Positions 1 to 64,000 of a DNA stretch of 64,000 bases are shown here, one piece after another. The notes under the pieces are model-generated. The model saw nothing but the letters and a program-made list of their open reading frames with translations, was not told the origin of the DNA and made no database searches. Source of the DNA: Streptomyces sp. NBC_01198. GTDB taxonomy: Bacteria; Actinomycetota; Actinomycetes; Streptomycetales; Streptomycetaceae. The position numbers and the translations under genes are program-made. How positions within the stretch are numbered: the stretch's first letter is position 1; each line of letters starts with the position of its first letter. The stretch is from positions 7,114,001 to 7,178,000 of the forward strand of contig NZ_CP108568.1 of assembly GCF_036010485.1 (NCBI RefSeq), read 5' to 3'.

Positions 1-786
1 GTGCGCGGCGCGCTCGAAGGCCTCGGCGTGCTCGTGGTCTCCGGCACCCCGGTCCGCGCGGTGCTCACCGGCGACGACGGCCGGGTCAGGGCGGTCGCCA
101 CCGACGACGCGGAGCACCCCGCGGACCTGGTGGTGCTCGGCCTCGGCGTACGCCCGGAGACCGGCCTTGCCGCCGCGGCGGGGCTGCCGCTGGGCGCGCA
201 CGGCGGCCTGCTCACCGACCGCGCCATGCGGGTGCGCGACACCGAGCGCATCTGGGCAGGCGGCGACTGCGTCGAAGTGCTCAACCTGGTCTCGGGCGCC
301 CTCCAGCACATCGCGCTTGGCACCCATGCCAACAAGCACGGCAGGATCATCGGCACCAACATCGGCGGCGGCTACGCCACCTTCCCCGGCGTGGTCGGCA
401 CCGCCGTCAGCAAGGTGTGCGACATCGAGATCGCACGCACCGGGCTGAAGGAGTCCCAGGCACGCGCCGCCGGACTGCGCTTCGTGACCGCGGTCATCGA
501 GTCCACCAGCCGCGCGGGCTACTACCCGGACGCGGACCCGATGACCGTCAAGATGCTCGCGGAACGCCGGACGGGGCGGCTGCTCGGCGTGCAGATCGTC
601 GGCGGCGAGGGCGCGGGAAAGCGGGTCGACGTGGGGGCTGTGGCGCTGACCGCGGGCATGACGGTGGAGCAGATGCTCGGCCTGGACCTCGGCTACGCCC
701 CGCCCTTCTCCCCGGTCTGGGACCCGGTGCTCGTGGCCGCCCGCAAGGCCGCCGTCGCGGTCGCCGCGGACATCGCCGCGGACTGA
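1..786 (+). CDS. FAD/NAD(P)-dependent oxidoreductase, C-terminal part (5' end outside window)
   Basis: The reading frame is open at the first base, so the gene is cut at its 5' end and the GTG at position 1 is probably internal. What remains is the second half of a pyridine nucleotide-disulfide oxidoreductase. The FAD-contacting motif IWAGGDCVEV is seen near residue 84, followed by a dimerisation domain that contains RTGLKESQARAAG. The family includes CoA-disulfide reductases, NADH oxidases and nitrite-reductase-like flavoproteins. The redox cysteine normally lies in the missing N-terminal half, so the exact activity cannot be assigned. Confidence 0.85.
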   Translation: MRGALEGLGVLVVSGTPVRAVLTGDDGRVRAVATDDAEHPADLVVLGLGVRPETGLAAAAGLPLGAHGGLLTDRAMRVRDTERIWAGGDCVEVLNLVSGALQHIALGTHANKHGRIIGTNIGGGYATFPGVVGTAVSKVCDIEIARTGLKESQARAAGLRFVTAVIESTSRAGYYPDADPMTVKMLAERRTGRLLGVQIVGGEGAGKRVDVGAVALTAGMTVEQMLGLDLGYAPPFSPVWDPVLVAARKAAVAVAADIAAD

Positions 787-810
787 CCGGTCCGCCGCCC
801 GGGTTCCGGG

Positions 811-1707
811 TCAGGACGCCGCGGACGCCAGCTTGTCCAGGGCTTCGAGCAGCGGCGGCAGCGCGGGGCCGCGGCCGACGGGCAGCACCTCGCCGGGCGC
901 CTCGTCGAGCAGGACGAACGCGACGTCGTCGGTCCTGGCGACCAGGCTCCACCCGGGCCCGTCGGCCCGCAGCGAGCCCGCCGTGGTGCGTACCCGGCCG
1001 GGCGGCGGAGGGGTGCGGAGGTATTCCTCGGCGCCCTGCAGGGCGCGGCGCAGACCGGCGTGGGCGACCGGGGGCGCAGGCGCTGCCGCCGCGTCGGTGT
1101 CCGCGGTGCCGGCCCGCGCTTCTCGCCCCTCCTTCGCGGCGCCCCGTGTCGTCCGGTCGTGTGCGCCGGCCGCCCCGGTGCGTGCTTTCGCCGCGGAGTC
1201 CGGGGAGTCCGCCTCCGGGGCGTCCGCCGGCAGCAACTGGTCGCGCCACTCGAACCACCGGATCGCGATCTCGTCCGCGCCCATCCGCCGCTGCGGCGGG
1301 CCCCATACCGAGACGTCCGGCGGCGCGAGGGCGGGCCCCGCCTCCTCGTCCGCCGGATCGTGCGGCCCCGGGATGCCCGGCACCGACACGGCGACCGGCA
1401 ACGGCCAGCCGGGCAGCGACGCGGCCAGCGTGTCGTCCTCGGGGGAGAGCTCGTACTCAAGACCGCAGTCCCACGCGGCGAGCGCGCACGCGACCATGGC
1501 GGCGTCCGTGGTCGCGACCGTCCAGCGGGCGCCACCGCCGTCCTGACCGAACATCAGGCCGTAGCCGTACGGCAGCGGGTCGAGGCCCAGATACGCGCAG
1601 GCGGCGGGATAGTCGTCGCCGAGGACGCCGGGAAAGCGCTCCGGCGTCAGCATCGCGGCCGTCAGCACGAACAGCTCGTCGTCCCCCGTGCTCTCCGCCG
1701 CGGCCAT
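811..1707 (-). CDS. hypothetical protein, 298 aa
   Basis: The start ATG at 1707 is preceded by a good ribosome binding site (GGAGGG, 6 nt spacing). The N-terminal 150 residues are acidic and look globular (PERFPGVLGDDY, RWTVATTDAAMVA). A middle segment around residues 170-215 is low-complexity and rich in Ala, Glu and Thr. A C-terminal domain of about 80 residues (GWSLVARTDDVAFVLL) follows. I do not recognise the family. It is convergent with the flavoprotein gene, 24 bp away, and no membrane segment or signal peptide is visible. Confidence 0.7.
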   Translation of the reverse strand: MAAAESTGDDELFVLTAAMLTPERFPGVLGDDYPAACAYLGLDPLPYGYGLMFGQDGGGARWTVATTDAAMVACALAAWDCGLEYELSPEDDTLAASLPGWPLPVAVSVPGIPGPHDPADEEAGPALAPPDVSVWGPPQRRMGADEIAIRWFEWRDQLLPADAPEADSPDSAAKARTGAAGAHDRTTRGAAKEGREARAGTADTDAAAAPAPPVAHAGLRRALQGAEEYLRTPPPPGRVRTTAGSLRADGPGWSLVARTDDVAFVLLDEAPGEVLPVGRGPALPPLLEALDKLASAAS

Positions 1708-1908
1708 GTGACGCCCTCCCTCTCGTTCCGGTCCGCGCACCCTAACCAGCCGGTAACGTCCGCGTCGAGGGGTCGCGCGGCCCGCGCGGGGCGAGGAGGC
1801 GCACGCCCCGGGCGCGGGAGCGCACACAGCCCTCCGGCGCGGCCGGGGCCGTCGTGCGTGGCCAACGCGGCTTGCGGCCGCGGCGAGTTCCGCGGGTCCG
1901 GCCGGGTC

Positions 1909-1996
1909 GGGACTCCAGGTGGTCACGGACGCCGGGCACTGCGTCATGTTCGGCAATCCGCGGGCCTACGCGGCGGCGATCAGTGCGGGCGCCTGA
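1909..1996 (+). pseudogene. remnant of an alpha/beta-hydrolase C-terminus
   Basis: Read on the plus strand, this stretch encodes LQVVTDAGHCVMFGNPRAYA and continues to AAISAGA and a TGA at 1994-1996. The Asp-Ala-Gly-His-Cys-x-Met-Phe-x-Asn-Pro pattern matches the region around the catalytic histidine at the end of alpha/beta hydrolases. No start codon or upstream catalytic domain remains: the frame continues upstream only as a short Ala/Gly/Ser-rich stretch. Its last 17 bp overlap the 3' end of the minus-strand methyltransferase gene. I infer a degraded or truncated gene; a chance reading frame cannot be excluded. Confidence 0.4.
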
Positions 1997-2591
1997 CCGC
2001 GACCGCCAGATAGCGCTCCGCGGAGTCGTCGAGCAGTGCCAGCCGCCAACCCGTCGCGGACAGCGCCGGGCCGAGTCGGGCTTCGGCCCGGATGTCGTCG
2101 GCACGCAGGTCGTGGCCGCGGCGGGCGGCGAGCGCGGCCCGCCCCAGCGGGTGGAAAAGCGCCAGCCGGCCGCCCGGCCTCGTCACCCGGGCAAGCTCCC
2201 GCAGCCCCGCCGCCGGATCGGGCAGGTGGTGGACCAGGCCGGCCGCGAGGACGGCGTCGAAGGTCCCGTCGCGCAGCGGCAGTTGCGCGCTGTCCGCCTC
2301 GATCAAGGCGCCGTCCGCGCGCCGCCCCAGGGCCACGGCCTCACCCAGCATCTCCGGCGTCAGGTCCACGCCGACCACCGTGCCGGCCGGGCCGACCGCC
2401 GCCCGCAGCAGCGGCAGCGCCCGCGCGCTGCCGCAGCCCGCGTCCAGCGCCCGGCCGCCGGGCGGCACCTCCAGGGCCTCGACCGCGGCCGCGTAGGCGG
2501 GCGTGTCGTCGGGATACCGGGTCTCCCAGCCCGTGGCGCGCTCGGCGAAGAAGAGCCGCACGTGCTGCCGTTCGCTTCCGATACTGGCCAT
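1980..2591 (-). CDS. class I SAM-dependent methyltransferase
   Basis: A 203-residue protein with the Rossmann-type methyltransferase motifs in order. Motif I is ALDAGCGSARALPLL (about residues 48-62), followed by VVGVDLTPEMLGEA for the acidic loop, ALIEADSAQLPL for motif II, and FDAVLAAGLVHHLPDP for motif IV. The layout is that of UbiE/Methyltransf_11 enzymes that act on small molecules. The substrate is unknown. The gene stands alone and its 3' end overlaps the hydrolase remnant on the other strand. Confidence 0.85.
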   Translation of the reverse strand: MASIGSERQHVRLFFAERATGWETRYPDDTPAYAAAVEALEVPPGGRALDAGCGSARALPLLRAAVGPAGTVVGVDLTPEMLGEAVALGRRADGALIEADSAQLPLRDGTFDAVLAAGLVHHLPDPAAGLRELARVTRPGGRLALFHPLGRAALAARRGHDLRADDIRAEARLGPALSATGWRLALLDDSAERYLAVAVRRPH

Positions 2592-3056
2592 GCCTCATGG
2601 TGGCATGATCACCCTGCGTTCCGGCGCCCTCGTCAATCGCCCCGCCGTCCCGGAGCTCGGCAGGGCCCGATGGACCGTCCAACGGGCGGGCGAGCACCGC
2701 GATATCGGGAGGGCCGGGACGGGCCGCATGCCCCGGGCCTCCACGGATTCGCCGCGCCCCGCCAGCCCGGCGCCGGCCGGTGCGGCGCTCCGGCGCCGCG
2801 CGGCGCCGCCTCGGTGGCGGCCCCTTCCTCCGGGGCGTGGTCGCCGACGGTCACCGTCAGGAACGCCGCGGCACCGTGGCGGCGGCGATCTGCCTGGTCG
2901 GGGCGGGGATCGCCGGGTATGCGTCGTGGCGCGGCTGAATCCCGCCCTTGCCGGCCGCCGCCCGGCAGTTCTGTGGACGCGGCGCGCCGAGGCGGGGTTG
3001 CCGAAGCGCGCCCGGCGCGACAGGCTCTAGGGCAGGGGAGACGGGAGGCAGGGGCG
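2592..3056. other. gene-poor stretch with one doubtful small ORF
   Basis: No convincing gene lies between the methyltransferase start and the roadblock gene. One candidate is a 52-codon plus-strand frame (GTG at 2780, TGA at 2936-2938) whose end, TVAAAICLVGAGIAGYASW, would form a single membrane segment. It has no visible ribosome binding site and its N-terminus is a run of Arg/Gly, so it may be chance. An upstream fragment of the roadblock promoter should also lie here, but I see no clear -35/-10 pair. Confidence 0.35.
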
Positions 3057-3458
3057 ATGACGGTGAGCAACAGGCTCGCATGGCTGCTCGACGATCTGAC
3101 ACAGCGAGTGCCGCATGTGAAGCACGCGCTCGTCCTGTCCAACGACGGTCTGGTCACGGGCGCCAGCGGCGACCTCGACCGGCCGGCCGCCGAGCATCTG
3201 GCCGCGGTCTCGTCCGGCTTCCACAGCCTCGCCAAGGGCGCGGGACGGCAGTTCGGCACCGGCGGAGTCCGGCAGACCATGGTCGAGTTCGACGAGGGCT
3301 ACCTGTTCGTGACCGCGGCGGGCGACGGCAGTTGCCTGTCCGTGCTCAGCGGCATGGAGGCCGATGTCGGCCGGGTGGCCTACGAGATGACGCTGCTGGT
3401 GCACCGCGTCGGCGAGCATCTGGGCGTCGCCGCGCGCGGGCCGGGCTCTCCTTACTGA
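3057..3458 (+). CDS. roadblock/LC7 domain protein
   Basis: A 133-residue protein starting MTVSNRLAWLLDDL, with conserved segments HALVLSNDGLVTGAS and QTMVEFDEGYLFVTAAGDGS. These match the roadblock/LC7 fold that Streptomyces uses in conservon-type operons to regulate small GTPases. Usual conservon partners (sensor kinase, DUF742 protein, GTPase) are not beside it, so this is an orphan copy. Start ATG at 3057 follows a purine-rich GGAGGCAGGGG stretch. Sure of the family; the partner is unknown. Confidence 0.9.
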   Translation: MTVSNRLAWLLDDLTQRVPHVKHALVLSNDGLVTGASGDLDRPAAEHLAAVSSGFHSLAKGAGRQFGTGGVRQTMVEFDEGYLFVTAAGDGSCLSVLSGMEADVGRVAYEMTLLVHRVGEHLGVAARGPGSPY

Positions 3459-3611
3459 CCCCGAGGCCGGGGCGCTGTGCCCCAGGGGATCACCGCTAGC
3501 TGCGAGCCGGGCCTCTTCGGGGCGGCGGCGGGCTACGGCGTTGAGCCGGGTCGGGCGGCTGAGCCGTCGAGGCCGGGGGCTGCCGTAGGCGCTGAGCTGC
3601 GGAAACGGGAG

Positions 3612-3620
3612 TTATCCACA
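3612..3620 (+). promoter_or_regulatory. perfect DnaA-box sequence TTATCCACA
   Basis: The nine bases TTATCCACA lie about 80 bp upstream of the DUF6397 gene. This is the classical high-affinity DnaA box; Streptomyces origins more often use TTGTCCACA. Only one copy is seen, so it is not an origin. It could be a regulatory or titration site, or chance. Confidence 0.4.
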
Positions 3621-3701
3621 GGGCTGGGAACGGGTGTTCGTCCTGCGCGCTAGAGTCGTCACTGTCGGTAGTTGAACGAGGCGGGGGGAGTGACGACAGT
3701 G

Positions 3702-4940
3702 ATGACGACGACAACTGGCGTGGGCGGCGGCGCGGTCGGCGGCGCGGGCACGAGGGGTCCTGCGGGGGCGGTCGGCGCGAGGGGCCCGGCGGCCGTGGGC
3801 GGCAAGGCCGGGGCGGCGGTCCGGCCGGGCGCGACCGGCAGCGCACGCGTGACCGGGAAGGCGGGCGCGGCTGGCAGGGCGGGGAGGGCGACTGGCGTGG
3901 CCCGCGCGCGCGGGGCGGGTTCGCCGGCAGCGCGCGGCGCGGATCCGGGTGCACCACGGACCCTGGCCCTGAACCGGGCACGGGAGGAACTGGGCCTGGA
4001 CGCACCGGCCTTCGAGCTGGCCCTGCTGCTCGGCGAGATCGCCACGGTCGGCGGCGGCACGGATCGGACGCGGGTGCCCGAGCAGGAGATCGCCAGAGTA
4101 AGGGAGGCGGTGGGCGGGACGCGGGCCCTGCTGGCGAGGATCGAGCTGGTCAACACCACGGAAGGTGCGGAGTTGCTGGGGATCAGCCGCGAGCGGCTGG
4201 TCCGGCTGACCAGAGCCGGTTGCCTCCGCCCGGTGCGCTGGTACGTCAACCGCTACCGCGCCCTGGTCTGGCTCTATCTCGCCAGCGAGCTGCGGGACTT
4301 CGCGCTCGGCAGTCCCGCGCTGCTGGCAGGCCGGCTGCCCGCGGCGCTGCGCGAGGCGGCCGACGAGGAGGACCAGCGGCCGCGCGGCTGGCGCTCCCGC
4401 CGGGTGGCCCAGCTGGTGCGGGACGCACCGGGCCCCTGGGAGGAGGCCGCGGTGTGGGCAGCGCTGCTCGGGGACCAGATGACCGCCTCGGCGGTGCCCG
4501 ATCCGTACGAACGCGCCGTGCTGCGCGGAATCCATCCGGGCCTGCCGCCCGGCCGCCCCGGGCCGATGGCGGACGCCGCACTGATCGGACGGCTCACCAC
4601 AGCGGACCATCCGGACGAGATCGCGCTCGGCCTGGTCGCTCTCGCCGCCGTCCTGGGCCGGGCGCGCGACCGGGAACCGGCCCCTCGACCTCAGCACCTG
4701 CGGCAGCCGCCCGGCGCGGTCCGCGGCGAACAGCCCACCCTGCCGGATACGCCGCCCGGCGCGGTCCGCGGCGAGCAGCCCACTCGGCCTTATCCGCCGT
4801 CCGGCCCGGTGGCCGCCGCGTCGCCGCCGGTGCGGGACCCGCTGCCGGCCGCCTCGCCCGGGCCGTGGCTGGTCGAGGACCGGCCGCGGCGGAGCCTGCG
4901 CAGGCTGCTGCGGGGCCGCAGGCAGCTCAGCGGCGGGTGA
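3702..4940 (+). CDS. DUF6397 family protein
   Basis: I place the start at ATG 3702 after GGGGGGAG at 3683-3690; GTG 3699 is equally possible. The first 80 residues are Gly/Ala-rich and probably disordered. The core (about residues 85-290) carries the actinobacterial DUF6397 pattern: a helix-turn-helix-like segment TTEGAELLGISRERLVRL, then RWYVNRYRALVWLYLASEL. The C-terminus is Pro-rich with a tandem duplication. The family is found across Streptomyces; its role is not known, but the layout suggests a DNA-binding or scaffold protein. Confidence 0.8.
   Translation: MTTTTGVGGGAVGGAGTRGPAGAVGARGPAAVGGKAGAAVRPGATGSARVTGKAGAAGRAGRATGVARARGAGSPAARGADPGAPRTLALNRAREELGLDAPAFELALLLGEIATVGGGTDRTRVPEQEIARVREAVGGTRALLARIELVNTTEGAELLGISRERLVRLTRAGCLRPVRWYVNRYRALVWLYLASELRDFALGSPALLAGRLPAALREAADEEDQRPRGWRSRRVAQLVRDAPGPWEEAAVWAALLGDQMTASAVPDPYERAVLRGIHPGLPPGRPGPMADAALIGRLTTADHPDEIALGLVALAAVLGRARDREPAPRPQHLRQPPGAVRGEQPTLPDTPPGAVRGEQPTRPYPPSGPVAAASPPVRDPLPAASPGPWLVEDRPRRSLRRLLRGRRQLSGG
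4706..4783 (+). repeat. 33-bp tandem duplication inside the DUF6397 gene
   Basis: Bases 4706-4738 and 4751-4783 are identical except for one position (GAA versus GAG), with a period of 45 bp. They encode the doubled peptide PPGAVRGEQPT in the Pro-rich tail. The 15-codon period keeps the frame, consistent with slippage in a disordered region. Confidence 0.8.
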
Positions 4941-4994
4941 GCGCCGCAGGCCGCCGGGCGGCCGGTGTGCCGTGCGGGCGCCGGGCCGGCGCCC

Positions 4995-7508
4995 TCACAG
5001 CTCGCCGACGTCGGTGAGCCTGATCACCGCCCGGCCCTCCTCGTCGGAGGCCGCCAGGTCCACCTCGGCCGAAATGCCCCACCCGTGGTCGCCGTTGGGA
5101 TCGGCGAAGGTCTGGCGTACCCGCCACAGGCCGTGTGCCGACTGCTCCTCGATCTGCAGCAGCTTCGGGCCCCGGGCGTCGGGGCCGGTGCCCAGGTCGT
5201 CGTATTCGTCCCAGTAGGCGTCCATCGCGTCGGCCCAGGTGTCCGCGTCCCAGCCGGACTCCGCGTCCAGCTCGCCGAGCTGGTGGTACTTCTCCAGCGC
5301 CGCCAGCTCCACCCTGCGGAAGAGCGCGTTGCGGACCAGGACCCGGAAGGCGCGGGCGTTCGCGGTGACCGGCTTGACCTGGTCGGCGCGCTCGGCGGCC
5401 TCCTCCGCGGTCTCTACCTCGGGGTTCGCCAACTGCTCCCACTCGTCCAGCAGGCTGGAGTCGACCTGCCTGACCAGCTCGCCGAGCCAGGCGGTCAGAT
5501 CCTGGAAGTCCTCGGACTTGAGGTCGTCGGGCACGGTGTGCTCCAGCGCCTTGTAGGCGCCGGCCAGATACCGCAGCACGATGCCCTCGGTCCTGGCCAG
5601 CTCGTAGTACGAGGTGAATTCGGAGAAGGTCATCGCGCGCTCGTACATGTCGCGCACCACGGATTTGGGGGACAGCGGATGGTCACCGACCCACGGGTGG
5701 CTCTTGCGGTACACGCCGTAGGCATGCAGCAGGATCTCTTCCATCGGCTTGGGGTACGTCACGTCCTGCAGGCGCTCCATGCGCTCCTCGTACTCGACGC
5801 CGTCGGCCTTCATCTCGGCCACCGCCTCGCCCCTGGCCTTGTTCTGCTGGGCGGCCAGGATCTGCCGCGGGTCGTCCAGCGTCGACTCGACCACCGAGAC
5901 CATGTCCAGCGCATAGGAGGGGGAGTCGGGGTCGAGCAGCTCGAAGGAGGCCAGCGCGAAGGTCGACAGCGGCTGGTTCAGCGCGAAGTCCTGCTGCAGG
6001 TCCACGGTCAGCCGGACGATCCTGCCCTCCGCGTCGGGCTCGGCCAGCCGCTCCACCACTCCGCCGGCCAGCAGCGAGCGGTAGATGGCGATGGCCCGGC
6101 GGATGTGCCGCAGCTGCGCGCGGCGGTCCTCGTGGTTGTCTTCAAGCAGGCTGCGCATCGCGTCGAAGGCGTTGCCCGGGCGGGCGATCACCGACAGCAG
6201 CATCGCGTGGGTGACCCGGAAGCGCGAGGTCAGCGGTTCCGGGTCGGAGCCGATCAGCTTCTCGAAGGTGGCCTGCGACCAGCCGACGAAGCCCTCGGGC
6301 GCCTTCTTGCGCACCACCTTGCGGCGCTTCTTCGGGTCGTCGCCGGCCTTCGCCAGGGCCTTCTCGTTCTCGATGACGTACTCGGGCGCCTGCGCCTCGA
6401 CGAAGCCCGCGGTGTCGAAACCGGCCCGGCCCGCGCGGCCGGCGATCTGGTGGAACTCACGGGCGCGCAGCACCCGGACCCGCTGGCCGTCGTATTTGGT
6501 GAGCGCGGTGAAGAGCACCGTGCGGATCGGCACGTTGACACCGACGCCGAGCGTGTCCGTACCGCAGATCACCTTGAGCAGTCCGGCCTGCGCCAGCTTC
6601 TCCACCAGCCGGCGGTACTTCGGCAGCATTCCCGCGTGGTGCACCCCGATGCCGTGCCGGACGTACCGCGACAGGTTGCGGCCGAAGGTGGTGGTGAAGC
6701 GGAAGTTGCCGATCAGATCGGCGATCGCGTCCTTCTCGGCCCGGGTGCACATGTTGATGCTCATCAGCGCCTGCGCCCGCTCGACGGCCGCGGCCTGGGT
6801 GAAGTGCACGATGTAGACCGGCGACTGACGGGTCTCCAGCAGTTCGGTCAGCGTCTCGGTCAGCGGGGTGCTGCGGTACTCGTAGCTCAGCGGCACCGGA
6901 CGGGTCGCCGAGCGCACCACCGTGGTGGGCCGCCCGGTGCGGCGGGTGAGGTCCTCCTCGAAGCGGGAGACGTCACCGAGCGTCGCCGACATCAGCAGGA
7001 ACTGCGCCTGCGGCAGCTCCAGCAGCGGGATCTGCCACGCCCAGCCGCGGTCCGGCTCGGCGTAGAAGTGGAATTCGTCCATGACCACCTGGCCGACGTC
7101 GGCCGTCCTGCCGTCCCGCAGTGCGATCGAGGCCAGAACCTCCGCCGTGCAGCAGATCACCGGTGCGTCGGGATTGACCGAGGCGTCGCCGGTCAGCATC
7201 CCGACGTTCTCGGTGCCGAAGAGCTTGCACAGGTCGAAGAACTTCTCCGAGACCAGTGCCTTGATCGGCGCGGTGTAGAAGGTGACCTCGTCGCGGGCCA
7301 GCGCCGCGAAGTGCGCACCCGCCGCGACCAGGCTCTTTCCGGATCCGGTCGGGGTGGACAGGATCACGTTCGCACCCGAGACCACCTCGATCAGCGCCTC
7401 CTCCTGGGCGGGGTAGAGCGAGATGCCCTCCCCCTGTGCCCACGTCGAGAACGCTTCGAAGAGGGCATCGGGGTCGGCATCGGACGGCAGCTGATCGATA
7501 AGGGTCAC
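4995..7508 (-). CDS. DEAD/DEAH-box helicase with DUF3516 C-terminal domain
   Basis: An 837-residue superfamily 2 helicase. Motif I is STPTGSGKSLVAA near residue 55, motif II is MDEFHFY (a DEFH box), motif III is LLMSATLGD, and motif VI is HQIAGRAGRAGFD. The C-terminal half has the long DUF3516 region typical of Ski2-like actinobacterial helicases that are thought to act on RNA or DNA. The start is chosen at GTG 7508 (VTLIDQLPSDADPDALF); ATG 7566 is upstream in frame but adds non-conserved sequence. It stands alone, convergent with the DUF6397 gene. Confidence 0.9.
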   Translation of the reverse strand: MTLIDQLPSDADPDALFEAFSTWAQGEGISLYPAQEEALIEVVSGANVILSTPTGSGKSLVAAGAHFAALARDEVTFYTAPIKALVSEKFFDLCKLFGTENVGMLTGDASVNPDAPVICCTAEVLASIALRDGRTADVGQVVMDEFHFYAEPDRGWAWQIPLLELPQAQFLLMSATLGDVSRFEEDLTRRTGRPTTVVRSATRPVPLSYEYRSTPLTETLTELLETRQSPVYIVHFTQAAAVERAQALMSINMCTRAEKDAIADLIGNFRFTTTFGRNLSRYVRHGIGVHHAGMLPKYRRLVEKLAQAGLLKVICGTDTLGVGVNVPIRTVLFTALTKYDGQRVRVLRAREFHQIAGRAGRAGFDTAGFVEAQAPEYVIENEKALAKAGDDPKKRRKVVRKKAPEGFVGWSQATFEKLIGSDPEPLTSRFRVTHAMLLSVIARPGNAFDAMRSLLEDNHEDRRAQLRHIRRAIAIYRSLLAGGVVERLAEPDAEGRIVRLTVDLQQDFALNQPLSTFALASFELLDPDSPSYALDMVSVVESTLDDPRQILAAQQNKARGEAVAEMKADGVEYEERMERLQDVTYPKPMEEILLHAYGVYRKSHPWVGDHPLSPKSVVRDMYERAMTFSEFTSYYELARTEGIVLRYLAGAYKALEHTVPDDLKSEDFQDLTAWLGELVRQVDSSLLDEWEQLANPEVETAEEAAERADQVKPVTANARAFRVLVRNALFRRVELAALEKYHQLGELDAESGWDADTWADAMDAYWDEYDDLGTGPDARGPKLLQIEEQSAHGLWRVRQTFADPNGDHGWGISAEVDLAASDEEGRAVIRLTDVGEL

Positions 7509-7642
7509 CCCACCATCTTGCCTGTCCCAGCCGTCACAGGCGGAACCGGAGGAGGCGGCCGTGATCATCGGCGATAGTGTGTGCCCTCGATCGAGCGTCA
7601 ACTCCGCCTGCGGGCGGCACTTCAGGGGGATGGAGCAGCACC

Positions 7643-8437
7643 ATGATGGGACCTGCGCACTCACTGTCCGGAGCGGCCGCCTGGTTGGGGGTCGGAGCGA
7701 TCGCGGCGGCCCTCGACCACCCGATGCCCTGGCCGACGGTGCTGGTGGGTGCCCTCATCTGCGCGGGCGCGGCGCTCGCCCCCGACCTGGACCACCAGGC
7801 GGCGACGATCTCCCGGGCCTTCGGCCCGCTGTCCCGTGGGCTGTGCAGGATCGTGGACCGGCTGGCGCACGCCGCCTACAAGGCGACCCGCAAGAAGGGC
7901 GACCCGCGGCGGGCCGGCGGCCACCGGACCCTCACCCATACCTGGCTGTGGGCGGTGCTGGTCGGCGGCGGCTTCTCGGCCGCCGCGGTCCTCGGCGGCC
8001 GCTGGGCGGTGCTGGTCATCCTCTTCATCCACATGGTGCTCGCGGTGGAGGGCCTGCTCTGGCGGCAGGCCAGGATGTCAAGCGACGTGCTGGTGTGGCT
8101 GCTCGGGGCGACCAGCGCGTGGATGCTCGCCGACGTGCTGGACGACCCCGGCAACGGCAAGGACTGGCTGTTCACCCAGCCGGGCCAGCACTACCTGTGG
8201 ATCGGGCTGCCCATCGTGCTGGGCTCGCTGGTGCACTGCGTCGGCGACGCGCTGACCGTCTCCGGCTGCCCGGTCCTGTGGCCGATCCCGATCGGCCGCC
8301 GCCGCTGGTATCCGGTCGGCCCGCCGAGGTTCATGCGCTTCCGGGCCGGCAGCTGGGTGGAGATCAAGGTTCTCACCCCGGTCTTCTTCATCGTCGGCGG
8401 CGGCTGCGCCCTGGGCGCCCTGGGCCTCATCGGCTGA
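7643..8437 (+). CDS. YdjM/DUF457-like membrane metal-dependent hydrolase
   Basis: A 264-residue membrane protein beginning MMGPAHSLSGAAAWL. The family's conserved histidines and acidic residues are seen in GPAHS, APDLDHQAA and HRTLTHTW. Four or more hydrophobic segments are visible. Members of this group (LexA-binding inner-membrane-associated hydrolase family) are integral membrane proteins with a putative metal site. ATG 7643 follows GGAG at 7632-7635. Function beyond the family is not known. Confidence 0.85.
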   Translation: MMGPAHSLSGAAAWLGVGAIAAALDHPMPWPTVLVGALICAGAALAPDLDHQAATISRAFGPLSRGLCRIVDRLAHAAYKATRKKGDPRRAGGHRTLTHTWLWAVLVGGGFSAAAVLGGRWAVLVILFIHMVLAVEGLLWRQARMSSDVLVWLLGATSAWMLADVLDDPGNGKDWLFTQPGQHYLWIGLPIVLGSLVHCVGDALTVSGCPVLWPIPIGRRRWYPVGPPRFMRFRAGSWVEIKVLTPVFFIVGGGCALGALGLIG

Positions 8438-8496
8438 CCTCCCGCCCGTCGTGCCCCGCGGCGGCCGGGCACGGTGGACGGCGGGCGCCGGGCCGG

Positions 8497-10278
8497 TCAG
8501 CCGTGCCAGGACCGCCACAGGGCCGCGTAGGCGCCGTCGGCGGCGACCAGCTGGTGGTGGCTGCCCAGTTCGCTGATCCGGCCCTCCTCGACCACGGCGA
8601 TCACATCGGCGTCGTGTGCGGTGTGCAGCCGGTGCGCGATGGCGACGACCGTACGCCCGTCGAGGACCCGGGACAGCGAGCGCTCCAGATGCCGGGCCGC
8701 CCGCGGGTCGAGCAGCGAGGTGGCCTCGTCCAGCACCAGGGTGTGCGGGTCGGCGAGCACAAGCCGGGCCAGCGCGAGCTGCTGGGCCTGCGCGGGGGTG
8801 AGCACGGCGCCGCCGGAGCCGACCTCGGTGTCCAGGCCGTCGGAAAGGGCCCGCGCCCAGTCGTCGGCGTCCACCGCGGCCAGCGCCTCCCACAGCTCGT
8901 CGTCCACCGCGGCCGCCCTGGCGAGCTGGAGGTTGTCGCGGAGCGTGCCGACGAAGACGTGGTGCTCCTGGTTGACCAGGGCCACATGCTCGCGGACCCG
9001 TTCGGCGGGCAGCTTTGACAGCTCCGCGCCGCCGAGGGTGACCTCGCCGGTCCGGGGTGCGTAGATCCCGGCCAGCAGCCTGCCGAGCGTCGACTTGCCC
9101 GCGCCCGACGGGCCGACCAGCGCCAGCCGGGTGCCGGGCGGCACGTTCAGGGTGATGCCGTGCAGCACGTCGCCGCCCTGGTGGTAGCCGAAACGCACCT
9201 CGTCGGCGGCGACCTCCCGGCCCTGCGGCGAGATCCGCTCGTCCCCCGCCGACTCCGCCACCTCGCGCACCCCGACCAGCCGGGCCAGCGAGACCTGGGC
9301 GACCTGCAGCTCGTCGTACCAGCGCAGGATGAGGTTGACCGGGTCGACCAGCATCTGGGCGTAGAGCGCGCCGGTGGTCAGCTCGCCGGCCGTCACCCAG
9401 CCGTGCAGGGCGAAGACGCCACCGATCATCAGCACCGAGGTCAGGATCAGCGTGTGGGTCGCGTTGATCACCGGGAAGAGGACGGTGCGCAGCCACATCG
9501 TGTAGCGCTCCCAGGCCACCCACTGGCCGATCCGCCGCCGCGACAGCTCCTGCCTGCGGTCGCCCAGCCCGTGCGCCTCGATGGTGCGGCCGGCGTCGAC
9601 GGACTCGGCGAGCACCGCGGCGACGGCCGCGTAGCCGGCCGCCTCCGAGCGGTAGGCCTGCGGGGCGCGGCGGAAGTACCAGCGGACACCGACCAGCAGC
9701 AGCGGCAGGGCGACCAGCACCGCCAGCGCCAGCGGCGGCGAGGTGACGGCGAGCGCGCCGATCAGCAGCCCCGCCCAGACCACGGCGATGGCCAGTTCGG
9801 GGACGGCCTCGCGCATCGCGTTGGCCAGCCGGTCGATGTCGGTGGTGATCCGGGAGAGCAGGTCGCCGGTGCCCGCGCGCTCCAGCACGCCGGGCGGCAG
9901 CGACACCGATCTGACCAGGAAGTCCTCCCGCAGGTCCGCCAGCATCAGCTCACCGAGCACCGCCCCGCGCAACCGGACCAGCCGGACGAAATACGCCTGC
10001 ACCGCCAGCGCGGCCAGGAAGAAGGCCACCGCCCGGCCCAGATGCACGTCCCGCCGGCCCTCGGAGAGGTCCTGCACCAGCCCGCCGAGCAGGTAGGGAC
10101 CGACCATCGAGGCCAGCACGGCCACCGTGTTCACCCCCACCAGCAGGGCGAAGGAGCCGCGGTGCCGCCTGGCCAGCTCACGGACGTAGGCGCGCACCGT
10201 CGCCGGCGAGCCCACCGGCAGGGTGGTGCTCCGCTGCGGCGCGTCCGGGTCGTGGTCGGGCGGTGACACGCCGATCAT
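8497..10278 (-). CDS. ABC exporter, half-transporter with intact Walker A
   Basis: A 593-residue fusion of a six-helix ABC transmembrane domain (residues about 45-330) and an ATPase domain. Walker A is GPSGAGKST and Walker B is TLVLDEATSLLD, but the signature motif is LTPAQAQQLA rather than LSGGQ. The ATG at 10278 follows GGAGGAGACCGC and overlaps the stop of the upstream gene (ATGA), so the two are co-translated. The neighbour is its complement: it has a good signature but a degenerate Walker A. Together they should form a heterodimeric exporter with one active ATP site. Substrate unknown. Confidence 0.9.
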   Translation of the reverse strand: MIGVSPPDHDPDAPQRSTTLPVGSPATVRAYVRELARRHRGSFALLVGVNTVAVLASMVGPYLLGGLVQDLSEGRRDVHLGRAVAFFLAALAVQAYFVRLVRLRGAVLGELMLADLREDFLVRSVSLPPGVLERAGTGDLLSRITTDIDRLANAMREAVPELAIAVVWAGLLIGALAVTSPPLALAVLVALPLLLVGVRWYFRRAPQAYRSEAAGYAAVAAVLAESVDAGRTIEAHGLGDRRQELSRRRIGQWVAWERYTMWLRTVLFPVINATHTLILTSVLMIGGVFALHGWVTAGELTTGALYAQMLVDPVNLILRWYDELQVAQVSLARLVGVREVAESAGDERISPQGREVAADEVRFGYHQGGDVLHGITLNVPPGTRLALVGPSGAGKSTLGRLLAGIYAPRTGEVTLGGAELSKLPAERVREHVALVNQEHHVFVGTLRDNLQLARAAAVDDELWEALAAVDADDWARALSDGLDTEVGSGGAVLTPAQAQQLALARLVLADPHTLVLDEATSLLDPRAARHLERSLSRVLDGRTVVAIAHRLHTAHDADVIAVVEEGRISELGSHHQLVAADGAYAALWRSWHG

Positions 10279-12122
10279 GCGGTCTCCTCCATCGTGGCGG
10301 TGGGGCGCGCGGCGCCGGCGGGCGCCGGGACCAGCCCCGGCTGCGGATCGGTCTCCCGGGTGACGACGGCGCGGTAGCGCGGGTAGGTGCGCAGCAGTTC
10401 GTGGTGGTCGCCCGCGGCGGCCACGGCGCCGTCGTCGACGAAGACCACCCGGTCGGCACAGTCGAGCACCAGCGGGCTCGAGGTGAGCACGACGGTGGTC
10501 CGACCGGTCCTGACCGCGCCGAGGGCGCGGGCGATCCGGGCCTCGGTGTGGGCGTCGACCGCCGACGTCGGCTCGTCGAGCACCAGCACCTCCGGGTCGG
10601 CGACCAGCGAGCGGGCCAGCGCCAGGCGCTGCCGCTGACCGCCGGACAGCGACCGGCCGCGCTCGGTGATCCGCGCGCCCATCGGATCCGCCGGGCCGGC
10701 GCCGTCGCCCGGGTCGACCATCGACTGGACCAGCGCGTCCAGCACGTCGCCGCACTGGGCGGCGGCGAGCGCGGCGCCGGGCTCCACGCGACCGGAGGAC
10801 GGCACCGCGAGCAGCTCGGCGAGCGTGCCGGAGAGCAGCACCGGGTCCTTGTCCTGGACCAGCACGGCCTTCCTGGCCGCGGGCAGCGGCATCGCGTCAA
10901 GCGGCTGACCGCCGAGGGTCGCCGACGGCTCGGTGCCGGCGCCTGAAGGGCTGTGGCCGCCCAGCCGGTCCGCCAGCCGCCCGGCGGCGTCCGGGTCGCC
11001 GCAGACGACCGCGGTCAGCAGCCCGGGCGCGGCGCGCAGGCCGGTCAGCGGATCGTGCAACTCCCCGGCCGGCTCGCGCAGGACGCCGCCGTGCTCCGCC
11101 GCGGACGGCACCGCGCCCTCGTGTCCCCGCCGCAGCGACAGCACCCGGGCCGCACGGTTGGCCGAGGGCCGCGAGAAGGACCACGCCATGGCGATCTCCT
11201 CGAAGTTCCGCAGCGGCATCATCAGGAAGGCCACGGAGCCGTAGACGGTGATCAGTTCGCCCACCGAGATCCGCCCGTCCAGCGCGAGCCCGGCGCCGTA
11301 CCAGGCGACGGCCACCAGCAGCAGCCCCGGCAGGAGCACCTGCACCGCGCTGATCAGCGCCCACATGCGGGCGCTGTGCACCGCGGCGGCGCGTACCTGC
11401 TGCGAGGCGCGGCGGTACCGGTCGAGGAAGAGGTCCTCGCCGCCGATGCCGCGCAGCACCCGCAGCCCCGCGACCGTGTCGGAGGCCAACTCCGTGGCCT
11501 TGCCCGCCTTCTCCCGCTGGAGGTCGGCGCGCCGGGTCGCGGCGGGCAGCAGCGGCAGCACCGCCAGGGCGAGCACCGGCACGGACGCGGCCACGATGAC
11601 ACCGAGCGCGGGCTGGTAGAACACCAGGGCGACGGCTACCCCGACGGTGGCGAGCAGGGCCGAGGTGAAGCGGGCCAGTGCCTCGACGAACCAGCCGATC
11701 TTCTCCACGTCGCCGGTGCTGACGGCCACCACCTCGCCCGCCGCCACCCGCCGGGTGAGCACCGCCCCCAGCTCGACGGTCTTGCCGGCCAGCAGCTGCT
11801 GGACGCGGGCGGCGGCGCTGATCCAGTTGGTCACGGCCGTGCGGTGCAGCATCGTGTCGCCGAGCGCGGTGAGCAGCCCCAGCAGCAGCATCAGAGCGCC
11901 GGCCAGGCCCAGCCGTGCGCCCGAGCGGTCGACCACCGCCTGGACGGCGATGCCCACGGCGGCGGGGAAGGACGCGACCGCGGCCATGTGCAGGGTGCCC
12001 CAGGCCGCGGCGAGCACCTGGCCGCGCCACTGCCGTACCTCCAGCCAGAGCAGCAGGCGGAAGCCCGACCGGGCGTCGGGGACACCGGGGTCGGACAGCG
12101 GGAGATCGCGGAGGGACGTCAT
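10275..12122 (-). CDS. ABC exporter, half-transporter with degenerate Walker A
   Basis: A 615-residue partner of the downstream gene. The membrane domain spans roughly residues 30-330. In the nucleotide-binding domain the signature LSGGQRQRLALA and Walker B VLVLDEPTSAVDA are intact. The Walker A position reads VVCGDPDAAGRLADRL and lacks the GxxGxGKS lysine. The active composite site of the heterodimer must therefore use Walker A from the partner and LSGGQ from this subunit. ATG 12122 is chosen because upstream in-frame sequence is not conserved. It is divergent from the amylase gene. Confidence 0.9.
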   Translation of the reverse strand: MTSLRDLPLSDPGVPDARSGFRLLLWLEVRQWRGQVLAAAWGTLHMAAVASFPAAVGIAVQAVVDRSGARLGLAGALMLLLGLLTALGDTMLHRTAVTNWISAAARVQQLLAGKTVELGAVLTRRVAAGEVVAVSTGDVEKIGWFVEALARFTSALLATVGVAVALVFYQPALGVIVAASVPVLALAVLPLLPAATRRADLQREKAGKATELASDTVAGLRVLRGIGGEDLFLDRYRRASQQVRAAAVHSARMWALISAVQVLLPGLLLVAVAWYGAGLALDGRISVGELITVYGSVAFLMMPLRNFEEIAMAWSFSRPSANRAARVLSLRRGHEGAVPSAAEHGGVLREPAGELHDPLTGLRAAPGLLTAVVCGDPDAAGRLADRLGGHSPSGAGTEPSATLGGQPLDAMPLPAARKAVLVQDKDPVLLSGTLAELLAVPSSGRVEPGAALAAAQCGDVLDALVQSMVDPGDGAGPADPMGARITERGRSLSGGQRQRLALARSLVADPEVLVLDEPTSAVDAHTEARIARALGAVRTGRTTVVLTSSPLVLDCADRVVFVDDGAVAAAGDHHELLRTYPRYRAVVTRETDPQPGLVPAPAGAARPTATMEETA

Positions 12123-12479
12123 GGTGTCCTGGGCTCGGAGCGGGGCTTGCGGGAGCGGGCGGCCTGCCGGGCGGATGGGGAGAAACCGCGCGAAGTGCCG
12201 TCCTGAACCGTGCAACCTTCGCGAAATTCCCCGCGCCCGGTCAACCGGTTTTCGCTGTCGTTGCGCTGTCCTCTCCCTGTCGCCCGGCGCGGCGGCAACA
12301 CCTTGCAGTAAGCCGACGAAAGTTCTTCCGCCAGCGTCTTGACGTGTACGCACCGGCGGCGGGAAGCTCCTGGGCGGAACCCGAGGGACCGGTGTTCCGG
12401 TAACTCCCCCCACCCGGCGGCCAGGCGCGTGGCTGCCTTCGCAGGGCACCGGTGTGCCCGCCCACCGAAGGAGCCGCCC
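12123..12479. other. divergent promoter region between ABC operon and amylase
   Basis: No gene is seen in these 357 bp. The stretch separates the minus-strand ABC operon from the plus-strand amylase and must hold both promoters. It contains one CTTGCAG element at 12302-12308 (listed separately) and a TTGACG at about 12340, but no convincing -10 at standard spacing. Confidence 0.5.
12302..12308 (+). promoter_or_regulatory. CTTGCAG element upstream of amylase
   Basis: CTTGCAG is the repeated heptamer found in promoters of Streptomyces amylase and chitinase-type genes and bound by LacI-family maltose regulators. One clear copy is seen 172 bp before the amylase start; a second perfect copy is not obvious. 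Maltose or glucose control is therefore an inference. Confidence 0.35.
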
Positions 12480-14216
12480 ATGAGATCCCGCGTACTCAAC
12501 GGTTCGCTCGCCGTGGCCGTCGTCGCGGCGGCAGGCCTTTTCGCCGTCACCGTCCAGCAGGCGCAGGCCACCCCGCCCGGCAGCAAGGACGTCACCGCGA
12601 CGCTCTTCCAATGGCGCTACGACTCGGTCGCCAAGGCCTGCACCGACCAGCTCGGCCCGGCCGGCTACGGCTACGTCGAGGTCTCGCCCGCGACCGAGAA
12701 CATCCAGGGCGACCAGTGGTGGACCTCCTACCAGCCGGTGAGCTACAAGCTGCAGAACCGGCTCGGCAGCGAGTCGTCGTTCGCGAGCATGGTGAGCACC
12801 TGCCATGCCGCCGGCGTGAAGGTCGTCGCCGACGCGGTGATCAACCACATGTCGGCGGGCTCCGGCACCGGCACCGGCGGGACGAACTACAGCAAGTACA
12901 ACTACCCCGGCTACTACCAGGACCAGGACTTCCACACCTGCCGGACGAACATCTCCAACTACCAGGACCGTGCCAACGTCCAGAACTGCGAACTGGTCGG
13001 CCTGGCCGACCTCGACACCGGCAGCGACTACGTCCGCAGCACCATCGCCGGGTATCTGAACCACCTGATCTCGCTCGGCGTCGACGGCTTCCGGGTCGAC
13101 GCCGCCAAGCACATGGCGGAGACCGATCTCGCCGCGATCAAGTCCAAGCTCAGCAACCCCGCCGTCTACTGGGCGCAGGAGGCGATCTACGGCGCGGGGG
13201 AGGCCGTGCAGCCGAGCGAGTACGTCAACACCGGTGACGTGGACGCCTTCCAGGGCGCCTTCGACCTCAAGCGGATCTTCAACGGGCAGCAGCTGGCGTC
13301 ACTGAAGACCTGGGGCGCGTCCTGGGGCGCGGGCTACGTCGCCTCCGACAAGGCCCGCACCTTCGTCGACAACTGGGACACCGAGCGCAACGGCTCGACC
13401 CTCAGCTACAAGGACAACGCCACCTACACCCTGGCCAACGTGTACCTGCTGGCCTGGCCCTACGGCTCGCCGAACGTGTTCTCCGGCTACGAGTTCTCCA
13501 ACAACGACGCGGGCCCGCCGAACGGCGGCACGGTCAACGCCTGCTACAGCGACGGCTGGAAGTGCCAGCACGCGTGGCCGCAGGTCTCCGGCATGGTCGG
13601 CTTCCGCAACGCCGTCGCCGGCACCGCGGTGACCAACTGGTGGGACGACGGCAGCAACGCCATCGCCTTCGGCCGCGGCAGCAAGGGCTTCGTCGCGATC
13701 AACCACGAGGGCGGCGCCCTTGCCCGGACCTTCAGCACCTCGCTGCCCGCCGGGACCTACTGCGACGTCCAGCACGGCGGCGCCACCTACACTGTCGGCT
13801 CCGACGGCAGGTTCACCGCCACCGTCGGCGCCAACGACGCGGTCGCCCTCTACGCCGGAGGACCGTGCGGCACCGCCGGCGGCACCACCGGGGCGACGAC
13901 GGGCGGCGGCACCACGGACCCCGCGGCAGGAGCGTCCTTCGCGGTGAACGCCACCACCGTCTTCGGCCAGAACATCTACGTGGTCGGCGACAACTCCACC
14001 CTCGGCAACTGGAACACCGGCAGCGCCCTGCTGCTGTCCTCGGCGAGCTACCCGGTGTGGAAGCTGGACGTCCGGATGCCCGCGGGCACGTCCTTCCAGT
14101 ACAAGTACATCAGGAAGGACGGCAGCGGGAACGTGACCTGGGAGACCGGCGCCAACCGGACCGCCACCGTCCCGGCCGGCGGCAGGGCCGTACTGAACGA
14201 CACCTGGCGCAACTGA
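12480..14216 (+). CDS. secreted alpha-amylase (GH13) with starch-binding domain (CBM20)
   Basis: A 578-residue extracellular enzyme that hydrolyses internal alpha-1,4 bonds of starch. The signal peptide has a basic start (MRSRVLNG), a hydrophobic core and a likely cleavage after AQA at residue 30. GH13 landmarks are ADAVINHM (region I), [12 protein letters not shown] with the nucleophile Asp (region II), YWAQEAI with the acid/base Glu (region III), and [11 protein letters not shown] (region IV). Region IV has Trp where most GH13 enzymes have His. A Gly/Thr linker near residues 465-480 leads to a CBM20 domain of about 95 residues ([19 protein letters not shown]). Confidence 0.95.
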
Positions 14217-14315
14217 CCGCCGGCGCAGCCCCGTACCGCCGATTCACCCCTCTGCGGCAGGACCCGGCACACTGTGGTCTTCCACCGATCTTGACCACAG
14301 AGGGGACCCCCACCC

Positions 14316-14756
14316 ATGAAGGGCTTCCGCACCTTCCTGCTCCGCGGCAACGTCGTCGATCTCGCGGTCGGCATCGTCATCGGCGCCGCCTTCACCGCCC
14401 TGGTGAACGGCTTCGTCAAGGCGTTCCTGACCCCGATCGTCGGCATCATCAGCGGCGCCACCGGCAACTTCAGTGCCAGGACCTTCCACGCCTCGGGAGT
14501 CACCTTCCCCTACGGCATCTTCATCGACGCGACGATCAGCTTCGTGATCGTCGCGGCGGTGATCTACTTCCTGGTCATGCTGCCGATGAACCGGATGCAG
14601 GAGAGGTTCTTCCCGAAGGCCACGGGCGCGCCGATGCGCGAGTGCCCGGAGTGCCTGACGGCGATACCGGCGGCGGCCAAGCGATGCAGCGCCTGCACCG
14701 CACCGGTGCCGCCGACGGTGGCCCCCCAGGGCGGCCCCGCGGACGTCGCGCGGTAG
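14316..14756 (+). CDS. mscL: large-conductance mechanosensitive channel MscL
   Basis: A 146-residue inner-membrane channel that opens under high membrane tension to release solutes on osmotic downshock. The N-terminus MKGFRTFLLRGNVVDLAVGI is the typical MscL S1 helix and first membrane segment, and the second segment is ISFVIVAAVIYFLVML. Beyond the usual C-terminal helix there is a small zinc-ribbon-like tail, CPEC...CSAC, at residues about 110-130. ATG 14316 is preceded by a GAGGGGA stretch. It stands alone. Confidence 0.95.
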   Translation: MKGFRTFLLRGNVVDLAVGIVIGAAFTALVNGFVKAFLTPIVGIISGATGNFSARTFHASGVTFPYGIFIDATISFVIVAAVIYFLVMLPMNRMQERFFPKATGAPMRECPECLTAIPAAAKRCSACTAPVPPTVAPQGGPADVAR

Positions 14757-14844
14757 CAGCCGGCCGATCAGCGGCAGGACAGGGCCCGGGGCGCGACGCC
14801 CCGGGCCCCGTCCTTTCCTCCTGCGGCGAGCGTCCGGCGCCGCC

Positions 14845-15342
14845 TCAGCAGCGGCGCCGCTCGGCCCCCTCGTCCGGGTCGAGCGCGGCCAGCAGTTCGG
14901 TCAGCGCGGCCCGGCTGCCGTCGTCCAGCGGCGCCAGGATCTCGGCGGCCGCCGTGCGCCTGGCGCTCCGCAGGTCGTCCAGTGCCCGGCGGCCGCCGTC
15001 GCACAGCTCGATCCTGATCACCCGGCGGCTGTGCGGATCGGGCACCCGGCGCAGCAGTTCCTGCTCCTCCAGCGCGTCCACCAGCGTGGTCACCGCCCGC
15101 GGCACCACGTCCAGACGCTGGGCGAGATCCGCCATCCGCGGCGGCTCGTCGCAGTGCGCGAGCGTCCGCAGCAGCCTGGCCTGCGCGGGCGTGATGCCCA
15201 GCGGTTCGAGCAGCCGGCGCTGGGCGCGGTGCAGCCGCCTGCTCAGCCGCAGCAGCTGGTCGGCGAGCCGCCCGGTGACCTCGTCCGCTGTCGCGGGCGC
15301 CGGGCCTGCCGCCTGCGCGGTCTCGGTGGTGCGGGTGTCCAT
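14845..15342 (-). CDS. MarR-family transcriptional regulator
   Basis: A 165-residue winged-helix regulator. The recognition region reads PPRMADLAQRLDVVPRAVTTLVDALEEQ, followed by the wing RRVPDPHSRRVIRIEL, as in MarR proteins. It is divergent from an ABC exporter 113 bp away, with a palindrome between them, so it probably represses that exporter and itself. The inducer is unknown. Confidence 0.92.
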   Translation of the reverse strand: MDTRTTETAQAAGPAPATADEVTGRLADQLLRLSRRLHRAQRRLLEPLGITPAQARLLRTLAHCDEPPRMADLAQRLDVVPRAVTTLVDALEEQELLRRVPDPHSRRVIRIELCDGGRRALDDLRSARRTAAAEILAPLDDGSRAALTELLAALDPDEGAERRRC

Positions 15343-15378
15343 GGAATACAGCCTAGCAGGACGTAGTTCATTGTGAGC

Positions 15379-15397
15379 GTAGGTAACAATGACCTAC
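15379..15397. promoter_or_regulatory. 19-bp palindrome, likely MarR operator
   Basis: GTAGGT-AACAATG-ACCTAC is a perfect 6-bp inverted repeat with a 7-bp spacer. It lies in the divergent region between the MarR gene and the ABC exporter. A second overlapping dyad, TCATTGT...ACAATGA, covers 15368-15392. Size, symmetry and position fit a MarR dimer site. Confidence 0.6.
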
Positions 15398-15454
15398 ACT
15401 CTTCGTCGGGGACTCGCGTACCCCCGACCACGCCGTCACATCCCGAGGAGTCCT

Positions 15455-17269
15455 TTGCGCCCCGAAAACGATCTCGCGTCCCGGTGGACCCCACCGCAGA
15501 AGAAACCCGCCGCGCCCACCGACGTCCGCCGCATCGTGCGGCTGTTCCGGCCCTACCGCGGCCGGCTGGCCGTCGTCGGCGTCCTGGTCGCCCTGTCCTC
15601 GCTGGTCTCCGTCGCCTCGCCGTTCCTGCTGCGGGCGATCCTGGACACCGCGATCCCGCAGGGCCGCACCGGCCTGCTGAGCCTGCTGGCGCTCGGCATG
15701 ATCGCCACCGCCGTCGCCACCGGGGTCTTCGGCGTCCTGCAGACCCTGATCTCCACCACCGTCGGCCAGCGCGTCATGCACGATCTGCGGACCGCCGTCT
15801 ACGAGCGGCTGCAGCGCATGTCGCTGGCCTTCTTCACCCGCACCCGCACCGGCGAGGTGCAGTCCAGGATCGCCAACGACATCGGCGGCATGCAGGCCAC
15901 CGTTACCTCCACCGCGACGTCGCTGGTCTCCAACGCCACTGCCGTGATCGCCTCTGTCGTGGCGATGGCGGCCCTGGACTGGCGGCTGACCATCGTCTCC
16001 CTGCTGCTGCTCCCGCTCTTCGTCTGGATCGCCCGCCGGGTCGGCCGCGAGCGCAAGAAGATCGCCACCGAGCGGCAGAAGCAGATGGCCTCGATGTCCG
16101 CCATCGTCACCGAGTCGCTGTCGGTCAGCGGCATCCTGCTCGGCCGCACCATGGGCCGGGCCGACTCGCTCACCCGTGACTTCTCCACCGAGTCCGAGCG
16201 CCTGGTCGACCTCGAAGTGCGCTCCAACATGCAGGGCCGCTGGCGGATGGCCGTCATCGGCATCGTCATGTCGGCGATGCCCGCCCTGCTGTACTGGGCG
16301 GCCGGACTGACCACCGGCCACGGCGGTCCCGCCATCTCCATCGGCACCCTGGTCGCCTTCGTCTCGCTCCAGCAGGGCCTCTTCCGGCCCACCGTCTCGC
16401 TGCTGGCCACCGGCGTGCAGATGCAGACGTCGCTGGCGCTCTTCCAGCGCATCTTCGAATACCTCGACCTCCCGCTCGACATCACCGAGCGCCCCGGCGC
16501 GCGGAGCCTGGGGACGGTACGCGGCGACGTCGCCTTCGATGGCGTGGACTTCGCCTACGACCCCGAGTCCGGCGCCCCGACCCTGCGCGGCATCGACGTG
16601 ACCGTGCCCGCCGGCGGCAGCCTGGCCGTCGTCGGCGCGACGGGTTCCGGCAAGAGCACCCTGAGCTATCTGGTGCCGCGGCTCTACGACGTGACGGCCG
16701 GCCGGGTCACCATCGACGGCATCGACGTCCGCGATCTGACCTTCGACACGCTGGCCGCCGCGGTGGGCGTGGTCTCCCAGGAGACCTACCTCTTCCACGC
16801 CTCGGTCGCGGAGAACCTGCGCTTCGCCAAGCCGGACGCGACCGACGAGGAGATCCACGCCGCCGCCAGGGCCGCGCAGATCCACGACCACATCACCGGC
16901 CTGCCCGACGGCTACGACACGCTGGTCGGCGAGCGCGGCTACCGCTTCTCCGGCGGCGAGAAGCAGCGGCTGGCCATCGCCCGCACGATCCTGCGGAACC
17001 CGCCGGTGCTCATCCTCGACGAGGCCACCAGCGCCCTGGACACCAGGACCGAGCAGGCCGTCCAGGACGCCATCGACACCCTGTCGGCCGGGCGCACCAC
17101 CCTCACCATCGCCCACCGGCTGTCCACCGTCCGCGACGCCGACCAGATCGTGGTGCTGGACGCCGGGCGGATCGTCGAACGCGGCACGCACGACGAACTC
17201 CTCGCGGCGGGCGGCCGCTACGCCGCTCTGGTGCGACGCGACACGCAACTGGCCACCAGCGCGCCCTGA
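15455..17269 (+). CDS. ABC exporter, full-length half-transporter (multidrug type)
   Basis: I choose TTG 15455, 4 nt after GAGGAG; the in-frame ATG at 15389 lies inside the putative MarR operator and lacks a ribosome binding site. The protein is 604 residues. The membrane domain spans about residues 40-310 with the coupling segment LAFFTRTRTGEVQSRI. The ATPase has Walker A GATGSGKST, signature FSGGEKQRLAIA and Walker B VLILDEATSALD, all intact, so it can work as a homodimer. Control by the divergent MarR protein suggests a drug or metabolite efflux pump. Confidence 0.92.
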   Translation: MRPENDLASRWTPPQKKPAAPTDVRRIVRLFRPYRGRLAVVGVLVALSSLVSVASPFLLRAILDTAIPQGRTGLLSLLALGMIATAVATGVFGVLQTLISTTVGQRVMHDLRTAVYERLQRMSLAFFTRTRTGEVQSRIANDIGGMQATVTSTATSLVSNATAVIASVVAMAALDWRLTIVSLLLLPLFVWIARRVGRERKKIATERQKQMASMSAIVTESLSVSGILLGRTMGRADSLTRDFSTESERLVDLEVRSNMQGRWRMAVIGIVMSAMPALLYWAAGLTTGHGGPAISIGTLVAFVSLQQGLFRPTVSLLATGVQMQTSLALFQRIFEYLDLPLDITERPGARSLGTVRGDVAFDGVDFAYDPESGAPTLRGIDVTVPAGGSLAVVGATGSGKSTLSYLVPRLYDVTAGRVTIDGIDVRDLTFDTLAAAVGVVSQETYLFHASVAENLRFAKPDATDEEIHAAARAAQIHDHITGLPDGYDTLVGERGYRFSGGEKQRLAIARTILRNPPVLILDEATSALDTRTEQAVQDAIDTLSAGRTTLTIAHRLSTVRDADQIVVLDAGRIVERGTHDELLAAGGRYAALVRRDTQLATSAP

Positions 17270-17361
17270 GCCGGGCGTCCGCACCCTTGCGGGCCCGACA
17301 TTACCGGAGAGTAGGGTGTGGCTCCGGCGGGACGTACCCGCCGGTCAGGAGGTACGCCCCG

Positions 17362-17742
17362 GTGCCCGCACGTTCCGCCCAGCTGCTCGCCGGCCTGCTC
17401 GCCGGCGCGGCCGTCACCCACTTCGCCCGGCCCGAGCCCTACGACGCCCTGGTGCCGTCCGCGCTGCCCGGCAGCGCCCGCACCTGGACGCAGGCCAGCG
17501 GAGCGGTGGAGGCCGTGCTCGCCGCGGCCGTCGCCCTGCCCGCGACCCGCCGCACGGGCGCCCTGCTCACCGCGGGCTTCTTCGTCGCCGTCTTCCCGGC
17601 CAACGTCAAGATGGCCTACGACTGGCGCCACCGGCGCACCCCCTACCGGGCCGCCGCCTACGCCCGGCTGCCGGTCCAGGTGCCGCTGGTGCTCTGGGCG
17701 CTGAAGGTCAGCCGCTCGGCGGGGGTGACGTCACCAGGATGA
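17362..17742 (+). CDS. DoxX-like small membrane protein
   Basis: GTG 17362 follows AGGAGG with 9 nt spacing. The 126-residue product has four hydrophobic stretches (SAQLLAGLLAGAAVTHF, AVEAVLAAAVALPA, GALLTAGFFVAVFPANVKM, and PVQVPLVLWALKV). The FPANVKMAYD segment is typical of DoxX-family proteins. No substrate is known. Its 3' end overlaps that of lutC on the other strand by 35 bp. Confidence 0.8.
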   Translation: MPARSAQLLAGLLAGAAVTHFARPEPYDALVPSALPGSARTWTQASGAVEAVLAAAVALPATRRTGALLTAGFFVAVFPANVKMAYDWRHRRTPYRAAAYARLPVQVPLVLWALKVSRSAGVTSPG

Positions 17743-18415
17743 CGTCGAGGGTGCGCGGGCCGTGGACGCCTTCGACGCGTTCGAGCTCGATGTCGCTGGT
17801 GGCGGAGGGTCCGGAGATCCAGGTCTGCGGGCGGGCGGGGTCCAGCCGGGGGAGCGCCTGGGGGAGCGAGTCGACGACCTGGCCGGACGCGTCGATGACG
17901 CAGACGTGGTGGTCGGGGACGAGGGTGAGGACCCGTCGTCCCTGGTCGGGTGCCGCGTCCAGGACGATGGTGCCGGTCTCGGCGATGGCCAGGGCGCAGC
18001 CGGTGACCACCGTGTCGACGGCGTCGAGTTGGCGCGGGGTGAGCGGGTCCGCGTCGGTGTCGTGATGGACGTCGACGCCGGTCGCGGCGCTGAGCCAGGC
18101 TGCGGGGACCCCCGGTGGCACGACGGCGGTGCGCGTCCCGTGCTCGCTGAGGAGCCGGGCGACGGTGGCGGGCAGCCCGGCCTGGTCGGTGTGGTGGACG
18201 TGGGCGCGGTAGTCGGTGAGGTTGTCGGCGAGCAGGGCGGTGCGTTGCTCGGGGGTGTGGTGGACATGGGTGGTGAGGTACGTGCGGGGGACGGCGGTGG
18301 GATCGGGGGTGGTGGATGCGGGGTTGCCGAGCGCCTGCCGGATGCGGCGGAGGATCTCCTCGCGCGCGCCGTCAGCCGGGCCGGGGGAGCCGTCGGGAGC
18401 CTGGTGGATGGTCAT
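17708..18415 (-). CDS. lutC: LutC/LUD-domain lactate utilisation protein
   Basis: A 235-residue protein, last of three genes joined by 4-bp overlaps. LUD-domain features are AVVPPGVPAAWLSA, CALAIAETGTIVLDA and the C-terminal GPSATSDIELERVEGVHGP. LutC is one subunit of the LutABC L-lactate dehydrogenase complex, which oxidises lactate to pyruvate. The order lutA-lutB-lutC is the usual one. Codons such as CAC/CAC-rich stretches make the N-terminus His-rich. Confidence 0.93.
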   Translation of the reverse strand: MTIHQAPDGSPGPADGAREEILRRIRQALGNPASTTPDPTAVPRTYLTTHVHHTPEQRTALLADNLTDYRAHVHHTDQAGLPATVARLLSEHGTRTAVVPPGVPAAWLSAATGVDVHHDTDADPLTPRQLDAVDTVVTGCALAIAETGTIVLDAAPDQGRRVLTLVPDHHVCVIDASGQVVDSLPQALPRLDPARPQTWISGPSATSDIELERVEGVHGPRTLDVILVTSPPPSG

Positions 18416-19893
18416 GGCTGGGGAGTGCCTTCGGTGGAGTGGTGGTGTTTCCACCAGTGGTTGAAGGTGTGCGCGGGGAGCGGCGGGAGATCGCGGGTGT
18501 TGGTCCAGGCGGCGGCGGGACCTGGCGGGTTCTTGGGGTGCAGGCGCCGGGTCTTGGTGGCGAGGCTCTGGGCCTGATGGAGGGTCCGCGGGTGGGTGAG
18601 CGTCCAGGTCGCCGCGCGCATGGCGGCGCGCATCGCGGCGTGGCCCGATGCCGGCGTGGCCGTGGCGGGGGTTCCGCGGCTGGTGGTGGTTCCGCCCTGG
18701 GCGGTCTGTTCGCGCAGGTGGACCAGGATCTGGGGGATGTTGATGGCGACCGGGCAGACGTCGTAGCAGGCGCCGCACAGGGTGGAGGCGTAGGGGAGCG
18801 AAGCGGTCAGGGGCGTGCTGGTGCCCTGGAGTTGGGGCGTGAGGATGGCGCCGATGGGGCCGGGGTAGGGGGTGCCGTAGGCGTGGCCCCCGGCGCGTTC
18901 GTAGACGGGGCAGACGTTCAGGCAGGCCGAGCAGCGGATGCAGCGGAGGGCCTCGCGTCCGGTGGTGTCGGCGAGGGTGTCGGTGCGCCCGTTGTCCAGC
19001 AGGACCAGGTGGAAGTTCTGCGGCCCGTCGTGGCTGGTGGTGCCGGTCCACATGGTGGTGTAGGGGTTCATGCGTTCCGCGGTGGAGGAGCGCGGGAGGG
19101 TCTGCAGGAAGACTTCCAGGTCCTGCCAGGTGGGGATGGTCTTCTCGATCCCGACCAGGGAGATGAGCGTGTCGGGCAGGGTCAGGCACATCCGGCCGTT
19201 GCCCTCGGATTCCAGCACGACGAGGGTGCCGGTCTCGGCCACCATGAAGTTGGCCCCGGAGATGGCGACTTTGGTGGTGAGGAATTTCTCCCGGAGGTGC
19301 AGCCGGGCGGCCTCGGCGAGGGCCGCGGGGTCGTCGGTGAGGTCCTCGGGGGCGGGGCGGCCCCAGGCCGCCATCTGGTCGGTGAAGATGTCGCGGATCT
19401 GGTGGCGGTTCCTGTGGATGGCGGGGACCAGGATGTGGGAGGGCCGGTCGTCGCCGAGTTGGACGATGAGTTCGGCCAGGTCGGTCTCGTAGGCGGTGAT
19501 GCCCTCGGCCTGGAGGGCCTCGTTGAGGCCGGTTTCCTGGGTGGCCATGGATTTGACCTTGACGACCTGGGTCTCGCCGGTGGCGTGGATCAGGTCGGCG
19601 ATGATGCGGTTGGCCTGGTCGGCGTCGGCGGCCCAGTGGACGGTTCCGCCGGCCGCCGTCACCGCGGCTTCGAGTTGCCGGAGGTAGTGGTCGAGATGGG
19701 CCAGCGTGTGGTCCTTGATCGCGGCGCCCGCCGCCCGGAGTTGCGGCCAGTCGCTGAGCTCGCCGATCGCGGTGGCGCGTTTGTCGCGGATCGTGCGGGT
19801 GGCGTGGCGCAGGTTCGCGCGCAGCTGGGTGTCCTGGGTGGAGACCGCGGCGGCCTGCGGAAACGAGGGCAAACCCACGAACGTACCGCTCAT
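18412..19893 (-). CDS. lutB: LutB iron-sulfur protein of lactate oxidation
   Basis: A 493-residue protein with an N-terminal LUD-type domain (MATQETGLNEALQAEGI, AETGTLVVLESEGNGR) and a C-terminal ferredoxin domain with two cysteine clusters, CIRCSACLNVCPVY and CGACYDVCPVAI. These bind two [4Fe-4S] clusters that pass electrons within the LutABC complex. The start ATG at 19893 overlaps the stop of lutA (ATGA), and the end overlaps lutC. The last 80 residues are a His/Thr/Pro-rich extension. Confidence 0.95.
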   Translation of the reverse strand: MSGTFVGLPSFPQAAAVSTQDTQLRANLRHATRTIRDKRATAIGELSDWPQLRAAGAAIKDHTLAHLDHYLRQLEAAVTAAGGTVHWAADADQANRIIADLIHATGETQVVKVKSMATQETGLNEALQAEGITAYETDLAELIVQLGDDRPSHILVPAIHRNRHQIRDIFTDQMAAWGRPAPEDLTDDPAALAEAARLHLREKFLTTKVAISGANFMVAETGTLVVLESEGNGRMCLTLPDTLISLVGIEKTIPTWQDLEVFLQTLPRSSTAERMNPYTTMWTGTTSHDGPQNFHLVLLDNGRTDTLADTTGREALRCIRCSACLNVCPVYERAGGHAYGTPYPGPIGAILTPQLQGTSTPLTASLPYASTLCGACYDVCPVAINIPQILVHLREQTAQGGTTTSRGTPATATPASGHAAMRAAMRAATWTLTHPRTLHQAQSLATKTRRLHPKNPPGPAAAWTNTRDLPPLPAHTFNHWWKHHHSTEGTPQP

Positions 19894-20678
19894 CGGATCT
19901 TTCCCGTCAGCTCGGGGGCGGTGTAGGGCTGGTCCTCGGTGGAGGCGAGGATCTCGGCGATGTGCACGGCCCGCAGCGCGGTGCCCTGGCGGGAGATCAT
20001 GCCGCCGAGGTGCATCAGGCAGGAGTTGTCGGCGCCGCAGAGGACCTCCGCGCCGGTGCCGGCCGCGTTGTCGATCTTGTCCTGGCCCATCGCGGCGGAG
20101 ACATGGGGGTTCTTCACCGCGAAGGTCCCGCCGAAGCCGCAGCACTCCTCCGCCCTGGGCAACTCCCGCAGTTCCAGGCCGCGTACGGCCTCCAGCAGCT
20201 GCCGGGGGCGCCCGCCCAGGCCCAGCACCCGCAGCCCGTGGCAGGAGGGGTGGTAGGTCACCGTGTGCGGGAAGTACGCGCCGACGTCGGTGACCCCCAG
20301 CACGTCGACCAGGAACTCGGTGAGCTCGTAGGTCCGCGGCACCGCCAGCGCCGCCGCGCGCGCCAGCCCGGCCGCCGACTCCCGGCCCTCCTCGGCGGCG
20401 CGCTGCGCGATCCGCGGGTAGCTCTCCCGCACCATCGCCGCGCAGGACCCCGACGGCGTCACCACGTAGTCGTACCCCTCGAACACCGACGCGTGGTGCC
20501 GCACCAGCGGCTCGCTCAGATGCCGGTAACCGGTGTTGTACTGCGGCTGCCCGCAACAGGTCTGCCCCGGCGGGAAGTCCACCTCCACGCCCAGCCGCTC
20601 CAGCAACCGCACCACCGCCCGCCCCGTCTCCGGGTAGAGCAGGTCATTCACACAGGTCACGAAGAGTGCTACACGCAT
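19890..20678 (-). CDS. lutA: LutA, CCG-domain (Fe-S) oxidoreductase subunit
   Basis: A 262-residue subunit with two cysteine-rich CCG motifs, TCCGQPQYNTGY near residue 40 and ECCGFGGTFAVKNP near residue 190. These are found in LutA, GlpC and heterodisulfide reductase B and bind an Fe-S cluster. It is the first gene of lutABC. No GntR-type lutR regulator is next to the operon; a flavin monooxygenase follows on the same strand upstream. Confidence 0.95.
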   Translation of the reverse strand: MRVALFVTCVNDLLYPETGRAVVRLLERLGVEVDFPPGQTCCGQPQYNTGYRHLSEPLVRHHASVFEGYDYVVTPSGSCAAMVRESYPRIAQRAAEEGRESAAGLARAAALAVPRTYELTEFLVDVLGVTDVGAYFPHTVTYHPSCHGLRVLGLGGRPRQLLEAVRGLELRELPRAEECCGFGGTFAVKNPHVSAAMGQDKIDNAAGTGAEVLCGADNSCLMHLGGMISRQGTALRAVHIAEILASTEDQPYTAPELTGKIR

Positions 20679-20799
20679 GGGTCCTCCGTGGCGCCCCGGC
20701 GCGGGCCGGGCTGATCTCGATCATGCATGCGCTCATACTGCCGCAATCCCCTTCCCCAGGGAAGGAGACATCCGATGTCTGTTCCTCGGGTGGGCCCGT

Positions 20800-21924
20800 T
20801 CAGCGCGCGCTTTCGAGCGACCGGTCGCGCCCGGGTCCGGCAGGGCGGGCCGGATCCGCGGGGGCCTCGGCCAGCAGCGCGCGGATCTCGCGCACGGCGC
20901 TGCGGCCGGCGCGGTTGGCGCCGATGGTGCTCGCGGAGGGTCCGTAGCCGACCAGATGGATCCGCGGGTCCTTGACCACCCGGGTGCCCTCCACCGCGAT
21001 GCCGCCGCCGGGCTCGCGCAGCCGCAGCGGGGCGAGGTGGTCGAGGGCGGCACGGAATCCGGTCGCCCACAAGATCGCGTCGGCGTCCAGGGTGCGGCCG
21101 TCGTCCCAGGCGACGCCGTGCGGTGTGATCCGGTCGAACATCTCCTGCCGCCGCAGAATGCCGCGCTCCATCGCCTGCTGGACGGCGTCGGTGGCCGCCA
21201 GCCCGGTCACGCTCACCACGCTCTGCGGCGGCAGCCCCTCACGAACCCGCTGCTCGACCAGGGCGACCGCCCCGCGCCCCCATTCCTCGGTGAAGGGCCC
21301 GCTGTGGAAGACCGGCGGCCGCCGGGTCACCCAGGTGGTCCGCGCCACCTCGGCCAGCTCCATCAGCAGCTGCACCGCCGAGGTGCCGCCGCCGACCACG
21401 ACCACGTGCGAGCCGGCGAAGTCCGCCGCGCCCCGGTAGCCCGCCGTGTGCAACTGGCGGCCGAGGAAGGTCTCCTGGCCCGGGTAGTACGGCAGGAAGG
21501 GGCGGTCCCATGTCCCGGTGGCGTTGATCAGCGCCCGCGCCGACCAGGTCCCCGCGCCGGTCTCGATCCGCAGCCGCCCGCCGTCCCCTTCGCGTACCGC
21601 GGCCACGTCCACCGGGCGGTGCACCCGCAGGTCGAACCGCTGCTCGTAGCGCGCGAAGTAGTCGCCCACCACCTCGGCCGAGGGCCGCTCCGGGTCGCCG
21701 TCGCCCAGCGGCATCCCGGGAAGGTCGTGCACCCTGTGCGCCTTGCCGTAGGTCAGCGACGGCCAGCGGAACTGCCAGGCGCCGCCCGCGCCGGGGGAGT
21801 GGTCGAGCATCACGAAGCCGGTGTCCGGGGCGAGGCCCGCGCGGCGCAGGAAATACCCCGCGGACAGGCCCGCCTGGCCCGCGCCGACGACGGCCACCTC
21901 GACCTCACGCACCGCATCGTTCAT
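20800..21924 (-). CDS. flavin-containing monooxygenase-like NAD(P)/FAD oxidoreductase
   Basis: A 374-residue protein with two Rossmann motifs: VAVVGAGQAGLSAGYFL at the N-terminus for FAD, and VVVVGGGTSAVQLLMEL near residue 170 for NADPH. ALINATGTWDRPF and ADAILWATGFRAALDHL are the usual 'ATG' motifs of this group. Related proteins act as Baeyer-Villiger or N-hydroxylating monooxygenases, or as metal/arsenic-associated oxidoreductases. The substrate cannot be told from the sequence. It is upstream of lutA on the same strand but separated by more than 120 bp. Confidence 0.88.
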   Translation of the reverse strand: MNDAVREVEVAVVGAGQAGLSAGYFLRRAGLAPDTGFVMLDHSPGAGGAWQFRWPSLTYGKAHRVHDLPGMPLGDGDPERPSAEVVGDYFARYEQRFDLRVHRPVDVAAVREGDGGRLRIETGAGTWSARALINATGTWDRPFLPYYPGQETFLGRQLHTAGYRGAADFAGSHVVVVGGGTSAVQLLMELAEVARTTWVTRRPPVFHSGPFTEEWGRGAVALVEQRVREGLPPQSVVSVTGLAATDAVQQAMERGILRRQEMFDRITPHGVAWDDGRTLDADAILWATGFRAALDHLAPLRLREPGGGIAVEGTRVVKDPRIHLVGYGPSASTIGANRAGRSAVREIRALLAEAPADPARPAGPGRDRSLESAR

Positions 21925-21982
21925 GGCTGTGCCAACGGTGTGACCGGCGGAATCCTTCCCCGCCCGGCCGCCCGCCCGGCCG

Positions 21983-22804
21983 TCAGCCGCAGCCTGCCGC
22001 GGGTGCCGGCTCCGCGGCCGGCATCCGCGGCTCGGACGCCCAGCGGCGCAGCCGCGCGACCCGCTCCGCGGCCTCCTCCAGCCGCCACTGGGGCAGGTCG
22101 CCGTCGGCCACCGCCCGGGCCGCCGCGGCGTGGATGGCGTCGCGCACGCCCGCCCCGCTCGACGGGCCGAGCCGTACGAGATCGACACCGGCGATCCAGG
22201 CCAGCACCGCGGCGCCGGGCACGCCCCAGCCGTCGACGATCGAGGGCGCGTCGAGCGTGTCGCTCAGGACGACGCCGCCGTAACCCAACTCGCCGCGCAG
22301 CACGCCGGTCACCGCCCGGATGCTGAGCATCGCGGGCAGCTGCTCGTCGCCGGGCACCGGGGCGTGCCCGGCGGTGATCGCCCGCACGCCGGCGGCCGCG
22401 CCCTCGGCGAACGGCCGCAGACTGCCTCCGGCGGTGAAGGGGCCGAGGGCCGCGGCCACGCCGTGCGTCTGCAGGTCGGTGACGAAGACGCGGGTCTGGT
22501 CGGCGCGCAGTTCTGGGCGGACGGCCAGATGGAGGTTCGCGCCCGCTGCGACGAGGTCGGCCGCGGCCGCGTTGCCGTCACCGCTGCCGTGTGCGTCCCC
22601 GCCCGGATGCCCGGCGAGCGCGTCGGGCAGTGCCGCGCGCAGCGCCTCCGCCGTCACCCGCGCGGCCGGACCCTGTGCGTCCACGGCCGCGCCCGGGGTG
22701 CCGTTCTCCAGGCCGCGCAGTATCCACTCGGGCAGCCGCCCATGCCGCCCGCGCACGGTGGGCAGCAAACAGGAGTCGACCAATGCGGTGAGCCGGCGCA
22801 ACAC
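21983..22804 (-). CDS. GH3-like protein lacking the catalytic histidine loop
   Basis: A 273-residue protein. GTG 22804 is chosen because GGAGGGGA lies 7 nt upstream; GTG 22810 is too close. The C-terminal half matches beta-N-acetylhexosaminidase-type GH3 proteins: LPAMLSIRAVTGVLRGELGY and GGVVLSDTLDAPSIV, where the nucleophile Asp would be. The N-terminal part is shortened, and the KHFPGHG loop with the catalytic His is missing. It may be an inactive or specialised relative. A DasR-like box lies 55 bp upstream. Confidence 0.75.
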   Translation of the reverse strand: MLRRLTALVDSCLLPTVRGRHGRLPEWILRGLENGTPGAAVDAQGPAARVTAEALRAALPDALAGHPGGDAHGSGDGNAAAADLVAAGANLHLAVRPELRADQTRVFVTDLQTHGVAAALGPFTAGGSLRPFAEGAAAGVRAITAGHAPVPGDEQLPAMLSIRAVTGVLRGELGYGGVVLSDTLDAPSIVDGWGVPGAAVLAWIAGVDLVRLGPSSGAGVRDAIHAAAARAVADGDLPQWRLEEAAERVARLRRWASEPRMPAAEPAPAAGCG

Positions 22805-22858
22805 GTTCACTCCCCTCCGGGCAAGCGGGCATGCACGGGACGGCGTCCAGGCCCGCTG

Positions 22859-22874
22859 AATGGTACAGACCAAT
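22859..22874. promoter_or_regulatory. DasR-like dre box upstream of the GH3-like gene
   Basis: AATGGTACAGACCAAT is a near-palindrome. It matches the dre core TGGTCTAGACCA at 10 of 12 positions. DasR is the GntR-family regulator of N-acetylglucosamine and chitin genes in Streptomyces. A site in front of a hexosaminidase-like gene makes sense but is inferred. Confidence 0.45.
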
Positions 22875-23063
22875 TGCACCCCACGGCAATGACCCCCCAG
22901 GAAGCCACGAACAACCCCACCCCCACCGGCCTGGAGGGAAAGCCCACCGCCACTGGCAGCCCCGCAGGGGCGCGGGGAACTGCGCGACAAGCCACCGCGC
23001 CGGTGAGGACGCCACGCCACAGCAAGTGGCACTTCCTCGCGCGCCCGGGAGGAGAATGACCGC

Positions 23064-23486
23064 ATGGCCGACCACTACCGCTCGCGCGTCATCGACGTCT
23101 CCACCGGCTCGGTGGAGTCCGTGTACGACCTCACCGCCGACTGCGCGGACTTCCTCCGGGAGGAGGCCGGCGGCAGCGACGGCCTGCTCAACGTCTTCGT
23201 GCCGCACGCCACCGCAGGCGTCGCCGTCATCGAGATGGGCGCGGGCAGCGACGACGACCTGCTCGCCGCCCTGCGTGACCTGCTGCCCGCCGACGACCGG
23301 TGGCGGCACCGGCACGGCAGCCCGGGGCACGGCCGCGACCACGTGCTCCCTGCGCTGGTGCCGCCGCACGCCACGCTGCCGGTGGTCGGCGGCCGGCTGG
23401 AGCTGGGCACCTGGCAGTCCGTGGTGCTGGTGGACACCAACCGGGACAACCCGCGCCGACAGGTGCGGCTGAGCTTCCTGGCCTGA
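23064..23486 (+). CDS. YjbQ/UPF0047 family protein
   Basis: A 140-residue protein with the whole family signature: VFVPHATAGVAVIE, HGRDHVLPALVPPHATLPVV and LELGTWQSVVLVDTN. YjbQ proteins are small trimeric proteins with a conserved His site; some are reported to have thiamin-phosphate synthase activity. The ATG at 23064 follows GGGAGGAGAATG-type sequence with good spacing. Stand-alone gene. Confidence 0.92.
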   Translation: MADHYRSRVIDVSTGSVESVYDLTADCADFLREEAGGSDGLLNVFVPHATAGVAVIEMGAGSDDDLLAALRDLLPADDRWRHRHGSPGHGRDHVLPALVPPHATLPVVGGRLELGTWQSVVLVDTNRDNPRRQVRLSFLA

Positions 23487-23550
23487 GGTCCGCCTCTGCA
23501 GCGGCCCTGCTCCAGGGCCCGTCCGACGCACCCCGCCTGCCCGGCAGGGC

Positions 23551-24621
23551 CTACCGCAGCCCCCCGGACAGGAAGTCCGCCAGGTCGTATCCGACCGGCT
23601 CCTGCAGTTGCGCGTACGTGCATTGCTCGGGTTCGCGGTCCGGGCGCCAGCGCCGGAACTGCGCGGTGTGGCGGAAGCGGTCGCCCTGCATGTGGTCGTA
23701 GGCGACCTCGACGACCCGCTCGGGGCGCAGCGGCACCCAGGACAGATCCTTCTTGCCGGTCCACCGGCTGGGGCCACCCGGCAGCCGGCCGGACGCCTGC
23801 GCCTCCTCGCTCGCCCAGTCCTGCCACGGGTGGCCGGCCACCGAGTCCATCCGCAGCGGGGCCAGTTCCTCCATGAGCTCGGCCCGGCGCCGCATCGGGA
23901 AGGACGCGCAGACGCCGACGTGCTGGAGGCGGCCGCCGCCGTCGTAGAGGCCGAGCAGCAGCGAGCCGACGACCGGACCGCTCTTGTGCGGGCGCAGGCC
24001 GGCGACGACGCAGTCGGCGGTGCGCTCGTGCTTGACCTTCACCAGGACGCGTTCACCGGGCCGGTACTCCAGTTGCGGGGGCTTGGCGACGACCCCGTCC
24101 AGGCCTGCGCCCTCGAAGCGGTCGAACCAGTCCTCAGCGAGCGCGATGTCGTCGGTGGCGGGCGCGGTGAAGACCGGCGCCGCCGCGTCCCGCAGCGCCG
24201 CTGTCAGCGCCGTCCTGCGGTCCCGCTGCGGGTCCGCCATCAGCGACCTGTCTCCGAGGGCGAGCAGGTCGAAGGCGACGAAGCTCGCGGGTGTCACCTC
24301 CGCCAGATGGCGTACCCGCGAGTCGGCGGGGTGGATCCGCTCGAGCAGCGCGTCGAAGTCCAGCCGCCCGTCGCGCGCGATGACGATCTCGCCGTCGAGC
24401 ACGCACCGCCGCGGGATCCGGCTCCGCAGCGCCTCCACCACCTCGGGGAAGTAGCGGGTGAGCGGCTTGGTGGAGCGGCTGCCCAGCTCGATCTCGTCGC
24501 CGTCGCGGAAGACGATCGCACGGAAGCCGTCCCACTTGGCCTCGTACTGCATACCGGCCGGAATGGCCTTCGCGGCCTTGGCCAGCATCGGCTGCACAGG
24601 GGGCATCACCGGCAGGTCCAT
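23551..24621 (-). CDS. ATP-dependent DNA ligase, LigC type
   Basis: A 356-residue ligase. The adenylated lysine lies in motif I, YEAKWDGFRA, at about residue 29. Motif III is CVLDGEIVI, motif IV is LDGVVAKPPQLEYRPGER, and motif V is LVKVKHERTADCVV. The C-terminal OB-fold region (GSLLLGLYDGGGRLQHVG, VVEVAYDHMQ) is present. Actinobacteria use LigC enzymes in repair alongside the NHEJ ligase LigD. It is divergent from a LigD-type polymerase gene, and the pair probably works together in single-nucleotide gap or break repair. Confidence 0.93.
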   Translation of the reverse strand: MDLPVMPPVQPMLAKAAKAIPAGMQYEAKWDGFRAIVFRDGDEIELGSRSTKPLTRYFPEVVEALRSRIPRRCVLDGEIVIARDGRLDFDALLERIHPADSRVRHLAEVTPASFVAFDLLALGDRSLMADPQRDRRTALTAALRDAAAPVFTAPATDDIALAEDWFDRFEGAGLDGVVAKPPQLEYRPGERVLVKVKHERTADCVVAGLRPHKSGPVVGSLLLGLYDGGGRLQHVGVCASFPMRRRAELMEELAPLRMDSVAGHPWQDWASEEAQASGRLPGGPSRWTGKKDLSWVPLRPERVVEVAYDHMQGDRFRHTAQFRRWRPDREPEQCTYAQLQEPVGYDLADFLSGGLR

Positions 24622-24687
24622 GCTCCGATTGTGCCCGCCTGCGCCGCACAGGGCGCGCCGGCGGACGGCGCGGCCTAGCGTGGGGGC

Positions 24688-25704
24688 ATGGCAGAGACGC
24701 TGGAGCTGACCGTCGGCGACAGGACCGTCCGGGTGTCGCATCCGGACAAGGTCTACTTCCCGCAGCGCGGTCTGACCAAGGCCGACCTGGTGCGCTACTA
24801 CCTCAGCGTCGGCGACGGCGTCCTGCGGGCGCTGCGGGACCGCCCCACGACGCTGGAGCGCTACATCAGCGGCGTGGAAGGCGAGTCGTTCTTCCAGAAA
24901 CGCGCGCCGAAGAATCTGCCCGGCTGGATCCCGACCGGCCGCATCTCCTTCCCCAGCGGCCGCTATGCCGACGAGATCTGCCCGACCGAGGTCGCCGCCG
25001 TGCTGTGGGCGGCCAACCTCGGCACCTTCACCTTTCACCCCTGGCCGGTCCGCCGCGGCGACACCGAGCACCCGGACGAGCTGCGGATCGACCTCGACCC
25101 GCAGCCCGGGACGGACTTCGCCGACGCGGTCGGCGCCGCGCAGGAGTTGCGGGAGGTCCTCGACGGCCTGGGCCTGACCGGCTGGCCGAAGACCTCCGGC
25201 GGCCGGGGTCTGCACGTGTTCGTGCCGATCGCGCCCGAGTGGACCTTCACCCAGGTGCGGCGCTCGGCCATCGCGGTGGCGCGCGAGCTGGAGCGGCGGG
25301 CGCCTGAGCGGATCACCACGGCCTGGTGGAAGGAGGAAAGGGGCAGAAAGATCTTTGTCGACTACAATCAGACAGCTCGGGACCGGACGATCGCCAGCGC
25401 CTACTCCGTACGCCCCTTCCCGCACGCGCCGGTGTCCGCCCCGTTGCGCTGGGAGGAGCTGACCGAGGTGGCACCCGCCGACTTCGACCTGGTCACGATG
25501 CCCGGCAGATACGCGGAAGTGGGCGACCTGCACGCCGGCATGGACGACCAGGCCTTCCGGCTCGACGCGGCGCTGGACCTCGCCGCGCGCGACGAGCGCG
25601 AGCACGGACTCGGCGACCTGCCCTATCCACCGGAGCACCCGAAGATGGAGGGCGAGCCGAAGCGGGTCCAGCCCAGCCGGGCCAGAAAGGCCGAGGAGGA
25701 CTGA
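24688..25704 (+). CDS. LigD-type polymerase/primase (PolDom) protein
   Basis: A 338-residue archaeo-eukaryotic primase-fold polymerase. Catalytic acidic residues are seen in LRIDLDPQPGTDF, the nucleotide-binding His in KTSGGRGLHVFVPI, and a third acidic site in KIFVDYNQTARDRT. Such stand-alone PolDom proteins fill gaps, with a preference for ribonucleotides, during end joining or excision repair. No Ku gene is adjacent. The gene is divergent from the LigC-type ligase with only 66 bp between starts, so they probably share control. Confidence 0.93.
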   Translation: MAETLELTVGDRTVRVSHPDKVYFPQRGLTKADLVRYYLSVGDGVLRALRDRPTTLERYISGVEGESFFQKRAPKNLPGWIPTGRISFPSGRYADEICPTEVAAVLWAANLGTFTFHPWPVRRGDTEHPDELRIDLDPQPGTDFADAVGAAQELREVLDGLGLTGWPKTSGGRGLHVFVPIAPEWTFTQVRRSAIAVARELERRAPERITTAWWKEERGRKIFVDYNQTARDRTIASAYSVRPFPHAPVSAPLRWEELTEVAPADFDLVTMPGRYAEVGDLHAGMDDQAFRLDAALDLAARDEREHGLGDLPYPPEHPKMEGEPKRVQPSRARKAEED

Positions 25705-25819
25705 GCGCCGCGGGGGCCGTACGCCCGCCGCAGGCGACTCGCCGGGGCGCGCCGCCATGGCGGGAATCGTCACAAGGGTGTCCTTGCCGCCATCGCGCTC
25801 CGGCCCCGACGATGAAGCC

Positions 25820-26809
25820 GTGACCCGCCGACGCATCGTCTTCGCCGTCTTCCCCGGCTTCCAGCTGCTCGACCTGGCCGGCCCGAACGAGGTCTTCGTG
25901 CAGGCCGGCCGGCTGACGGCACGGGCGGCGGAGGGGCCGGCGGTCGTCGTGGACACGGTGGCCGCGGCGCCCGGTCCCGTGCTGAGCAGCGGCGGCCTCG
26001 CGGTCTCCCCGACCCTGACGGCCGAGGAGGTCACCGGCCCGGTGGACACCCTGGTCGCCGTCGGCGGCGGTGGCGTCCACCGCGCGTGCCAGGACGCCGC
26101 GTTCGTGGAGTGGTTCGCCCGCACCTCCCGCAGGGCACGCCGCACCGCCTCGGTGTGCAGCGGCGCCTTCCTGCTCGGGGCGGCCGGGTTGCTCGACGGG
26201 CGGCGGGTGGTCACCCACTGGTCGTCGTGCGAGCTGCTGGCCGCCCGCCATCCCGGGGTCACCGTCGACCCCGACCCGATCTTCGTCCGCGACGGTGACC
26301 TGTGGACGTCGGCGGGCGTCACCGCGGGGATCGACCTGGCCCTCGCCATGGTCGAGGCGGACGACGGCCCCGAGGTGTCGAGGGCGATCGCCAGGCAGCT
26401 GGTGATGTTCGTCCAGCGCCCAGGCGGCCAGGCGCAGTTCAGCGCCCAGTTGGCCGCCCAGCGCCCCGAGCGGCAGGCGCTGCGCGACGTGCTCGACTGG
26501 GTCGCCGACCATCTGGCCGACGACCTCGGGGTGCCTGCGCTCGCGACCAGAGCCGGCATGAGCGAGCGGCACTTCACCCGGGTCTTCCGTGCCGAGACCG
26601 GCCGCACTCCGGCCTCCTACGTCGAGAGCGCCCGGGTGGAGGCGGCCCGCCGGCTGCTGGAGTCCACCGGCACCACGGTGGACGCGGTGGCCCGGGCCTG
26701 CGGCTACCGCACCGCCGAGACCCTGCACCGCAGCTTCAAGCGCTCCGTGCAGATCACCCCGGGGGAGTACCGCAGGCGTTTCGCCCCGCACTCCGCCGCC
26801 GCGCGCTGA
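25820..26809 (+). CDS. GlxA-family transcriptional regulator (DJ-1/PfpI plus AraC HTH)
   Basis: I take GTG 25820 (VTRRRIVFAVFPGFQLLDLA) as start; ATG 25757 is in frame but lies in non-conserved sequence. The first 190 residues form a DJ-1/PfpI domain with the nucleophile-elbow segment SVCSGAFLLGAAGLL. The C-terminal 100 residues hold two AraC helix-turn-helix units (LATRAGMSERHFTRVF and DAVARACGYRTAETLHRSF). It likely regulates the adjacent DJ-1 protein or an amine/nitrile-related pathway. Confidence 0.92.
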   Translation: MTRRRIVFAVFPGFQLLDLAGPNEVFVQAGRLTARAAEGPAVVVDTVAAAPGPVLSSGGLAVSPTLTAEEVTGPVDTLVAVGGGGVHRACQDAAFVEWFARTSRRARRTASVCSGAFLLGAAGLLDGRRVVTHWSSCELLAARHPGVTVDPDPIFVRDGDLWTSAGVTAGIDLALAMVEADDGPEVSRAIARQLVMFVQRPGGQAQFSAQLAAQRPERQALRDVLDWVADHLADDLGVPALATRAGMSERHFTRVFRAETGRTPASYVESARVEAARRLLESTGTTVDAVARACGYRTAETLHRSFKRSVQITPGEYRRRFAPHSAAAR

Positions 26810-26899
26810 ACCCGAGCCGAACCGTCGGCCCGCCCGGGCCCGTCCACCCCTTCCCCCGGCCGGGAGCCTCCCGGCCGGCAGGCCAGAAAGGCCACCGCC

Positions 26900-27517
26900 A
26901 TGCGCATCGTCTTCCCGATCTTCGACGGGCTGACCGCCCTCGACGCCGTCGGCCCCTACGAGGTCCTGCGGATGCTGCCGGACGCCGACGTCGTCTTCGC
27001 CGCCGCGGCGCCGGGACCGGTCACCGACGGGCCCGGGCTGCTCACTCTGACCGCCACCGCGGCCTTCGCCGACGTCACCGCGGCCGACGTCCTGGTCGTC
27101 CCGGGCGGCCCCGGGGCCCGCGCGGGCGTCGGCGACGAGGCGCTGCTCGACTGGATCAGGCGCATCGACGCCACCGCCACCTGGACCACCTCGGTGTGCA
27201 CGGGCTCGCTGCTGCTGGGCGCGGCAGGGCTGCTCTCGGGGCTGAGAGCGACCACCCACTGGAGCGCCACCGGCCTCCTGGAGGACTACGGCGCCACGTA
27301 CACCGAGCAGCGCGTGGTGGAGCAGGGCAGGATCGTCACTGCCGCCGGGGTGTCCTCCGGGATCGACATGGCGCTGCGGCTGGCCGAACTGATCGCCGGC
27401 CCGATCGTCGCCCAGGCCCTCCAGCTCGCCATCGAGTACGACCCGCAGCCGCCCTTCGACGCCGGGTCGTACGCCAAGGCGCCGCAGGCAGCGAAGGACT
27501 ACCTGACGTCGCGCTGA
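26900..27517 (+). CDS. DJ-1/PfpI family protein
   Basis: A 205-residue protein with the elbow cysteine in TTSVCTGSLLLGAAGLLSG and the segment VLVVPGGPGARAG. The same fold as the sensor domain of the preceding GlxA regulator, without the DNA-binding part. Relatives include isocyanide hydratases and glyoxalase III-like enzymes. It lies 90 bp downstream of the regulator gene and is probably its target or co-transcribed. Its 3' end overlaps the Lrp gene by 19 bp. Confidence 0.88.
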   Translation: MRIVFPIFDGLTALDAVGPYEVLRMLPDADVVFAAAAPGPVTDGPGLLTLTATAAFADVTAADVLVVPGGPGARAGVGDEALLDWIRRIDATATWTTSVCTGSLLLGAAGLLSGLRATTHWSATGLLEDYGATYTEQRVVEQGRIVTAAGVSSGIDMALRLAELIAGPIVAQALQLAIEYDPQPPFDAGSYAKAPQAAKDYLTSR

Positions 27518-28071
27518 GCACCGTCCGCCGGATCGGGGTGGGAATCCTGCTCGGCACCTGGCCCCTGCCCGGCACCGGAATCCGGCTCAGGCTCCGGGTC
27601 CGCACCCGGATCCAGTGACTCGACCAGCGGCAGCACCCGGTGCGGCACGCGCTCGCTCAGCGCTATCTCGGTGCGGATGCGGACCACGCCCGGCAGCCGG
27701 CCGAGCCGCTGGATGACGCCCTCCAGATGCGCGTTGTCCCGGGCGACGACCCGGGTCAGCAGGTCGCCGCCACTGCCGGTGATGGAGAACGCCTCGACGA
27801 TCTCGGGCACCGCGGCGAGCGCGTCGGCCACGTCGTCCAGGTGGCCGCGGGCGACCTCGATCCGTACGAAGGCCAGCACCGGGTGGCCGAGAGCCGCGGG
27901 CGACACCCGGGGGCCGGCCATCACGATCACCCCGTCGCGTTCGAGCCGTTCGAGCCGGGCCTGCAACGTGCCACGGGCCACGCCCAGGATGCGGGCGTAC
28001 TCGCGGACGCTGGTACGCGGCCGGTCCAGCAGCAGCCGCAGTATGCGGGCGTCCAGGGCGTCGAAGGGCAT
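27499..28071 (-). CDS. Lrp/AsnC family transcriptional regulator
   Basis: A 190-residue protein. The helix-turn-helix is SVREYARILGVARGTLQARLERLERDGVI, followed by a RAM ligand-binding domain with FSITGSGGDLLTRVVARD. The last 35 residues are an acidic, disordered tail (ADPEPEPDSGAG) that ends antisense to the DJ-1 gene. Lrp proteins sense amino acids. No obvious target operon is adjacent on its own strand. Confidence 0.9.
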   Translation of the reverse strand: MPFDALDARILRLLLDRPRTSVREYARILGVARGTLQARLERLERDGVIVMAGPRVSPAALGHPVLAFVRIEVARGHLDDVADALAAVPEIVEAFSITGSGGDLLTRVVARDNAHLEGVIQRLGRLPGVVRIRTEIALSERVPHRVLPLVESLDPGADPEPEPDSGAGQGPGAEQDSHPDPADGAQRDVR

Positions 28072-28299
28072 GGGCCCGCGGTCTCCTCACCGTCGTCGGG
28101 ATCTCATGATCACCGTACTGATGGCCGGGGCGGGAGCGGCTACTTTGAGCCATCACCGCAGCAAGGACCCGTACGCGGCACCCAACGGCCCCGGAGGACG
28201 GCCGCATCGGCGGGCCACTGGCGGCCCCGGAGGCGACGCGCCGGACGCCAGGTACTACTCTCGGCCGCCGTACAGACATCAGGCGGAAGAGGTACGGCA

Positions 28300-29340
28300 G
28301 TGGCCGGGCACGTTTACATCGGGTCGTTCACTTCGGCGGGTGGGCGCGGGCTCACCGCGGCCGCCGTCGACCCGGACACAGGGGCGCTGAGCGCGCTCGG
28401 GGACACCGCCGACGTGCCCAACCCGTCCTTCCTGACCGTGTCCGCCGACGGCAGGACGCTCTACACGGTCAGCGAGACGGAGCCCGAGGGCGCCGCGGCC
28501 GCCTTCTCGCTCGCCGACCCGGCGGCCCCCAAGCTACTCGGGCCCCCGGTGCCCGTGCACGGCGGGTCGCCCACCCACCTCACCGTCCACCAGGGCCACC
28601 TGCTGACCGCCAACTACGCGGAGCCCGGCAGCGTCACCGTGCTGGCCATCGAGGCGGACGGCAGCCTCGGCGGCATCCGCTCGCTGCTGGAGCACGAGGG
28701 CGACGGCCCGAACCAGGAGCGCCAGCGGGGCCCGCACGCGCACGCGGTGCTGACCGACCCGACCGGCCGCTGGGCGGTGAGCGTGGACCTGGGCACCGAC
28801 TCGGTCCGGGTCTGCGAACTCGACCCGGCGACAGGCGAGCTGGAGATCGAACGGGAACTGGGCCTGCGCTCCGGCATCGGTCCGCGCCACCTGACCTTCC
28901 ACCCGGCGGGCAGCCACGCCTACGTGATGAACGAGCTGGACTCCGTGGTCACGGTCTGCAGTTGGGACCCGGAGCGCGGCAGCCTGCGCCCGCTGGCCGA
29001 GACGCGGGTGCTGCCTGACAGCGTGGACGGCGAGAACTACCCCTCCGAGCTGGTGATCTCGCACGCCGGCCGGTTCGCGTGGGCGGCCAACCGGGGCCAC
29101 AACAGCATCGCGGTGCTCGGCCTGGACGAGACCGGCGAGCGACTGGAACTGCTTGACACCGTCGGCTGCGGCGGCGACTGGCCGCGGCACCTGACCCTCG
29201 ACCCCTCCGGCACCCGGCTCTACGCGGCCAACGAGCGCTCCGGCGACGTCACCTGGTTCGACGTCGACCCGGCCACCGGCATCCCCAAGCAGGCCGGCTC
29301 GCTCGACGTGCCGGCCGCGTCCTGCGTCCTCTTCGTCTGA
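28300..29340 (+). CDS. lactonase family beta-propeller protein (6-phosphogluconolactonase type)
   Basis: GTG 28300 follows GGAAGAGG with 7 nt spacing. The 346-residue product has the repeated blades of the YbhE/Lactonase family: NPSFLTVSADGRTLYTVSE, GSPTHLTVHQGHLLTANY, GPRHLTFHPAGSHAYVMNEL and WPRHLTLDPSGTRLYAANE. Such enzymes hydrolyse 6-phosphogluconolactone or other lactones. No signal peptide is seen, so it is cytosolic. The substrate is inferred from the family only. Confidence 0.9.
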   Translation: MAGHVYIGSFTSAGGRGLTAAAVDPDTGALSALGDTADVPNPSFLTVSADGRTLYTVSETEPEGAAAAFSLADPAAPKLLGPPVPVHGGSPTHLTVHQGHLLTANYAEPGSVTVLAIEADGSLGGIRSLLEHEGDGPNQERQRGPHAHAVLTDPTGRWAVSVDLGTDSVRVCELDPATGELEIERELGLRSGIGPRHLTFHPAGSHAYVMNELDSVVTVCSWDPERGSLRPLAETRVLPDSVDGENYPSELVISHAGRFAWAANRGHNSIAVLGLDETGERLELLDTVGCGGDWPRHLTLDPSGTRLYAANERSGDVTWFDVDPATGIPKQAGSLDVPAASCVLFV

Positions 29341-29392
29341 CGGCCGTCTGACCGTCGTCTGACAGCCGGGGAGACCCCGGCCCCTTGACCCG

Positions 29393-29433
29393 ACGGCGGC
29401 GGCCGGCCCCCCTGGGGGGCCGGCCGCCGCCGT
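29393..29433. terminator. strong bidirectional hairpin between convergent genes
   Basis: An 18-bp perfect stem from A393 to C410 pairs with 29416-29433 around a 5-nt loop. It sits between the lactonase gene and the convergent CbiX-like gene, where a factor-independent terminator is expected. There is no long U tract, as is common in Streptomyces. Confidence 0.8.
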
Positions 29434-29462
29434 GTTGCTGTCCCGCGCCCGCGGGCCGCGCT

Positions 29463-30353
29463 TCAGTGGATCGGCGCGCCCTGCGGCTGCTGCATCGAAA
29501 GTCCGAGCGCCGCCGCGTACTGCGTGACCACCAGCTTGCCGACCGCCGGGTAGGGGCCCAGCGCGTCGGCGCCCGAGCAGCCCGCCTCGGCCGCGGCGGT
29601 GTGCAGCAGTTGGGGGGCGATCTCCGGGCCGATCAGGCAGGGCGCGAGCGCCAGGGTGCCGGAGCCGGAGGAGCGCAGCTGCTCCGCCGCCCGGCCGATG
29701 GCGCCGTCCTCATCCAGCGCCGCCGCCAGCACCGGCACCGCGAGCCTTGCCGCCAGCAGCAGCCCGGTCACCCCGGCGGCCTGCGCGGCCTCCTCGCCGC
29801 CGACGGTGGCCAGGATGATGCCGTCCGCCGCGGTCGCGACCGTGAACAGCCTCGCCCGGTCCGCGCGGGCCAGGCCCGCCTCGGACAGGCGGACGTGCAG
29901 CGCCTCCGCGAGCAGCGGGTGCGGGCCGAGCACCTCGGTCAGCTCGACCTGCGCCTTGCTGTCGGCGACGGCCTGCCGGATCCGGCGCAGCACCGACGCC
30001 TCGGGGCCCGCGAGCAGCGGTACCACGACCGCCGCGGTGTCCTCGCCGGCCCGCTCGCCCGCGACCTGGTCGAGCACGCTGCGCAGCGACGGGAATTCGC
30101 TGTCCTGGTCGCCCTCGGCGTCCACGAAACCGATCCGCGGGTCCAGGCCCGACAGCTCGGAGCGCGCGATGCTGACGACCTCCTCCGCCAGGCTCAGCAC
30201 CGCGGTGGAGGGAGTACCGGGCACGGCGAGGACCAGCACCGGCGCGCCCTCGGGCGCGGCCAGCGCCTCCGGTCGGCGATGGCGTCCGGTCTGGCGCGGG
30301 CGCGGCATGCGAACGGGAAGGCCGGAGGCGGGGCCGCCTGTGGTAGTGCTCAT
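29463..30353 (-). CDS. CbiX-like (sirohydrochlorin chelatase family) protein
   Basis: A 296-residue two-domain protein. The order APVLVLAVPGTPSTAVLSLAEE, then VVVPLLAGPEASVLRRI, then TEVLGPHPLLAEALHVRL follows the CbiX/SirB chelatase fold. The N-terminal His of the chelatase motif (usually AHGTR or AHGSR) is replaced by VPGTPS, and the second His site also looks lost. It may therefore be a non-catalytic relative. No cobalamin or siroheme genes are adjacent. Confidence 0.75.
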   Translation of the reverse strand: MSTTTGGPASGLPVRMPRPRQTGRHRRPEALAAPEGAPVLVLAVPGTPSTAVLSLAEEVVSIARSELSGLDPRIGFVDAEGDQDSEFPSLRSVLDQVAGERAGEDTAAVVVPLLAGPEASVLRRIRQAVADSKAQVELTEVLGPHPLLAEALHVRLSEAGLARADRARLFTVATAADGIILATVGGEEAAQAAGVTGLLLAARLAVPVLAAALDEDGAIGRAAEQLRSSGSGTLALAPCLIGPEIAPQLLHTAAAEAGCSGADALGPYPAVGKLVVTQYAAALGLSMQQPQGAPIH

Positions 30354-30486
30354 GGCGACGCATGCTAACGCCTTGCGGCGCTCTCGTGCTCAGCCGGGTG
30401 CGAGACAGGCCAGTCCTGTCCAGAACTGTCCGTTTCCCCGGTGACGTTCGGTCACTCCACCGTCATCGTACGCGTCTGAGCAGCGA

Positions 30487-31464
30487 CTATCGCCTGACGA
30501 CCTGCAGCATCGCACCGTCGCAGGGCAGCGTCAGGGCGTCGCGGTGCACGGCCCTCGCGATGAGCAGGGCACCGTCCAGCGGGTCGCCGGCCGCGGGCAC
30601 CAGCGTCGCGTCGGGCAGCAGCCACTCCGCCTGGTCGCGCAGCGGGCCGAGCAGCGGCTCGCCCATCTTGAACAGGCCCCCGGTCAGGCCCACATCGATC
30701 TCGCCCGGCTGCTGCGGCCGGACGGCGGCGGCCGACTCCAGGATGTGCTGGGCCGCCTGCCGCAGGATCCGTGAGGCCACCGGGTCCTGCGCGGCGCAGC
30801 GCGCGACGTCGGGGGCGAAGGACGCCAGGACGGCGGGCCGGTCGGTGCGCGGGTAGAGCAGACCGGGCAGCGAACCCGCAGGCCCGAACCGGTCCTGCAC
30901 GCAGGCCAGCAGGGCGGCGGAGCCGCCCGCCCGGCCGTCGTGGGCGCGCATCGCCGCGTCCAGCCCGGCCCGGCCGATCCAGGCACCGCCGCCCGCGTCG
31001 CCCAGCAGATGGCCCCAGCCGTCGGCGCGGTGCCAGCTGTCCCCTGTGGTGCCCAGCGCGATCAGGCCGGTGCCCGCGGCGACCACCACACCGGGGCGCA
31101 GCCCGAGCGCGCCCGCGTAGGCGGTGACCGCGTCACCGGCCAGCGCCAGCGCCCGTACGCCGAAGGCGTCCTCCAGCGCGGCGGGCAGCGCCGCGCGCAG
31201 GTCGTCGCCGAGGGTGGCCATGCCGGCCGCGCCGACGCAGGCCGTCGCCAGCGAGCCGGCCGACACCTCGCTCAGCAGCCCCGCCGCGCGCGGCAGCACC
31301 CGGTCGAGCAGGCCGGCCGCGTCGATGCCGTGCTCGCCGGTCGGCACCGGGCGGTCGTCGGCGACCGCGCCGGGACCCCCCGACCCGTCGGCGCGGGTGA
31401 TCGCCACCCGCACCCCCGAGCCGCCGGAGTCGACGCCGAGCACCCAGTGCGTTCTGCCCGGCAC
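30487..31464 (-). CDS. BadF/BadG family N-acetylglucosamine-kinase-like ATPase
   Basis: A 325-residue ASKHA-fold kinase. PHOSPHATE-1 is [16 protein letters not shown] at the N-terminus, the adenosine segment is [11 protein letters not shown], and [16 protein letters not shown] is the hallmark of the BadF/BadG/NAGK group. It probably phosphorylates N-acetylglucosamine or a related amino sugar. It lies 3 bp downstream of the DUF2510 gene's stop on the same strand order, so the two may be co-transcribed. Confidence 0.88.
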
Positions 31465-31467
31465 GGC

Positions 31468-32307
31468 TCAGCCGAGCCCGCGGGAGTCCTGCTTGAGGGC
31501 GGTGTCCACGGTCAGGGCGGAGGCGACGACCATGCTCAGCAGCGGATCGGTGAGCTGCCGGTGGATCTGCAGCACGTAGTTGTCCGCGGTGGTGAACATC
31601 GTCTTGGCCAGGCCCTCCCAGGTCTTGGTGATCCGGGCGATCTCGGTGTCGGTGTGGTCGACGATGGCGAAGTTCCAGGCGCGCCAGTTCTCCGCCTTGA
31701 TGGCACCGATCTGCTGGCCGTTGTACATCAGGCCGAACTTGATCTTGCCGAAGGCGTTCTGCTGCACGATCTCGCCCAGCGGCTCACCGTTGGCCCGGTG
31801 CACGAGCACCTTGGACTTGATGAACTTCGCCGGCCGGGTCAGCACCAGGTGCGGCTGCCCCTGGGCGTCCCTGACCTCCAGCTTGTGGGTCAGGAACTGG
31901 TCGACGCTGGAGACGAACCGCAGCACCTTCTTCGCGGTGCTCTGCCCGACCTCGACGACCGAGCCCAGCGTGCGGCCCTGCTGGTCGAAGACGGTGTACT
32001 CGTTGACCAGCTCGATCAGCTTGGCCTTCTGGTTCACCACCAGGACCGGCTCGGTGAACAGCGTGCCGCCGCCGAAGCCGGTGGGCGCCCCGCCCTCGAC
32101 GCGCTGCACCTGCTGCTGCACCTTGGCCGGGTCCGGGGTGCGGCTGACGTTCAGCTCCCAGGCGCTGCCCCCGCCCTGCTGCTGCTGGGGCACCTGACCG
32201 GGGTTGGTGTGCTCGGTCCACTGGGTGCCGTCCCAGTAGCGGAGCAGGTTCGGGGTGCCTTGCGGGTCCGCGTACCAGCCCGCCGGGGTATTCGAATGCG
32301 TTGTCAC
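31468..32307 (-). CDS. DUF2510 plus LURP-one/scramblase-like protein
   Basis: A 279-residue protein. Residues 5-35 form a DUF2510 motif ([20 protein letters not shown]). After a Gln-rich linker, residues 85-275 have the LURP-one/phospholipid scramblase-like barrel ([52 protein letters not shown]). No ribosome binding site precedes GTG 32307, so it may be read from a leaderless mRNA. Such proteins are common in actinobacteria and their role is unknown; membrane association is likely. Confidence 0.88.
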
Positions 32308-32430
32308 CCGGGCAGGGTACCGGCAAGCGCCGGTCGCGGAAGGTCTCCTTACCGCCGCCTGTACGCGGGCAGTGCGGACGTCCGCGCGCGGTCGTTGGGC
32401 CTGGGCGGTGGGCCAGTAGAGTGGTCGGCC

Positions 32431-33108
32431 GTGGCAGCACGAGAGTTGAGCGAACTTGTCGAGCCCGGGTGGGCGGCGGCACTGGGCCCGGTGGCCGGGC
32501 GGATCGCGGCGATGGGCGACTTCCTGCGCGGGGAGATCGCCGCCGGCCGTACCTATCTCCCGTCGGGGGCGAACGTGCTGCGCGCGTTCCAGCAGCCCTT
32601 CGACGAGGTACGGGTGCTGATCGTCGGCCAGGACCCGTATCCGACGCCGGGCATGGCCGTCGGGCTCAGCTTCTCGGTGGCGCCCGAGGTGCGCCAGTTG
32701 CCCGGCAGCCTGGAGAACATCTTCCGCGAGCTGGGCACCGACCTGGACCTGCCGCGGCCCTCCAACGGCGACCTGACCCCGTGGACCCGGCAGGGGGTGC
32801 TGCTGCTGAACCGGGCGCTGACCACCGCGCCTCGCAAGCCCGCCGCGCACCGGGGCAAGGGCTGGGAAGAGGTCACCGAGCAGGCGATCCGCGCGCTGGC
32901 CGCCCGGGGCAAGCCGCTGGTGTCGGTGCTCTGGGGGCGCGACGCCCGCAACCTGCGGCCGTTCCTCGACCCCTTCCCGGCGATCGAGTCGGCCCACCCC
33001 TCGCCGATGTCGGCCGACCGCGGCTTCTTCGGCTCCCGCCCGTTCAGCCGTGCCAACGACCTGCTGATCCGGCAGGGCGCCCAGCCGGTGGACTGGCGCC
33101 TGCCGTAG
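32431..33108 (+). CDS. ung: uracil-DNA glycosylase
   Basis: A 225-residue family-1 UDG that removes uracil from DNA. Motif A reads [21 protein letters not shown]: the usual GQDPYH has Pro in place of His, as in a second actinobacterial Ung type. The later motif [20 protein letters not shown] is intact with its catalytic His. LLLNRALT matches the third motif. GTG 32431 is chosen because the family starts there. Divergent from the DUF2510 gene. Confidence 0.93.
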
Positions 33109-33144
33109 CCCGAGGCCTGTCGTCGGGCCGCCGTCACGGGGGGG

Positions 33145-33630
33145 TCAGGAGCCGAGCTTGCGCAGCACCACTCCGTACAACCGCTCCGCGGCCAGGTAGC
33201 CGGACCGCCGGGAGTCGTACGAGCGCAGCGGGTTGTCGCCCAGCACCACCAGGCGTCCGGCCGGTACCCGGGTGCCGGGTGCCGACCGCAGCGCGGGGAC
33301 CGTGTCGCGCGGAATCGGGTCACCCGGAACGGCCGTGACGCGCTTGATGATCCAGCGGGCGTGCGCCGTCCTGTCCAGGTCCGCCATTCCGGGCGGCAGC
33401 GCCTCCCGCTGTGGCGGCGGGCTGTTCCCCCTGAGCACGACGACCTGTCCCGCGCGCAGCGCGCCGGCCGGCGTCCGCCGGACCAGCACCCGCTCGCCCG
33501 GCCGGTACGCCGGCAGCATGCTCTCGCCGTGCACGGTCACCACCAGATACCGCCGGCGTATCACCACGACGGCCACGACGGCGGCGGCGACGACCGCGAC
33601 GCCGGTGACCATGGTCGCAACGCCGGTCAC
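33145..33630 (-). CDS. S26 family signal peptidase, peptide-locus member
   Basis: A 161-residue type I signal peptidase. A single N-terminal membrane anchor (VAVVAAAVVAVVVI) precedes the catalytic Ser in VHGESMLPAY and the catalytic Lys in RWIIKRVTAVPGD. Box E is LGDNPLRSYDSRRSGYL. GTG 33630 overlaps the stop of the ABC exporter gene (GTGA). Since that exporter has no C39 peptidase domain, this enzyme is a good candidate to remove the leader of the Cys-rich peptide encoded upstream. Confidence 0.9.
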   Translation of the reverse strand: MTGVATMVTGVAVVAAAVVAVVVIRRRYLVVTVHGESMLPAYRPGERVLVRRTPAGALRAGQVVVLRGNSPPPQREALPPGMADLDRTAHARWIIKRVTAVPGDPIPRDTVPALRSAPGTRVPAGRLVVLGDNPLRSYDSRRSGYLAAERLYGVVLRKLGS

Positions 33631-35507
33631 CGCGGTGCTCCCGCCGGGCGCGCCGCGACCGCCACGATGTCGTCGTCGATGTCGTCGTCGCGGTAACCGG
33701 CCGCCTGGCGGGCGAAGAGCCGGGCGTAGACACCACCGTCGGCCAGCAGGGCGGTGTGCCCGCCCTCCTCCGCGACGACACCGTCGGCCAGCACCACGAT
33801 CCGGTCGACGTCGCGGATCGCGCCGAGCCGGTGGGAGATCATCACGCTTGTACGCCCGGACCGCAGCTTCCTCAACTGGCGGTGCACCTCGTACTCGGCC
33901 TCGGGATCCAGGCCGGAGCTGGGCTCGTCGAGGATCATCAGGTCACGGTCGCGGCGCAGGAAGCCGCGGGCGAGCGCCAGCCGCTGCCACTGCCCGCCGG
34001 ACAGCAGCACACCGTCTGCCTCCTCGTCCAGCTCGGACGCGAATCCGCGGCTCAGCAGGGTCCGGTAGCCGTGCGGCAGGGCCGTGACGGTGTCGTGGAT
34101 GTCGGCCTCCCGCGCCGCCCGCGCGATGCGTTCCTCGTCCTCGGCGAGCGCGAGGTCGCCCACCGAGACGTTCTCCGCCGCCGTCAGCTCGTACGCCACG
34201 AAGTCCTGGAAGACCGCGCTGATCCGCGCGCGCAGCGCCTCAGGAGGGATGTCGCGGATGTCCACGCCGTCCCACAGGATCGCTCCGCGGGTCGGGTCGT
34301 AGAACCTGCACAGCAGCTTCGCGAGGGTGCTCTTGCCGGCCCCGTTGCGCCCGACCAGGGCGACCGTCTGACCGTGCGGGACGAACAGGTCGACGCCGCG
34401 CAGGATCCACGGGTGGTCGTCGCTGTAGCGGAACCAGACGTCGCGCAGCTCGATGCCCCGGCGCAGCGGCGGCAGGTCCCGGTCGACGTCGGGCAGCGGA
34501 AGGTCGGGGCCGGCGGTCACGATCGAGACCTCGTGCTGGAAGTTCAGCAGGTGCTCATAGGCCATCACACCGGCCGCCACCACGACGTTCAGCGCCCCCT
34601 GCACCCCGGCGATCGCCGCCACGAACATCGACACGTCGCCGATGCCGAGCCGTCCGTCGCCCGCCGCGAGGATCGCCCAGACGAGTCCGGCTCCGGCGAC
34701 ACCGGCGGAGGCGGCCGCCAGGCCCGACTGGATGAGCAGTTCCTGCCGGTCCACCCGGCGACGGGCGGCGTTGGCGGTGCGCAGCTCGGCGAGCATCCGA
34801 AGGCGCAGGAAGTCGCCGAGCGCGAACAGCCGGATCTCCTTCGCGGCACTCGCGGTGGACATCAACTGCGCGTAGAAGGCCTCGCGGCGCTCGGCCGGAC
34901 CGATCCGCCAGAGCATCGCGGTGCGCCGCCGCGACAGCCGCAGCTCGATGAGCAGGGCCGGCAGCGCCGCCAGCAGGACCAGGACCGTGAAGGCGGGACT
35001 GATCAACGCGAGCGAGCCGACGAAGCCGACGACGGTCACCACGCCGCCGGCCGCCGACACCGTGGTGTCCACCAGCCGGCCCGGGTGGCTCGCGCTCTGC
35101 TGGGCCAGGCGCAGCCGGTCCAGGAAGGGCGGGCTCTCGAAGGCGGCGAGCCCGGTGGAGCGGGAAACCGCCGCGAACAGCTCGTCCTTCGCGGACGTCG
35201 CCGTACGTCGGTCCACCTCGGCCCGCAGGTACTGTGCCGCGTGCGAGGTCGCCGCGACGCCCGTGGTGACCGCGGTGATCGCCAGTGCCAGGCCGAGCAG
35301 AGAGCCCGTCCTGTGCCCGGCGAGCTGGTCGAGCACCGCCTTGGTCAGCCACGCCACCGTGATCGGCGCCGCGGAACCCACCAACGAGACGGCCAGATAC
35401 CCCAGCAGGTGCGCCGGCGCCGACCGCCATACCCGCGACGTGGTGCGTCCCGCGCCGCGCAGCAGTTCCCGCCGCGTCGGCGTGATCCGCGGCCCGTCGT
35501 CGGTCAC
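33627..35507 (-). CDS. ABC exporter of the Cys-rich peptide locus
   Basis: A 626-residue half-transporter. The membrane domain covers residues about 30-330. Walker A is GRNGAGKST, the signature is LLSGGQWQRLALA, and Walker B is LMILDEPSSGLDPEAE. There is no N-terminal cysteine peptidase domain. The last 20 residues are Asp-rich (YRDDDIDDDIV). It overlaps both neighbours by 4 bp, placing it in one operon with the thioredoxin-like and S26 genes. Likely substrate: the 66-residue peptide encoded at the head of the operon. Confidence 0.9.
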   Translation of the reverse strand: MTDDGPRITPTRRELLRGAGRTTSRVWRSAPAHLLGYLAVSLVGSAAPITVAWLTKAVLDQLAGHRTGSLLGLALAITAVTTGVAATSHAAQYLRAEVDRRTATSAKDELFAAVSRSTGLAAFESPPFLDRLRLAQQSASHPGRLVDTTVSAAGGVVTVVGFVGSLALISPAFTVLVLLAALPALLIELRLSRRRTAMLWRIGPAERREAFYAQLMSTASAAKEIRLFALGDFLRLRMLAELRTANAARRRVDRQELLIQSGLAAASAGVAGAGLVWAILAAGDGRLGIGDVSMFVAAIAGVQGALNVVVAAGVMAYEHLLNFQHEVSIVTAGPDLPLPDVDRDLPPLRRGIELRDVWFRYSDDHPWILRGVDLFVPHGQTVALVGRNGAGKSTLAKLLCRFYDPTRGAILWDGVDIRDIPPEALRARISAVFQDFVAYELTAAENVSVGDLALAEDEERIARAAREADIHDTVTALPHGYRTLLSRGFASELDEEADGVLLSGGQWQRLALARGFLRRDRDLMILDEPSSGLDPEAEYEVHRQLRKLRSGRTSVMISHRLGAIRDVDRIVVLADGVVAEEGGHTALLADGGVYARLFARQAAGYRDDDIDDDIVAVAARPAGAPR

Positions 35508-36061
35508 GCCGGCGACCCCACTGGCAGCCGGGAGATCCTGCCCTCCACCGCGAGCAGCCGGCCCTCCCCGGAGACCTGGTAGAAGGTCGGGAACACCTTG
35601 AGGCCGAAGGCCCTGCCCACCGTGGTGAGCTCATCCTCCACGATCACCTGTGCGACCGGCGACAGCGCCGTGACCAGCTCCTCGGGGTCGCCGGAAGTGG
35701 CGTCGAGCACCGCCACGATCTGACGCCGGTCCTGGCCCGCGGCCCAGGAGGCGATCTCCGGGAGCTGGTCGCGACACCCTCCGCAGTCAGCGGACAGGAA
35801 CGCCACCACCGCTCCCTCGGGGAGCAGCTCGCGGGTCACCTGGTCGCCGTCCAGGGTCGTGGCCGCGAAGTCACCGACCAGCTCACCCTTGCCCAACGTT
35901 GCAAGTCCGGTGGGAGGCCCGCCCATCAGGTCGATGGCCTCGTACAGCGCGTCCATCAGTTTTGTGTGTTCCCGGAGTCGGCGGATCACTCCGAGGGTCA
36001 GCACCAAGGTCAGCAGGCAGAGGACACCGAGGAGGGACACGACGGCAATCAACAGAGGCAT
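35504..36061 (-). CDS. membrane-anchored TlpA/MauD-like thiol redox protein
   Basis: A 185-residue protein with one N-terminal membrane helix (residues 3-25) and an extracytoplasmic thioredoxin fold. The active site is CGGC at residues 93-96 (FLSADCGGCRDQL), and the cis-Pro is in KVFPTFYQV. TlpA/MauD proteins oxidise or isomerise disulfides outside the cell. In this operon it most likely acts on the eight-cysteine peptide. ATG 36061 lies downstream of a GC hairpin that separates it from the peptide gene. Confidence 0.9.
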   Translation of the reverse strand: MPLLIAVVSLLGVLCLLTLVLTLGVIRRLREHTKLMDALYEAIDLMGGPPTGLATLGKGELVGDFAATTLDGDQVTRELLPEGAVVAFLSADCGGCRDQLPEIASWAAGQDRRQIVAVLDATSGDPEELVTALSPVAQVIVEDELTTVGRAFGLKVFPTFYQVSGEGRLLAVEGRISRLPVGSPA

Positions 36062-36092
36062 GGCGTACTCCGTGTGAAGGGGAAGGATCGGC

Positions 36093-36125
36093 GGTACCCG
36101 GCGGTCGGGTGGGCCGCCGGGTACC
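36093..36125 (-). terminator. hairpin between peptide gene and its maturation genes
   Basis: GGTACCCGGCGG and CCGCCGGGTACC form a perfect 12-bp stem with a 9-nt loop. It follows the peptide gene and precedes the redox gene on the minus strand. A partial terminator here would let the peptide be made in excess over its enzymes. Confidence 0.65.
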
Positions 36126-36180
36126 TGTCACCGCGAGGACCGGGCGTGGCCGCCGTACGGGCCCTCGCCGGCGAGCGGGG

Positions 36181-36381
36181 TCAGGCGGTGCAGAGCGACA
36201 GCCTTTGGCAAGCACCGCAGTGGGTCGTGCCGTTCGGGTAGTAGCAGCAGTAGGCACCGGCGGGCTTCGGGCCACAGCCGGCACTGGCTCCGCACTGGTA
36301 GTCGCAGTCGGCGGCCCGCGCCACGGTGTGCGGCGCGACCATCTCGAGCAGCCGGTCGGCCATCCTGTTCATGAGGCGCAT
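36181..36381 (-). CDS. Cys-rich secreted peptide precursor, 66 aa (fulvocin C-like bacteriocin candidate)
   Basis: ATG 36381 follows GAAGGGAA. The first 24 residues are a leader (MRLMNRMADRLLEMVAPHTV then ARAA), ending in an Ala-Arg-Ala-Ala stretch that suits signal peptidase. The remaining 42 residues contain eight cysteines, at 26, 30, 36, 45, 46, 55, 58 and 64, enough for four disulfides, plus several Gly and Tyr. Size and cysteine count resemble fulvocin C, a disulfide-rich myxobacterial bacteriocin; that comparison is from memory and needs a search. The peptide heads an operon with a redox protein, ABC exporter and peptidase. Confidence 0.8.
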   Translation of the reverse strand: MRLMNRMADRLLEMVAPHTVARAADCDYQCGASAGCGPKPAGAYCCYYPNGTTHCGACQRLSLCTA

Positions 36382-36495
36382 GAAATTTCCCTTCGGTCGC
36401 GGGGCCAGGCGGGTTCCCGCCCCGTTCGGCGCTGGTGCGTCGCTCACGCGGTCGCCCCACCGTTCGGGGCAGCCTGAGCCAGGGCTGTGATCGGT

Positions 36496-36514
36496 TTCTC
36501 AACGACTTCTCAAC
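36496..36514 (-). promoter_or_regulatory. 11-bp-spaced direct repeats, likely SARP binding site
   Basis: On the minus strand GTTGAGAA occurs twice (36514-36507 and 36503-36496) with an 11-bp period. SARP regulators bind direct heptamer repeats spaced one helical turn apart near promoters. The site lies 115 bp upstream of the peptide start and just downstream of the SARP gene's end. Confidence 0.55.
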
Positions 36515-36542
36515 GGCCCGGCGTTCATGGCGGTCCCAGTGC

Positions 36543-39266
36543 TCAGGACGCCCGAAGTGCGGCGATACGGTCGCGGAGCCTGTCGGCCTTGGCATCGCCG
36601 ACGGCCTCGTAGAACGTCGCGGCCCGCGTCCACGCCTCCAGCGCGGCAGTGGTGTCGCCGGCCCGCAGGTGCGTCTGGCCCAGGCGGACCAGCGTCTCCG
36701 CGGCCGGGTGCGGGTCGTCGCAGCCGCGGAAGAGTTCCGCGGCCCGCTCGAAGCCCGCCACCGCCCCCGGGACGTCGCCCTTGACGTCCAGGATGTAGGC
36801 GATGCTGTCCCACGCGTGGCCCTCGCCCTCGGGGCACTTCAGGTCGGCCAGGACCTGCTGTGCCCGGCGGCAGTCCGCCAGGGCCGCGTCGTGCTCGCCG
36901 CCCTGGGCCCGCAGCCACCCCGCGTTGTTCAGGGCCCGCGCCGCCGCGACGCTGTCGCCCGCCTGCTCGAACAGCTCCCGCGCGCGCAGTGTCGGGTCCA
37001 GCGCCCTCTCGGGCCCCTGCCGGCTCAGCGGAGTGGCGAGGCCCAGCAGGACGTACGCCTGCAGGACCGGTTCGTCGAGGTCCTTGTAGAGCGCGATCGC
37101 CTGCTCGAAGTGGTCGACCGCCTCCAGGTCGCGGCCGAGTTTGGCCTGGGCGCGGGCGATGCCGTTGTGGCAGTGGGCCGCGCCCAGGTGGTCGTCGAGC
37201 CGCTCCGCGGCCTGCAGTGCCACCGCGTGCACCCGCAGGGTCTCCTCCCACAGCCCGCGCCGCTGCATGAACTCCGCGAAGGACCACGCCAGCATCCACG
37301 CGTGCCGGTCCAGCCCTTCCACGGTCGCCGCCCCCAGCAGCGCGGGCAGCGCCACCGACTCGTCGGCGTACCACCGCAGGGCCGTCGCCTGATCGGCGAA
37401 CCGCTCCACCACGGCGCCCGGTTCCGGCTGTTCCAGCGCCGGCCTGTCGCGGTGCGGGTAGCACACGGCGTGCGCTGCCCACGCCGAGTGCAGGTAGTGG
37501 TCGAGCAGCCGGCGGTTCGCGGCGTGCCGTATCGCCAGGCTGTCGGCGCTCTGGCCCTTCTCCAGCGCGTAGACCCGCAGCAGCGCGTGCAGGTACAGCC
37601 TGCCCGGCGGGCGGATCTCGACCAGGTTGGCGCCGCGGAGGTTCGAGGTGAGCTCCCGGGTGTGCTCCACCGGATGCCCGGCCAGGCTCGCCGCGGCCGG
37701 CAGCGACAGATGCGGTCCTGGGTGCTGCCCGAGCCGGCGGAACAGCCGGGCAGCGGGGGACGAGAGCTCCCGGTAGGAGCGCCAGAACACCCGGCGCAGG
37801 TCGATGGCGGGGTCGCTGTGGGCGAACGGCTCCAGGTCGGAGTCGGTCTGCTCCAGGTCCGCCGCTACCTCGGCCAGCGGCAGTTCCGGGCGCTGTGACA
37901 GCTGCGCCGCGACGATCGCCAGTGCCAGCGGGAGCCGGCCGCACCGCCCGATGATCCGCTCGGCCGCCTCCGGCTCCGCCGCCAGCCGCTGCTCGCCGAG
38001 CCACGCCGCCAGCAGGTGGTGGGCGTCCTGACTGGGCATGATGTCCAGCCGCAGCAGATGCGCCCCCTCGGTGACCGCCAGGCCGGTCAGCTCGCAACGG
38101 CTGGTGACCAGCGTCAGGCAGCCGGCTCCGGCGGCCACCAGCGGACGGACCTGGGTGGCGCCATGGGCGTTGTCCAGGACGACCAGGACCCGGCGTTCTG
38201 CCAGCATGCTGCGGTAGAGCCCGATCTGCGCCTCGAAGCCGGACGGCACCTGGGCCTCGGGGACCCCGAGCGCGCCGAGGAAGCGGGGCAGCACCACGGC
38301 CGGGTCGTCCGGGTCCACCGTGCTGAGGTCGGCGTACAGCTGTCCCCCGGGGAAGCGGTCGCGCTGCAGGTGCGCCCAGCGCAGCGCGACCGAGGACTTG
38401 CCGACCCCCGGCGGCCCGGAGATCGCGCAGACCGCGGCCGTCGTCGGATGATCCTCGGCCCCGATCGCCGCCAGTTGTGCCAGCTCCACCGTCCGCCCGA
38501 CGAAATGCCGCAGGCCTACGGGGAGTTGCAGGGGCACCAGATGCGCAGTCTCGGTGGTGCTGTCCGACCGCAGCAGCATCCGGTGGACCTGCCGCAGCGA
38601 CGTTCCCGGCTCGACACCCAGCTCGCCGGCCAGCGTCCGCCGCACCCGGGCGAAGTGGGACAGCGCCTCGGCTGTCCGTCCGCCGGCGTGCAACGCCTCG
38701 ATCAGGGCGACCGCCAGCGGCTCGTCGAGCGGGTACTCCTCGGCCAGCGGCGCCAGCGCCGCGGCCGCGGCCGCAGGGTCGCTGCCGGTCACCGTCCGCG
38801 CCCAGCGCAGCTGGGTCTCCTTGCGCTCGTCGCGCATACGCTGGCGCGCCCGCTCCGCCCATTCACCCGGCAGCCCTGTCAGCGGATCGCCGCGCCACAG
38901 GGCGAGGGCCTCGCCCAGTTGCGGCGCCGGATCCGCCTCCGCCGCCTGCTTGACCAGGCAGCGGAAACGCAGCACGTCCACCGCGGACTCGTCGACGTCG
39001 AGCAGATAACCCCCGACCCGGAGGACGACGTCGCCGTCACCGGCCAGCACCTCGTGCCGGACACGGGTGAGGACGGTATGCAGAGTCCGCCGGGCACCGG
39101 CTGGGGCGAGCTCGCCCCAGACGCGGGCGAGCAGCGACTCGACCGGCACGACTCTGCCCGCCTCCCACGCCAGCGCGGCGAGCACGAGCGCGACCTGCGG
39201 AGGCCGGACGGGCCGGGACTGGCCGGAACGGTCCACCTCCACGGGCCCGAGCAACCGGATCAGCAC
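36543..39266 (-). CDS. AfsR/SARP-family regulator (wHTH-BTAD, NB-ARC, TPR)
   Basis: A 907-residue regulator. Residues 1-95 form an OmpR-type winged helix (PPQVALVLAALAWEAG, LHTVLTRVRHEV), residues 100-245 the BTAD domain (ALWRGDPLTGLPGEWAE, LAGELGVEPGTSLRQ). An NB-ARC ATPase follows with Walker A SGPPGVGKSSVALRW and RVLVVLDNAH for Walker B. The last 250 residues are TPR repeats. GTG 39266 follows GGGGGTGGA. It sits between the peptide operon and the MauE gene and is the obvious pathway activator. Confidence 0.93.
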   Translation of the reverse strand: MLIRLLGPVEVDRSGQSRPVRPPQVALVLAALAWEAGRVVPVESLLARVWGELAPAGARRTLHTVLTRVRHEVLAGDGDVVLRVGGYLLDVDESAVDVLRFRCLVKQAAEADPAPQLGEALALWRGDPLTGLPGEWAERARQRMRDERKETQLRWARTVTGSDPAAAAAALAPLAEEYPLDEPLAVALIEALHAGGRTAEALSHFARVRRTLAGELGVEPGTSLRQVHRMLLRSDSTTETAHLVPLQLPVGLRHFVGRTVELAQLAAIGAEDHPTTAAVCAISGPPGVGKSSVALRWAHLQRDRFPGGQLYADLSTVDPDDPAVVLPRFLGALGVPEAQVPSGFEAQIGLYRSMLAERRVLVVLDNAHGATQVRPLVAAGAGCLTLVTSRCELTGLAVTEGAHLLRLDIMPSQDAHHLLAAWLGEQRLAAEPEAAERIIGRCGRLPLALAIVAAQLSQRPELPLAEVAADLEQTDSDLEPFAHSDPAIDLRRVFWRSYRELSSPAARLFRRLGQHPGPHLSLPAAASLAGHPVEHTRELTSNLRGANLVEIRPPGRLYLHALLRVYALEKGQSADSLAIRHAANRRLLDHYLHSAWAAHAVCYPHRDRPALEQPEPGAVVERFADQATALRWYADESVALPALLGAATVEGLDRHAWMLAWSFAEFMQRRGLWEETLRVHAVALQAAERLDDHLGAAHCHNGIARAQAKLGRDLEAVDHFEQAIALYKDLDEPVLQAYVLLGLATPLSRQGPERALDPTLRARELFEQAGDSVAAARALNNAGWLRAQGGEHDAALADCRRAQQVLADLKCPEGEGHAWDSIAYILDVKGDVPGAVAGFERAAELFRGCDDPHPAAETLVRLGQTHLRAGDTTAALEAWTRAATFYEAVGDAKADRLRDRIAALRAS

Positions 39267-39416
39267 GATGGTCCACCCCCCTTGACTGGATCATCGAGAC
39301 TAGCGAGAGCGCGGCCCAAGTGATACGGCAGCCATAATATTGGGTTTTGAACCGAAGTGGGGGCCGCATACCGGTTTCGGGCCTGTGACCTGTGCGGTTC
39401 GCCTTCCGGTGAACCC

Positions 39417-39446
39417 TTGTCAGACCGCCGCGGCGCTGGCTAAGTT
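39417..39446 (+). promoter_or_regulatory. promoter of the MauE-like gene
   Basis: TTGTCA (39417-39422) and TAAGTT (39441-39446) are separated by 18 bp. The GTG start lies only 6 bp after the -10 box, so the transcript is probably leaderless. Confidence 0.55.
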
Positions 39447-39452
39447 CGATCC

Positions 39453-39974
39453 GTGCAGTACGTCGAGATTGCCGGCAGGCTGCTGCTGCTCACGGTCTTC
39501 GGCCTCGCTCTGGCCGGGAAGATCTCAAGCCGCAGCGGGTGGAACGAGTTCGTCGAGTCGATCAGGGCGATGGCGGTGATCGACCGCGCCAGGGCGCCGA
39601 TGGCCGCGGTGGCGACCGTGGCCGCTGAGGCCGGTGTCGTCGTGCTCGCCGTGATCCCCGTCCGCCGCGCCGGGTCGGCGGCCTTCGTCCTCGCGGCCGG
39701 GCTGCTCGGCTGCCTCACCGTGGCCGTCGCCAAGGTCGTCCGCAGGGGCGCCGCCGTCCCGTGCCGCTGCTTCGGCGCCTCGCAGACCCCGCTGGGCCTC
39801 CCGCATGTGGTCCGCAACCTCATCCTGGTGGCCACCGCCCTGCTAGGGCTTGCCGGATCCCTGGTGAACGGGCACTTCGACCTGGCCTTCTGCGCTGTGG
39901 TCGCCGTCTTCGGCGCCGGCCTCGGGCTGGTGATGGCCCGTTGGGACGACCTCGTCTTCCTGCTGCGGGTCTGA
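39453..39974 (+). CDS. MauE/DoxX-family redox-associated membrane protein
   Basis: A 173-residue protein with four hydrophobic segments. The MauE hallmark PCRCFGAS is present, with the cysteine pair at residues 104 and 106. MauE-type proteins pass electrons across the membrane to MauD/TlpA-like proteins and are needed for disulfide formation in methylamine dehydrogenase. Here the partner would be the TlpA-like protein of the peptide operon. Divergent from the SARP gene. Confidence 0.9.
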   Translation: MQYVEIAGRLLLLTVFGLALAGKISSRSGWNEFVESIRAMAVIDRARAPMAAVATVAAEAGVVVLAVIPVRRAGSAAFVLAAGLLGCLTVAVAKVVRRGAAVPCRCFGASQTPLGLPHVVRNLILVATALLGLAGSLVNGHFDLAFCAVVAVFGAGLGLVMARWDDLVFLLRV

Positions 39975-40640
39975 CGCCGTCCTCGCCGTCGGCATACGGG
40001 CCACCGGGCCGCGATGGTGACCGGCCGTCGGGTCGTACTCCGCGGCTCCCGGCGGCGGAGTGCCCGACTCCCAGGCCAGGCCGTAGCGCTGGAAGAGCTC
40101 GGCACGCAACCGGTGCACCGGCATCGACGCCCCCGGCAGCAGCATGGCCACCGACGCGCCCATCAGCAGCGCCCGCAGCAGCCGGTACTCCTCCTCGGGG
40201 TCGGCCGCGCCCCAGCGGACCATCGTCTCGCGCAGCAGGCAGGCGAGCCGCTGCTGCTCGGGGCACTGGAGGAAACCCTCCTCCTGCAGAATCGAGGCCA
40301 TGTGCGTACGCATCAGCGTGGTGTGCCCGGTACTGACGCCGAGCATCGCGTCGATGGCCCTGGCCAGCAGCTCCTGACCGTCGTCGGTACGCGGTTCGCG
40401 CTCCAGCCCGGCGGCCAGCTCACCGGCCATCAGCCGGTGCACGGCGGACTGCAGCAGCGCCCGCTTGCCGGAGAAGTAGTACGACACCAGGCCCCTGGCC
40501 GACCCGGCGCGCCGGGTGATGTCGGCCAGCGTGGTGGCCTCGTAACCGCGCTCCTCGATCAGTTCGACGGTGGCTTGCAGCAGCCGTTCCCGGGAACGCC
40601 TGCGCATCGCTTCATTGACCGAAGCGCTCCGAGGGGACAT
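39843..40640 (-). CDS. TetR-family transcriptional regulator with extended C-terminus
   Basis: A 265-residue protein. The helix-turn-helix is in residues 15-62 (YEATTLADITRRAGSARGLVSYYF). The ligand domain runs to about residue 215. The last 50 residues (DPQQEDEVVPTGHHQPEAG) are low-complexity and are read antisense to the 3' end of the MauE gene, a 132-bp overlap. I suspect loss of an earlier stop codon. The target is unknown; no divergent gene is adjacent. Confidence 0.88.
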   Translation of the reverse strand: MSPRSASVNEAMRRRSRERLLQATVELIEERGYEATTLADITRRAGSARGLVSYYFSGKRALLQSAVHRLMAGELAAGLEREPRTDDGQELLARAIDAMLGVSTGHTTLMRTHMASILQEEGFLQCPEQQRLACLLRETMVRWGAADPEEEYRLLRALLMGASVAMLLPGASMPVHRLRAELFQRYGLAWESGTPPPGAAEYDPTAGHHRGPVARMPTARTASDPQQEDEVVPTGHHQPEAGAEDGDHSAEGQVEVPVHQGSGKP

Positions 40641-40723
40641 GCTTTACTCCTGCGTTGACTGGCTCCGGGCCAATATACTCAGCGCATCCCGCCGGGCCAG
40701 CTGCCCGTAGGGACTACGGGGGC

Positions 40724-40768
40724 GGGCGCCGGTCCCGGCGACGCGGGGGATCGCCGGGACCGGCGCCC
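40724..40768. terminator. 18-bp perfect hairpin after the HAD gene
   Basis: GGGCGCCGGTCCCGGCGA (40724-40741) and its exact complement at 40751-40768 flank a 9-nt loop. On the minus strand it lies between the end of the HAD gene and the TetR gene's start, a natural terminator position. No U tract follows. Confidence 0.75.
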
Positions 40769-40809
40769 ACCGTTTCCTGCGGTGGCGGCTCGCATTCCTG
40801 CGGCACCGG

Positions 40810-41505
40810 TCAGCCCAGCAGGCCGAGCACCCCGCGCAGCCCGTCCGGACGGCGGTCGGCCGGCAGGTGGTCCACGAAGTGCACCCGGCAGCCCAGCGCC
40901 GCGGCGCCCCCGTCGGCCCTCCGGTCGTCACCCACCATCACGGTCTCCTGCGGCAGCACCCCCAACTCCTCGCAGGCCGCCAGGAAGATCGCCGGATCGG
41001 GTTTCTGCCGCCCGTGCTCGAAGCTCAGCACGAAGGCGTCGACCAGGTCCTCAAGCCCGTGCGCGGCGAAGACCGGCCGCAGATCCCAGCCGATGTTGCT
41101 GACCACCGCCACCCGCACACCCCGCGCCCGCAGCGCGCCGAGCACCTCGGCGGTGTCCGGGTACGGCCGCCAGGCCGCCGGGGCCATGTGCCGCTCGTAG
41201 AGCAGGTCATGGACGTCCCACGGCAGCCCGGTGGCCCGGGACTGCGCCGTGTACGCCCGCCGGTGCAGCTCCGCGCTGAGGTCGCGCCGCGCCCAGTCCG
41301 GCGCCGCGGGCTCCGGCCGCCCACCCGTGGGCGGCGTGCCGCCGGGCTGGGCGCCCGACTCCTCAAGACGCGCCGCCCAGTGCGCGACCTCGTCGTCGGT
41401 CGCCTCGATGCCCGCCTCGTCCAGCGCGCCGCGCAACCAGTCCGCGCAGGGCCCGATGCGGAAGACGGTGCCGGAGAAGTCGAACATGCAGCCTGTGGTC
41501 CTCAT
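40810..41505 (-). CDS. HAD-superfamily hydrolase
   Basis: A 231-residue Rossmann-fold hydrolase. Motif I is MFDFSGTVF, with the nucleophile Asp followed by Phe-Ser instead of x-Asp. Motif II is VAVVSNIGWDL, motif III the Lys in GRQKPDPAIF, and motif IV VMVGDDRRADGGAA. The second Asp of motif I is needed for phosphatase activity, so its loss points to a phosphonatase or dehalogenase-like or inactive role. Stand-alone gene. Confidence 0.88.
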   Translation of the reverse strand: MRTTGCMFDFSGTVFRIGPCADWLRGALDEAGIEATDDEVAHWAARLEESGAQPGGTPPTGGRPEPAAPDWARRDLSAELHRRAYTAQSRATGLPWDVHDLLYERHMAPAAWRPYPDTAEVLGALRARGVRVAVVSNIGWDLRPVFAAHGLEDLVDAFVLSFEHGRQKPDPAIFLAACEELGVLPQETVMVGDDRRADGGAAALGCRVHFVDHLPADRRPDGLRGVLGLLG

Positions 41506-41599
41506 CGCCTCGCCTGCTCGCGTCGGGGATCCGGCCCGCCGGTGACGGCGTGCGGGCCGGGTGGGGCGTCCTGCACCTGACCGGCACCGGCCGGCCGGC

Positions 41600-42541
41600 T
41601 CACCAGCTCAGAGCGCCCAGGCCCGGGCCGAAGGCGATCAGCAACGGCACCGCGGGCACCAGCAGCGCGCACGCGCTCACCCGTACCCGGCGGCCGAGCG
41701 GCAGCCGCGGAGCCGGGTCGAGCAACCGGTGCACCCGGCCGGGGAGCGCGGCCAGCGGCGCGGGCGCCGGGCCGAAGACGCCGCGTTCCTCGTTCAGTTC
41801 CACCAGTGCCAGCGCCGTCGTGAGCCGGCCGAAGCGGCGCGAGGCGGTGTCGTCGGCGGCCAGTTCGACCAGGTGGTGCACCTGGTCGCGGAAGGCGGCG
41901 AAGACCGGCACCTGCGGGAAGCCGCCCGCGAGGGCCCCGGAGCAGTGCAGCAGCACGTCGTGCCTGGCCCGCATGTGCCCCTGCTCGTGCGCGAGCACCG
42001 CGTCGAGCTGGCGGCCCTTGAGGCGGTCGAGCGCCGCGGTGGTGATCACCAACTGGGGCTCCGCCCCCGACAGCCACCACGCGTCGGACCTCGGGTCCTC
42101 CAGTACGACCAGGCGCTCGCCCGCGGGCAGTTCCTCGCCGGGCAGCCGCGGCGCGCGCAGCCGCAGTTCGGCGCGGCGCCGCCGGCGCCTGCCGCGTGCG
42201 GCGCGCACCTCGCGGGTGAGCATCGCCGCCGTCCACAGCCCGCCCAGCGCGAGCATCACCGCCAGCGCGCCCGCGCCCCGGCCGTATCCGGGCAGGCCGT
42301 AGGCGTCCACGACGCCGTGCGGCGCGAAGGCGAACACATGGCCGCGCACGGCGGCCCAGGCGGCCGAGGCGGTGAGGGCCATCGCCGACAGGCAGCACAG
42401 CAGCACGGCGGCGACCACGCATTGCCACACCCACAGGGCCAGCACCGGTTCGCGGTCCGGCCAGCTCGCACGGGACAGCATGCGCGGCGCCATCGCCGCC
42501 GTCAGTGCGCCCAGGATCAGCAGCACGAACGGGACCGTCAT
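41600..42541 (-). CDS. M56-family membrane metalloprotease (BlaR1-type)
   Basis: A 313-residue protein with four membrane helices. The zinc motif HEQGH lies in LDAVLAHEQGHMRARHD, and the downstream Glu is in HHLVELAADDTASRRFG. This is the BlaR1/MecR1-like M56 peptidase layout common in Streptomyces. These peptidases are often paired with a BlaI repressor; none is adjacent here. ATG 42541 is chosen; GTG 42550 is also possible. Confidence 0.88.
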   Translation of the reverse strand: MTVPFVLLILGALTAAMAPRMLSRASWPDREPVLALWVWQCVVAAVLLCCLSAMALTASAAWAAVRGHVFAFAPHGVVDAYGLPGYGRGAGALAVMLALGGLWTAAMLTREVRAARGRRRRRRAELRLRAPRLPGEELPAGERLVVLEDPRSDAWWLSGAEPQLVITTAALDRLKGRQLDAVLAHEQGHMRARHDVLLHCSGALAGGFPQVPVFAAFRDQVHHLVELAADDTASRRFGRLTTALALVELNEERGVFGPAPAPLAALPGRVHRLLDPAPRLPLGRRVRVSACALLVPAVPLLIAFGPGLGALSW

Positions 42542-42722
42542 GACGATCACCCTAGGAGCGCGTGAGGAACGGCGGGGGCGGCCGCCATCCGATGTGACGC
42601 ATCACTCACCGAGCACCCCGCGTACGGGGCTTCCCACCGGCTGCGGGGGCGCGGCCGCCACGGTCGTCGCGGGGGTGGCCACCGCCGCGGTGCATGCGGC
42701 GGGTGCCGTGCGGGCACCGCGG

Positions 42723-43280
42723 TCACAGTGTCAGCAGCATCGCGAACATCGCCAGCGCCATCGCCACCCGGCACGCCGCCGCCACCTCGGGGGCGTGCCG
42801 CAGCCGTATCGCACCGCCGGGCGCCATGGGGACGGCCGGATGGGGCGCGTGCGCGGCTCCCGGCGTCGCCAGCCGGGTGCCCGCCCCCAGCACGTAGCCG
42901 GCGAAGTACAGCAGCAGCAGTCCGGTCAGCAACGGGGCGCCCGCGCTCGTGTGCCCGGCGTGGCCGGCGTGCGCGGAACCGGCGCCCGCCATCGCCGCCG
43001 ACATGTAGACCATCGCCCCGGCGCACACCGAGTGATGCATCCGGTGCAACGCCTGGCGCGGCGACGGGCGCAGGGCGTGGACGGCGACAGCGGCGAAGAC
43101 GACCGCGAGCGTCGCGGTACCCCAGCGCGGCGGATCGAAGACCGACAGCGGCACGGCCATCAGCGCCATGCCCACCCCGAGCAGTGCCTCGCTGCGCGCC
43201 TCCCGGCGCAGCACGCACGAGACCGCCGCGGTGGCGCTGAGCGCCACGAGCAGCCAGGCCACCAGCGGCGGTCCGTGCAT
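42723..43280 (-). CDS. DUF5134 membrane protein
   Basis: A 185-residue integral membrane protein. It begins MHGPPLVAWLLVALSATAAV and has five to six hydrophobic segments separated by short loops. His residues are frequent (HALRPS, HRMHHSVCAGAMVYMSAAM, HAGHAGH), suggesting a metal-binding role. ATG 43280 follows GGGGGGAGGGG. DUF5134 proteins are found next to copper or redox genes in actinobacteria; no such neighbour is seen here. Confidence 0.8.
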   Translation of the reverse strand: MHGPPLVAWLLVALSATAAVSCVLRREARSEALLGVGMALMAVPLSVFDPPRWGTATLAVVFAAVAVHALRPSPRQALHRMHHSVCAGAMVYMSAAMAGAGSAHAGHAGHTSAGAPLLTGLLLLYFAGYVLGAGTRLATPGAAHAPHPAVPMAPGGAIRLRHAPEVAAACRVAMALAMFAMLLTL

Positions 43281-43443
43281 CGCCCCTCCCCCCTCGGGCT
43301 GGCGGGCCGCCCGGTGCGACGGCGGCCCGAGGACAACCTGCCCGGTCGCGGCGGCGCACACCCGAGCGCACTGGTGTGGAGGGGGGAGCGCGTCCGCCTG
43401 CCGCGCGCCGGGCGGCGGAGCCGGCTCGGTTAGCCTGTCGGCC

Positions 43444-43980
43444 ATGGACACCGCCACCGGCCCCGGCTTCCGCCCCGCCACCGCAGAAGACGTCCCCGCG
43501 CTCGTCGCGCTGATCGAGTCCGCCTACCGCGGCGACGCCAGCCGCGCGGGGTGGACGACGGAGGCGGACATCCTGGAGGGGCGGCGCACCGACCCCGAGG
43601 GCGTGCTCGCGGTGATAGAGAAGGCCGACAGCCGGCTGGTCGCGGTGGAGAGCGACGGCGAACTGGTGGCCTGCTGCCAGCTGGAGCACCGCGGCGACCA
43701 CGCGTACTTCGGGATGTTCGCGGTGCGCCCCACGCTGCAGGGCGCCGGGCTGGGCAAGACCATCATCGCGGAGGCGGAGCGCTTCGCCCGCGACGAGTGG
43801 GGTGTCCGCGAGATGCACATGACGGTGATCTCGGTCCGGGAGGACCTGATCGCCTGGTACGAGCGGCGCGGCTACACCCGGACCGGGCAGACCAGCGCCT
43901 TTCCCTACGGCAACGAGCGCTTCGGGCAGCCGACCCGTGACGACCTGGAGTTCGAGCTGCTGACCAAGAAGCTCGGCTGA
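43444..43980 (+). CDS. GNAT-family N-acetyltransferase
   Basis: A 178-residue GNAT. The acetyl-CoA loop is FAVRPTLQGAGLGKTIIAEAE (motif A), and WYERRGYTRTG is motif B. A substrate cannot be predicted. It starts MDTATGPGFRPATAEDVPAL. Divergent from the DUF5134 gene with 163 bp between starts. Confidence 0.9.
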   Translation: MDTATGPGFRPATAEDVPALVALIESAYRGDASRAGWTTEADILEGRRTDPEGVLAVIEKADSRLVAVESDGELVACCQLEHRGDHAYFGMFAVRPTLQGAGLGKTIIAEAERFARDEWGVREMHMTVISVREDLIAWYERRGYTRTGQTSAFPYGNERFGQPTRDDLEFELLTKKLG

Positions 43981-44062
43981 CGCTCAGCAGTAAAGCCTCA
44001 CAGCCTCACAGCAGCCCAGCAGTCCCGGCCGATCAGCAGCCCCAGCAGCCCCAGCTGTCCCG

Positions 44063-44731
44063 TCACACCGCGGGCTCGGCCGGCAGGTCGGTCGCGGCGC
44101 CGTCCAGCCGCAGTGCCCGGGCCAGCGCCCAGTCCTGCGCCGTGTTCACCGTCCAGGCCATCACCGCGATCCCGGCGGCCTGGCAGCGGCGGACGACGTC
44201 CAGACTGAGCCGGGTCAGGTCCAGGCTGACCAGCCGCGCGCCGACCGCCTGGGCGCGGGGCACGATCTCCGGGCCGAGGGCGCTCGCCACCAGCACCGTA
44301 CGGACGTCCGGCAGCAGTGCGTGGATCTCGGCGAGCGCCTCGTCGTGGAAGGACAGCACGCTGACCCGCTCGGTCTCGCCGCGTTCGCGCAGCGTGTCGG
44401 CCAGTGCGCGGGCCGCCGCGGCGTCCTTGATCTCGGCCTGGATCGGGCGGCCCACCGCGTCCAGGACCTCGTCGAAGACCGGCACCCGCTCGCCCAGGCC
44501 GGCGTCCAGGGCGCGGATCTCGGCCAGCGTGAGGTCGCGGATCAGCCCGCTGCCGTCCGTGGTGCGGTCCACCGCGGCGTCGTGCATCACCACCAGCGCG
44601 CCGTCCTTGCTCAGATGCAGGTCCAGTTCCACCTGGTCGAGTCCGGCCTGCTCGGCGCGGCGGAAGGAGCGCAGGGTGTTCTCCGGCTCGACGCCCATGA
44701 CGCCACGGTGACCGACGGTGAGGAAGCTCAT
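44063..44731 (-). CDS. glycerophosphodiester phosphodiesterase
   Basis: A 222-residue GDPD-fold enzyme that cleaves glycerophosphodiesters to glycerol 3-phosphate and an alcohol. The catalytic residues are in VGHRGVMGVEPENTLRSF (His, Arg, Glu, Asn), VELDLHLSKDGALVVMHD (Glu, Asp, His), and IQAEIKD. No signal peptide is seen, so it acts in the cytosol. Short cagcagccc repeats follow the stop at 44000-44050. Confidence 0.92.
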   Translation of the reverse strand: MSFLTVGHRGVMGVEPENTLRSFRRAEQAGLDQVELDLHLSKDGALVVMHDAAVDRTTDGSGLIRDLTLAEIRALDAGLGERVPVFDEVLDAVGRPIQAEIKDAAAARALADTLRERGETERVSVLSFHDEALAEIHALLPDVRTVLVASALGPEIVPRAQAVGARLVSLDLTRLSLDVVRRCQAAGIAVMAWTVNTAQDWALARALRLDGAATDLPAEPAV

Positions 44732-44955
44732 GGCGGCAGCCTAGGCGGGCCGGGCGACGAGGCGTCGAACCTTCCGTGACGAGTCGGTGCTGCGGGCGAG
44801 CGAACGGATTCCCCCGTCCCATTTCAGGACAACGGCCGTAAGAACAGCCGCAGAAGAGCGATTCAACGGGATGATCCGCTTCGGCTGCCCTTGAAGCGGG
44901 AACAACCTCATGGATACGGTGGAGCCACGGCAAATTTTTCTGTGGAGGCGCGGTC

Positions 44956-46374
44956 ATGGGTGAAGTTCTTTCGTCAGCGGCGGCTCGAACCGACGTGATA
45001 TCCGGTGATGACGTGATCGGTCACCCCGCGTGGGCGGCGCTCAAGCATGCGGTCGAGGCCATCAGGCCCTGGCAGCTCAAGGACGGGTCGATCGACTTCG
45101 ACGCCGAGGACGCCCCCTCCCGGGAGGACGCCGAGCGCGCCCTGGGGCGCGTCGTGGACGCGGTCGGGCAGCTGACCGACCTGCTCCCGCACGACGCCGA
45201 CTACCACCGCGCCCTGGCAGCCGACCTGCGCCGCTGGGCCGACGACGGCTTCGGCGTGCCCGACTTCCTGGACTCGCTGCTGGCCTTCCAGCCCTCCGCC
45301 GACCGCCGCGACGGCCGCCGCCATGTGGTCGTCTTCCCGATGTACACCCAGAACGGCAACCCGGACCGGAATCTGGAAGCGGTCGCTCTCCAGGTGACGT
45401 GGCCGCAGTGGCTCGCCGAGCTGGAGCGCACCAGGTACGACAACGCGCAGTTCGTACCGATCACCTTCGAGGACTTCACCCCCGGTTACGACACCAACTC
45501 CGCGGTGCTCTTCCCGGAGACCGTCGCCGTGCGCAAACCGCCGGAGCGCTGGAGCTGGGGTGCGATCTTCTGCGACCGTGAGGCCGCCCGCTTCCGCGCG
45601 GTGACCGCCGCCGCCGTGGACACCCTCGGCCTGGAGCTGCCGCCGGAGGCCGCCCGACTGGTGGACGACCAGGAGCTGGCGCAGCAGACCTACGTGCTCT
45701 GGGACATGATCCACGACCGCACCCACAGCCACGGCGACCTGCCGTTCGACCCGTTCATGATCAAGCAGCGGGCGCCGTTCTGGATGTACGGCCTCGAAGA
45801 GCTGCGCTGCGACCTCACCACCTTCCGCGAGGCCGTCAAGCTCCAGGCCGAGGGGCACCCGATGGGTCTCGGCGTGCAGTACGCCATCCTCTTCGACCGG
45901 CTCTTCCGCTTCCCGGTCACCGGCGAGCGGGTGCGCAACTACGACGGACTCGGCGGGCAGCTGCTTTTCGCCTACCTGCACAAGCACGACGCCGTACGCT
46001 GGACGGACAACACCCTGCACATCGACTGGGAGCGCGCACCGCAGGTCACCAACCAGCTCTGCGCCGAGATCGAGACGCTGTACCGGGACGGTATCGACCG
46101 CCCCAAGCTTGTGCACTGGTTCGCCGCCTACGACCTGGTCGCAAGCTACCTGTCGCCGCATCCCGGCTCGGTCTGGGCCAAGGGGCCGGACGCCCTGGAC
46201 CTGACGCTGCCCCCGCGCAAGCTCGTGGACGACGTGATGGCGGACGAGTTCCCGCTCAGCATGTTCTACGAAGCCCTTGCCAAGAAGCTCCGTGAGGTGA
46301 TCGCCTCCACCAAGGGGATCGTCGGAAACGCCCCAGGTTTCCGGTTCGAGATCGCCGACAAACCGCAGACCTGA
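44956..46374 (+). CDS. DUF6421 family protein
   Basis: A 472-residue soluble protein that is well conserved in Streptomyces. It has a His-rich segment WDMIHDRTHSHGDLPFD and later RAPFWMYGLEELRCDL. The His-Asp-x-x-His pattern could bind a metal, but this is a guess. No membrane segment or signal peptide is seen. ATG 44956 follows GGAGG. A strong terminator follows the stop codon. Function unknown. Confidence 0.8.
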   Translation: MGEVLSSAAARTDVISGDDVIGHPAWAALKHAVEAIRPWQLKDGSIDFDAEDAPSREDAERALGRVVDAVGQLTDLLPHDADYHRALAADLRRWADDGFGVPDFLDSLLAFQPSADRRDGRRHVVVFPMYTQNGNPDRNLEAVALQVTWPQWLAELERTRYDNAQFVPITFEDFTPGYDTNSAVLFPETVAVRKPPERWSWGAIFCDREAARFRAVTAAAVDTLGLELPPEAARLVDDQELAQQTYVLWDMIHDRTHSHGDLPFDPFMIKQRAPFWMYGLEELRCDLTTFREAVKLQAEGHPMGLGVQYAILFDRLFRFPVTGERVRNYDGLGGQLLFAYLHKHDAVRWTDNTLHIDWERAPQVTNQLCAEIETLYRDGIDRPKLVHWFAAYDLVASYLSPHPGSVWAKGPDALDLTLPPRKLVDDVMADEFPLSMFYEALAKKLREVIASTKGIVGNAPGFRFEIADKPQT

Positions 46375-46414
46375 CCTGGCCCTGGGTGCCCCTCGGAGCC
46401 CGCAGCCTCCTGGG

Positions 46415-46445
46415 ATGCCCCCCGCCCCGTGTGGGCGGGGGGCAT
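46415..46445. terminator. 13-bp GC hairpin between convergent genes
   Basis: ATGCCCCCCGCCC (46415-46427) pairs perfectly with 46433-46445 around CGTGT. It lies between the DUF6421 gene and the convergent XRE regulator gene and should stop transcription both ways. Confidence 0.85.
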
Positions 46446-46481
46446 TCGGCCGTTCTAGCCGCCCCTGAGGGCGCTGGCGAC

Positions 46482-47720
46482 CTAAGCCGCGTAGGTGGCG
46501 AGGAGGTCCCGCACGGACTCGGACCCCCTGTGGGGCTCGAATCGCGCGATGGTCGCCGTGACGATCTGATTGAGCCGAGGCGAAGCTGTGTGGAAGCTCA
46601 GGTTCACCGCTCGGGTAGCCGTGCTGGCCGCCTCGTCGACCGCTCCAGCGTCCAGGTAGCTGCCTGCCAGCCAGCAGGCGTACAGGGCGACCTCTCGGGC
46701 GTGTGTGTCGTCGTACGGCGCTGTGAGGCCCTCCAGGATCGGTACGGCCTTCTTGGGGTGCCGCAGCTCCGCCCAGCATCGGCCAGCCATGATCCCTGAT
46801 TCGTCGCGGTTGACCCAATAGACCGTGTCTGGCTCCGCTTCCCGACTCCGGTCGCGCCGGTCATGCGCGTCAGCCGAAAGGCCCAGCGCGCGGTCGACGC
46901 CGGCCGCGTCCCCGGCGCGAGCACTCGCCCAGGCGAGACGGTCCGCAAGCACGACGCAAGCGGCCGGCAACACGTTCCGTGGGGCGTTGGCCATGGAGGC
47001 TTGCGCCATAGCGATGCCCTCCCGGGGGCTGCCCGAGGAAGCCGTGATGTAGGACCACTCCGACATCGCCGTTGCGGCGAGAGTCTGATTGCCTGCCTGG
47101 TTCGCGGTACTCGCTGCGGCCTGAGCGAGCTTGCTGGCCTGCGGCAGCCTTCCCGCGTCGAATGCCGTCCAACTGGCGAACTGGTACAACTCGGCAAGGG
47201 CGCTCAGAAGGCCGCGAGCCACTGATTCTCCGTAGGTGCCCCCAGCCAGGGCTGTCAGGTCCTGGATCTCCTCCACCACCTTGGGGTACACGGATACCCC
47301 ACCGCTGAAGTCGTCCAGCCGTCGCAGCGCTACCAGGCGCTCGCCCGCACGAGCCACATCAGCTTGGCCGACTCGGCGCCCCTGCGCCGTGGCCTTCGGT
47401 GTTGTCATCGCGATGCCCGCGACGGCGCTAGCTCCTACAAACATGCGACGGTCCACAGGCGGCACCAGCCCTTCAACGTCCGTAGTCCCCGCATCGGATG
47501 CGGTGGTCTCACCGTAACCGGAGAGATCAATGCCAAGCACCTGCTCCAGGTACGGGCGCCAGTCCTGAGGGGTCCGCTGGCCCGTCTCCCACCGGTAGAC
47601 CGTGTGCGCGCTACAGCCGTCGGTCACGCCCCAACGGGCCTTGCTCAGTTCTTTCCCCAGGCCACCCTGACTTAGGCGTAACTGCTTCCGCCGCTCCCGG
47701 ATGCGTTCTCCGATGGTCAT
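46482..47720 (-). CDS. XRE-family regulator with TPR-like C-terminal domain
   Basis: A 412-residue Streptomyces-type regulator. The N-terminal helix-turn-helix spans residues 5-65 (KQLRLSQGGLGKELSKARWG, SAHTVYRWETGQRTP). The segment VDRRMFVGASAVAG follows, then a TPR-like helical domain to the end. It is divergent from an HATPase protein gene 148 bp away. This pairing is typical for Streptomyces regulator/anti-sigma modules, several of which flank small peptide loci. Confidence 0.9.
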   Translation of the reverse strand: MTIGERIRERRKQLRLSQGGLGKELSKARWGVTDGCSAHTVYRWETGQRTPQDWRPYLEQVLGIDLSGYGETTASDAGTTDVEGLVPPVDRRMFVGASAVAGIAMTTPKATAQGRRVGQADVARAGERLVALRRLDDFSGGVSVYPKVVEEIQDLTALAGGTYGESVARGLLSALAELYQFASWTAFDAGRLPQASKLAQAAASTANQAGNQTLAATAMSEWSYITASSGSPREGIAMAQASMANAPRNVLPAACVVLADRLAWASARAGDAAGVDRALGLSADAHDRRDRSREAEPDTVYWVNRDESGIMAGRCWAELRHPKKAVPILEGLTAPYDDTHAREVALYACWLAGSYLDAGAVDEAASTATRAVNLSFHTASPRLNQIVTATIARFEPHRGSESVRDLLATYAA

Positions 47721-47867
47721 CGGCGTCCCTTCGGTAGCGCTGGCCTATAGCGGGCCTATAAACGGGCCTATGTATGGCATACACCCTGGCATCTACCTAT
47801 CTCCCCGCGTGGCTCGTTGACTGAACATCACCACTTCAACTTCTAAGACGCGTCTGGAGGTACAGCC

Positions 47868-48353
47868 GTGGCCGCTCAGAGCCGATTGGAACTGGCCTGT
47901 GAGCCGTCTGCCCCTCGGCGCGCCCGAGCACACGCCAAGGACGTACTTCCGGGGTGGGGCCTGCCTCAGGGCCTCGTAGACGACGCCCTGTTGATCGTCT
48001 CCGAGTTGGCCACCAACGCAGTGAGGCACGCCGGAGCGCCGGCCGTGCCCGACAGCCCGCTGCACGGTCCTCTGAGGGTGCCTCTCTGCTGCCTGACGCT
48101 CCTGCTCGTCGCCGACCACCTCTACATCTCCTTCTACGACGAGGCGTGCAACAGGCCGCCAGTTCTCAGGCGAGCCCCTGACGACGCGGAGTCCGGCCGC
48201 GGGGTCGCCCTTGTTGATGGCTTGACGGGCGGCGCATGGGGTTGGCAGCCCTCCAGCGGCAAGCCCGGGAAGTTCGTGTGGGCGCAACTGAATTTCGTCC
48301 TCTCTGACCCCCAACGCGCGGAGAAGCTCAGGTCATTAGGGGTGAGCGCATGA
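47868..48353 (+). CDS. ATP-binding protein (HATPase_c, anti-sigma-factor kinase type)
   Basis: A 161-residue stand-alone Bergerat-fold ATPase, similar to RsbW-like anti-sigma kinases. The N-box is VSELATNAVRHAG, and the G1/G2 region is reduced to SGRGVALVDGLTGGAWGW. GTG 47868 follows GGAGG. Its stop overlaps the next gene (ATGA), so they are co-expressed. A fuller N-box plus a divergent XRE protein suggests a regulatory module. Confidence 0.88.
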   Translation: MAAQSRLELACEPSAPRRARAHAKDVLPGWGLPQGLVDDALLIVSELATNAVRHAGAPAVPDSPLHGPLRVPLCCLTLLLVADHLYISFYDEACNRPPVLRRAPDDAESGRGVALVDGLTGGAWGWQPSSGKPGKFVWAQLNFVLSDPQRAEKLRSLGVSA

Positions 48354-48745
48354 CATTTGAGACCGGCGCCGCCGCCCAAGACATCACCACATTGGGACGC
48401 GTTGTGATTCGCCTTCGGGCAAGCGGACCTCGCCGTCAAGAAGATGAGATTCCGGCACTAGAGGCCGCTCTCGATGACCTGGAAATGGTCCTCGGGGAAC
48501 ATGCGGCTCTCTCTGAGGCCGATGTCAGGGAGCTGGAGCCGCGCCTCCGAGTGACCTATCGGCGATGGCTGACGATGTCCCGAATCATCTCCGTTCCTCT
48601 CGACGCAGAGACCGCTGACCGAGCATTCCGTGTCCTCGCGGAGCCGCCTCCCCTGGAGAATTCGGCGGCCCTCTCGCACCTTCGCCGCCTGGCGCTAGTC
48701 GTTCAAGACGTGGTGGAGCGATGCGTACGGGCCGGCGGCCCCTAA
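48350..48745 (+). CDS. hypothetical protein, 131 aa, coupled to HATPase gene
   Basis: A mostly helical acidic protein (PALEAALDDLEMVLGEHA, SALSHLRRLALVVQDVVERC). The start ATG overlaps the stop of the HATPase gene. I do not recognise a family. The place in the operon suggests a partner or substrate for the ATP-binding protein. Confidence 0.75.
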   Translation: MTFETGAAAQDITTLGRVVIRLRASGPRRQEDEIPALEAALDDLEMVLGEHAALSEADVRELEPRLRVTYRRWLTMSRIISVPLDAETADRAFRVLAEPPPLENSAALSHLRRLALVVQDVVERCVRAGGP

Positions 48746-48748
48746 GAC

Positions 48749-48834
48749 CCGCTCCGGCCACGAGAGTCCACGAGGAAGTCCCTGCCGGGCTTGGCAGGGA
48801 TGGGCTCCACGGTTCCCCCGCGTGGCCGGAGCGG
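48749..48834 (+). ncRNA. nested three-helix RNA structure
   Basis: CCGCTCCGGCCACG (48749-48762) pairs perfectly with 48821-48834. Inside it GAGTCCA (48764-48770) pairs with 48801-48807, and TCCCTGCC (48779-48786) pairs with 48793-48800 around a 6-nt loop. That is 29 base pairs in one coaxial arm with one-sided bulges. It lies between two genes, 50 bp before NUDIX. It may be a terminator, a riboswitch-like leader or a small RNA. No U tract follows. Confidence 0.6.
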
Positions 48835-48883
48835 CACCATTCCAGCTCATTTCCCAATTACGAGAGAACCGACGAGGAGACTC

Positions 48884-49402
48884 ATGGCCCACGCTGACAC
48901 TGATCCGAAGAGTCCTCCTCCTCGGCGAGCCGGCTGCGTTGTCGTGATCCTGGACCCGGATGAAGAGCGTGTTCTCCTCGTCAAGCCGCGGTACGGCAGT
49001 CCGGAGGACAACGCTGACTGGCAGCTTCCTGGTGGGCACGCACACACCAATGAGCCGATCGAGGACGCCGCCATGCGGGAGTTGGCCGAGGAGACCGGCC
49101 TCCTGCTCCATCTGACGCACCTCCTTCTTGTCGATCAGATGCTGCCGAAACCCGAGCGGGAGACGACCGAGGGCGTGAACTACGTATTCGACGGCGGAGC
49201 CGCCACGGCCGAGGAGGTAGCCACGACGGCAATTCCGGAGGCTGCGGCGGAAGAGCTGGCAGACCTTCGCTGGGTGCCGTTGGGCGAGTTGGACTCATAT
49301 ACCCACCCCTATCAGGCCAGGCGTATTCGGGCGGCTCTGGAGAACAGCCGATCAGGGTTGCGGATGCATCTGCACCGTCGCGGGGTCCCTGTCGGCTCGT
49401 GA
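48884..49402 (+). CDS. NUDIX hydrolase
   Basis: A 172-residue NUDIX protein. The full box G-x5-E-x7-REUxEExGU is seen in GGHAHTNEPIEDAAMRELAE with ETGL following, preceded by WQLPG. ATG 48884 follows GACGAGGAGA. NUDIX proteins hydrolyse nucleoside diphosphates linked to another group; the substrate is not known. It is the last plus-strand gene before the tRNA-like element and follows the structured RNA. Confidence 0.9.
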   Translation: MAHADTDPKSPPPRRAGCVVVILDPDEERVLLVKPRYGSPEDNADWQLPGGHAHTNEPIEDAAMRELAEETGLLLHLTHLLLVDQMLPKPERETTEGVNYVFDGGAATAEEVATTAIPEAAAEELADLRWVPLGELDSYTHPYQARRIRAALENSRSGLRMHLHRRGVPVGS

Positions 49403-49424
49403 AGGACTCCTCTACGGAGCCCGT

Positions 49425-49519
49425 GCCCCTGTAGCTCAGTCAGGAAGAGCACGCCACAAAGATCGTGCCTTGTAATGCCGCGATCTGGCGCGACTCCGGT
49501 TCGAGTCCGGACGGGGGTA
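49425..49519 (+). tRNA. tRNA-like element with a 29-nt anticodon loop
   Basis: The cloverleaf is complete apart from one arm. The acceptor stem GCCCCTG pairs with CGGGGGT (two G-U type pairs), positions 8-9 are TA, the D-arm is GCTC...GAGC, and the T-arm TCCGG-TTCGAGT-CCGGA is perfect. The anticodon stem CGCCA/TGGCG has 5 bp, but the loop is 29 nt instead of 7. Inside it GATCGTGCC and GCCGCGATC form a 9-bp hairpin with one C-C mismatch and the loop TTGTAAT, which resembles a CTTGTAA (Thr-TGT) or TTGTAAT (GTA) anticodon loop. The 3' end reads ACTA, not CCA. Confidence 0.6.
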
Positions 49520-49574
49520 CTACGACCGTCGTCAGGCGGCCGGATGGAAAGCAACCGGAGACCAAGGAGACGCA

Positions 49575-49754
49575 TTGCGCGGCAAAGGCAGGGACACCGT
49601 AGGAGCGGCCAAGGCCGAGAACAATCGCGACGCGAAGGGCGGAGCAAAGCAGACCGCCCGGCGGAAGCAGGACACGCAGGCCGACCGCACCACTCGCCGG
49701 ATGGTAAGGAACGAGCCACACGTGTACCCGCCCGTACAGGACGAGGGCGCGTGA
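49575..49754 (+). CDS. small basic protein, 59 aa
   Basis: TTG 49575 follows AAGGAGA at 49564-49570. The product is rich in Arg, Lys, Ala and Gln (LRGKGRDTVGAAKAENNRD at the start, ending YPPVQDEGA) with no hydrophobic core. Its stop TGA overlaps the GTG of the next tiny ORF. I do not recognise it. The base composition and the overlap fit phage or mobile-element small genes. Confidence 0.5.
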   Translation: MRGKGRDTVGAAKAENNRDAKGGAKQTARRKQDTQADRTTRRMVRNEPHVYPPVQDEGA

Positions 49755-49828
49755 GCGGCGACAAGCCCCCGGGGTTACCTGCGCCCGAGCCGATTCCTCG
49801 CACGCCAGCCCGGCCAGGGCTGGACTGA
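49751..49828 (+). CDS. tiny Pro-rich ORF, 25 aa
   Basis: GTG 49751 overlaps the stop of the 59-residue ORF (GTGA). The peptide is VSGDKPPGLPAPEPIPRTPA then RPGLD. No recognised family. It is short enough to be chance; only the overlap with the preceding stop supports translation. Confidence 0.3.
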   Translation: MSGDKPPGLPAPEPIPRTPARPGLD

Positions 49829-49915
49829 ACTCCCGTCCCGGCCCAAGAGCTCTGCGGGTCGGAGTGGGTGAGCAAGGTCAGCGTACGACCATCCGATGAA
49901 GGAAGAGGTAAGCAC

Positions 49916-50092
49916 ATGCCCGTGAAGACCGTGGTGCCGGCAACCGAGCCGGCCATCTCCGACGACACCCTCGGCGACCTCGTGGCCGCCGTCAGGAAGG
50001 ACTCGATCGCCGTCGTGACCGGCGTGAAGGCGCGGGTCGCCGCGTCCCGGATCGCCGACAACAACTGCATGATGGGCGGCTGGACCGCCTGA
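49916..50092 (+). CDS. candidate RiPP precursor peptide, 58 aa
   Basis: ATG 49916 follows GGAAGAGG. The product starts MPVKTVVPATEPAISDDTLG, a leader-like region with an amphipathic helix (LGDLVAAVRKDSIAVVTGV). It ends in a short distinct tail, RIADNNCMMGGWTA, with one Cys, two Met, Gly-Gly and Trp. Leader-helix plus small polar/aromatic tail is the layout of RiPP precursors. A GC hairpin and then a HExxH protein follow directly. Mature product and cleavage site are unknown. Confidence 0.7.
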   Translation: MPVKTVVPATEPAISDDTLGDLVAAVRKDSIAVVTGVKARVAASRIADNNCMMGGWTA

Positions 50093-50120
50093 CCCGTCCT
50101 CTGAACCCCTGAGGCCGTAG

Positions 50121-50155
50121 GCGTGCCCGGGGACGGTTCGCCGCCCCGGGCACGC
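50121..50155 (+). terminator. hairpin between precursor and HExxH gene
   Basis: GCGTGCCCGGGG (50121-50132) and its exact complement at 50144-50155 form a 12-bp stem around an 11-nt loop. Without a U tract it would work as an attenuator, giving more precursor than enzyme. The same arrangement is seen at the Cys-rich peptide operon. Confidence 0.65.
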
Positions 50156-50184
50156 GTCCGTCACATCGAAGGAGGACTCTTCCC

Positions 50185-51051
50185 GTGCATTTCATGAACC
50201 TTGGCCACACGTACGAGAACACCGCTCGACTGGTGACCGTGCTGACCGACGAGACGCCCGACGCCGCGAAACTCCCCGCGGCCTACCGAAGGGCGATCAA
50301 CACTCTCCGCCCCCTCCCTGCCGACATCGGTGACCAGATCAACGTCACGTACGAGGATGGCGACTGGGCTGACTACTGCCTGAGTCACGGCATCTTCGCC
50401 CACATCTTCGACGGCGCAACGCCGAGCGACCAAGCGGCCCGGGAGCGCTGGGACGCGAACATCGGGGCGGCCCTGGACCATCTCCAAGGGGTCAGCCCCG
50501 GCCTGTACCGCATGGTCAGGCTCCTCGTCACCGACATCGTGGTTCTCAACTCCGGCGCGGACGGCGGCGGCTCCGCTTCTCAGATGCCCGGGGTCGTCGT
50601 CATGAGCCCCGGTCCCGAGTGGGAGGTGCCGCAGTACGCCGAGTGCATCGTGCACGAGGCCATGCACCTCAACCTGTTCATCGCCGACGCGGTATACGGG
50701 ACCTTCATCCTGCCGTCGTCCGACCTGGAGGCGGACGAGCACCGCGCACTGTCGGCAGTGAAGATCGGCCAGCGTCGCCCGCTCGACAAGGCGTTCCACG
50801 CGGCCGTGGTCACGGTCCCGCTGATGTACCTGCAACACCAGCGTGGCACGACAACGCTGATCGACCTGTACGCGGACTCCCTGCGGGACGCCTGCCTGGA
50901 TCTGGCAACGCATCGGCACACGTTCACCGACTACGGCGCGATGCTCCTGGACGCCCTGTGCGAGTTTGCCGGCAGCATCGACTTCGCGCACGTCGCAGAG
51001 ACGATCACGGACCCCGCGTATGCGGGGTACCGTCCGGCGGTGGCCGCCTGA
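50185..51051 (+). CDS. HExxH-type putative peptide-modifying enzyme
   Basis: GTG 50185 is chosen because AAGGAGGA lies 8 nt upstream; ATG 50194 has worse spacing. The 288-residue protein has HEAMH at residues 157-161 in ECIVHEAMHLNLFIAD, and a later GQRRPLDKAFHAAVVTVPLM with a possible third metal ligand, His205. This is the pattern of the mod_HExxH family, which includes putative alpha-ketoglutarate-dependent peptide beta-hydroxylases encoded near RiPP precursors. No signal peptide is seen. Likely substrate: the 58-residue peptide encoded just upstream. Confidence 0.8.
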   Translation: MHFMNLGHTYENTARLVTVLTDETPDAAKLPAAYRRAINTLRPLPADIGDQINVTYEDGDWADYCLSHGIFAHIFDGATPSDQAARERWDANIGAALDHLQGVSPGLYRMVRLLVTDIVVLNSGADGGGSASQMPGVVVMSPGPEWEVPQYAECIVHEAMHLNLFIADAVYGTFILPSSDLEADEHRALSAVKIGQRRPLDKAFHAAVVTVPLMYLQHQRGTTTLIDLYADSLRDACLDLATHRHTFTDYGAMLLDALCEFAGSIDFAHVAETITDPAYAGYRPAVAA

Positions 51052-51063
51052 GCGGGCCTCCCG

Positions 51064-51762
51064 CTACTCGAAGTTGATTCCCGTCTCACGTGCCAGGCTC
51101 AGGGCCAGTTCCATCGACCCTGGGCCTTGCACTGTTGCGCCTTTGAAAAACGCGACCCCGCCCACGTCGAGCAGGGTGCAGTTTTCGAATCTCACCGTTC
51201 CCATTTTCACGTTGCCGAACTGTGCGCCCGTGAGGTCGCAGTTTACGAAGCGCACATTGTGCATCTCTGTGAACTGAAAGTCGGCTCCGATCATGCGACA
51301 ATCGGCGAATGCGGTGGCGAAGATTTTCGCGTTCCGGAACATCGCGGGTGCGCTGACGCAGTTCTCGAACGTCACGTCGCGGAAGGTGCCGGCCTTCCAG
51401 GACGAACCGGTCATGCGGCTGCCGGTCACGCGGCAGCGCAGAAGCGACACGTCCTGTGCGCTGACCTCGGCGAAGTCGCAGGTCTCGAAGTTCGAGTCGC
51501 TGATCTGGCTCTGGCGCAACCGGCTCCCGGTGAACCGCAGATTGCCGAAGAAGCAGCCTTCGGCCTCCAGCGCCTCTACGTTCCTCGCGATCAAGTGTTC
51601 ACCGTCGTAACGAACGTGACGGAGAATCGCGTCGTCTTCGAAGTCGTCCCGCGGCATCTCCGCATCTCGTAGAGCCGAGGGAAGGCGCGGGGCCTCGGGG
51701 TTCTTGACTCGGGCAATCCTGCCACCCTGCCGGGCCAGATGAGGCATGCGTGAGATATCCAT
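51064..51762 (-). CDS. pentapeptide-repeat protein
   Basis: A 232-residue protein. Residues 70-205 consist of pentapeptide repeats centred on Phe or Leu, e.g. GCFFGNLRFTGSRLRQSQI, SNFETCDFAEVSAQDV, and VRFVNCDLTGAQFGNVKMG. These fold as a right-handed beta-helix. Some members mimic DNA and protect gyrase; others have no known role. It is convergent with the HExxH gene, 12 bp away, and lies just outside the terminator of the phage operon, so it could be phage cargo. Confidence 0.88.
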   Translation of the reverse strand: MDISRMPHLARQGGRIARVKNPEAPRLPSALRDAEMPRDDFEDDAILRHVRYDGEHLIARNVEALEAEGCFFGNLRFTGSRLRQSQISDSNFETCDFAEVSAQDVSLLRCRVTGSRMTGSSWKAGTFRDVTFENCVSAPAMFRNAKIFATAFADCRMIGADFQFTEMHNVRFVNCDLTGAQFGNVKMGTVRFENCTLLDVGGVAFFKGATVQGPGSMELALSLARETGINFE

Positions 51763-51840
51763 TCGCCGTTGGGCCGATACTGGAGACCAGAAGTCTACGA
51801 GGAACAGTGGTCCCGGCGTTGGCTGTTGCCGGCCCCGTCG

Positions 51841-51880
51841 TGAAAAACGAATGAAGCCCCCAGCCGTTGTGGCTAGGGGC
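51841..51880 (-). terminator. factor-independent terminator at the end of the minus-strand phage operon
   Basis: On the minus strand GCCCCTAGCC pairs with GGCTGGGGGC (one A-C mismatch) around ACAAC, followed by TTCATTCGTTTTTC. The U-rich tail makes it a good terminator for genes that end at 51892. Confidence 0.8.
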
Positions 51881-51891
51881 CTCGTGCGGTC

Positions 51892-52044
51892 CTACTGGCC
51901 CTGGCGGGCCGCCTGCTGGCGAAGCAGCTCCGTCTGCTCTGCGAGCTGCTTGCGCACGAACTTCTTGTGGCGCTTCTTCTTCTCCTTCTCGGAGCGGTAC
52001 GGCACCACGCCCACCGTCGTAATGGACATCACCTTGCGGATCAT
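51892..52044 (-). CDS. small basic phage protein, about 50 aa
   Basis: Two starts are possible; ATG 52044 has 8 nt to GGGGGG, ATG 52050 only 2. The product begins MIRKVMSITTVGVVPYRSEK and continues with KEKKKRHKKFVRKQLAEQTE, a strongly basic helix. It is the last gene of the minus-strand operon before the terminator. No known family; DNA or RNA binding is a guess. Confidence 0.6.
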   Translation of the reverse strand: MIRKVMSITTVGVVPYRSEKEKKKRHKKFVRKQLAEQTELLRQQAARQGQ

Positions 52045-52119
52045 CCCCATGACCCCCCCTTGTCTCTGACCTGCACCGATGCTAGCGGAACGGCCCCTCG
52101 CTGTCTGCACTGAGACGCC

Positions 52120-52584
52120 TCACCGGCTGTCGCACTGGCACTTGCCCGCGCACCCCTTCATGAGGCCAAGGGCCGTGGGGCGCGAGACGACGAACCGCGC
52201 CCGGTGCGCGATGTTGTTCTTCGACAGCCCGTCGAACTCGTGCGCGTCACGCATCGCCCCTTCGAGGGTCTGGGTCGCGATGTCTGACGCCAGGTCGGCG
52301 ACCTGCTTCTCCTCGATCGCCACTTCGAGGGCGTGTGTCGGGCCGCTCGCGGGCGTGGGGTCGTCGATTACCGCGTGATGGCCATGTTCTGAATGCACTT
52401 CGACAATGGCCGGCAGGCCTGCGTACCACCCTGTCGCAGAGTCGCGCCACTTCTTCAGCGTCAGGCGCCCGAGGTCATGCGCAGTTCCCGCCCAGTCCCT
52501 GACGGTCTCAGTCTTGGCGGGTTTTTCCCATCCGTCCTCACCGTTAGCCAGTGCCGGCACTCGGAGCGCGTACTCGAAGTCCAT
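52120..52584 (-). CDS. hypothetical phage protein, 154 aa, behind tandem operators
   Basis: ATG 52584 follows AAGGAGGGAGGC. The product has an N-terminal MDFEYALRVPALANGEDGW, a middle RDWAGTAHDLGRLTLKKW and the end MKGCAGKCQCDSR. No known domain. Its upstream region holds a promoter (TTGACT at 52660-52655, TAGCGT at about 52622-52627, 18-bp spacing on the minus strand) covered by three palindromes. It is therefore probably controlled separately from the genes upstream. Confidence 0.7.
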   Translation of the reverse strand: MDFEYALRVPALANGEDGWEKPAKTETVRDWAGTAHDLGRLTLKKWRDSATGWYAGLPAIVEVHSEHGHHAVIDDPTPASGPTHALEVAIEEKQVADLASDIATQTLEGAMRDAHEFDGLSKNNIAHRARFVVSRPTALGLMKGCAGKCQCDSR

Positions 52585-52602
52585 GGCGCCTCCCTCCTTG
52601 GT

Positions 52603-52660
52603 GGTCAACCCTTTGACCGGACGCTAGTGGTCAAAGGGTTGACCAGTCAAGTGCTTGACT
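52603..52660 (-). promoter_or_regulatory. three tandem 16-bp palindromic operators
   Basis: GGTCAACCCTTTGACC (52603-52618), GGTCAAAGGGTTGACC (52629-52644) and AGTCAAGTGCTTGACT (52645-52660) are each palindromic. Sites 1 and 2 are also inverted copies of each other, a 17-bp arm pair. They overlap the -35 and spacer of a promoter for the gene starting at 52584 and should bind a dimeric repressor cooperatively. Confidence 0.75.
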
Positions 52661-52679
52661 GGGCGGCGAGTCCAAAGTG

Positions 52680-52696
52680 AGTCACAGTATCACACT
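52680..52696 (-). repeat. stoperator-like 17-bp motif, site 1
   Basis: AGTCACAGTATCACACT on the plus strand; it covers the last codons of the sigma-region-4-like gene (the TGA stop is within the motif). Identical to site 2 at 54802. Confidence 0.7.
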
Positions 52697-53082
52697 GCGT
52701 CGGATGTGACCTCACTGTCGTAGCCGTCCACGTACTCTTCGCCGTTGAGCCAGGCGGCGACCTTACCCACGCCTCGCTCCAGCCGGTAACGCACGGCCCG
52801 GCCAGAGACCTCCTGGAAGGCGGCAATGACCTCGTCGTGGGAGTCGAGGGCGAAGTGCATGAAGAGGGCCTGGCGCTCGACGTAGGAGAGCGGAGCCTTC
52901 CGCCACCCCTGCCGGATGTCGGCGAGGTGAGCGAAGAGCGGCGACCCCTTCTTCTTATCGACGCTGGCCTTCGGCATGTCTGCGTCTGGCGCCTGCGGGT
53001 TGCGAATGCCGTACGCGGCCTCTGAGTCCCAGACGGCGGGGAAGAGGTGCTCCACGAGCGCCCGGTTATAGCCGCCGCTCAC
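52690..53082 (-). CDS. sigma-70 region 4-like protein, 130 aa
   Basis: GTG 53082 overlaps the stop of the upstream gene. The C-terminal part LSYVERQALFMHFALDSHDE, then VIAAFQEVSGRAVRYRLERG, resembles sigma region 4: a helix, a turn and a recognition helix. The N-terminal 60 residues (SGGYNRALVEHLFPAVW) have no known match. The partner gene upstream looks like region 2, so the pair may be a split sigma factor. Ends in Val-stop within the 17-bp motif. Confidence 0.5.
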   Translation of the reverse strand: MSGGYNRALVEHLFPAVWDSEAAYGIRNPQAPDADMPKASVDKKKGSPLFAHLADIRQGWRKAPLSYVERQALFMHFALDSHDEVIAAFQEVSGRAVRYRLERGVGKVAAWLNGEEYVDGYDSEVTSDAV

Positions 53083-53426
53083 ACAGCCTCCGCGTACGTG
53101 GCCTGGTTCGCCTCGTAGGAGGTGTTCCGCTCCAGCCGCCTCGTCTCCTTTGCGGCAAGATTGGTCAGGTCGCACCAGACCGCGTGGTGCAGCCGGCCGA
53201 GACCTCCCTCGGCGAGAGCGGCACGCATCTGTCCGGCATGGGCAGCGAGCGCGAGGTACGCCTCCTGGCGGAGATCCTCGAACTCCAGCCGGTCGTACTG
53301 CCTGGCAACCCGGCGTGCCGCCTTCTCGGCCGCCTCGCGGACGCCCTCGACGTCCAGGACCGACCAGTCGACCATGGCTTCTTCGACGCTCTCGCTCGGC
53401 GAGAACTCGGTGATTTCGATGTTCAA
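53079..53426 (-). CDS. sigma-70 region 2-like protein, 115 aa
   Basis: TTG 53426 overlaps the stop of the phosphoesterase gene (TTGA). The segment EFEDLRQEAYLALAAHAGQ matches the start of sigma region 2 (EDLxQExxLAL), and the following HHAVWCDLTNLAAKETRRLE could be the rest. No region 4 is present in this frame; the next gene supplies one. It may be a phage-encoded sigma subunit that redirects host RNA polymerase. Confidence 0.5.
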   Translation of the reverse strand: MNIEITEFSPSESVEEAMVDWSVLDVEGVREAAEKAARRVARQYDRLEFEDLRQEAYLALAAHAGQMRAALAEGGLGRLHHAVWCDLTNLAAKETRRLERNTSYEANQATYAEAV

Positions 53427-54613
53427 CGAACAACCTCCTTAACCGGCGTCTCGCCGTCCTTGGTGACCATGACCATGAGCCCCGGAGCTCCGGTCGTTCC
53501 CTTTGCGTGCCGCCACCACGTGGACTCCGACTCCATGGCCGGCGGCTGAACGAACGTGCGTGGTCCGTCCGTGTCGATGAACTCGTGATGTAGGTGTCCG
53601 GCGAGGAGAAGGTCCGCCTGGTGCATCGCCGACTCCTTGTTGAACGCCTGGCCCCTCCACCAGTCGAAGTGCTTGCCCGGCCTCCACTGGTGACCGTGGG
53701 CGTGGGCGGCGACCGTCCCCGAACAGTCCACGACGACTGTCAGTTCGTCCGTGTCGGGCACGAAGAACTCGACGTTGCCGAACTTGTCCGGGGCGAGGTC
53801 CGCGGCGTCCTTGACGGCGATCAATGACTCGGTGTCGTGCGAGTCGTCATATCGCGTCAAGCCCTTGCCGTTGATCCGGACGGCCTCGCCGTGATTTCCC
53901 GGCACTGCGGCCATCGTGACCCGACTGACCTCCGGTGCCGCCAGGCACATGCTGTGCAGCATGACTCGGCGCGTGAGCCGGATCTGCTCCGTCAGGGTCA
54001 GTGGCGTGCGCCAGGTGTTTGCGCCGCCTTGGCTGACGAAGCCTTCGACGTGGTCCCCGAGGAAGCCGAAGTGCACATGGCCGATGTCGAAGCGGAGCCG
54101 GTACGCCTCCAGGAGGACCATTGCCCGGTTTAGCCCGGTGACCGTCCGCTTCAGCGTCCCCTCGACGCCGTCTCCGTCGATCTTCCCGAACTGCATGTCG
54201 CCGAGAGCGATCACGTACGTCCACGAGCCGTCCCTGCGACGGTTCTCCCCGCCGAGGTCGTAGGTGTTGACGGCGGCAAGGAGATCGTCGATCGGAGGTC
54301 GCTCCGCCGTAGCCGTCCCCTCGCGACGCCTGAAGACGAAGCGGGCGCTCTCGCCGGTATTGCCGTTCGGCATCGTCCACTCGCTACGCCGGTACCCGGT
54401 CTGCTCCCAGTCGTCAGGGTTGAGGCCCTGCTCTTCCAAGTAGGTGCGGGCCGCGGTGCTCGTCGTCTCGCCGATCGGCCGGCGCAGCTCGGCGACGGCC
54501 TCCTCGCCCTTCACCTCCAGCTTGGACGTGAAGTCCTTGCTCGGGTTGGTCAGGCGCGGCGGGATGGCCGGGCCTACCGGCTTCGCGAGAAACGCCTTCT
54601 CCAGCGCACTCAC
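53423..54613 (-). CDS. phage metallophosphoesterase
   Basis: A 396-residue calcineurin-like phosphoesterase. Metal-binding motifs in order: VIALGDMQFGKIDG, GFLGDHVEGF, AAVPGNHGEA, AHAHGHQWRP and LAGHLHHEFID. The N-terminal 120 residues are a helical extra domain. GTG 54613 overlaps the stop of the upstream gene (GTGA). Phages use such enzymes in DNA metabolism or as nucleases/phosphatases; the substrate here is unknown. Confidence 0.88.
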   Translation of the reverse strand: MSALEKAFLAKPVGPAIPPRLTNPSKDFTSKLEVKGEEAVAELRRPIGETTSTAARTYLEEQGLNPDDWEQTGYRRSEWTMPNGNTGESARFVFRRREGTATAERPPIDDLLAAVNTYDLGGENRRRDGSWTYVIALGDMQFGKIDGDGVEGTLKRTVTGLNRAMVLLEAYRLRFDIGHVHFGFLGDHVEGFVSQGGANTWRTPLTLTEQIRLTRRVMLHSMCLAAPEVSRVTMAAVPGNHGEAVRINGKGLTRYDDSHDTESLIAVKDAADLAPDKFGNVEFFVPDTDELTVVVDCSGTVAAHAHGHQWRPGKHFDWWRGQAFNKESAMHQADLLLAGHLHHEFIDTDGPRTFVQPPAMESESTWWRHAKGTTGAPGLMVMVTKDGETPVKEVVR

Positions 54614-54807
54614 TCGGACACCTCGGGGTCGATGTCCACGCCGACGCTGGTTTCCCGGGCCCACTCGACAAAGTGCTCCAGGAGGACGCCTTCGCGCTCG
54701 AAGGTCTTGATTTCCTCGTCGCTCATGCCGTGGTAATGCTCGACGGGGGACTCGTACTCGACTACGAGCTCACGGCGGACGCGGACCATCCTGATGGATC
54801 GAGTCAC
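54610..54807 (-). CDS. small acidic phage protein, 65 aa
   Basis: GTG 54807 follows AAGGAG with 9 nt spacing. The 17-bp stoperator-like motif overlaps this start codon. The product (MTRSIRMVRVRRELVVEYES at the start) is acidic towards the end and has no known family. It overlaps the phosphoesterase gene by 4 bp. Confidence 0.65.
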   Translation of the reverse strand: MTRSIRMVRVRRELVVEYESPVEHYHGMSDEEIKTFEREGVLLEHFVEWARETSVGVDIDPEVSE

Positions 54808-54818
54808 AGTATCACACT
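54802..54818 (-). repeat. stoperator-like 17-bp motif, site 2
   Basis: Exact copy of AGTCACAGTATCACACT. It spans the stop of one gene (TGA at 54812-54814) and the GTG start of the next at 54807. Confidence 0.7.
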
Positions 54819-55030
54819 CCTTGTTGACGATAGGTCCGGCGGTACGTACGGATGGTCGAGGCGGAGACGTCGTGTCCGAACCGCCTGAGGGTCGAGGCCA
54901 GCCAGTCGGCCGAGGTCTCGCCGAGTAGGTGCGCCGCGAAGGCTGTCTGCTCGGCCTCGGTCAAGGCCGCGTAGATGTCGCGGAGCGTCGGACCCGGGTC
55001 GCCCGGCAGCCCGTCGAGGCGCTCGGTCAC
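54812..55030 (-). CDS. small helix-turn-helix-like phage protein, 72 aa
   Basis: GTG 55030 overlaps the upstream stop. The C-terminal half LGETSADWLASTLRRFGHDV followed by SASTIRTYRRTYRQQG has the shape of a helix-turn-helix. It might bind DNA as a regulator or small replication protein. No family match from memory. Ends in Val-stop within the 17-bp motif. Confidence 0.6.
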   Translation of the reverse strand: MTERLDGLPGDPGPTLRDIYAALTEAEQTAFAAHLLGETSADWLASTLRRFGHDVSASTIRTYRRTYRQQGV

Positions 55031-55353
55031 CACTTCTCCAGGTGCCTGATCTCGATACGGCGGCCAGCGGTGCTCGCCCGCTCGATCGCAGCGGCCATCC
55101 CCTTGGAGATGCCCAGGTCGACGTACACGACGATGGTCGCCCTTACCTTGTCGCCCCACAGGAGGCCGGCCCGGATGCCCATCTCCCGCTCCTCCGGCTT
55201 GTCGTCGTCGAGGATGCCCTCCTGCGTATAGAGCAGGTGGCTCGCAAAGGGCGCCTCGCCGCGTCGAAGGCAGTCGGCCATGGCGGCTCGGGCGTAGGTC
55301 AGGTTCTTCTCGACGTCGCCCGCGTACGGGCTCTCCAAGACTACGAGTCTCAC
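55027..55353 (-). CDS. DUF7768-like (nucleoside 2-deoxyribosyltransferase-fold) phage protein
   Basis: A 108-residue protein: VLESPYAGDVEKNLTYARAA, then LLYTQEGILDDDKPEEREMG, then KVRATIVVYVDLGISKGM. The order 'SPY-G, N, YA' at the N-terminus, an acidic middle segment and 'GIS-GM' near the end is that of DUF7768 proteins, which share the fold of nucleoside 2-deoxyribosyltransferases. A role in nucleotide handling is possible. It has 4-bp overlaps on both sides. Confidence 0.75.
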   Translation of the reverse strand: MRLVVLESPYAGDVEKNLTYARAAMADCLRRGEAPFASHLLYTQEGILDDDKPEEREMGIRAGLLWGDKVRATIVVYVDLGISKGMAAAIERASTAGRRIEIRHLEKW

Positions 55354-55745
55354 ATCGCCTCTTCGGGGTGGATCAGGCAGAGGCCGGCGTCGTACTCCTC
55401 GCCGTACCAGTAGCTGTCGTATCTGGTGCAGTAGGACTCGATCAGGTAGCGGCCGACGAGGAGGCCGTCCGTGCGGTCCCACTCGTTCGGACCCACGTCG
55501 GCGCGACGGAAGAACATGTCGAGGCCCGAGTAATCCTCTTCGTGCCTGACATCGCAGCCGACCTCGCCGTACTGGTCGATGCAGTCGTCGGTGTGCTCGA
55601 CGGTGAAGCCGTCCTCGGAGTCATCCTCGACGATCAGCCAGTGAGGCTGATGGTGCTTCGGCTGGCGACCCGGGAAGCGAATCTCGTCTTCTGGCATGCA
55701 AAAATCCCAGTCGGGGGACTCGAAGTGCTCGAAGTCGAGGATCAC
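55350..55745 (-). CDS. hypothetical acidic phage protein, 131 aa
   Basis: GTG 55745 overlaps the stop of the upstream gene. The product is strongly acidic and aromatic (MILDFEHFESPDWDFCMPED, and DRTDGLLVGRYLIESYCTRY). No family recognised. Acidic phage early proteins often inhibit host enzymes or mimic DNA, but nothing specific supports this. Confidence 0.65.
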   Translation of the reverse strand: MILDFEHFESPDWDFCMPEDEIRFPGRQPKHHQPHWLIVEDDSEDGFTVEHTDDCIDQYGEVGCDVRHEEDYSGLDMFFRRADVGPNEWDRTDGLLVGRYLIESYCTRYDSYWYGEEYDAGLCLIHPEEAM

Positions 55746-55912
55746 TCGCCACCGTCCATGACGTCGGCGACTCCGCGCAGGAACTCAGCGACCCGCCGGG
55801 GGACGTGCCCCTCTATGGCGGCGAACTCTGGGTCGAGGGCGACGCGGCCCACCTCGGTCAGCCCGCCGTCGCCCACCTGGATACGAACGGGGATCATCAT
55901 CTCGGCAGCCAT
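55742..55912 (-). CDS. small phage protein, 56 aa
   Basis: ATG 55912 overlaps the stop of the upstream gene (TGATG) and its end overlaps the next start. The product begins MAAEMMIPVRIQVGDGGLTE and ends RGVADVMDGGE. Unknown function. Confidence 0.7.
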   Translation of the reverse strand: MAAEMMIPVRIQVGDGGLTEVGRVALDPEFAAIEGHVPRRVAEFLRGVADVMDGGE

Positions 55913-56268
55913 CAGACGCCCAGCCCTCGGTCGATGGCGTCGATCGCGACGACGGCCTGTGCCGCAAGCAGGACCAGTGCGGCGCGCGACCCCGAAGCCT
56001 CGGCGTCTCCGAACGCCGCGAAGACGTCCTCGATCAACAGGCCGTCCATGCCAAGCGCCTGCTCGTCGGAGCGCTGAATGTTGATCGTCGACCAGCGCTG
56101 CTCCTGGGCCTCGTAGTGCTGCCGGCCAGCCTCGGGGTTCTTGCCACCACGTAGCGGAAGGCCCTCAGTCGGAGCCTCCTTCGCCTTCGCCTTGACCTCG
56201 CCCAGGATGCCGGTCAGTGGGTCGGGCTTACGCCCCGGCTTCCTCGGCGCTTCGGCGTTTGTCGTCAC
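55912..56268 (-). CDS. hypothetical phage protein, 118 aa
   Basis: GTG 56268 overlaps the primase stop (GTGA). The N-terminus is Lys/Pro-rich (EAPRKPGRKPDPLTGILGEV); the C-terminus is helical (ALVLLAAQAVVAIDAIDRGL). No family recognised. It sits between the primase and small genes, so it may help replication. Confidence 0.65.
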   Translation of the reverse strand: MTTNAEAPRKPGRKPDPLTGILGEVKAKAKEAPTEGLPLRGGKNPEAGRQHYEAQEQRWSTINIQRSDEQALGMDGLLIEDVFAAFGDAEASGSRAALVLLAAQAVVAIDAIDRGLGV

Positions 56269-56915
56269 GCTGCTTTCTCCTCTCGAAAGGCGGCGTAGAT
56301 TGCCTCTGCGCCGTACGTCATATACGTGTCGTTGACGTCGGCCGGAAGCCGCCGTACGGGCTTGGCGGACCGCAGCCCGCGCATCACTGCCGACGTCAGC
56401 TCGGCGCCCGCGTCGTCCGGGTCGGACCACAGCCACACCCGGTTGAACCCCGCGAGCATCCGCCGATGGCGGCCGAACCACATGTTCACGCCGGGGATGG
56501 CGACCGCATAAAGACCAAGCTTCCGCAGGATGATCCGGTCGAGCTCGCCCTCGGTCAGGTGAATCTCGTCGCCCGCCTCGTGGATCGAGTCGACCCCGTA
56601 CATCCTGGGAATGTCGTCCTTGACCGTGTTGTACTTGCCGTGGAAGAAGTCCCGGTGGTTGTGCTCCTGGAGGCAGCGGAAGCGGATCGTTAGCGGCTTG
56701 CCGTTGCGGCCCAGATAGGGGATGGCGAGCATTCCCCGGTAGCGCTCGTGCCCCGGGAAGGGATCACTTACGACGCCAAGTCGGTGTGTAGCCGCCTCCT
56801 CCCGCCCGACTCCCCTTGCCAGCAGGTACCCGGCGACCTCCGCCGTAACGGCTGCCTGATAGGCGCTCGTCGCCTCCTCCAGTAGTTCCCTCTGCGAGAT
56901 TGAGAGAGGCCGCAA
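56265..56915 (-). CDS. TOPRIM-domain primase, C-terminal part of a split primase
   Basis: A 216-residue protein. TOPRIM motifs are HLTEGELDRIILRKLGL (catalytic Glu) and VWLWSDPDDAGAELTS (Asp-x-Asp). It is preceded by the helical MRPLSISQRELLEEATSAYQ. TTG 56915 has GAGGAG 9 nt upstream. Its first 152 bp overlap, in another frame, the end of the zinc-finger gene. The two together equal a normal DnaG-type primase, so either they are separate subunits or a frameshift joins them. Confidence 0.85.
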   Translation of the reverse strand: MRPLSISQRELLEEATSAYQAAVTAEVAGYLLARGVGREEAATHRLGVVSDPFPGHERYRGMLAIPYLGRNGKPLTIRFRCLQEHNHRDFFHGKYNTVKDDIPRMYGVDSIHEAGDEIHLTEGELDRIILRKLGLYAVAIPGVNMWFGRHRRMLAGFNRVWLWSDPDDAGAELTSAVMRGLRSAKPVRRLPADVNDTYMTYGAEAIYAAFREEKAA

Positions 56916-57186
56916 GGGCGCATGCTCCTCGGAAATCGCAAGCCTCCTTCTGCATGATGAGCGTGTAGGAATCTCCGCCGACGCCGCAGCTCTGGCACTT
57001 GAACAGGCCCTCGCCGAGGTTGATCGACATAGACGGCGTTCGGTCGTCGTGAAGCGGGCACGACACCATCGACGTGTTCCGCATCGGGTTGAACTGGACT
57101 TCGTAGTGAGCGAGGACCGCTTCGAGCGTCGGCTTTACTCGCTCGTCGGGGCGCCAGCCGCGGTCGTTGACTCGACCGAACCTCAA
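56764..57186 (-). CDS. CHC2 zinc-finger domain, N-terminal part of a split primase
   Basis: A 140-residue protein. The primase zinc finger is MVSCPLHDDRTPSMSINLGE with FKCQSCGVGGD, giving Cys, His, Cys, Cys. The segment up to ALAASLNLAEG is domain-like; the last 37 residues are Gly/Arg-rich and look like out-of-frame translation of the TOPRIM gene. TTG 57186 overlaps the upstream stop (TTGA). The zinc finger recognises the template for primer synthesis. Confidence 0.8.
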   Translation of the reverse strand: MRFGRVNDRGWRPDERVKPTLEAVLAHYEVQFNPMRNTSMVSCPLHDDRTPSMSINLGEGLFKCQSCGVGGDSYTLIMQKEACDFRGACALAASLNLAEGTTGGGDERLSGSRYGGGRRVPAGKGSRAGGGGYTPTWRRK

Positions 57187-57320
57187 TGGGTCACCCCGTA
57201 GAGCTCCTCCACGGCGAGAATCTGCCCGAGGTCGGCGTCGGGGTCTTCGATGAAGGCGAAGAAGGCCTCCAGCTCATCCCATTGCTCGTTGCGCTCGTCT
57301 TGGGTCATGCCGGTGCCCAT
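57183..57320 (-). CDS. small acidic phage protein, 45 aa
   Basis: The frame runs from ATG 57320 to TGA 57183, with MGTGMTQDERNEQWDELEAF at the start and LAVEELYGVTH at the end. It may start at the second Met. No strong ribosome binding site is seen. It fills the gap between nuclease and primase genes and overlaps the primase start. Unknown function. Confidence 0.55.
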   Translation of the reverse strand: MGTGMTQDERNEQWDELEAFFAFIEDPDADLGQILAVEELYGVTH

Positions 57321-57328
57321 AGAGCCGA

Positions 57329-57694
57329 TCACTGAGGGTCCAGCCCGAGGTACTCCTCGACGGTCGTCAGCACGAACGCCTTCCGCCAGGGCTTCCCCCG
57401 GCGCTTTACGACGACGATCGACTCGACCCGGTCCAGGTCGAGGCCGCGGTGCTTGGCGAAGTGCTCGCGCTCGATCTGCGCTTGACCGAGGAAGACCCCC
57501 GGCTCGAATCGCGCGTTCTTCGCCTCGATCACGAGCCAGTGGCCGTCGTCCTCGCGGATGACCATGTCGCCTTCGTCTTCGGTGCCGTGCAGCCGGAGCG
57601 ACTCAACGTCGAGACCCTCGGCTCGCAGTCCCTCGCGAAGGTCGGTCTCCCACTGCGCACCCTTGCGCTTGTTCCGCGCCCCCTGACTTGTCAC
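57329..57694 (-). CDS. small endonuclease/Holliday-resolvase-like phage protein
   Basis: GTG 57694 follows AAGGGAG with 7 nt spacing. The 121-residue product has the PD-(D/E)xK-like core EDEGDMVIREDDGHWLVIEA with KNARFEPG. The pattern GxxxExxxRxxLRxxG near the N-terminus and E-x-K fits VRR_NUC or archaeal Holliday resolvase-like nucleases. It is probably part of the phage replication or recombination set. Confidence 0.75.
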   Translation of the reverse strand: MTSQGARNKRKGAQWETDLREGLRAEGLDVESLRLHGTEDEGDMVIREDDGHWLVIEAKNARFEPGVFLGQAQIEREHFAKHRGLDLDRVESIVVVKRRGKPWRKAFVLTTVEEYLGLDPQ

Positions 57695-57705
57695 ACTATT
57701 ACGCT
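57689..57705 (-). repeat. stoperator-like 17-bp motif, site 3 (13/17)
   Basis: TGTCACACTATTACGCT matches at 13 of 17 positions. It spans the helicase stop and the nuclease GTG start, as at site 2. Confidence 0.5.
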
Positions 57706-58592
57706 CCCTTCGAGTTAAGGACGACCGTCGAGGGCGTCCATCCTGAGCCGGCCGGGGCCGGGGTGTTGGGCTGTGAGGTGACCACCTGCCGAGGCAGAGC
57801 CGAGAAGCGAGTGATCTCCGGGTGGCAGCGCATCGACGCATACCGCCTTGCCGTGGGGTCACACGGCCCCATGCGCTGCTTGATGACGGCGACCCGGTAC
57901 TCCAGGCTCGTCGGGTCGAGAGCGACGCTCAGCGACAACTCAGGCTTCTCCGATAGGCCACCCTTGACCTGGTCTCGGCTCGGCGGCGACCAGGGATCCG
58001 TCTTCGCCTCCCACGCCTTGTCGCTCGCGTGGTGCATCAGGATGACCGTGCTGCCCGTCTCCCGAGCAAGCTCGGTGGCGTTCGACATGACCGCCATCTG
58101 TTCGGTGTAGTCGCTCTCGGCGCCCTCGAAGTCCATGAGGTTGTCGAAACAGACGATCTGCGGGTACGCGTCCCACAGCTCGACGTACGCTTCGAGCTCC
58201 TCGTCGACCGACCGCCAGGAAATCGGACTGCCGAAGCTGAACGTGATCTTCGAGTCCGCCAGTGCATCGAGGTAGCCCTGACGGTGACGACCTCCCGCCG
58301 CCATGCCGGCCTCAACCATCTCCGTCGTGTCGCCGGTCGCCATGCTGGCCAGCCGCGACGAGGCTGTGAAGGCGCTCATGTCGGCGGAGAAGTAGAGCGT
58401 TGGCAGATTCATCATCGCCGTCCAGAAGAGGGCGAAGCCGGACTTCTGGGTGCCACTGCGACCGCAGACCATGATGACCTGGCCATGCCGGGGGCGGCAG
58501 CCGATCGCGTACAGGGCCTCGAACGCCTCCACGCGAGGCAGTTCCTTGCCCGCCTCGGCGTGCAGCGCGAGGGACCTTCCGGGGGTGAGCAT
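57699..58592 (-). CDS. DnaB/RepA-like replicative helicase (RecA-fold ATPase)
   Basis: A 297-residue ATPase. Walker A is MVCGRSGTQKSGFALFW near residue 42, Walker B QIVCFDNLMDFEGAES, and a later STVILMHHAS is the sensor His strand. The layout is that of phage RepA/AAA_25 or short DnaB-like helicases. It is downstream of a 345-bp gene-free stretch and upstream of nuclease and primase genes, which form a replication block. Confidence 0.85.
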   Translation of the reverse strand: MLTPGRSLALHAEAGKELPRVEAFEALYAIGCRPRHGQVIMVCGRSGTQKSGFALFWTAMMNLPTLYFSADMSAFTASSRLASMATGDTTEMVEAGMAAGGRHRQGYLDALADSKITFSFGSPISWRSVDEELEAYVELWDAYPQIVCFDNLMDFEGAESDYTEQMAVMSNATELARETGSTVILMHHASDKAWEAKTDPWSPPSRDQVKGGLSEKPELSLSVALDPTSLEYRVAVIKQRMGPCDPTARRYASMRCHPEITRFSALPRQVVTSQPNTPAPAGSGWTPSTVVLNSKGA

Positions 58593-58937
58593 CTGCTCTC
58601 ACCACCTCCTCTCTCGCGGGGCGAGGTGCCCCGTCATGCGCCTCCCTTCGTCGTCACGCACGGCGAGTGTCGTGCTACATTTCCAGCCTGAGCGCCCCCC
58701 CGAGGTCCAGATAACTTCTGAACCAGACGGCGTGCGTAGACGTGTCCATCTTGGGCCTATGGGTCCCAAGTTAGCCCGGACAATTCCCGCACCACCTAAC
58801 CGCGACTGCAACGAACCGTCAGTAGACGGCGCACGGCTCCGGGCACCGTGCGACAACAGGCTTCCGCCTGTCGTTGCGGGTCGTCCTGCCTCGGGAGCCC
58901 CGTTACGTGGGCGGCCGAGTGGGACGAAGGACGGGCC
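58593..58937. other. gene-free stretch upstream of helicase
   Basis: No convincing gene. It contains a short hairpin CGGGGCGAGGTGCCCCG at about 58615-58631 and a dyad CTTGGG...CCCAAG at 58750-58770. It may hold the promoter for the helicase operon (minus) or a phage replication origin. No repeated iterons are evident. Confidence 0.4.
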
Positions 58938-59108
58938 GTGTGGACCCCGATTGGACATTTTCTTGCGTCAGCGCCATGGGTGCTGGCGGCCGTTGTCGCG
59001 ATAGCAGCCGTGGTCGTACTTGCGTCCTTCCGAGGCACGACCCCGGAGCAGCGCGCGGACATGATCAGGGCCTGGGCGGACGTCTTTCGTGGCGGCGGGC
59101 GCGACTAG
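58938..59108 (+). CDS. small single-span membrane protein, 56 aa
   Basis: GTG 58938 follows AAGGA with 6 nt spacing. The product has a hydrophobic segment PWVLAAVVAIAAVVVLASF and then an amphipathic tail with GTTPEQRADMIRAWADVFRG. It lies on the plus strand inside the minus-strand block and overlaps the convergent gene by 4 bp. It might be an antiholin- or superinfection-type protein; that is a guess. Confidence 0.55.
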   Translation: MWTPIGHFLASAPWVLAAVVAIAAVVVLASFRGTTPEQRADMIRAWADVFRGGGRD

Positions 59109-59542
59109 TCGAAGTCGGGCGCGTCGGCAATCGCCGCCTCCGCGGCCTCGTCGCGCTTGTTGGCGTAGTCGACGACCTGCTGCACGATCGCGGCGTCATG
59201 GACGGTACGCCAGACCCACGCCGGCTGCTGGCCGGGCTTGGACGGGGGGATCTGATCGAGGGTGACGATAACCGCCGCACCGACCATGTCCTTCAGGTCG
59301 CGGGCGAGCACGGTCTGTTCGATGCGCTGCCCCTTCGCCACCTCGGGCGTGCCGGCCGCGAGCGTCTCGGCGGACTTGAAGACGGTCACGTCACAGAGGG
59401 CCGAGTCCTTCGGGCCGTTGGGGGTCGGCCTCTGCAAGTCGAACTGGTTGACCTCGATCAGGACCGCGACCGCGTCCCGGTTCTCCTTCGGCTTGAACCA
59501 GCCGCCGCCCTGCACGGGGATCGTCTTCAGTGCGATTGCCAC
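59105..59542 (-). CDS. hypothetical phage protein, 145 aa (ssDNA-binding-like position)
   Basis: The product starts MAIALKTIPVQGGGWFKPKE and contains VLIEVNQFDLQRPTPNGPKD. A beta-rich protein with a C-terminal helical acidic end (AAEAAIADAPDFD). It lies next to an exonuclease and ssDNA-annealing-type neighbours, and the acidic C-terminus resembles single-strand binding proteins, but no family match is certain. Confidence 0.6.
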   Translation of the reverse strand: MAIALKTIPVQGGGWFKPKENRDAVAVLIEVNQFDLQRPTPNGPKDSALCDVTVFKSAETLAAGTPEVAKGQRIEQTVLARDLKDMVGAAVIVTLDQIPPSKPGQQPAWVWRTVHDAAIVQQVVDYANKRDEAAEAAIADAPDFD

Positions 59543-59594
59543 GGTGTAAGTCTCCTTTGTTCGGTGATCGGTGAATGGTGTTGGCGCCGTGCGC

Positions 59595-59795
59595 CTATGG
59601 GGTGAAGACGGCCAGGGTCGCGGCCTTCACGTCGAGAAGCCGAGCCCCCTCGAAGTCGGAGTAGTGCTCGCGGGCGTCCATCCGCGCCTTGGAGGAGATC
59701 GCGCTTGCGAGCTCGCGCTCGTTCACGACGTAGCCCGGAGGAACGTCAACCTCCAGGGCGAGCGTCACGGTCGAGACGACTCGGACCTTGCTCAC
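59595..59795 (-). CDS. small phage protein, 66 aa
   Basis: GTG 59795 overlaps the upstream stop (GTGA). The product begins VSKVRVVSTVTLALEVDVPP and has no recognised domain. A mixed alpha/beta sequence of about 66 residues. It is probably part of the same recombination block. Confidence 0.6.
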   Translation of the reverse strand: MSKVRVVSTVTLALEVDVPPGYVVNERELASAISSKARMDAREHYSDFEGARLLDVKAATLAVFTP

Positions 59796-60289
59796 GCCGA
59801 CAGCGCCTTGCCCTTGGCCTTCCAAGCGGCCATGACGGTGGCGTCGGCGAACATTGCCTGGTTCTCCGCCCACAGCTTCTTCAGGTCGGCGACGTTGGTC
59901 TGCTTCGCGATCTCGGCCAGGATCCAGGCATTCGGGTCCGCCGCAGGCTGCTGCGGTGCGGTCGGGGTGATGCCGGCGGGCTTGGCGCCTGCGGCCTGCG
60001 CCCAGGGGTCGCCCTCCTGCTTCGCGGTCGACGCGCTGGGCTCTTCGCTGACAACGACGCCGCCGAGCTGCGCGGCGATGAGGCCGTTGCCGTGCGCAGC
60101 CTGCGTGGCGTTGACGACGAGGCTGTTCAGCGTCAGTCCCGCCACACTATCACGCTCGAAGCCGAAGTAGGCGATGATGTCCTCGCGGACGTCGGCCGGG
60201 GACCCCTGGAAGACGGCCCAGGTCTCCTCGTAGCCCTTGCCGTACTTGATGGTGACGCTCAGTCCGCGATCCCTCGTGGTTTCGCTCAC
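59792..60289 (-). CDS. hypothetical phage protein, 165 aa
   Basis: The N-terminal 90 residues are a beta-rich domain (LSVTIKYGKGYEETWAVFQG, DVREDIIAYFGFERDSVAGL). A Pro/Ala-rich linker (PSASTAKQEGDPWAQAAGAK) leads to a helical C-terminus (LKKLWAENQAMFADATVMAA). The layout resembles phage ssDNA-binding or recombination accessory proteins but I do not recognise the family. It holds one 17-bp-like motif inside its coding region. Confidence 0.6.
   Translation of the reverse strand: MSETTRDRGLSVTIKYGKGYEETWAVFQGSPADVREDIIAYFGFERDSVAGLTLNSLVVNATQAAHGNGLIAAQLGGVVVSEEPSASTAKQEGDPWAQAAGAKPAGITPTAPQQPAADPNAWILAEIAKQTNVADLKKLWAENQAMFADATVMAAWKAKGKALSA
60141..60157 (-). repeat. stoperator-like 17-bp motif, site 4 (13/17, intragenic)
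   Basis: CGCCACACTATCACGCT, 13 of 17 positions. It lies inside the coding region of the 165-residue protein, same orientation as the others. Confidence 0.4.
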
Positions 60290-60352
60290 TCGGTGGTGTG
60301 CTCCTCTCTCGTGTCCTGCGGCTTCGCCCTGCCGGGCTCTCCCTGTTGACGT

Positions 60353-60369
60353 TGCTACAGTATCACACA
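60353..60369 (-). repeat. stoperator-like 17-bp motif, site 5 (13/17)
   Basis: TGCTACAGTATCACACA, 13 of 17 positions. It spans the stop codon of the exonuclease gene and the gap to the next start. Confidence 0.5.
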
Positions 60370-61361
60370 GGCGTCGAAGAAGAAGAACCTTCTCGTGTGA
60401 CCTGGCTCACGAGGCGGATCAGTCCGCCCTTCCTTGCTCGGCGAGCTCGGATGTCCAGTGCGAACAGCGCGTCGTCCCAGCCCTGTCGAAGGTCTGCCCA
60501 GTACAGGTTGCACTCGGTGCCATCCTGCGGCAGGTGAATGATGATGCCCCAGTCCTGGCAGATGTCCCCTAGGGGCTCGTACGCCTTCGCCGCCTCCTCG
60601 GCGGACACCTCAGTCTTGCGCCACTTCGCCCACGCCTTCTCGGATTCCTTGTCGCCCCTGATTCGGGTGGGCGCCGGAAAGACGGTGTGGTCGTACTTCT
60701 GGCCCCGCGAGTAGATGGCGAGCTGCGCCGGCATCTTGATCTTGCCGTAGTCGATGGCCGTCTCCCCGCCGGTCTTCAGGTCCACGATGTGGCGACCTGG
60801 GCAGGCATCGCCGGAGCGACAGGGAAAGTCCAACTCGGCGGTGCGGTCGAAGGTGCCTCCGACACCCAACTCCGGCACGACGACGAACTGTTCGGCGGAG
60901 ATCATGTGCAGGCCGCTGGTCTCGATCATGTACGAGGCCATGAGCTCGACCTCTTCCGGCGTAGTGCCCTGCGGCAGAGGCTCGCCCCGGTCGACGTACT
61001 CCGAGAGGGTGTGCAGGTGTGTACCCTGCGCGCTGGCCTTGCTCGCACCGGCCACGTCGGCGGCTCTCTCCGCGAGGGCGTTCAACTTGCGCTTGCCTTC
61101 GGGGCTGCTCGGGTTGAGACCTTCGGTCTCACCGAGGATTGAAGGCTGTTCTGCCGCGCCGAGAAGCGTCATGCGCTGCTTCCAGGTGGACAGGGCGCTC
61201 TTGTCTTCGATGCAGTCGATGAACGTCGTCGTCCTCGTCAGCACCATCGGCTTGCCGCCGTCCGGCGGAATGATGAGCGGGCTTCCCCGGCCGTCACGCG
61301 GGACGGAATCGTTCGGGTGGACGGCGGCCTTCGCGGGAATCTCCCGCAGGTTCAGACTCAC
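60363..61361 (-). CDS. Cas4/RecB-like PD-(D/E)xK exonuclease
   Basis: A 332-residue phage nuclease. GTG 61361 overlaps the upstream stop (GTGA). The active site is seen in GTFDRTAELDFPCRSGDACP and GRHIVDLKTGGETAIDYGK, i.e. the Asp...Asp-Leu-Lys pattern, followed by PAQLAIYSRG. Such nucleases act in phage DNA recombination or end processing. It ends in Val-stop within the 17-bp motif. Confidence 0.85.
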   Translation of the reverse strand: MSLNLREIPAKAAVHPNDSVPRDGRGSPLIIPPDGGKPMVLTRTTTFIDCIEDKSALSTWKQRMTLLGAAEQPSILGETEGLNPSSPEGKRKLNALAERAADVAGASKASAQGTHLHTLSEYVDRGEPLPQGTTPEEVELMASYMIETSGLHMISAEQFVVVPELGVGGTFDRTAELDFPCRSGDACPGRHIVDLKTGGETAIDYGKIKMPAQLAIYSRGQKYDHTVFPAPTRIRGDKESEKAWAKWRKTEVSAEEAAKAYEPLGDICQDWGIIIHLPQDGTECNLYWADLRQGWDDALFALDIRARRARKGGLIRLVSQVTREGSSSSTPV

Positions 61362-61696
61362 GCGGTTACCGCAACGCGGCTCAGGATGGGCGTCGTTGCG
61401 AGGGTCGCCAGGCCAGCGACACTCGGACGCTCGCTGGTCTCGGTCAGGTAGATGCGCACGCTCCCATCCGGGAGCAACTCGGGCTCCCCGTAACCGTCGT
61501 CGATGGGCTCCAGGCCGATCGACCTTACGTGACGAAGCACCTGACCCATGATGCTCGGGCTGTACCCCGGTGCTGCGTCGATGTAGCAATCCTCTGCGTC
61601 CACGTCTACGTGTACGTGGATGAGCCCCTGTGGCGCCTCGAAGTCGACCACAGATGACCTCTCAGATGCAGAGGCCCCCCCCTGGGCTAGGTCCAT
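61358..61696 (-). CDS. hypothetical phage protein, 112 aa, first gene of the replication operon
   Basis: ATG 61696 is chosen because GGAGG lies 8 nt upstream. The product starts MDLAQGGASASERSSVVDFE and contains SPSIMGQVLRHVRSIGLEPI. No family recognised. It heads the minus-strand early operon behind a promoter and a 17-bp motif. Confidence 0.65.
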   Translation of the reverse strand: MDLAQGGASASERSSVVDFEAPQGLIHVHVDVDAEDCYIDAAPGYSPSIMGQVLRHVRSIGLEPIDDGYGEPELLPDGSVRIYLTETSERPSVAGLATLATTPILSRVAVTA

Positions 61697-61709
61697 ACTT
61701 TGCGCCTCC

Positions 61710-61726
61710 AGTGTGTAAGTGTGACT
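61710..61726 (+). repeat. stoperator-like motif, site 6 (14/17, opposite orientation)
   Basis: AGTGTGTAAGTGTGACT matches the complement of the 17-mer at 14 positions. It lies between the early promoter and the first gene of the operon, where a repressor would block transcription. Confidence 0.5.
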
Positions 61727-61735
61727 GAGAGCGTC

Positions 61736-61765
61736 AGTCTGCACAAGTCCTCCACAAAACGTCAA
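61736..61765 (-). promoter_or_regulatory. candidate early promoter
   Basis: On the minus strand TTGACG (61765-61760) and CAGACT (61741-61736) have an 18-bp spacer. An AT-rich stretch lies upstream at 61780-61805. It would drive the operon beginning at 61696. Confidence 0.45.
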
Positions 61766-61834
61766 CCACTTCCCAAAAGTTTCCCCGGGTAACTTTAATT
61801 TTGAATGACCCTCATGTGTCCCCTGACGTGCGAA

Positions 61835-61862
61835 CACCCCCCCGTCTACAGGCGGGAGGGTG
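61835..61862 (-). terminator. hairpin after the HTH gene
   Basis: A 10-bp stem (one C-A mismatch) formed by 61835-61844 and 61853-61862. It lies downstream of the repressor-like gene on the minus strand and would separate it from the early promoter. Confidence 0.55.
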
Positions 61863-61882
61863 CTCTCGGAGTGGGGCGCGGC

Positions 61883-62338
61883 CTACTCCTCAACTGTGCC
61901 GCGGACCCGAGTCCGCTTGGCTGGCGTGCGGATGATGTCGGTGTCAGTTTCCTCGCGCGGCACATAGAACCAGCCCTCCTCTGTCTCTTCGTCGTAGTGC
62001 ACGACTACGTCCTCTTCTTTGAGTATGTCGAGCCAGGACTGAAGCCGGCCGGCGTAGTCGTCGGTCAGTGGCAGCCCTTCGCGTCGCCGCGCCTCCTGGC
62101 GGAGCATGGTGATCGGGTAGGCCCACCGGTGCTCCTCCCGTACGAACCACGGGATCAGCTCGTCGTTACGCGCGATGCGGCGCGGGATGCCGTTCCGCGT
62201 GCGAAAATTGGCCCACATCGTCTGGGTTGTCGTGATGTGGTACTTCTGCTCGTACTGCTCGATCATGTAGCTATAAGGTCGATCCTCCTCGAACCAACGC
62301 AGAACCTCTGCCTTGTCCTGGATCTTGCTCGCTGGCAT
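61883..62338 (-). CDS. HTH DNA-binding protein, candidate phage repressor
   Basis: A 151-residue protein. Two helix-rich modules are seen: EVLRWFEEDRPYSYMIEQYE with TTTQTMWANFRTRNGIPRR, and WAYPITMLRQEARRREGLPL. The first looks like a helix-turn-helix with the second helix as recognition helix. The C-terminal domain is acidic and aromatic. It lies beside a divergent operator region and is read on its own unit, so it is the best candidate for the immunity repressor that binds the 17-bp sites. Confidence 0.65.
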   Translation of the reverse strand: MPASKIQDKAEVLRWFEEDRPYSYMIEQYEQKYHITTTQTMWANFRTRNGIPRRIARNDELIPWFVREEHRWAYPITMLRQEARRREGLPLTDDYAGRLQSWLDILKEEDVVVHYDEETEEGWFYVPREETDTDIIRTPAKRTRVRGTVEE

Positions 62339-62373
62339 GGTCCTCCACTCTCATACACTGTAGGTCTGACAAC

Positions 62374-62399
62374 AGACACAGTTACACACAGTGTGTTAC
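62374..62399. promoter_or_regulatory. operator region: stoperator-like motif overlapping a 19-bp palindrome
   Basis: AGACACAGTTACACACA (62374-62390) matches the 17-mer at 13 positions. It overlaps GTTACACACAGTGTGTTAC (62381-62399), a near-perfect palindrome with two mismatched arm positions. It lies in the divergent gap between the repressor-like gene and the plus-strand gene. Confidence 0.6.
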
Positions 62400-62462
62400 G
62401 TAGTCAAGGAAGGGTTGGCAAATGAGGCAACCCTTAGCGGCGGATCCGCGCCGTTGCGGGAT

Positions 62463-62479
62463 CGCGCAAGTATCACAGT
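62463..62479 (-). repeat. stoperator-like motif, site 8 (weak, 10/17)
   Basis: CGCGCAAGTATCACAGT keeps the core AGTATCACA. It lies 18 bp before the start of the plus-strand gene. Confidence 0.35.
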
Positions 62480-62496
62480 GACGGTTGGGAGCCGGA

Positions 62497-62898
62497 GTGA
62501 AAATTGAGGTAACCGTAGAAGTGACTGTATGCGACATCGACCCGGACCCGGAGGTACCGGCAAAGCGCTACAGCATCACGGCTGACGACGGCCGGACGGT
62601 CACGAGGGAACTATGCCCGAACCATGCGGAGCCCTTCGAAGCACTCCTCAGGGAGGAGGACCCTGGCCCCGAGGGCGAGAGCGAGTCGGACGACGGTCCC
62701 CCTCCGGTGAGGGTGCGCGGACATGGCGCCGTACCGAGGAAGACGGCCGCGGCGAAGAAGGCGGCGGCCAAGAAGACCGCCGCGGAGCCTGGGGCATCCT
62801 CGGAGGAGGAGCCGGCCCCCGCCGGCCGTCGTCGTCGCCGTCCGCCCGTGACCACCATGGCGCAGATCGAGCAGAAGAAGGCCGCGAGAGGGAACTAG
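62497..62898 (+). CDS. phage protein with CxxH motif and Lys/Ala-rich tail, 133 aa
   Basis: GTG 62497 has GGAG 6 nt upstream; TTG 62485 is in frame but lacks a site. The N-terminal 55 residues (VKIEVTVEVTVCDIDPDPEV, ITADDGRTVTRELCPNHAEP) resemble the dimerisation domain of Lsr2-like proteins, with an extra Cys and CPNH that could bind zinc. The tail has KTAAAKKAAAKKTAA, like histone H1 or Lsr2-type DNA-binding tails. It may be a phage nucleoid-type regulator. It is the only plus-strand gene in the right part. Confidence 0.65.
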   Translation: MKIEVTVEVTVCDIDPDPEVPAKRYSITADDGRTVTRELCPNHAEPFEALLREEDPGPEGESESDDGPPPVRVRGHGAVPRKTAAAKKAAAKKTAAEPGASSEEEPAPAGRRRRRPPVTTMAQIEQKKAARGN

Positions 62899-62908
62899 AG
62901 ACGGAGAA

Positions 62909-62942
62909 AGCGCCCCCGCCAGTGTGAGCCAGCGGGGGCGTT
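62909..62942. terminator. hairpin between convergent genes
   Basis: CGCCCCCGC (62911-62919) pairs with 62932-62940, extended by one A-T and one G-U pair. It lies between the plus-strand gene and the minus-strand holin-like gene, so it can serve both. Confidence 0.75.
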
Positions 62943-62949
62943 GCTCTGC

Positions 62950-63129
62950 TTACTTGGCGCCGTTGGGCTGGGCGTAGACGCCGAGCGCGGTGAGCACCTG
63001 TATGGCGGCGGCCACGTCGGGCTGATCGCCGAAATAGAAGACGGCGACGCCGGCCAGGGCGCCGATCGCGGCGACGACGGCCTTCGCGTAGGGCTGGAGC
63101 TTGGCGGGGAGCAGGTTGAGCAGATTCAC
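62950..63129 (-). CDS. small holin-like membrane protein, 59 aa
   Basis: GTG 63129 follows AAGGAGGATC. The product, with a hydrophobic segment KAVVAAIGALAGVAVFYFGD and a polar end, is next to the endolysin gene (26 bp apart). Phage holins and holin-like proteins are usually small, with one to three membrane spans, and adjacent to the endolysin. One clear span is seen, so this is a tentative assignment. Confidence 0.6.
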   Translation of the reverse strand: MNLLNLLPAKLQPYAKAVVAAIGALAGVAVFYFGDQPDVAAAIQVLTALGVYAQPNGAK

Positions 63130-63154
63130 GAGTGGATCCTCCTTGGGGGGTGGA

Positions 63155-64000
63155 TTAGGCCTTGACGGCGAAGCCGTGCCGCTTGCCGAGGGCGGTCAGG
63201 GAGGCGGAGCCGGGGATGCCGTCCGCGTCGCTGCCGGTGTAGTGGAGCTTCTTCTGCCAGGCCTTGTAGGCGGCAACGGTGGTGGTGCCGAAGGAGCCGT
63301 CGCTCGCGTACTTCGCGGAGAGGAGGCCTTCGGCCTTCAGGGCGGTCTCGACGAACTTCACGTCGGCCGCATGGGTCTGGTGGCCCTGCTTCCCCTTGGG
63401 GTCGGCCTTGGCCGCCGCGATCAGGTTGCTCAGGTCGACGACCTTCGCAGGGCCGGGCTTCGGTGCGGGCTTGGCCGGAGCGCTCGCCTTGGGGATGAGC
63501 CCTCGCTGCCACGCCTCCATGGCCGCCTTGGTCGCGAAGGCGGCGACGTCCGTGTCCACGGGGGACGAGGTCCACTGGTCGATCACCCAGGCGTGCTGGA
63601 TGGTCGGGTGGCCGGCGGAGCCGTTGTACTGGGCGATCCACAGCGCGTCGCCCGCGTACGAGGTCGAGTCGTGGTTCAGCCAGAAGTCGCGGTTGCAGTA
63701 CAGGCCCACGCGGTGGGTCGGCCGCAGCCGCTTGACCTCCTTGATGAACGCGTCCTTCTGGGCGCAGGAGACGCCCGGGTCCTCCCAGTCCGCCCACAGG
63801 GTGTCGCCGTCGACCATGGGGGTGTTCTTGACGAAGTAGGCGGCCTGGGCGGTCATGCTGCCGGGCCGAAGGAAGTGGTAGAAGCCGACCAGGAGCCCGC
63901 CCTTGCGGGCGTGAGCCACCTGGGCCTTCATGCGCGGGCTGAGGTAGCTCGTGCCCTCGGTGGTCTTGATGATGACGAAGGTCAGCCCGGCGGTAGAGGG
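63155..64000 (-). CDS. GH25 endolysin with peptidoglycan-binding domain (5' end outside window)
   Basis: The frame stays open to the right edge; the first residues visible are PSTAGLTFVIIKTTEGTSYL. GH25 (lysozyme M1-type) features are the conserved VIIKTTEGTSYLSPR, GFYHFLRPG, TLWADWEDPG with the catalytic acidic pair, and YCNRDFW. After a Pro/Lys/Ala linker (ASAPAKPAPKPGPAK) a PG_binding_1 domain follows (VKFVETALKAEGLLSAKYAS, DGIPGSASLTALGKRHG). The enzyme cleaves peptidoglycan for host lysis. Missing N-terminal part should be about 20-30 residues. Confidence 0.93.
   Translation of the reverse strand, partial: PSTAGLTFVIIKTTEGTSYLSPRMKAQVAHARKGGLLVGFYHFLRPGSMTAQAAYFVKNTPMVDGDTLWADWEDPGVSCAQKDAFIKEVKRLRPTHRVGLYCNRDFWLNHDSTSYAGDALWIAQYNGSAGHPTIQHAWVIDQWTSSPVDTDVAAFATKAAMEAWQRGLIPKASAPAKPAPKPGPAKVVDLSNLIAAAKADPKGKQGHQTHAADVKFVETALKAEGLLSAKYASDGSFGTTTVAAYKAWQKKLHYTGSDADGIPGSASLTALGKRHGFAVKA

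What the first reader, a model, noticed from the sequence alone, without database searches (positions are those of the whole stretch)
33145..39974. Complete-looking locus for a disulfide-rich secreted peptide
A 66-residue precursor with eight cysteines in its 42-residue tail sits at the head of an operon with a TlpA/MauD-like CGGC redox protein, an ABC exporter without C39 domain and an S26 peptidase. A MauE-type membrane redox protein (PCRCFG) and a SARP/NB-ARC/TPR activator complete it. Seen directly: gene order, overlaps and motifs. Known: MauE/MauD proteins support periplasmic disulfide formation. Inferred: the six genes make, oxidise, process and export a four-disulfide bacteriocin, possibly related to fulvocin C.
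Basis: partly seen in the sequence, partly recalled or inferred. Interest (0 to 1): 0.85.

Follow-up and report, generated by a model that had tools for sequence, protein, structure and literature searches.

The report
Actinobacterial disulfide-rich secreted peptide cassette
A Streptomyces-like bacterium carries a self-contained gene cassette that appears to make, cut, cross-link and export a small cysteine-rich peptide, one of a large, mostly undescribed family whose members vary enormously yet, in every example read here, carry an even number of cysteines.

Summary
The 66-residue peptide (36184-36381, minus) is conserved. The six genes form one module: in three congeners without this peptide the flanking UDG and TetR genes lie end to end. 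A TlpA profile on 394 class genomes gave 60 places in 30 genomes, i.e. 58 loci. 50 of 58 encode a short peptide with a shared leader (DRLL..VP...AxA); 4 have a variant leader, 1 is weak, 3 have none. Cores are hypervariable, yet all 61 distinct cores carry 4, 6, 8 or 10 cysteines, as do 12 of 12 held-out peptides. This fits disulfide pairing. The peptide promoter holds an 11-bp direct repeat typical of SARP sites, unique in the genome. Likely mechanism: SARP activation, ABC export, AxA cleavage by S26, oxidation by TlpA/MauE. Antimicrobial action is inferred only; a fulvocin C link has no support. decRiPPter (PMC7794033) had listed MauE clusters with Cys-rich precursors as candidate RiPPs; I did not see leader, parity or module limits in the text I read there.

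The parts
36181..36381 (-). precursor peptide gene, 66 aa plus stop; leader 36313-36381 (MRLMNRMADRLLEMVAPHTVARA), core 36184-36312 with 8 Cys
35504..36061 (-). membrane-anchored TlpA/thioredoxin-like protein, CGGC (anchor judged by eye)
33627..35507 (-). ABC exporter without C39 peptidase domain (membrane domain sub-threshold in Pfam; full-length MsbA-type NCBIfam matches)
33145..33630 (-). S26 signal-peptidase-like protease, proposed leader peptidase
36543..39266 (-). SARP-type activator with BTAD, NB-ARC and TPR domains (AfsR-like)
39453..39974 (+). MauE-type membrane redox protein, CRCFG
36496..36515 (-). 11-bp-spaced direct repeat CGTTGAGAA-gt-CGTTGAGAA, proposed SARP operator of the peptide operon
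   Evidence: spacing of SARP sites in PMC10936776 (passage)
36093..36125 (-). 12-bp perfect inverted repeat between peptide and tlpA genes; stem conserved in five loci
33109..39974 (.). whole module; absent between UDG and TetR in three related genomes

Best explanation
A six-gene module, present or absent as a unit, that makes a secreted, fully disulfide-bonded peptide. The SARP activator binds the 11-bp direct repeat and switches on the peptide-tlpA-ABC-S26 operon. The ABC protein recognises the short leader and exports the reduced precursor; the S26 peptidase cuts after A-x-A outside the membrane; the anchored TlpA-like protein forms the disulfides and is re-oxidised by MauE, which passes electrons on. 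The product here would be a 43-residue peptide with four disulfides. Other loci use a similar leader and machinery for quite different cores with two to five disulfides. The most likely role is antagonism toward other microbes. Shown: gene order, conservation, shared leader, cysteine parity, module limits, presence of the repeat. Inferred: export, cleavage site, SARP binding, direction of electron flow, pairing, target.
For: Two profiles on 394 class genomes each: TlpA 30 genomes/60 places, peptide 20 genomes/45 places; all 20 are among the 30, and 44 of 45 peptide places lie within 5 kb of a TlpA place. 50 of 58 TlpA-selected loci carry the leader; 44 of 52 without the six loci that seeded the profiles. 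Leader profile: the 62 family ORFs score 20.9 or more, variants 10.0-12.5, all else 8.3 or less. Held-out test, one record for each of the 8 species among 25 plasmid-collection records matched by TlpA: 8 of 8 have peptide, ABC and S26, 7 of 8 MauE; none of its 12 cores equals one of the 61. Cysteines even in 61 of 61 distinct cores, in 31 of 31 clusters at 50% identity, and in 12 of 12 held-out cores; by parsimony the ABC tree needs 21 changes of cysteine class, rows without a scored peptide counted as a class. Leader in 62 aligned members: P in 62, A (58) or V (4) at -3, A at -1 in 61. By regular expression: CxxC in 60 of 61 TlpA, CxCFG in 54 of 57 MauE, Ser/Lys motif in 52 of 53 S26, Walker A plus LSGGQ in 54 of 60 ABC. 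Operator.
Against: No bench evidence of any step. Of 61 loci, MauE was not found in 4, S26 in 8, ABC in 1. Three TlpA-selected loci have no recognisable peptide (L102, L111, L135) and one only a weak candidate within noise (L113, 6.0 bits). SARP in the stretch in 29 of 61. No immunity gene family stood out, unusual for a bacteriocin, though genes under 60 codons were not called. Structure prediction weak: pLDDT 54.7 with 7 sequences; 69.8 with 62, reached by one of five models; no significant PDB fold. Core dN/dS exceeds 1 in 2 of 14 pairs, is below 1 in 11 and undefined in 1. At 40% identity the cores collapse to 6 linked clusters, so independence of the parity count is limited.
Confidence: 0.75

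Rival explanations
1. The peptide is a secreted signal or developmental factor, or an inhibitor of secreted enzymes, made by the same route; it does not kill.
For: No immunity gene family stood out; a SARP-type promoter repeat fits secondary metabolism in general, not killing in particular.
Against: Hypervariable cores, three different loci in one genome, presence of this peptide in 3 of 35 congeners and occurrence on plasmids fit antagonism better than a conserved signal.
Confidence: 0.25
2. The peptide is a secreted thiol metal-binder, and TlpA/MauE keep its cysteines reduced.
For: TlpA-like proteins include reductases as well as oxidants (established knowledge); cores are 17% Cys.
Against: Even parity over 61 cores and 31 clusters, against 37% odd among other short ORFs with 4-10 Cys in the same loci (744 of 2022), is not expected for metal ligands.
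Confidence: 0.07
3. The cysteines are joined to other residues by thioether or similar chemistry, so it is a RiPP of a more familiar type.
For: A leader-core layout, as in RiPPs.
Against: No recurrent modification enzyme: within about 6.5 kb of tlpA the families present in more than 9 of 61 loci were ABC, MauE, TlpA, SARP and S26 (a second SARP-like group in 9, others in 7 or fewer).
Confidence: 0.05
4. Chance ORF beside an unrelated redox/export operon.
For: Short, no family in Pfam or NCBIfam.
Against: Conservation across families and 44 of 45 linkage; promoter repeat and module limits.
Confidence: 0.01

Closest known systems
decRiPPter candidate RiPP families with mauE (three, one of them also with mauD), Streptomyces, PMC7794033
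   Same: MauE (once with MauD) beside a predicted Cys-rich precursor (text: at least 8 Cys); authors suggest these genes act on the precursor
   Different: Computer predictions among 42 candidates. Section 7, which I read, and the passages I saw describe no shared leader, cysteine parity or operator, and a term search of the main text found no 'signal peptidase', 'S26' or 'SARP'. Precursors are in a supplement that could not be opened, so identity with this family is untested
mauE/mauD of methylamine dehydrogenase maturation
   Same: MauE family by Pfam PF07291; thioredoxin-like partner; role in disulfides of the small subunit as cited in PMC7794033
   Different: No methylamine dehydrogenase gene among the genes of the module; the proposed substrate is a short exported peptide. 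The rest of the genome was not searched for mau genes
Sublancin and other glycocins (recalled)
   Same: Dedicated thiol-disulfide oxidoreductases beside an ABC exporter
   Different: No glycosyltransferase in the module; no C39 domain; A-x-A leader with S26 peptidase
Defensin-like bacteriocins (laterosporulin)
   Same: Small and disulfide-rich (recalled); laterosporulin is Foldseek's top row for the model
   Different: That match is not significant (E 1.5, probability 0.13); laterosporulin is leaderless by its PDB title
Fulvocin C
   Same: Eight cysteines (recalled)
   Different: No sequence comparison made; no evidence of kinship

Membership tests
decRiPPter mauE candidate families (PMC7794033) | mauE homologue beside precursor with at least 8 Cys | tested here: met
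   Window: MauE PF07291, 8 Cys. Most relatives have 4 or 6 Cys (36 of 61 distinct cores)
decRiPPter mauE candidate families (PMC7794033) | precursor sequence similar to theirs (S2 Table) | not testable with these tools
Double-glycine / C39 bacteriocins | C39 peptidase domain on the ABC exporter | tested here: not met
   no C39 among Pfam hits of the window protein
Double-glycine / C39 bacteriocins | leader ending in GG/GA before the core | tested here: not met
   A-x-A, A at -1 in 61 of 62 aligned members
Sec-secreted small proteins | hydrophobic core stretch in the signal peptide | tested here: inconclusive
   by eye the leader is short and holds Asp-Arg in its middle (D in 55, R in 54 of 62); no predictor was run
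Lanthipeptides, sactipeptides and similar RiPPs | conserved modification enzyme in the cluster | tested here: not met
   none among recurrent neighbours
Fulvocin C | sequence similarity to fulvocin C | not tested
   no fulvocin sequence at hand; 62 members matched no NCBIfam or Pfam family consistently
SARP-controlled operons | direct repeats 11 bp apart in the promoter region | tested here: met
   feature as stated in PMC10936776. Binding and the -10 distance were not tested
Defensin-like fold | three-dimensional structure | tested here: inconclusive

The most novel reading that the evidence does not exclude
An unnamed superfamily of actinobacterial disulfide peptides in which one conserved leader and one export-cleavage-oxidation cassette serve cores of almost any sequence and of two to five disulfides: a bacterial counterpart of conotoxin-style diversification, largely unannotated and often present several times per genome (two or more TlpA loci in 16 of the 30 positive genomes).
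Probability: 0.6. Interest if true: 0.85.

Novelty: new variant of a known kind. Interest (0 to 1): 0.72.

Why it matters
If true, it defines by leader motif and partner genes a family of secreted disulfide peptides that Pfam and NCBIfam do not name, including two genes annotated 'hypothetical protein' on plasmid pSCL4 of Streptomyces clavuligerus. It gives a search handle for many untested peptides, and a natural system for oxidising widely different disulfide-rich peptides outside a Gram-positive cell, where the role of MauE/TlpA pairs is little known.

Tried and rejected
Fulvocin C kinship: dropped for lack of evidence. Structure: two AlphaFold2 runs gave weak models, no significant fold, best PDB sequence match E 0.14. 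Positive selection on the core: suggested by the window/A. cocklensis pair (1.55) but not general (11 of 14 pairs below 1); only the excess of core over ABC changes holds (Fisher on pooled counts, p 1e-13, 14 core and 13 ABC pairs; pairs share genes, so not independent). Immunity gene: none stood out. SARP spacing over all loci: a modest excess at 11 bp in SARP and non-SARP loci alike (10 of 31 and 7 of 32), so the operator claim rests on the window, L009, L168, L010 and L120. In one search the L168 row was a wrong stretch; one search has the right one. Peptide searches of plasmids: one E 0.7 match in Rhizobium and none; the TlpA query then found loci. Literature: ten searches, nine on this kind of system, one on SARP sites; among the titles listed only decRiPPter was a forerunner. 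The library is open-access only.
Full report
Observation. The finding is real and correctly placed. On the minus strand lie a SARP/NB-ARC/TPR activator (36543-39266), a 66-residue peptide (36184-36381), a TlpA-like protein (35504-36061), an ABC transporter (33627-35507) and an S26 peptidase (33145-33630); MauE (39453-39974) diverges on the plus strand. tlpA/ABC and ABC/S26 overlap by four bases. Pfam and NCBIfam gave no family for the peptide read as an 88-residue ORF; the 66-residue form gave one weak Pfam match, DUF6587 at E 0.063.

Close relatives. A scan of named genomes found three: Actinacidiphila cocklensis 78%, Nonomuraea rhodomycinica 67%, Micromonospora sp. CB01531 56%. All three have peptide, TlpA, ABC and S26 in the same order and strand, with a SARP gene before the peptide; in Micromonospora the SARP gene points the other way. 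MauE was found beside two of three, not in the Nonomuraea locus. The leader end PHT(V/A)ARA and CCYYPNG are the same in all four; the middle of the core changes length.

Module limits. Within the genus this peptide is in 3 of 35 genomes but the flanking TetR gene in 35 of 35. Of the 30 TetR loci read (30 of 35), 27 come from genomes without this peptide; 10 of these 27 show complete UDG within 1.5 kb of TetR and three more a piece of it, the other 14 none; none of the three with the module does. In G423, G420 and G404 UDG and TetR lie in the window's orientation end to end, with a short gap or none; the window departs from them just after the UDG stop (33108) and returns at about the MauE stop (39974). 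The six genes therefore came or went together, and the TetR gene at 39843-40640, which overlaps MauE's 3' end, is outside.

A wide family. A TlpA profile of nine sequences matched 60 places in 30 of 394 class genomes at E 1e-12. A peptide profile of 13 sequences matched 45 places in 20 of 394, all 20 among the 30; 44 of 45 peptide places lie within 5 kb of a TlpA place, the exception being one weak match. An earlier four-sequence profile had reached 6 of 394. The 60 TlpA places are 58 loci. A leader profile found the peptide in 50 of 58, or 44 of 52 if the six loci that seeded the profiles are left out. Four more (L131-L134, one genus) have a variant leader with eight Cys; L113 has a candidate that scores within noise; L102, L111 and L135 have none. 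With the three named relatives 61 loci were read: 47 of 61 have all four partners and a peptide, two have all four without one; MauE is missing in 4, S26 in 8, ABC in 1, some of these near contig ends. 16 of the 30 genomes have two or more loci (G018 and G363, whose two places share a locus, counted as one each). A sample of 149 genomes of the phylum gave three with a TlpA match, one of them weak, partial and outside the class.

Held-out test. In the plasmid collection the window TlpA matched 25 records at E 1e-5. I read one record for each of the eight species (8 of 25; 16 are S. clavuligerus, 3 S. atratus). 8 of 8 have the peptide, ABC and S26 and 7 of 8 MauE. Of 12 peptides, ten score 20.1 to 44.0 with the leader profile; two (Embleya) score 16.4 and lack the leader Pro. 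None of the 12 cores equals one of the 61. On S. clavuligerus pSCL4 two genes annotated 'hypothetical protein' precede MauE, TlpA, ABC and S26.

Cysteine parity. After the A-x-A motif, 61 distinct cores have 4 (2), 6 (34), 8 (23) or 10 (2) cysteines, never an odd number. At 50% identity they form 31 clusters, all even; nine other residues tested are odd in 23 to 35 of 61 cores. In other short ORFs of the same loci with 4-10 Cys, 1278 of 2022 are even, so chance for 31 clusters is about 0.63^31, below one in a million (my arithmetic; clusters are not fully independent, and at 40% identity only 6 remain). The 12 held-out cores and the four variants are also even. By parsimony the ABC tree of 59 loci needs 21 changes of cysteine class, rows without a scored peptide counted as one class. 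This is what pairwise gain and loss of disulfides would give.

Leader and cleavage. In 62 aligned members P17 is invariant, A or V stands at -3 in 62, A at -1 in 61. That is the classical signal-peptidase rule (established knowledge), and an S26 protein with its Ser/Lys motif is at hand (motif in 52 of 53 S26 hits). My core regex asked for A or V at -3 and mostly A at -1, and members were chosen by leader score; the alignment did not use the regex.

Redox pair. CxxC is kept in 60 of 61 TlpA proteins and CxCFG in 54 of 57 MauE proteins. In the four variant-leader genomes MauE and TlpA matches fall in one open reading frame, which suggests that they work together. Oxidation rather than reduction is inferred from parity.

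Regulation. Between the SARP stop and the peptide start lies CGTTGAGAA-gt-CGTTGAGAA (36496-36515). TTGAGAANNCNTTGAGAA with up to one mismatch occurs once in the 7.9-Mb genome, here. The repeat is kept in L009, L168, L010 and in L120, which has a similar SARP (1213 bits); in L011, whose SARP is more distant, only one copy is clear. Over all loci the 11-bp spacing is only modestly enriched, and in loci without a SARP too. SARP sites are direct repeats 11 or 22 bp apart (PMC10936776, passage). Between peptide and tlpA a stem of about 12 pairs is kept in five loci, with one A-U pair changed to G-C on both sides; it may keep peptide mRNA above partner mRNA (inference). The fold of the stretch is better than shuffles in two of four sequences.

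Evolution. Between window and A. cocklensis the core has dN/dS 1.55 (24 against 5 changes) while the five partners have 0.22-0.28. Of 14 pairs, 11 cores are below 1, two above and one undefined, so the frame is mostly under protein-level constraint. This genome has three loci.

Interpretation. Best reading: a disulfide-peptide cassette, as stated above. Use as a weapon fits patchy distribution, plasmids and variable cores, but no immunity gene family stood out (no gene under 60 codons was called), so a signal or inhibitor remains possible. The closest printed forerunner is decRiPPter (PMC7794033; section 7 read; passages), which listed three candidate families with mauE, one also with mauD, and precursors of at least 8 Cys; its sequences are in a supplement I could not open. 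I saw no other forerunner in the listings named under Tried and rejected. I therefore rate it a new variant of a known kind. Naming the window's genus Actinacidiphila is an inference: the same-genus genome G398 carries the A. cocklensis peptide unchanged.

Noticed in passing
window 46000-64000: G+C falls from about 0.73 to 0.65, and genes match phage families: DnaB-like helicase, primase, two exonucleases, repressor, endolysin; tRNA-Ser at 49425. Probably a prophage running off the window.
   Followed up: partly
L131-L134 (G113, G059, G217, G134): MauE and TlpA matches fall in one ORF of about 300-380 codons, with a different peptide leader (SVFAP) and no S26 match in the stretch.
   Followed up: partly
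L117 and L124 (own genome, about 1163990 and 2306741): Second and third peptide loci of the same genome, with 6- and 4-Cys cores; L124 lacks MauE and S26 matches.
   Followed up: partly
L103 and L107: Cores with a long Gly/Pro/Tyr-rich stretch toward the end, not seen in the other listed cores.
   Followed up: no
L135: Partner set closely related to that of L022 by the ABC tree, but no peptide found and no CxxC in its weak TlpA match: perhaps a lost or moved precursor.
   Followed up: partly
window 18000-20000: Strong GC skew (+0.27) without a large tandem array.
   Followed up: no
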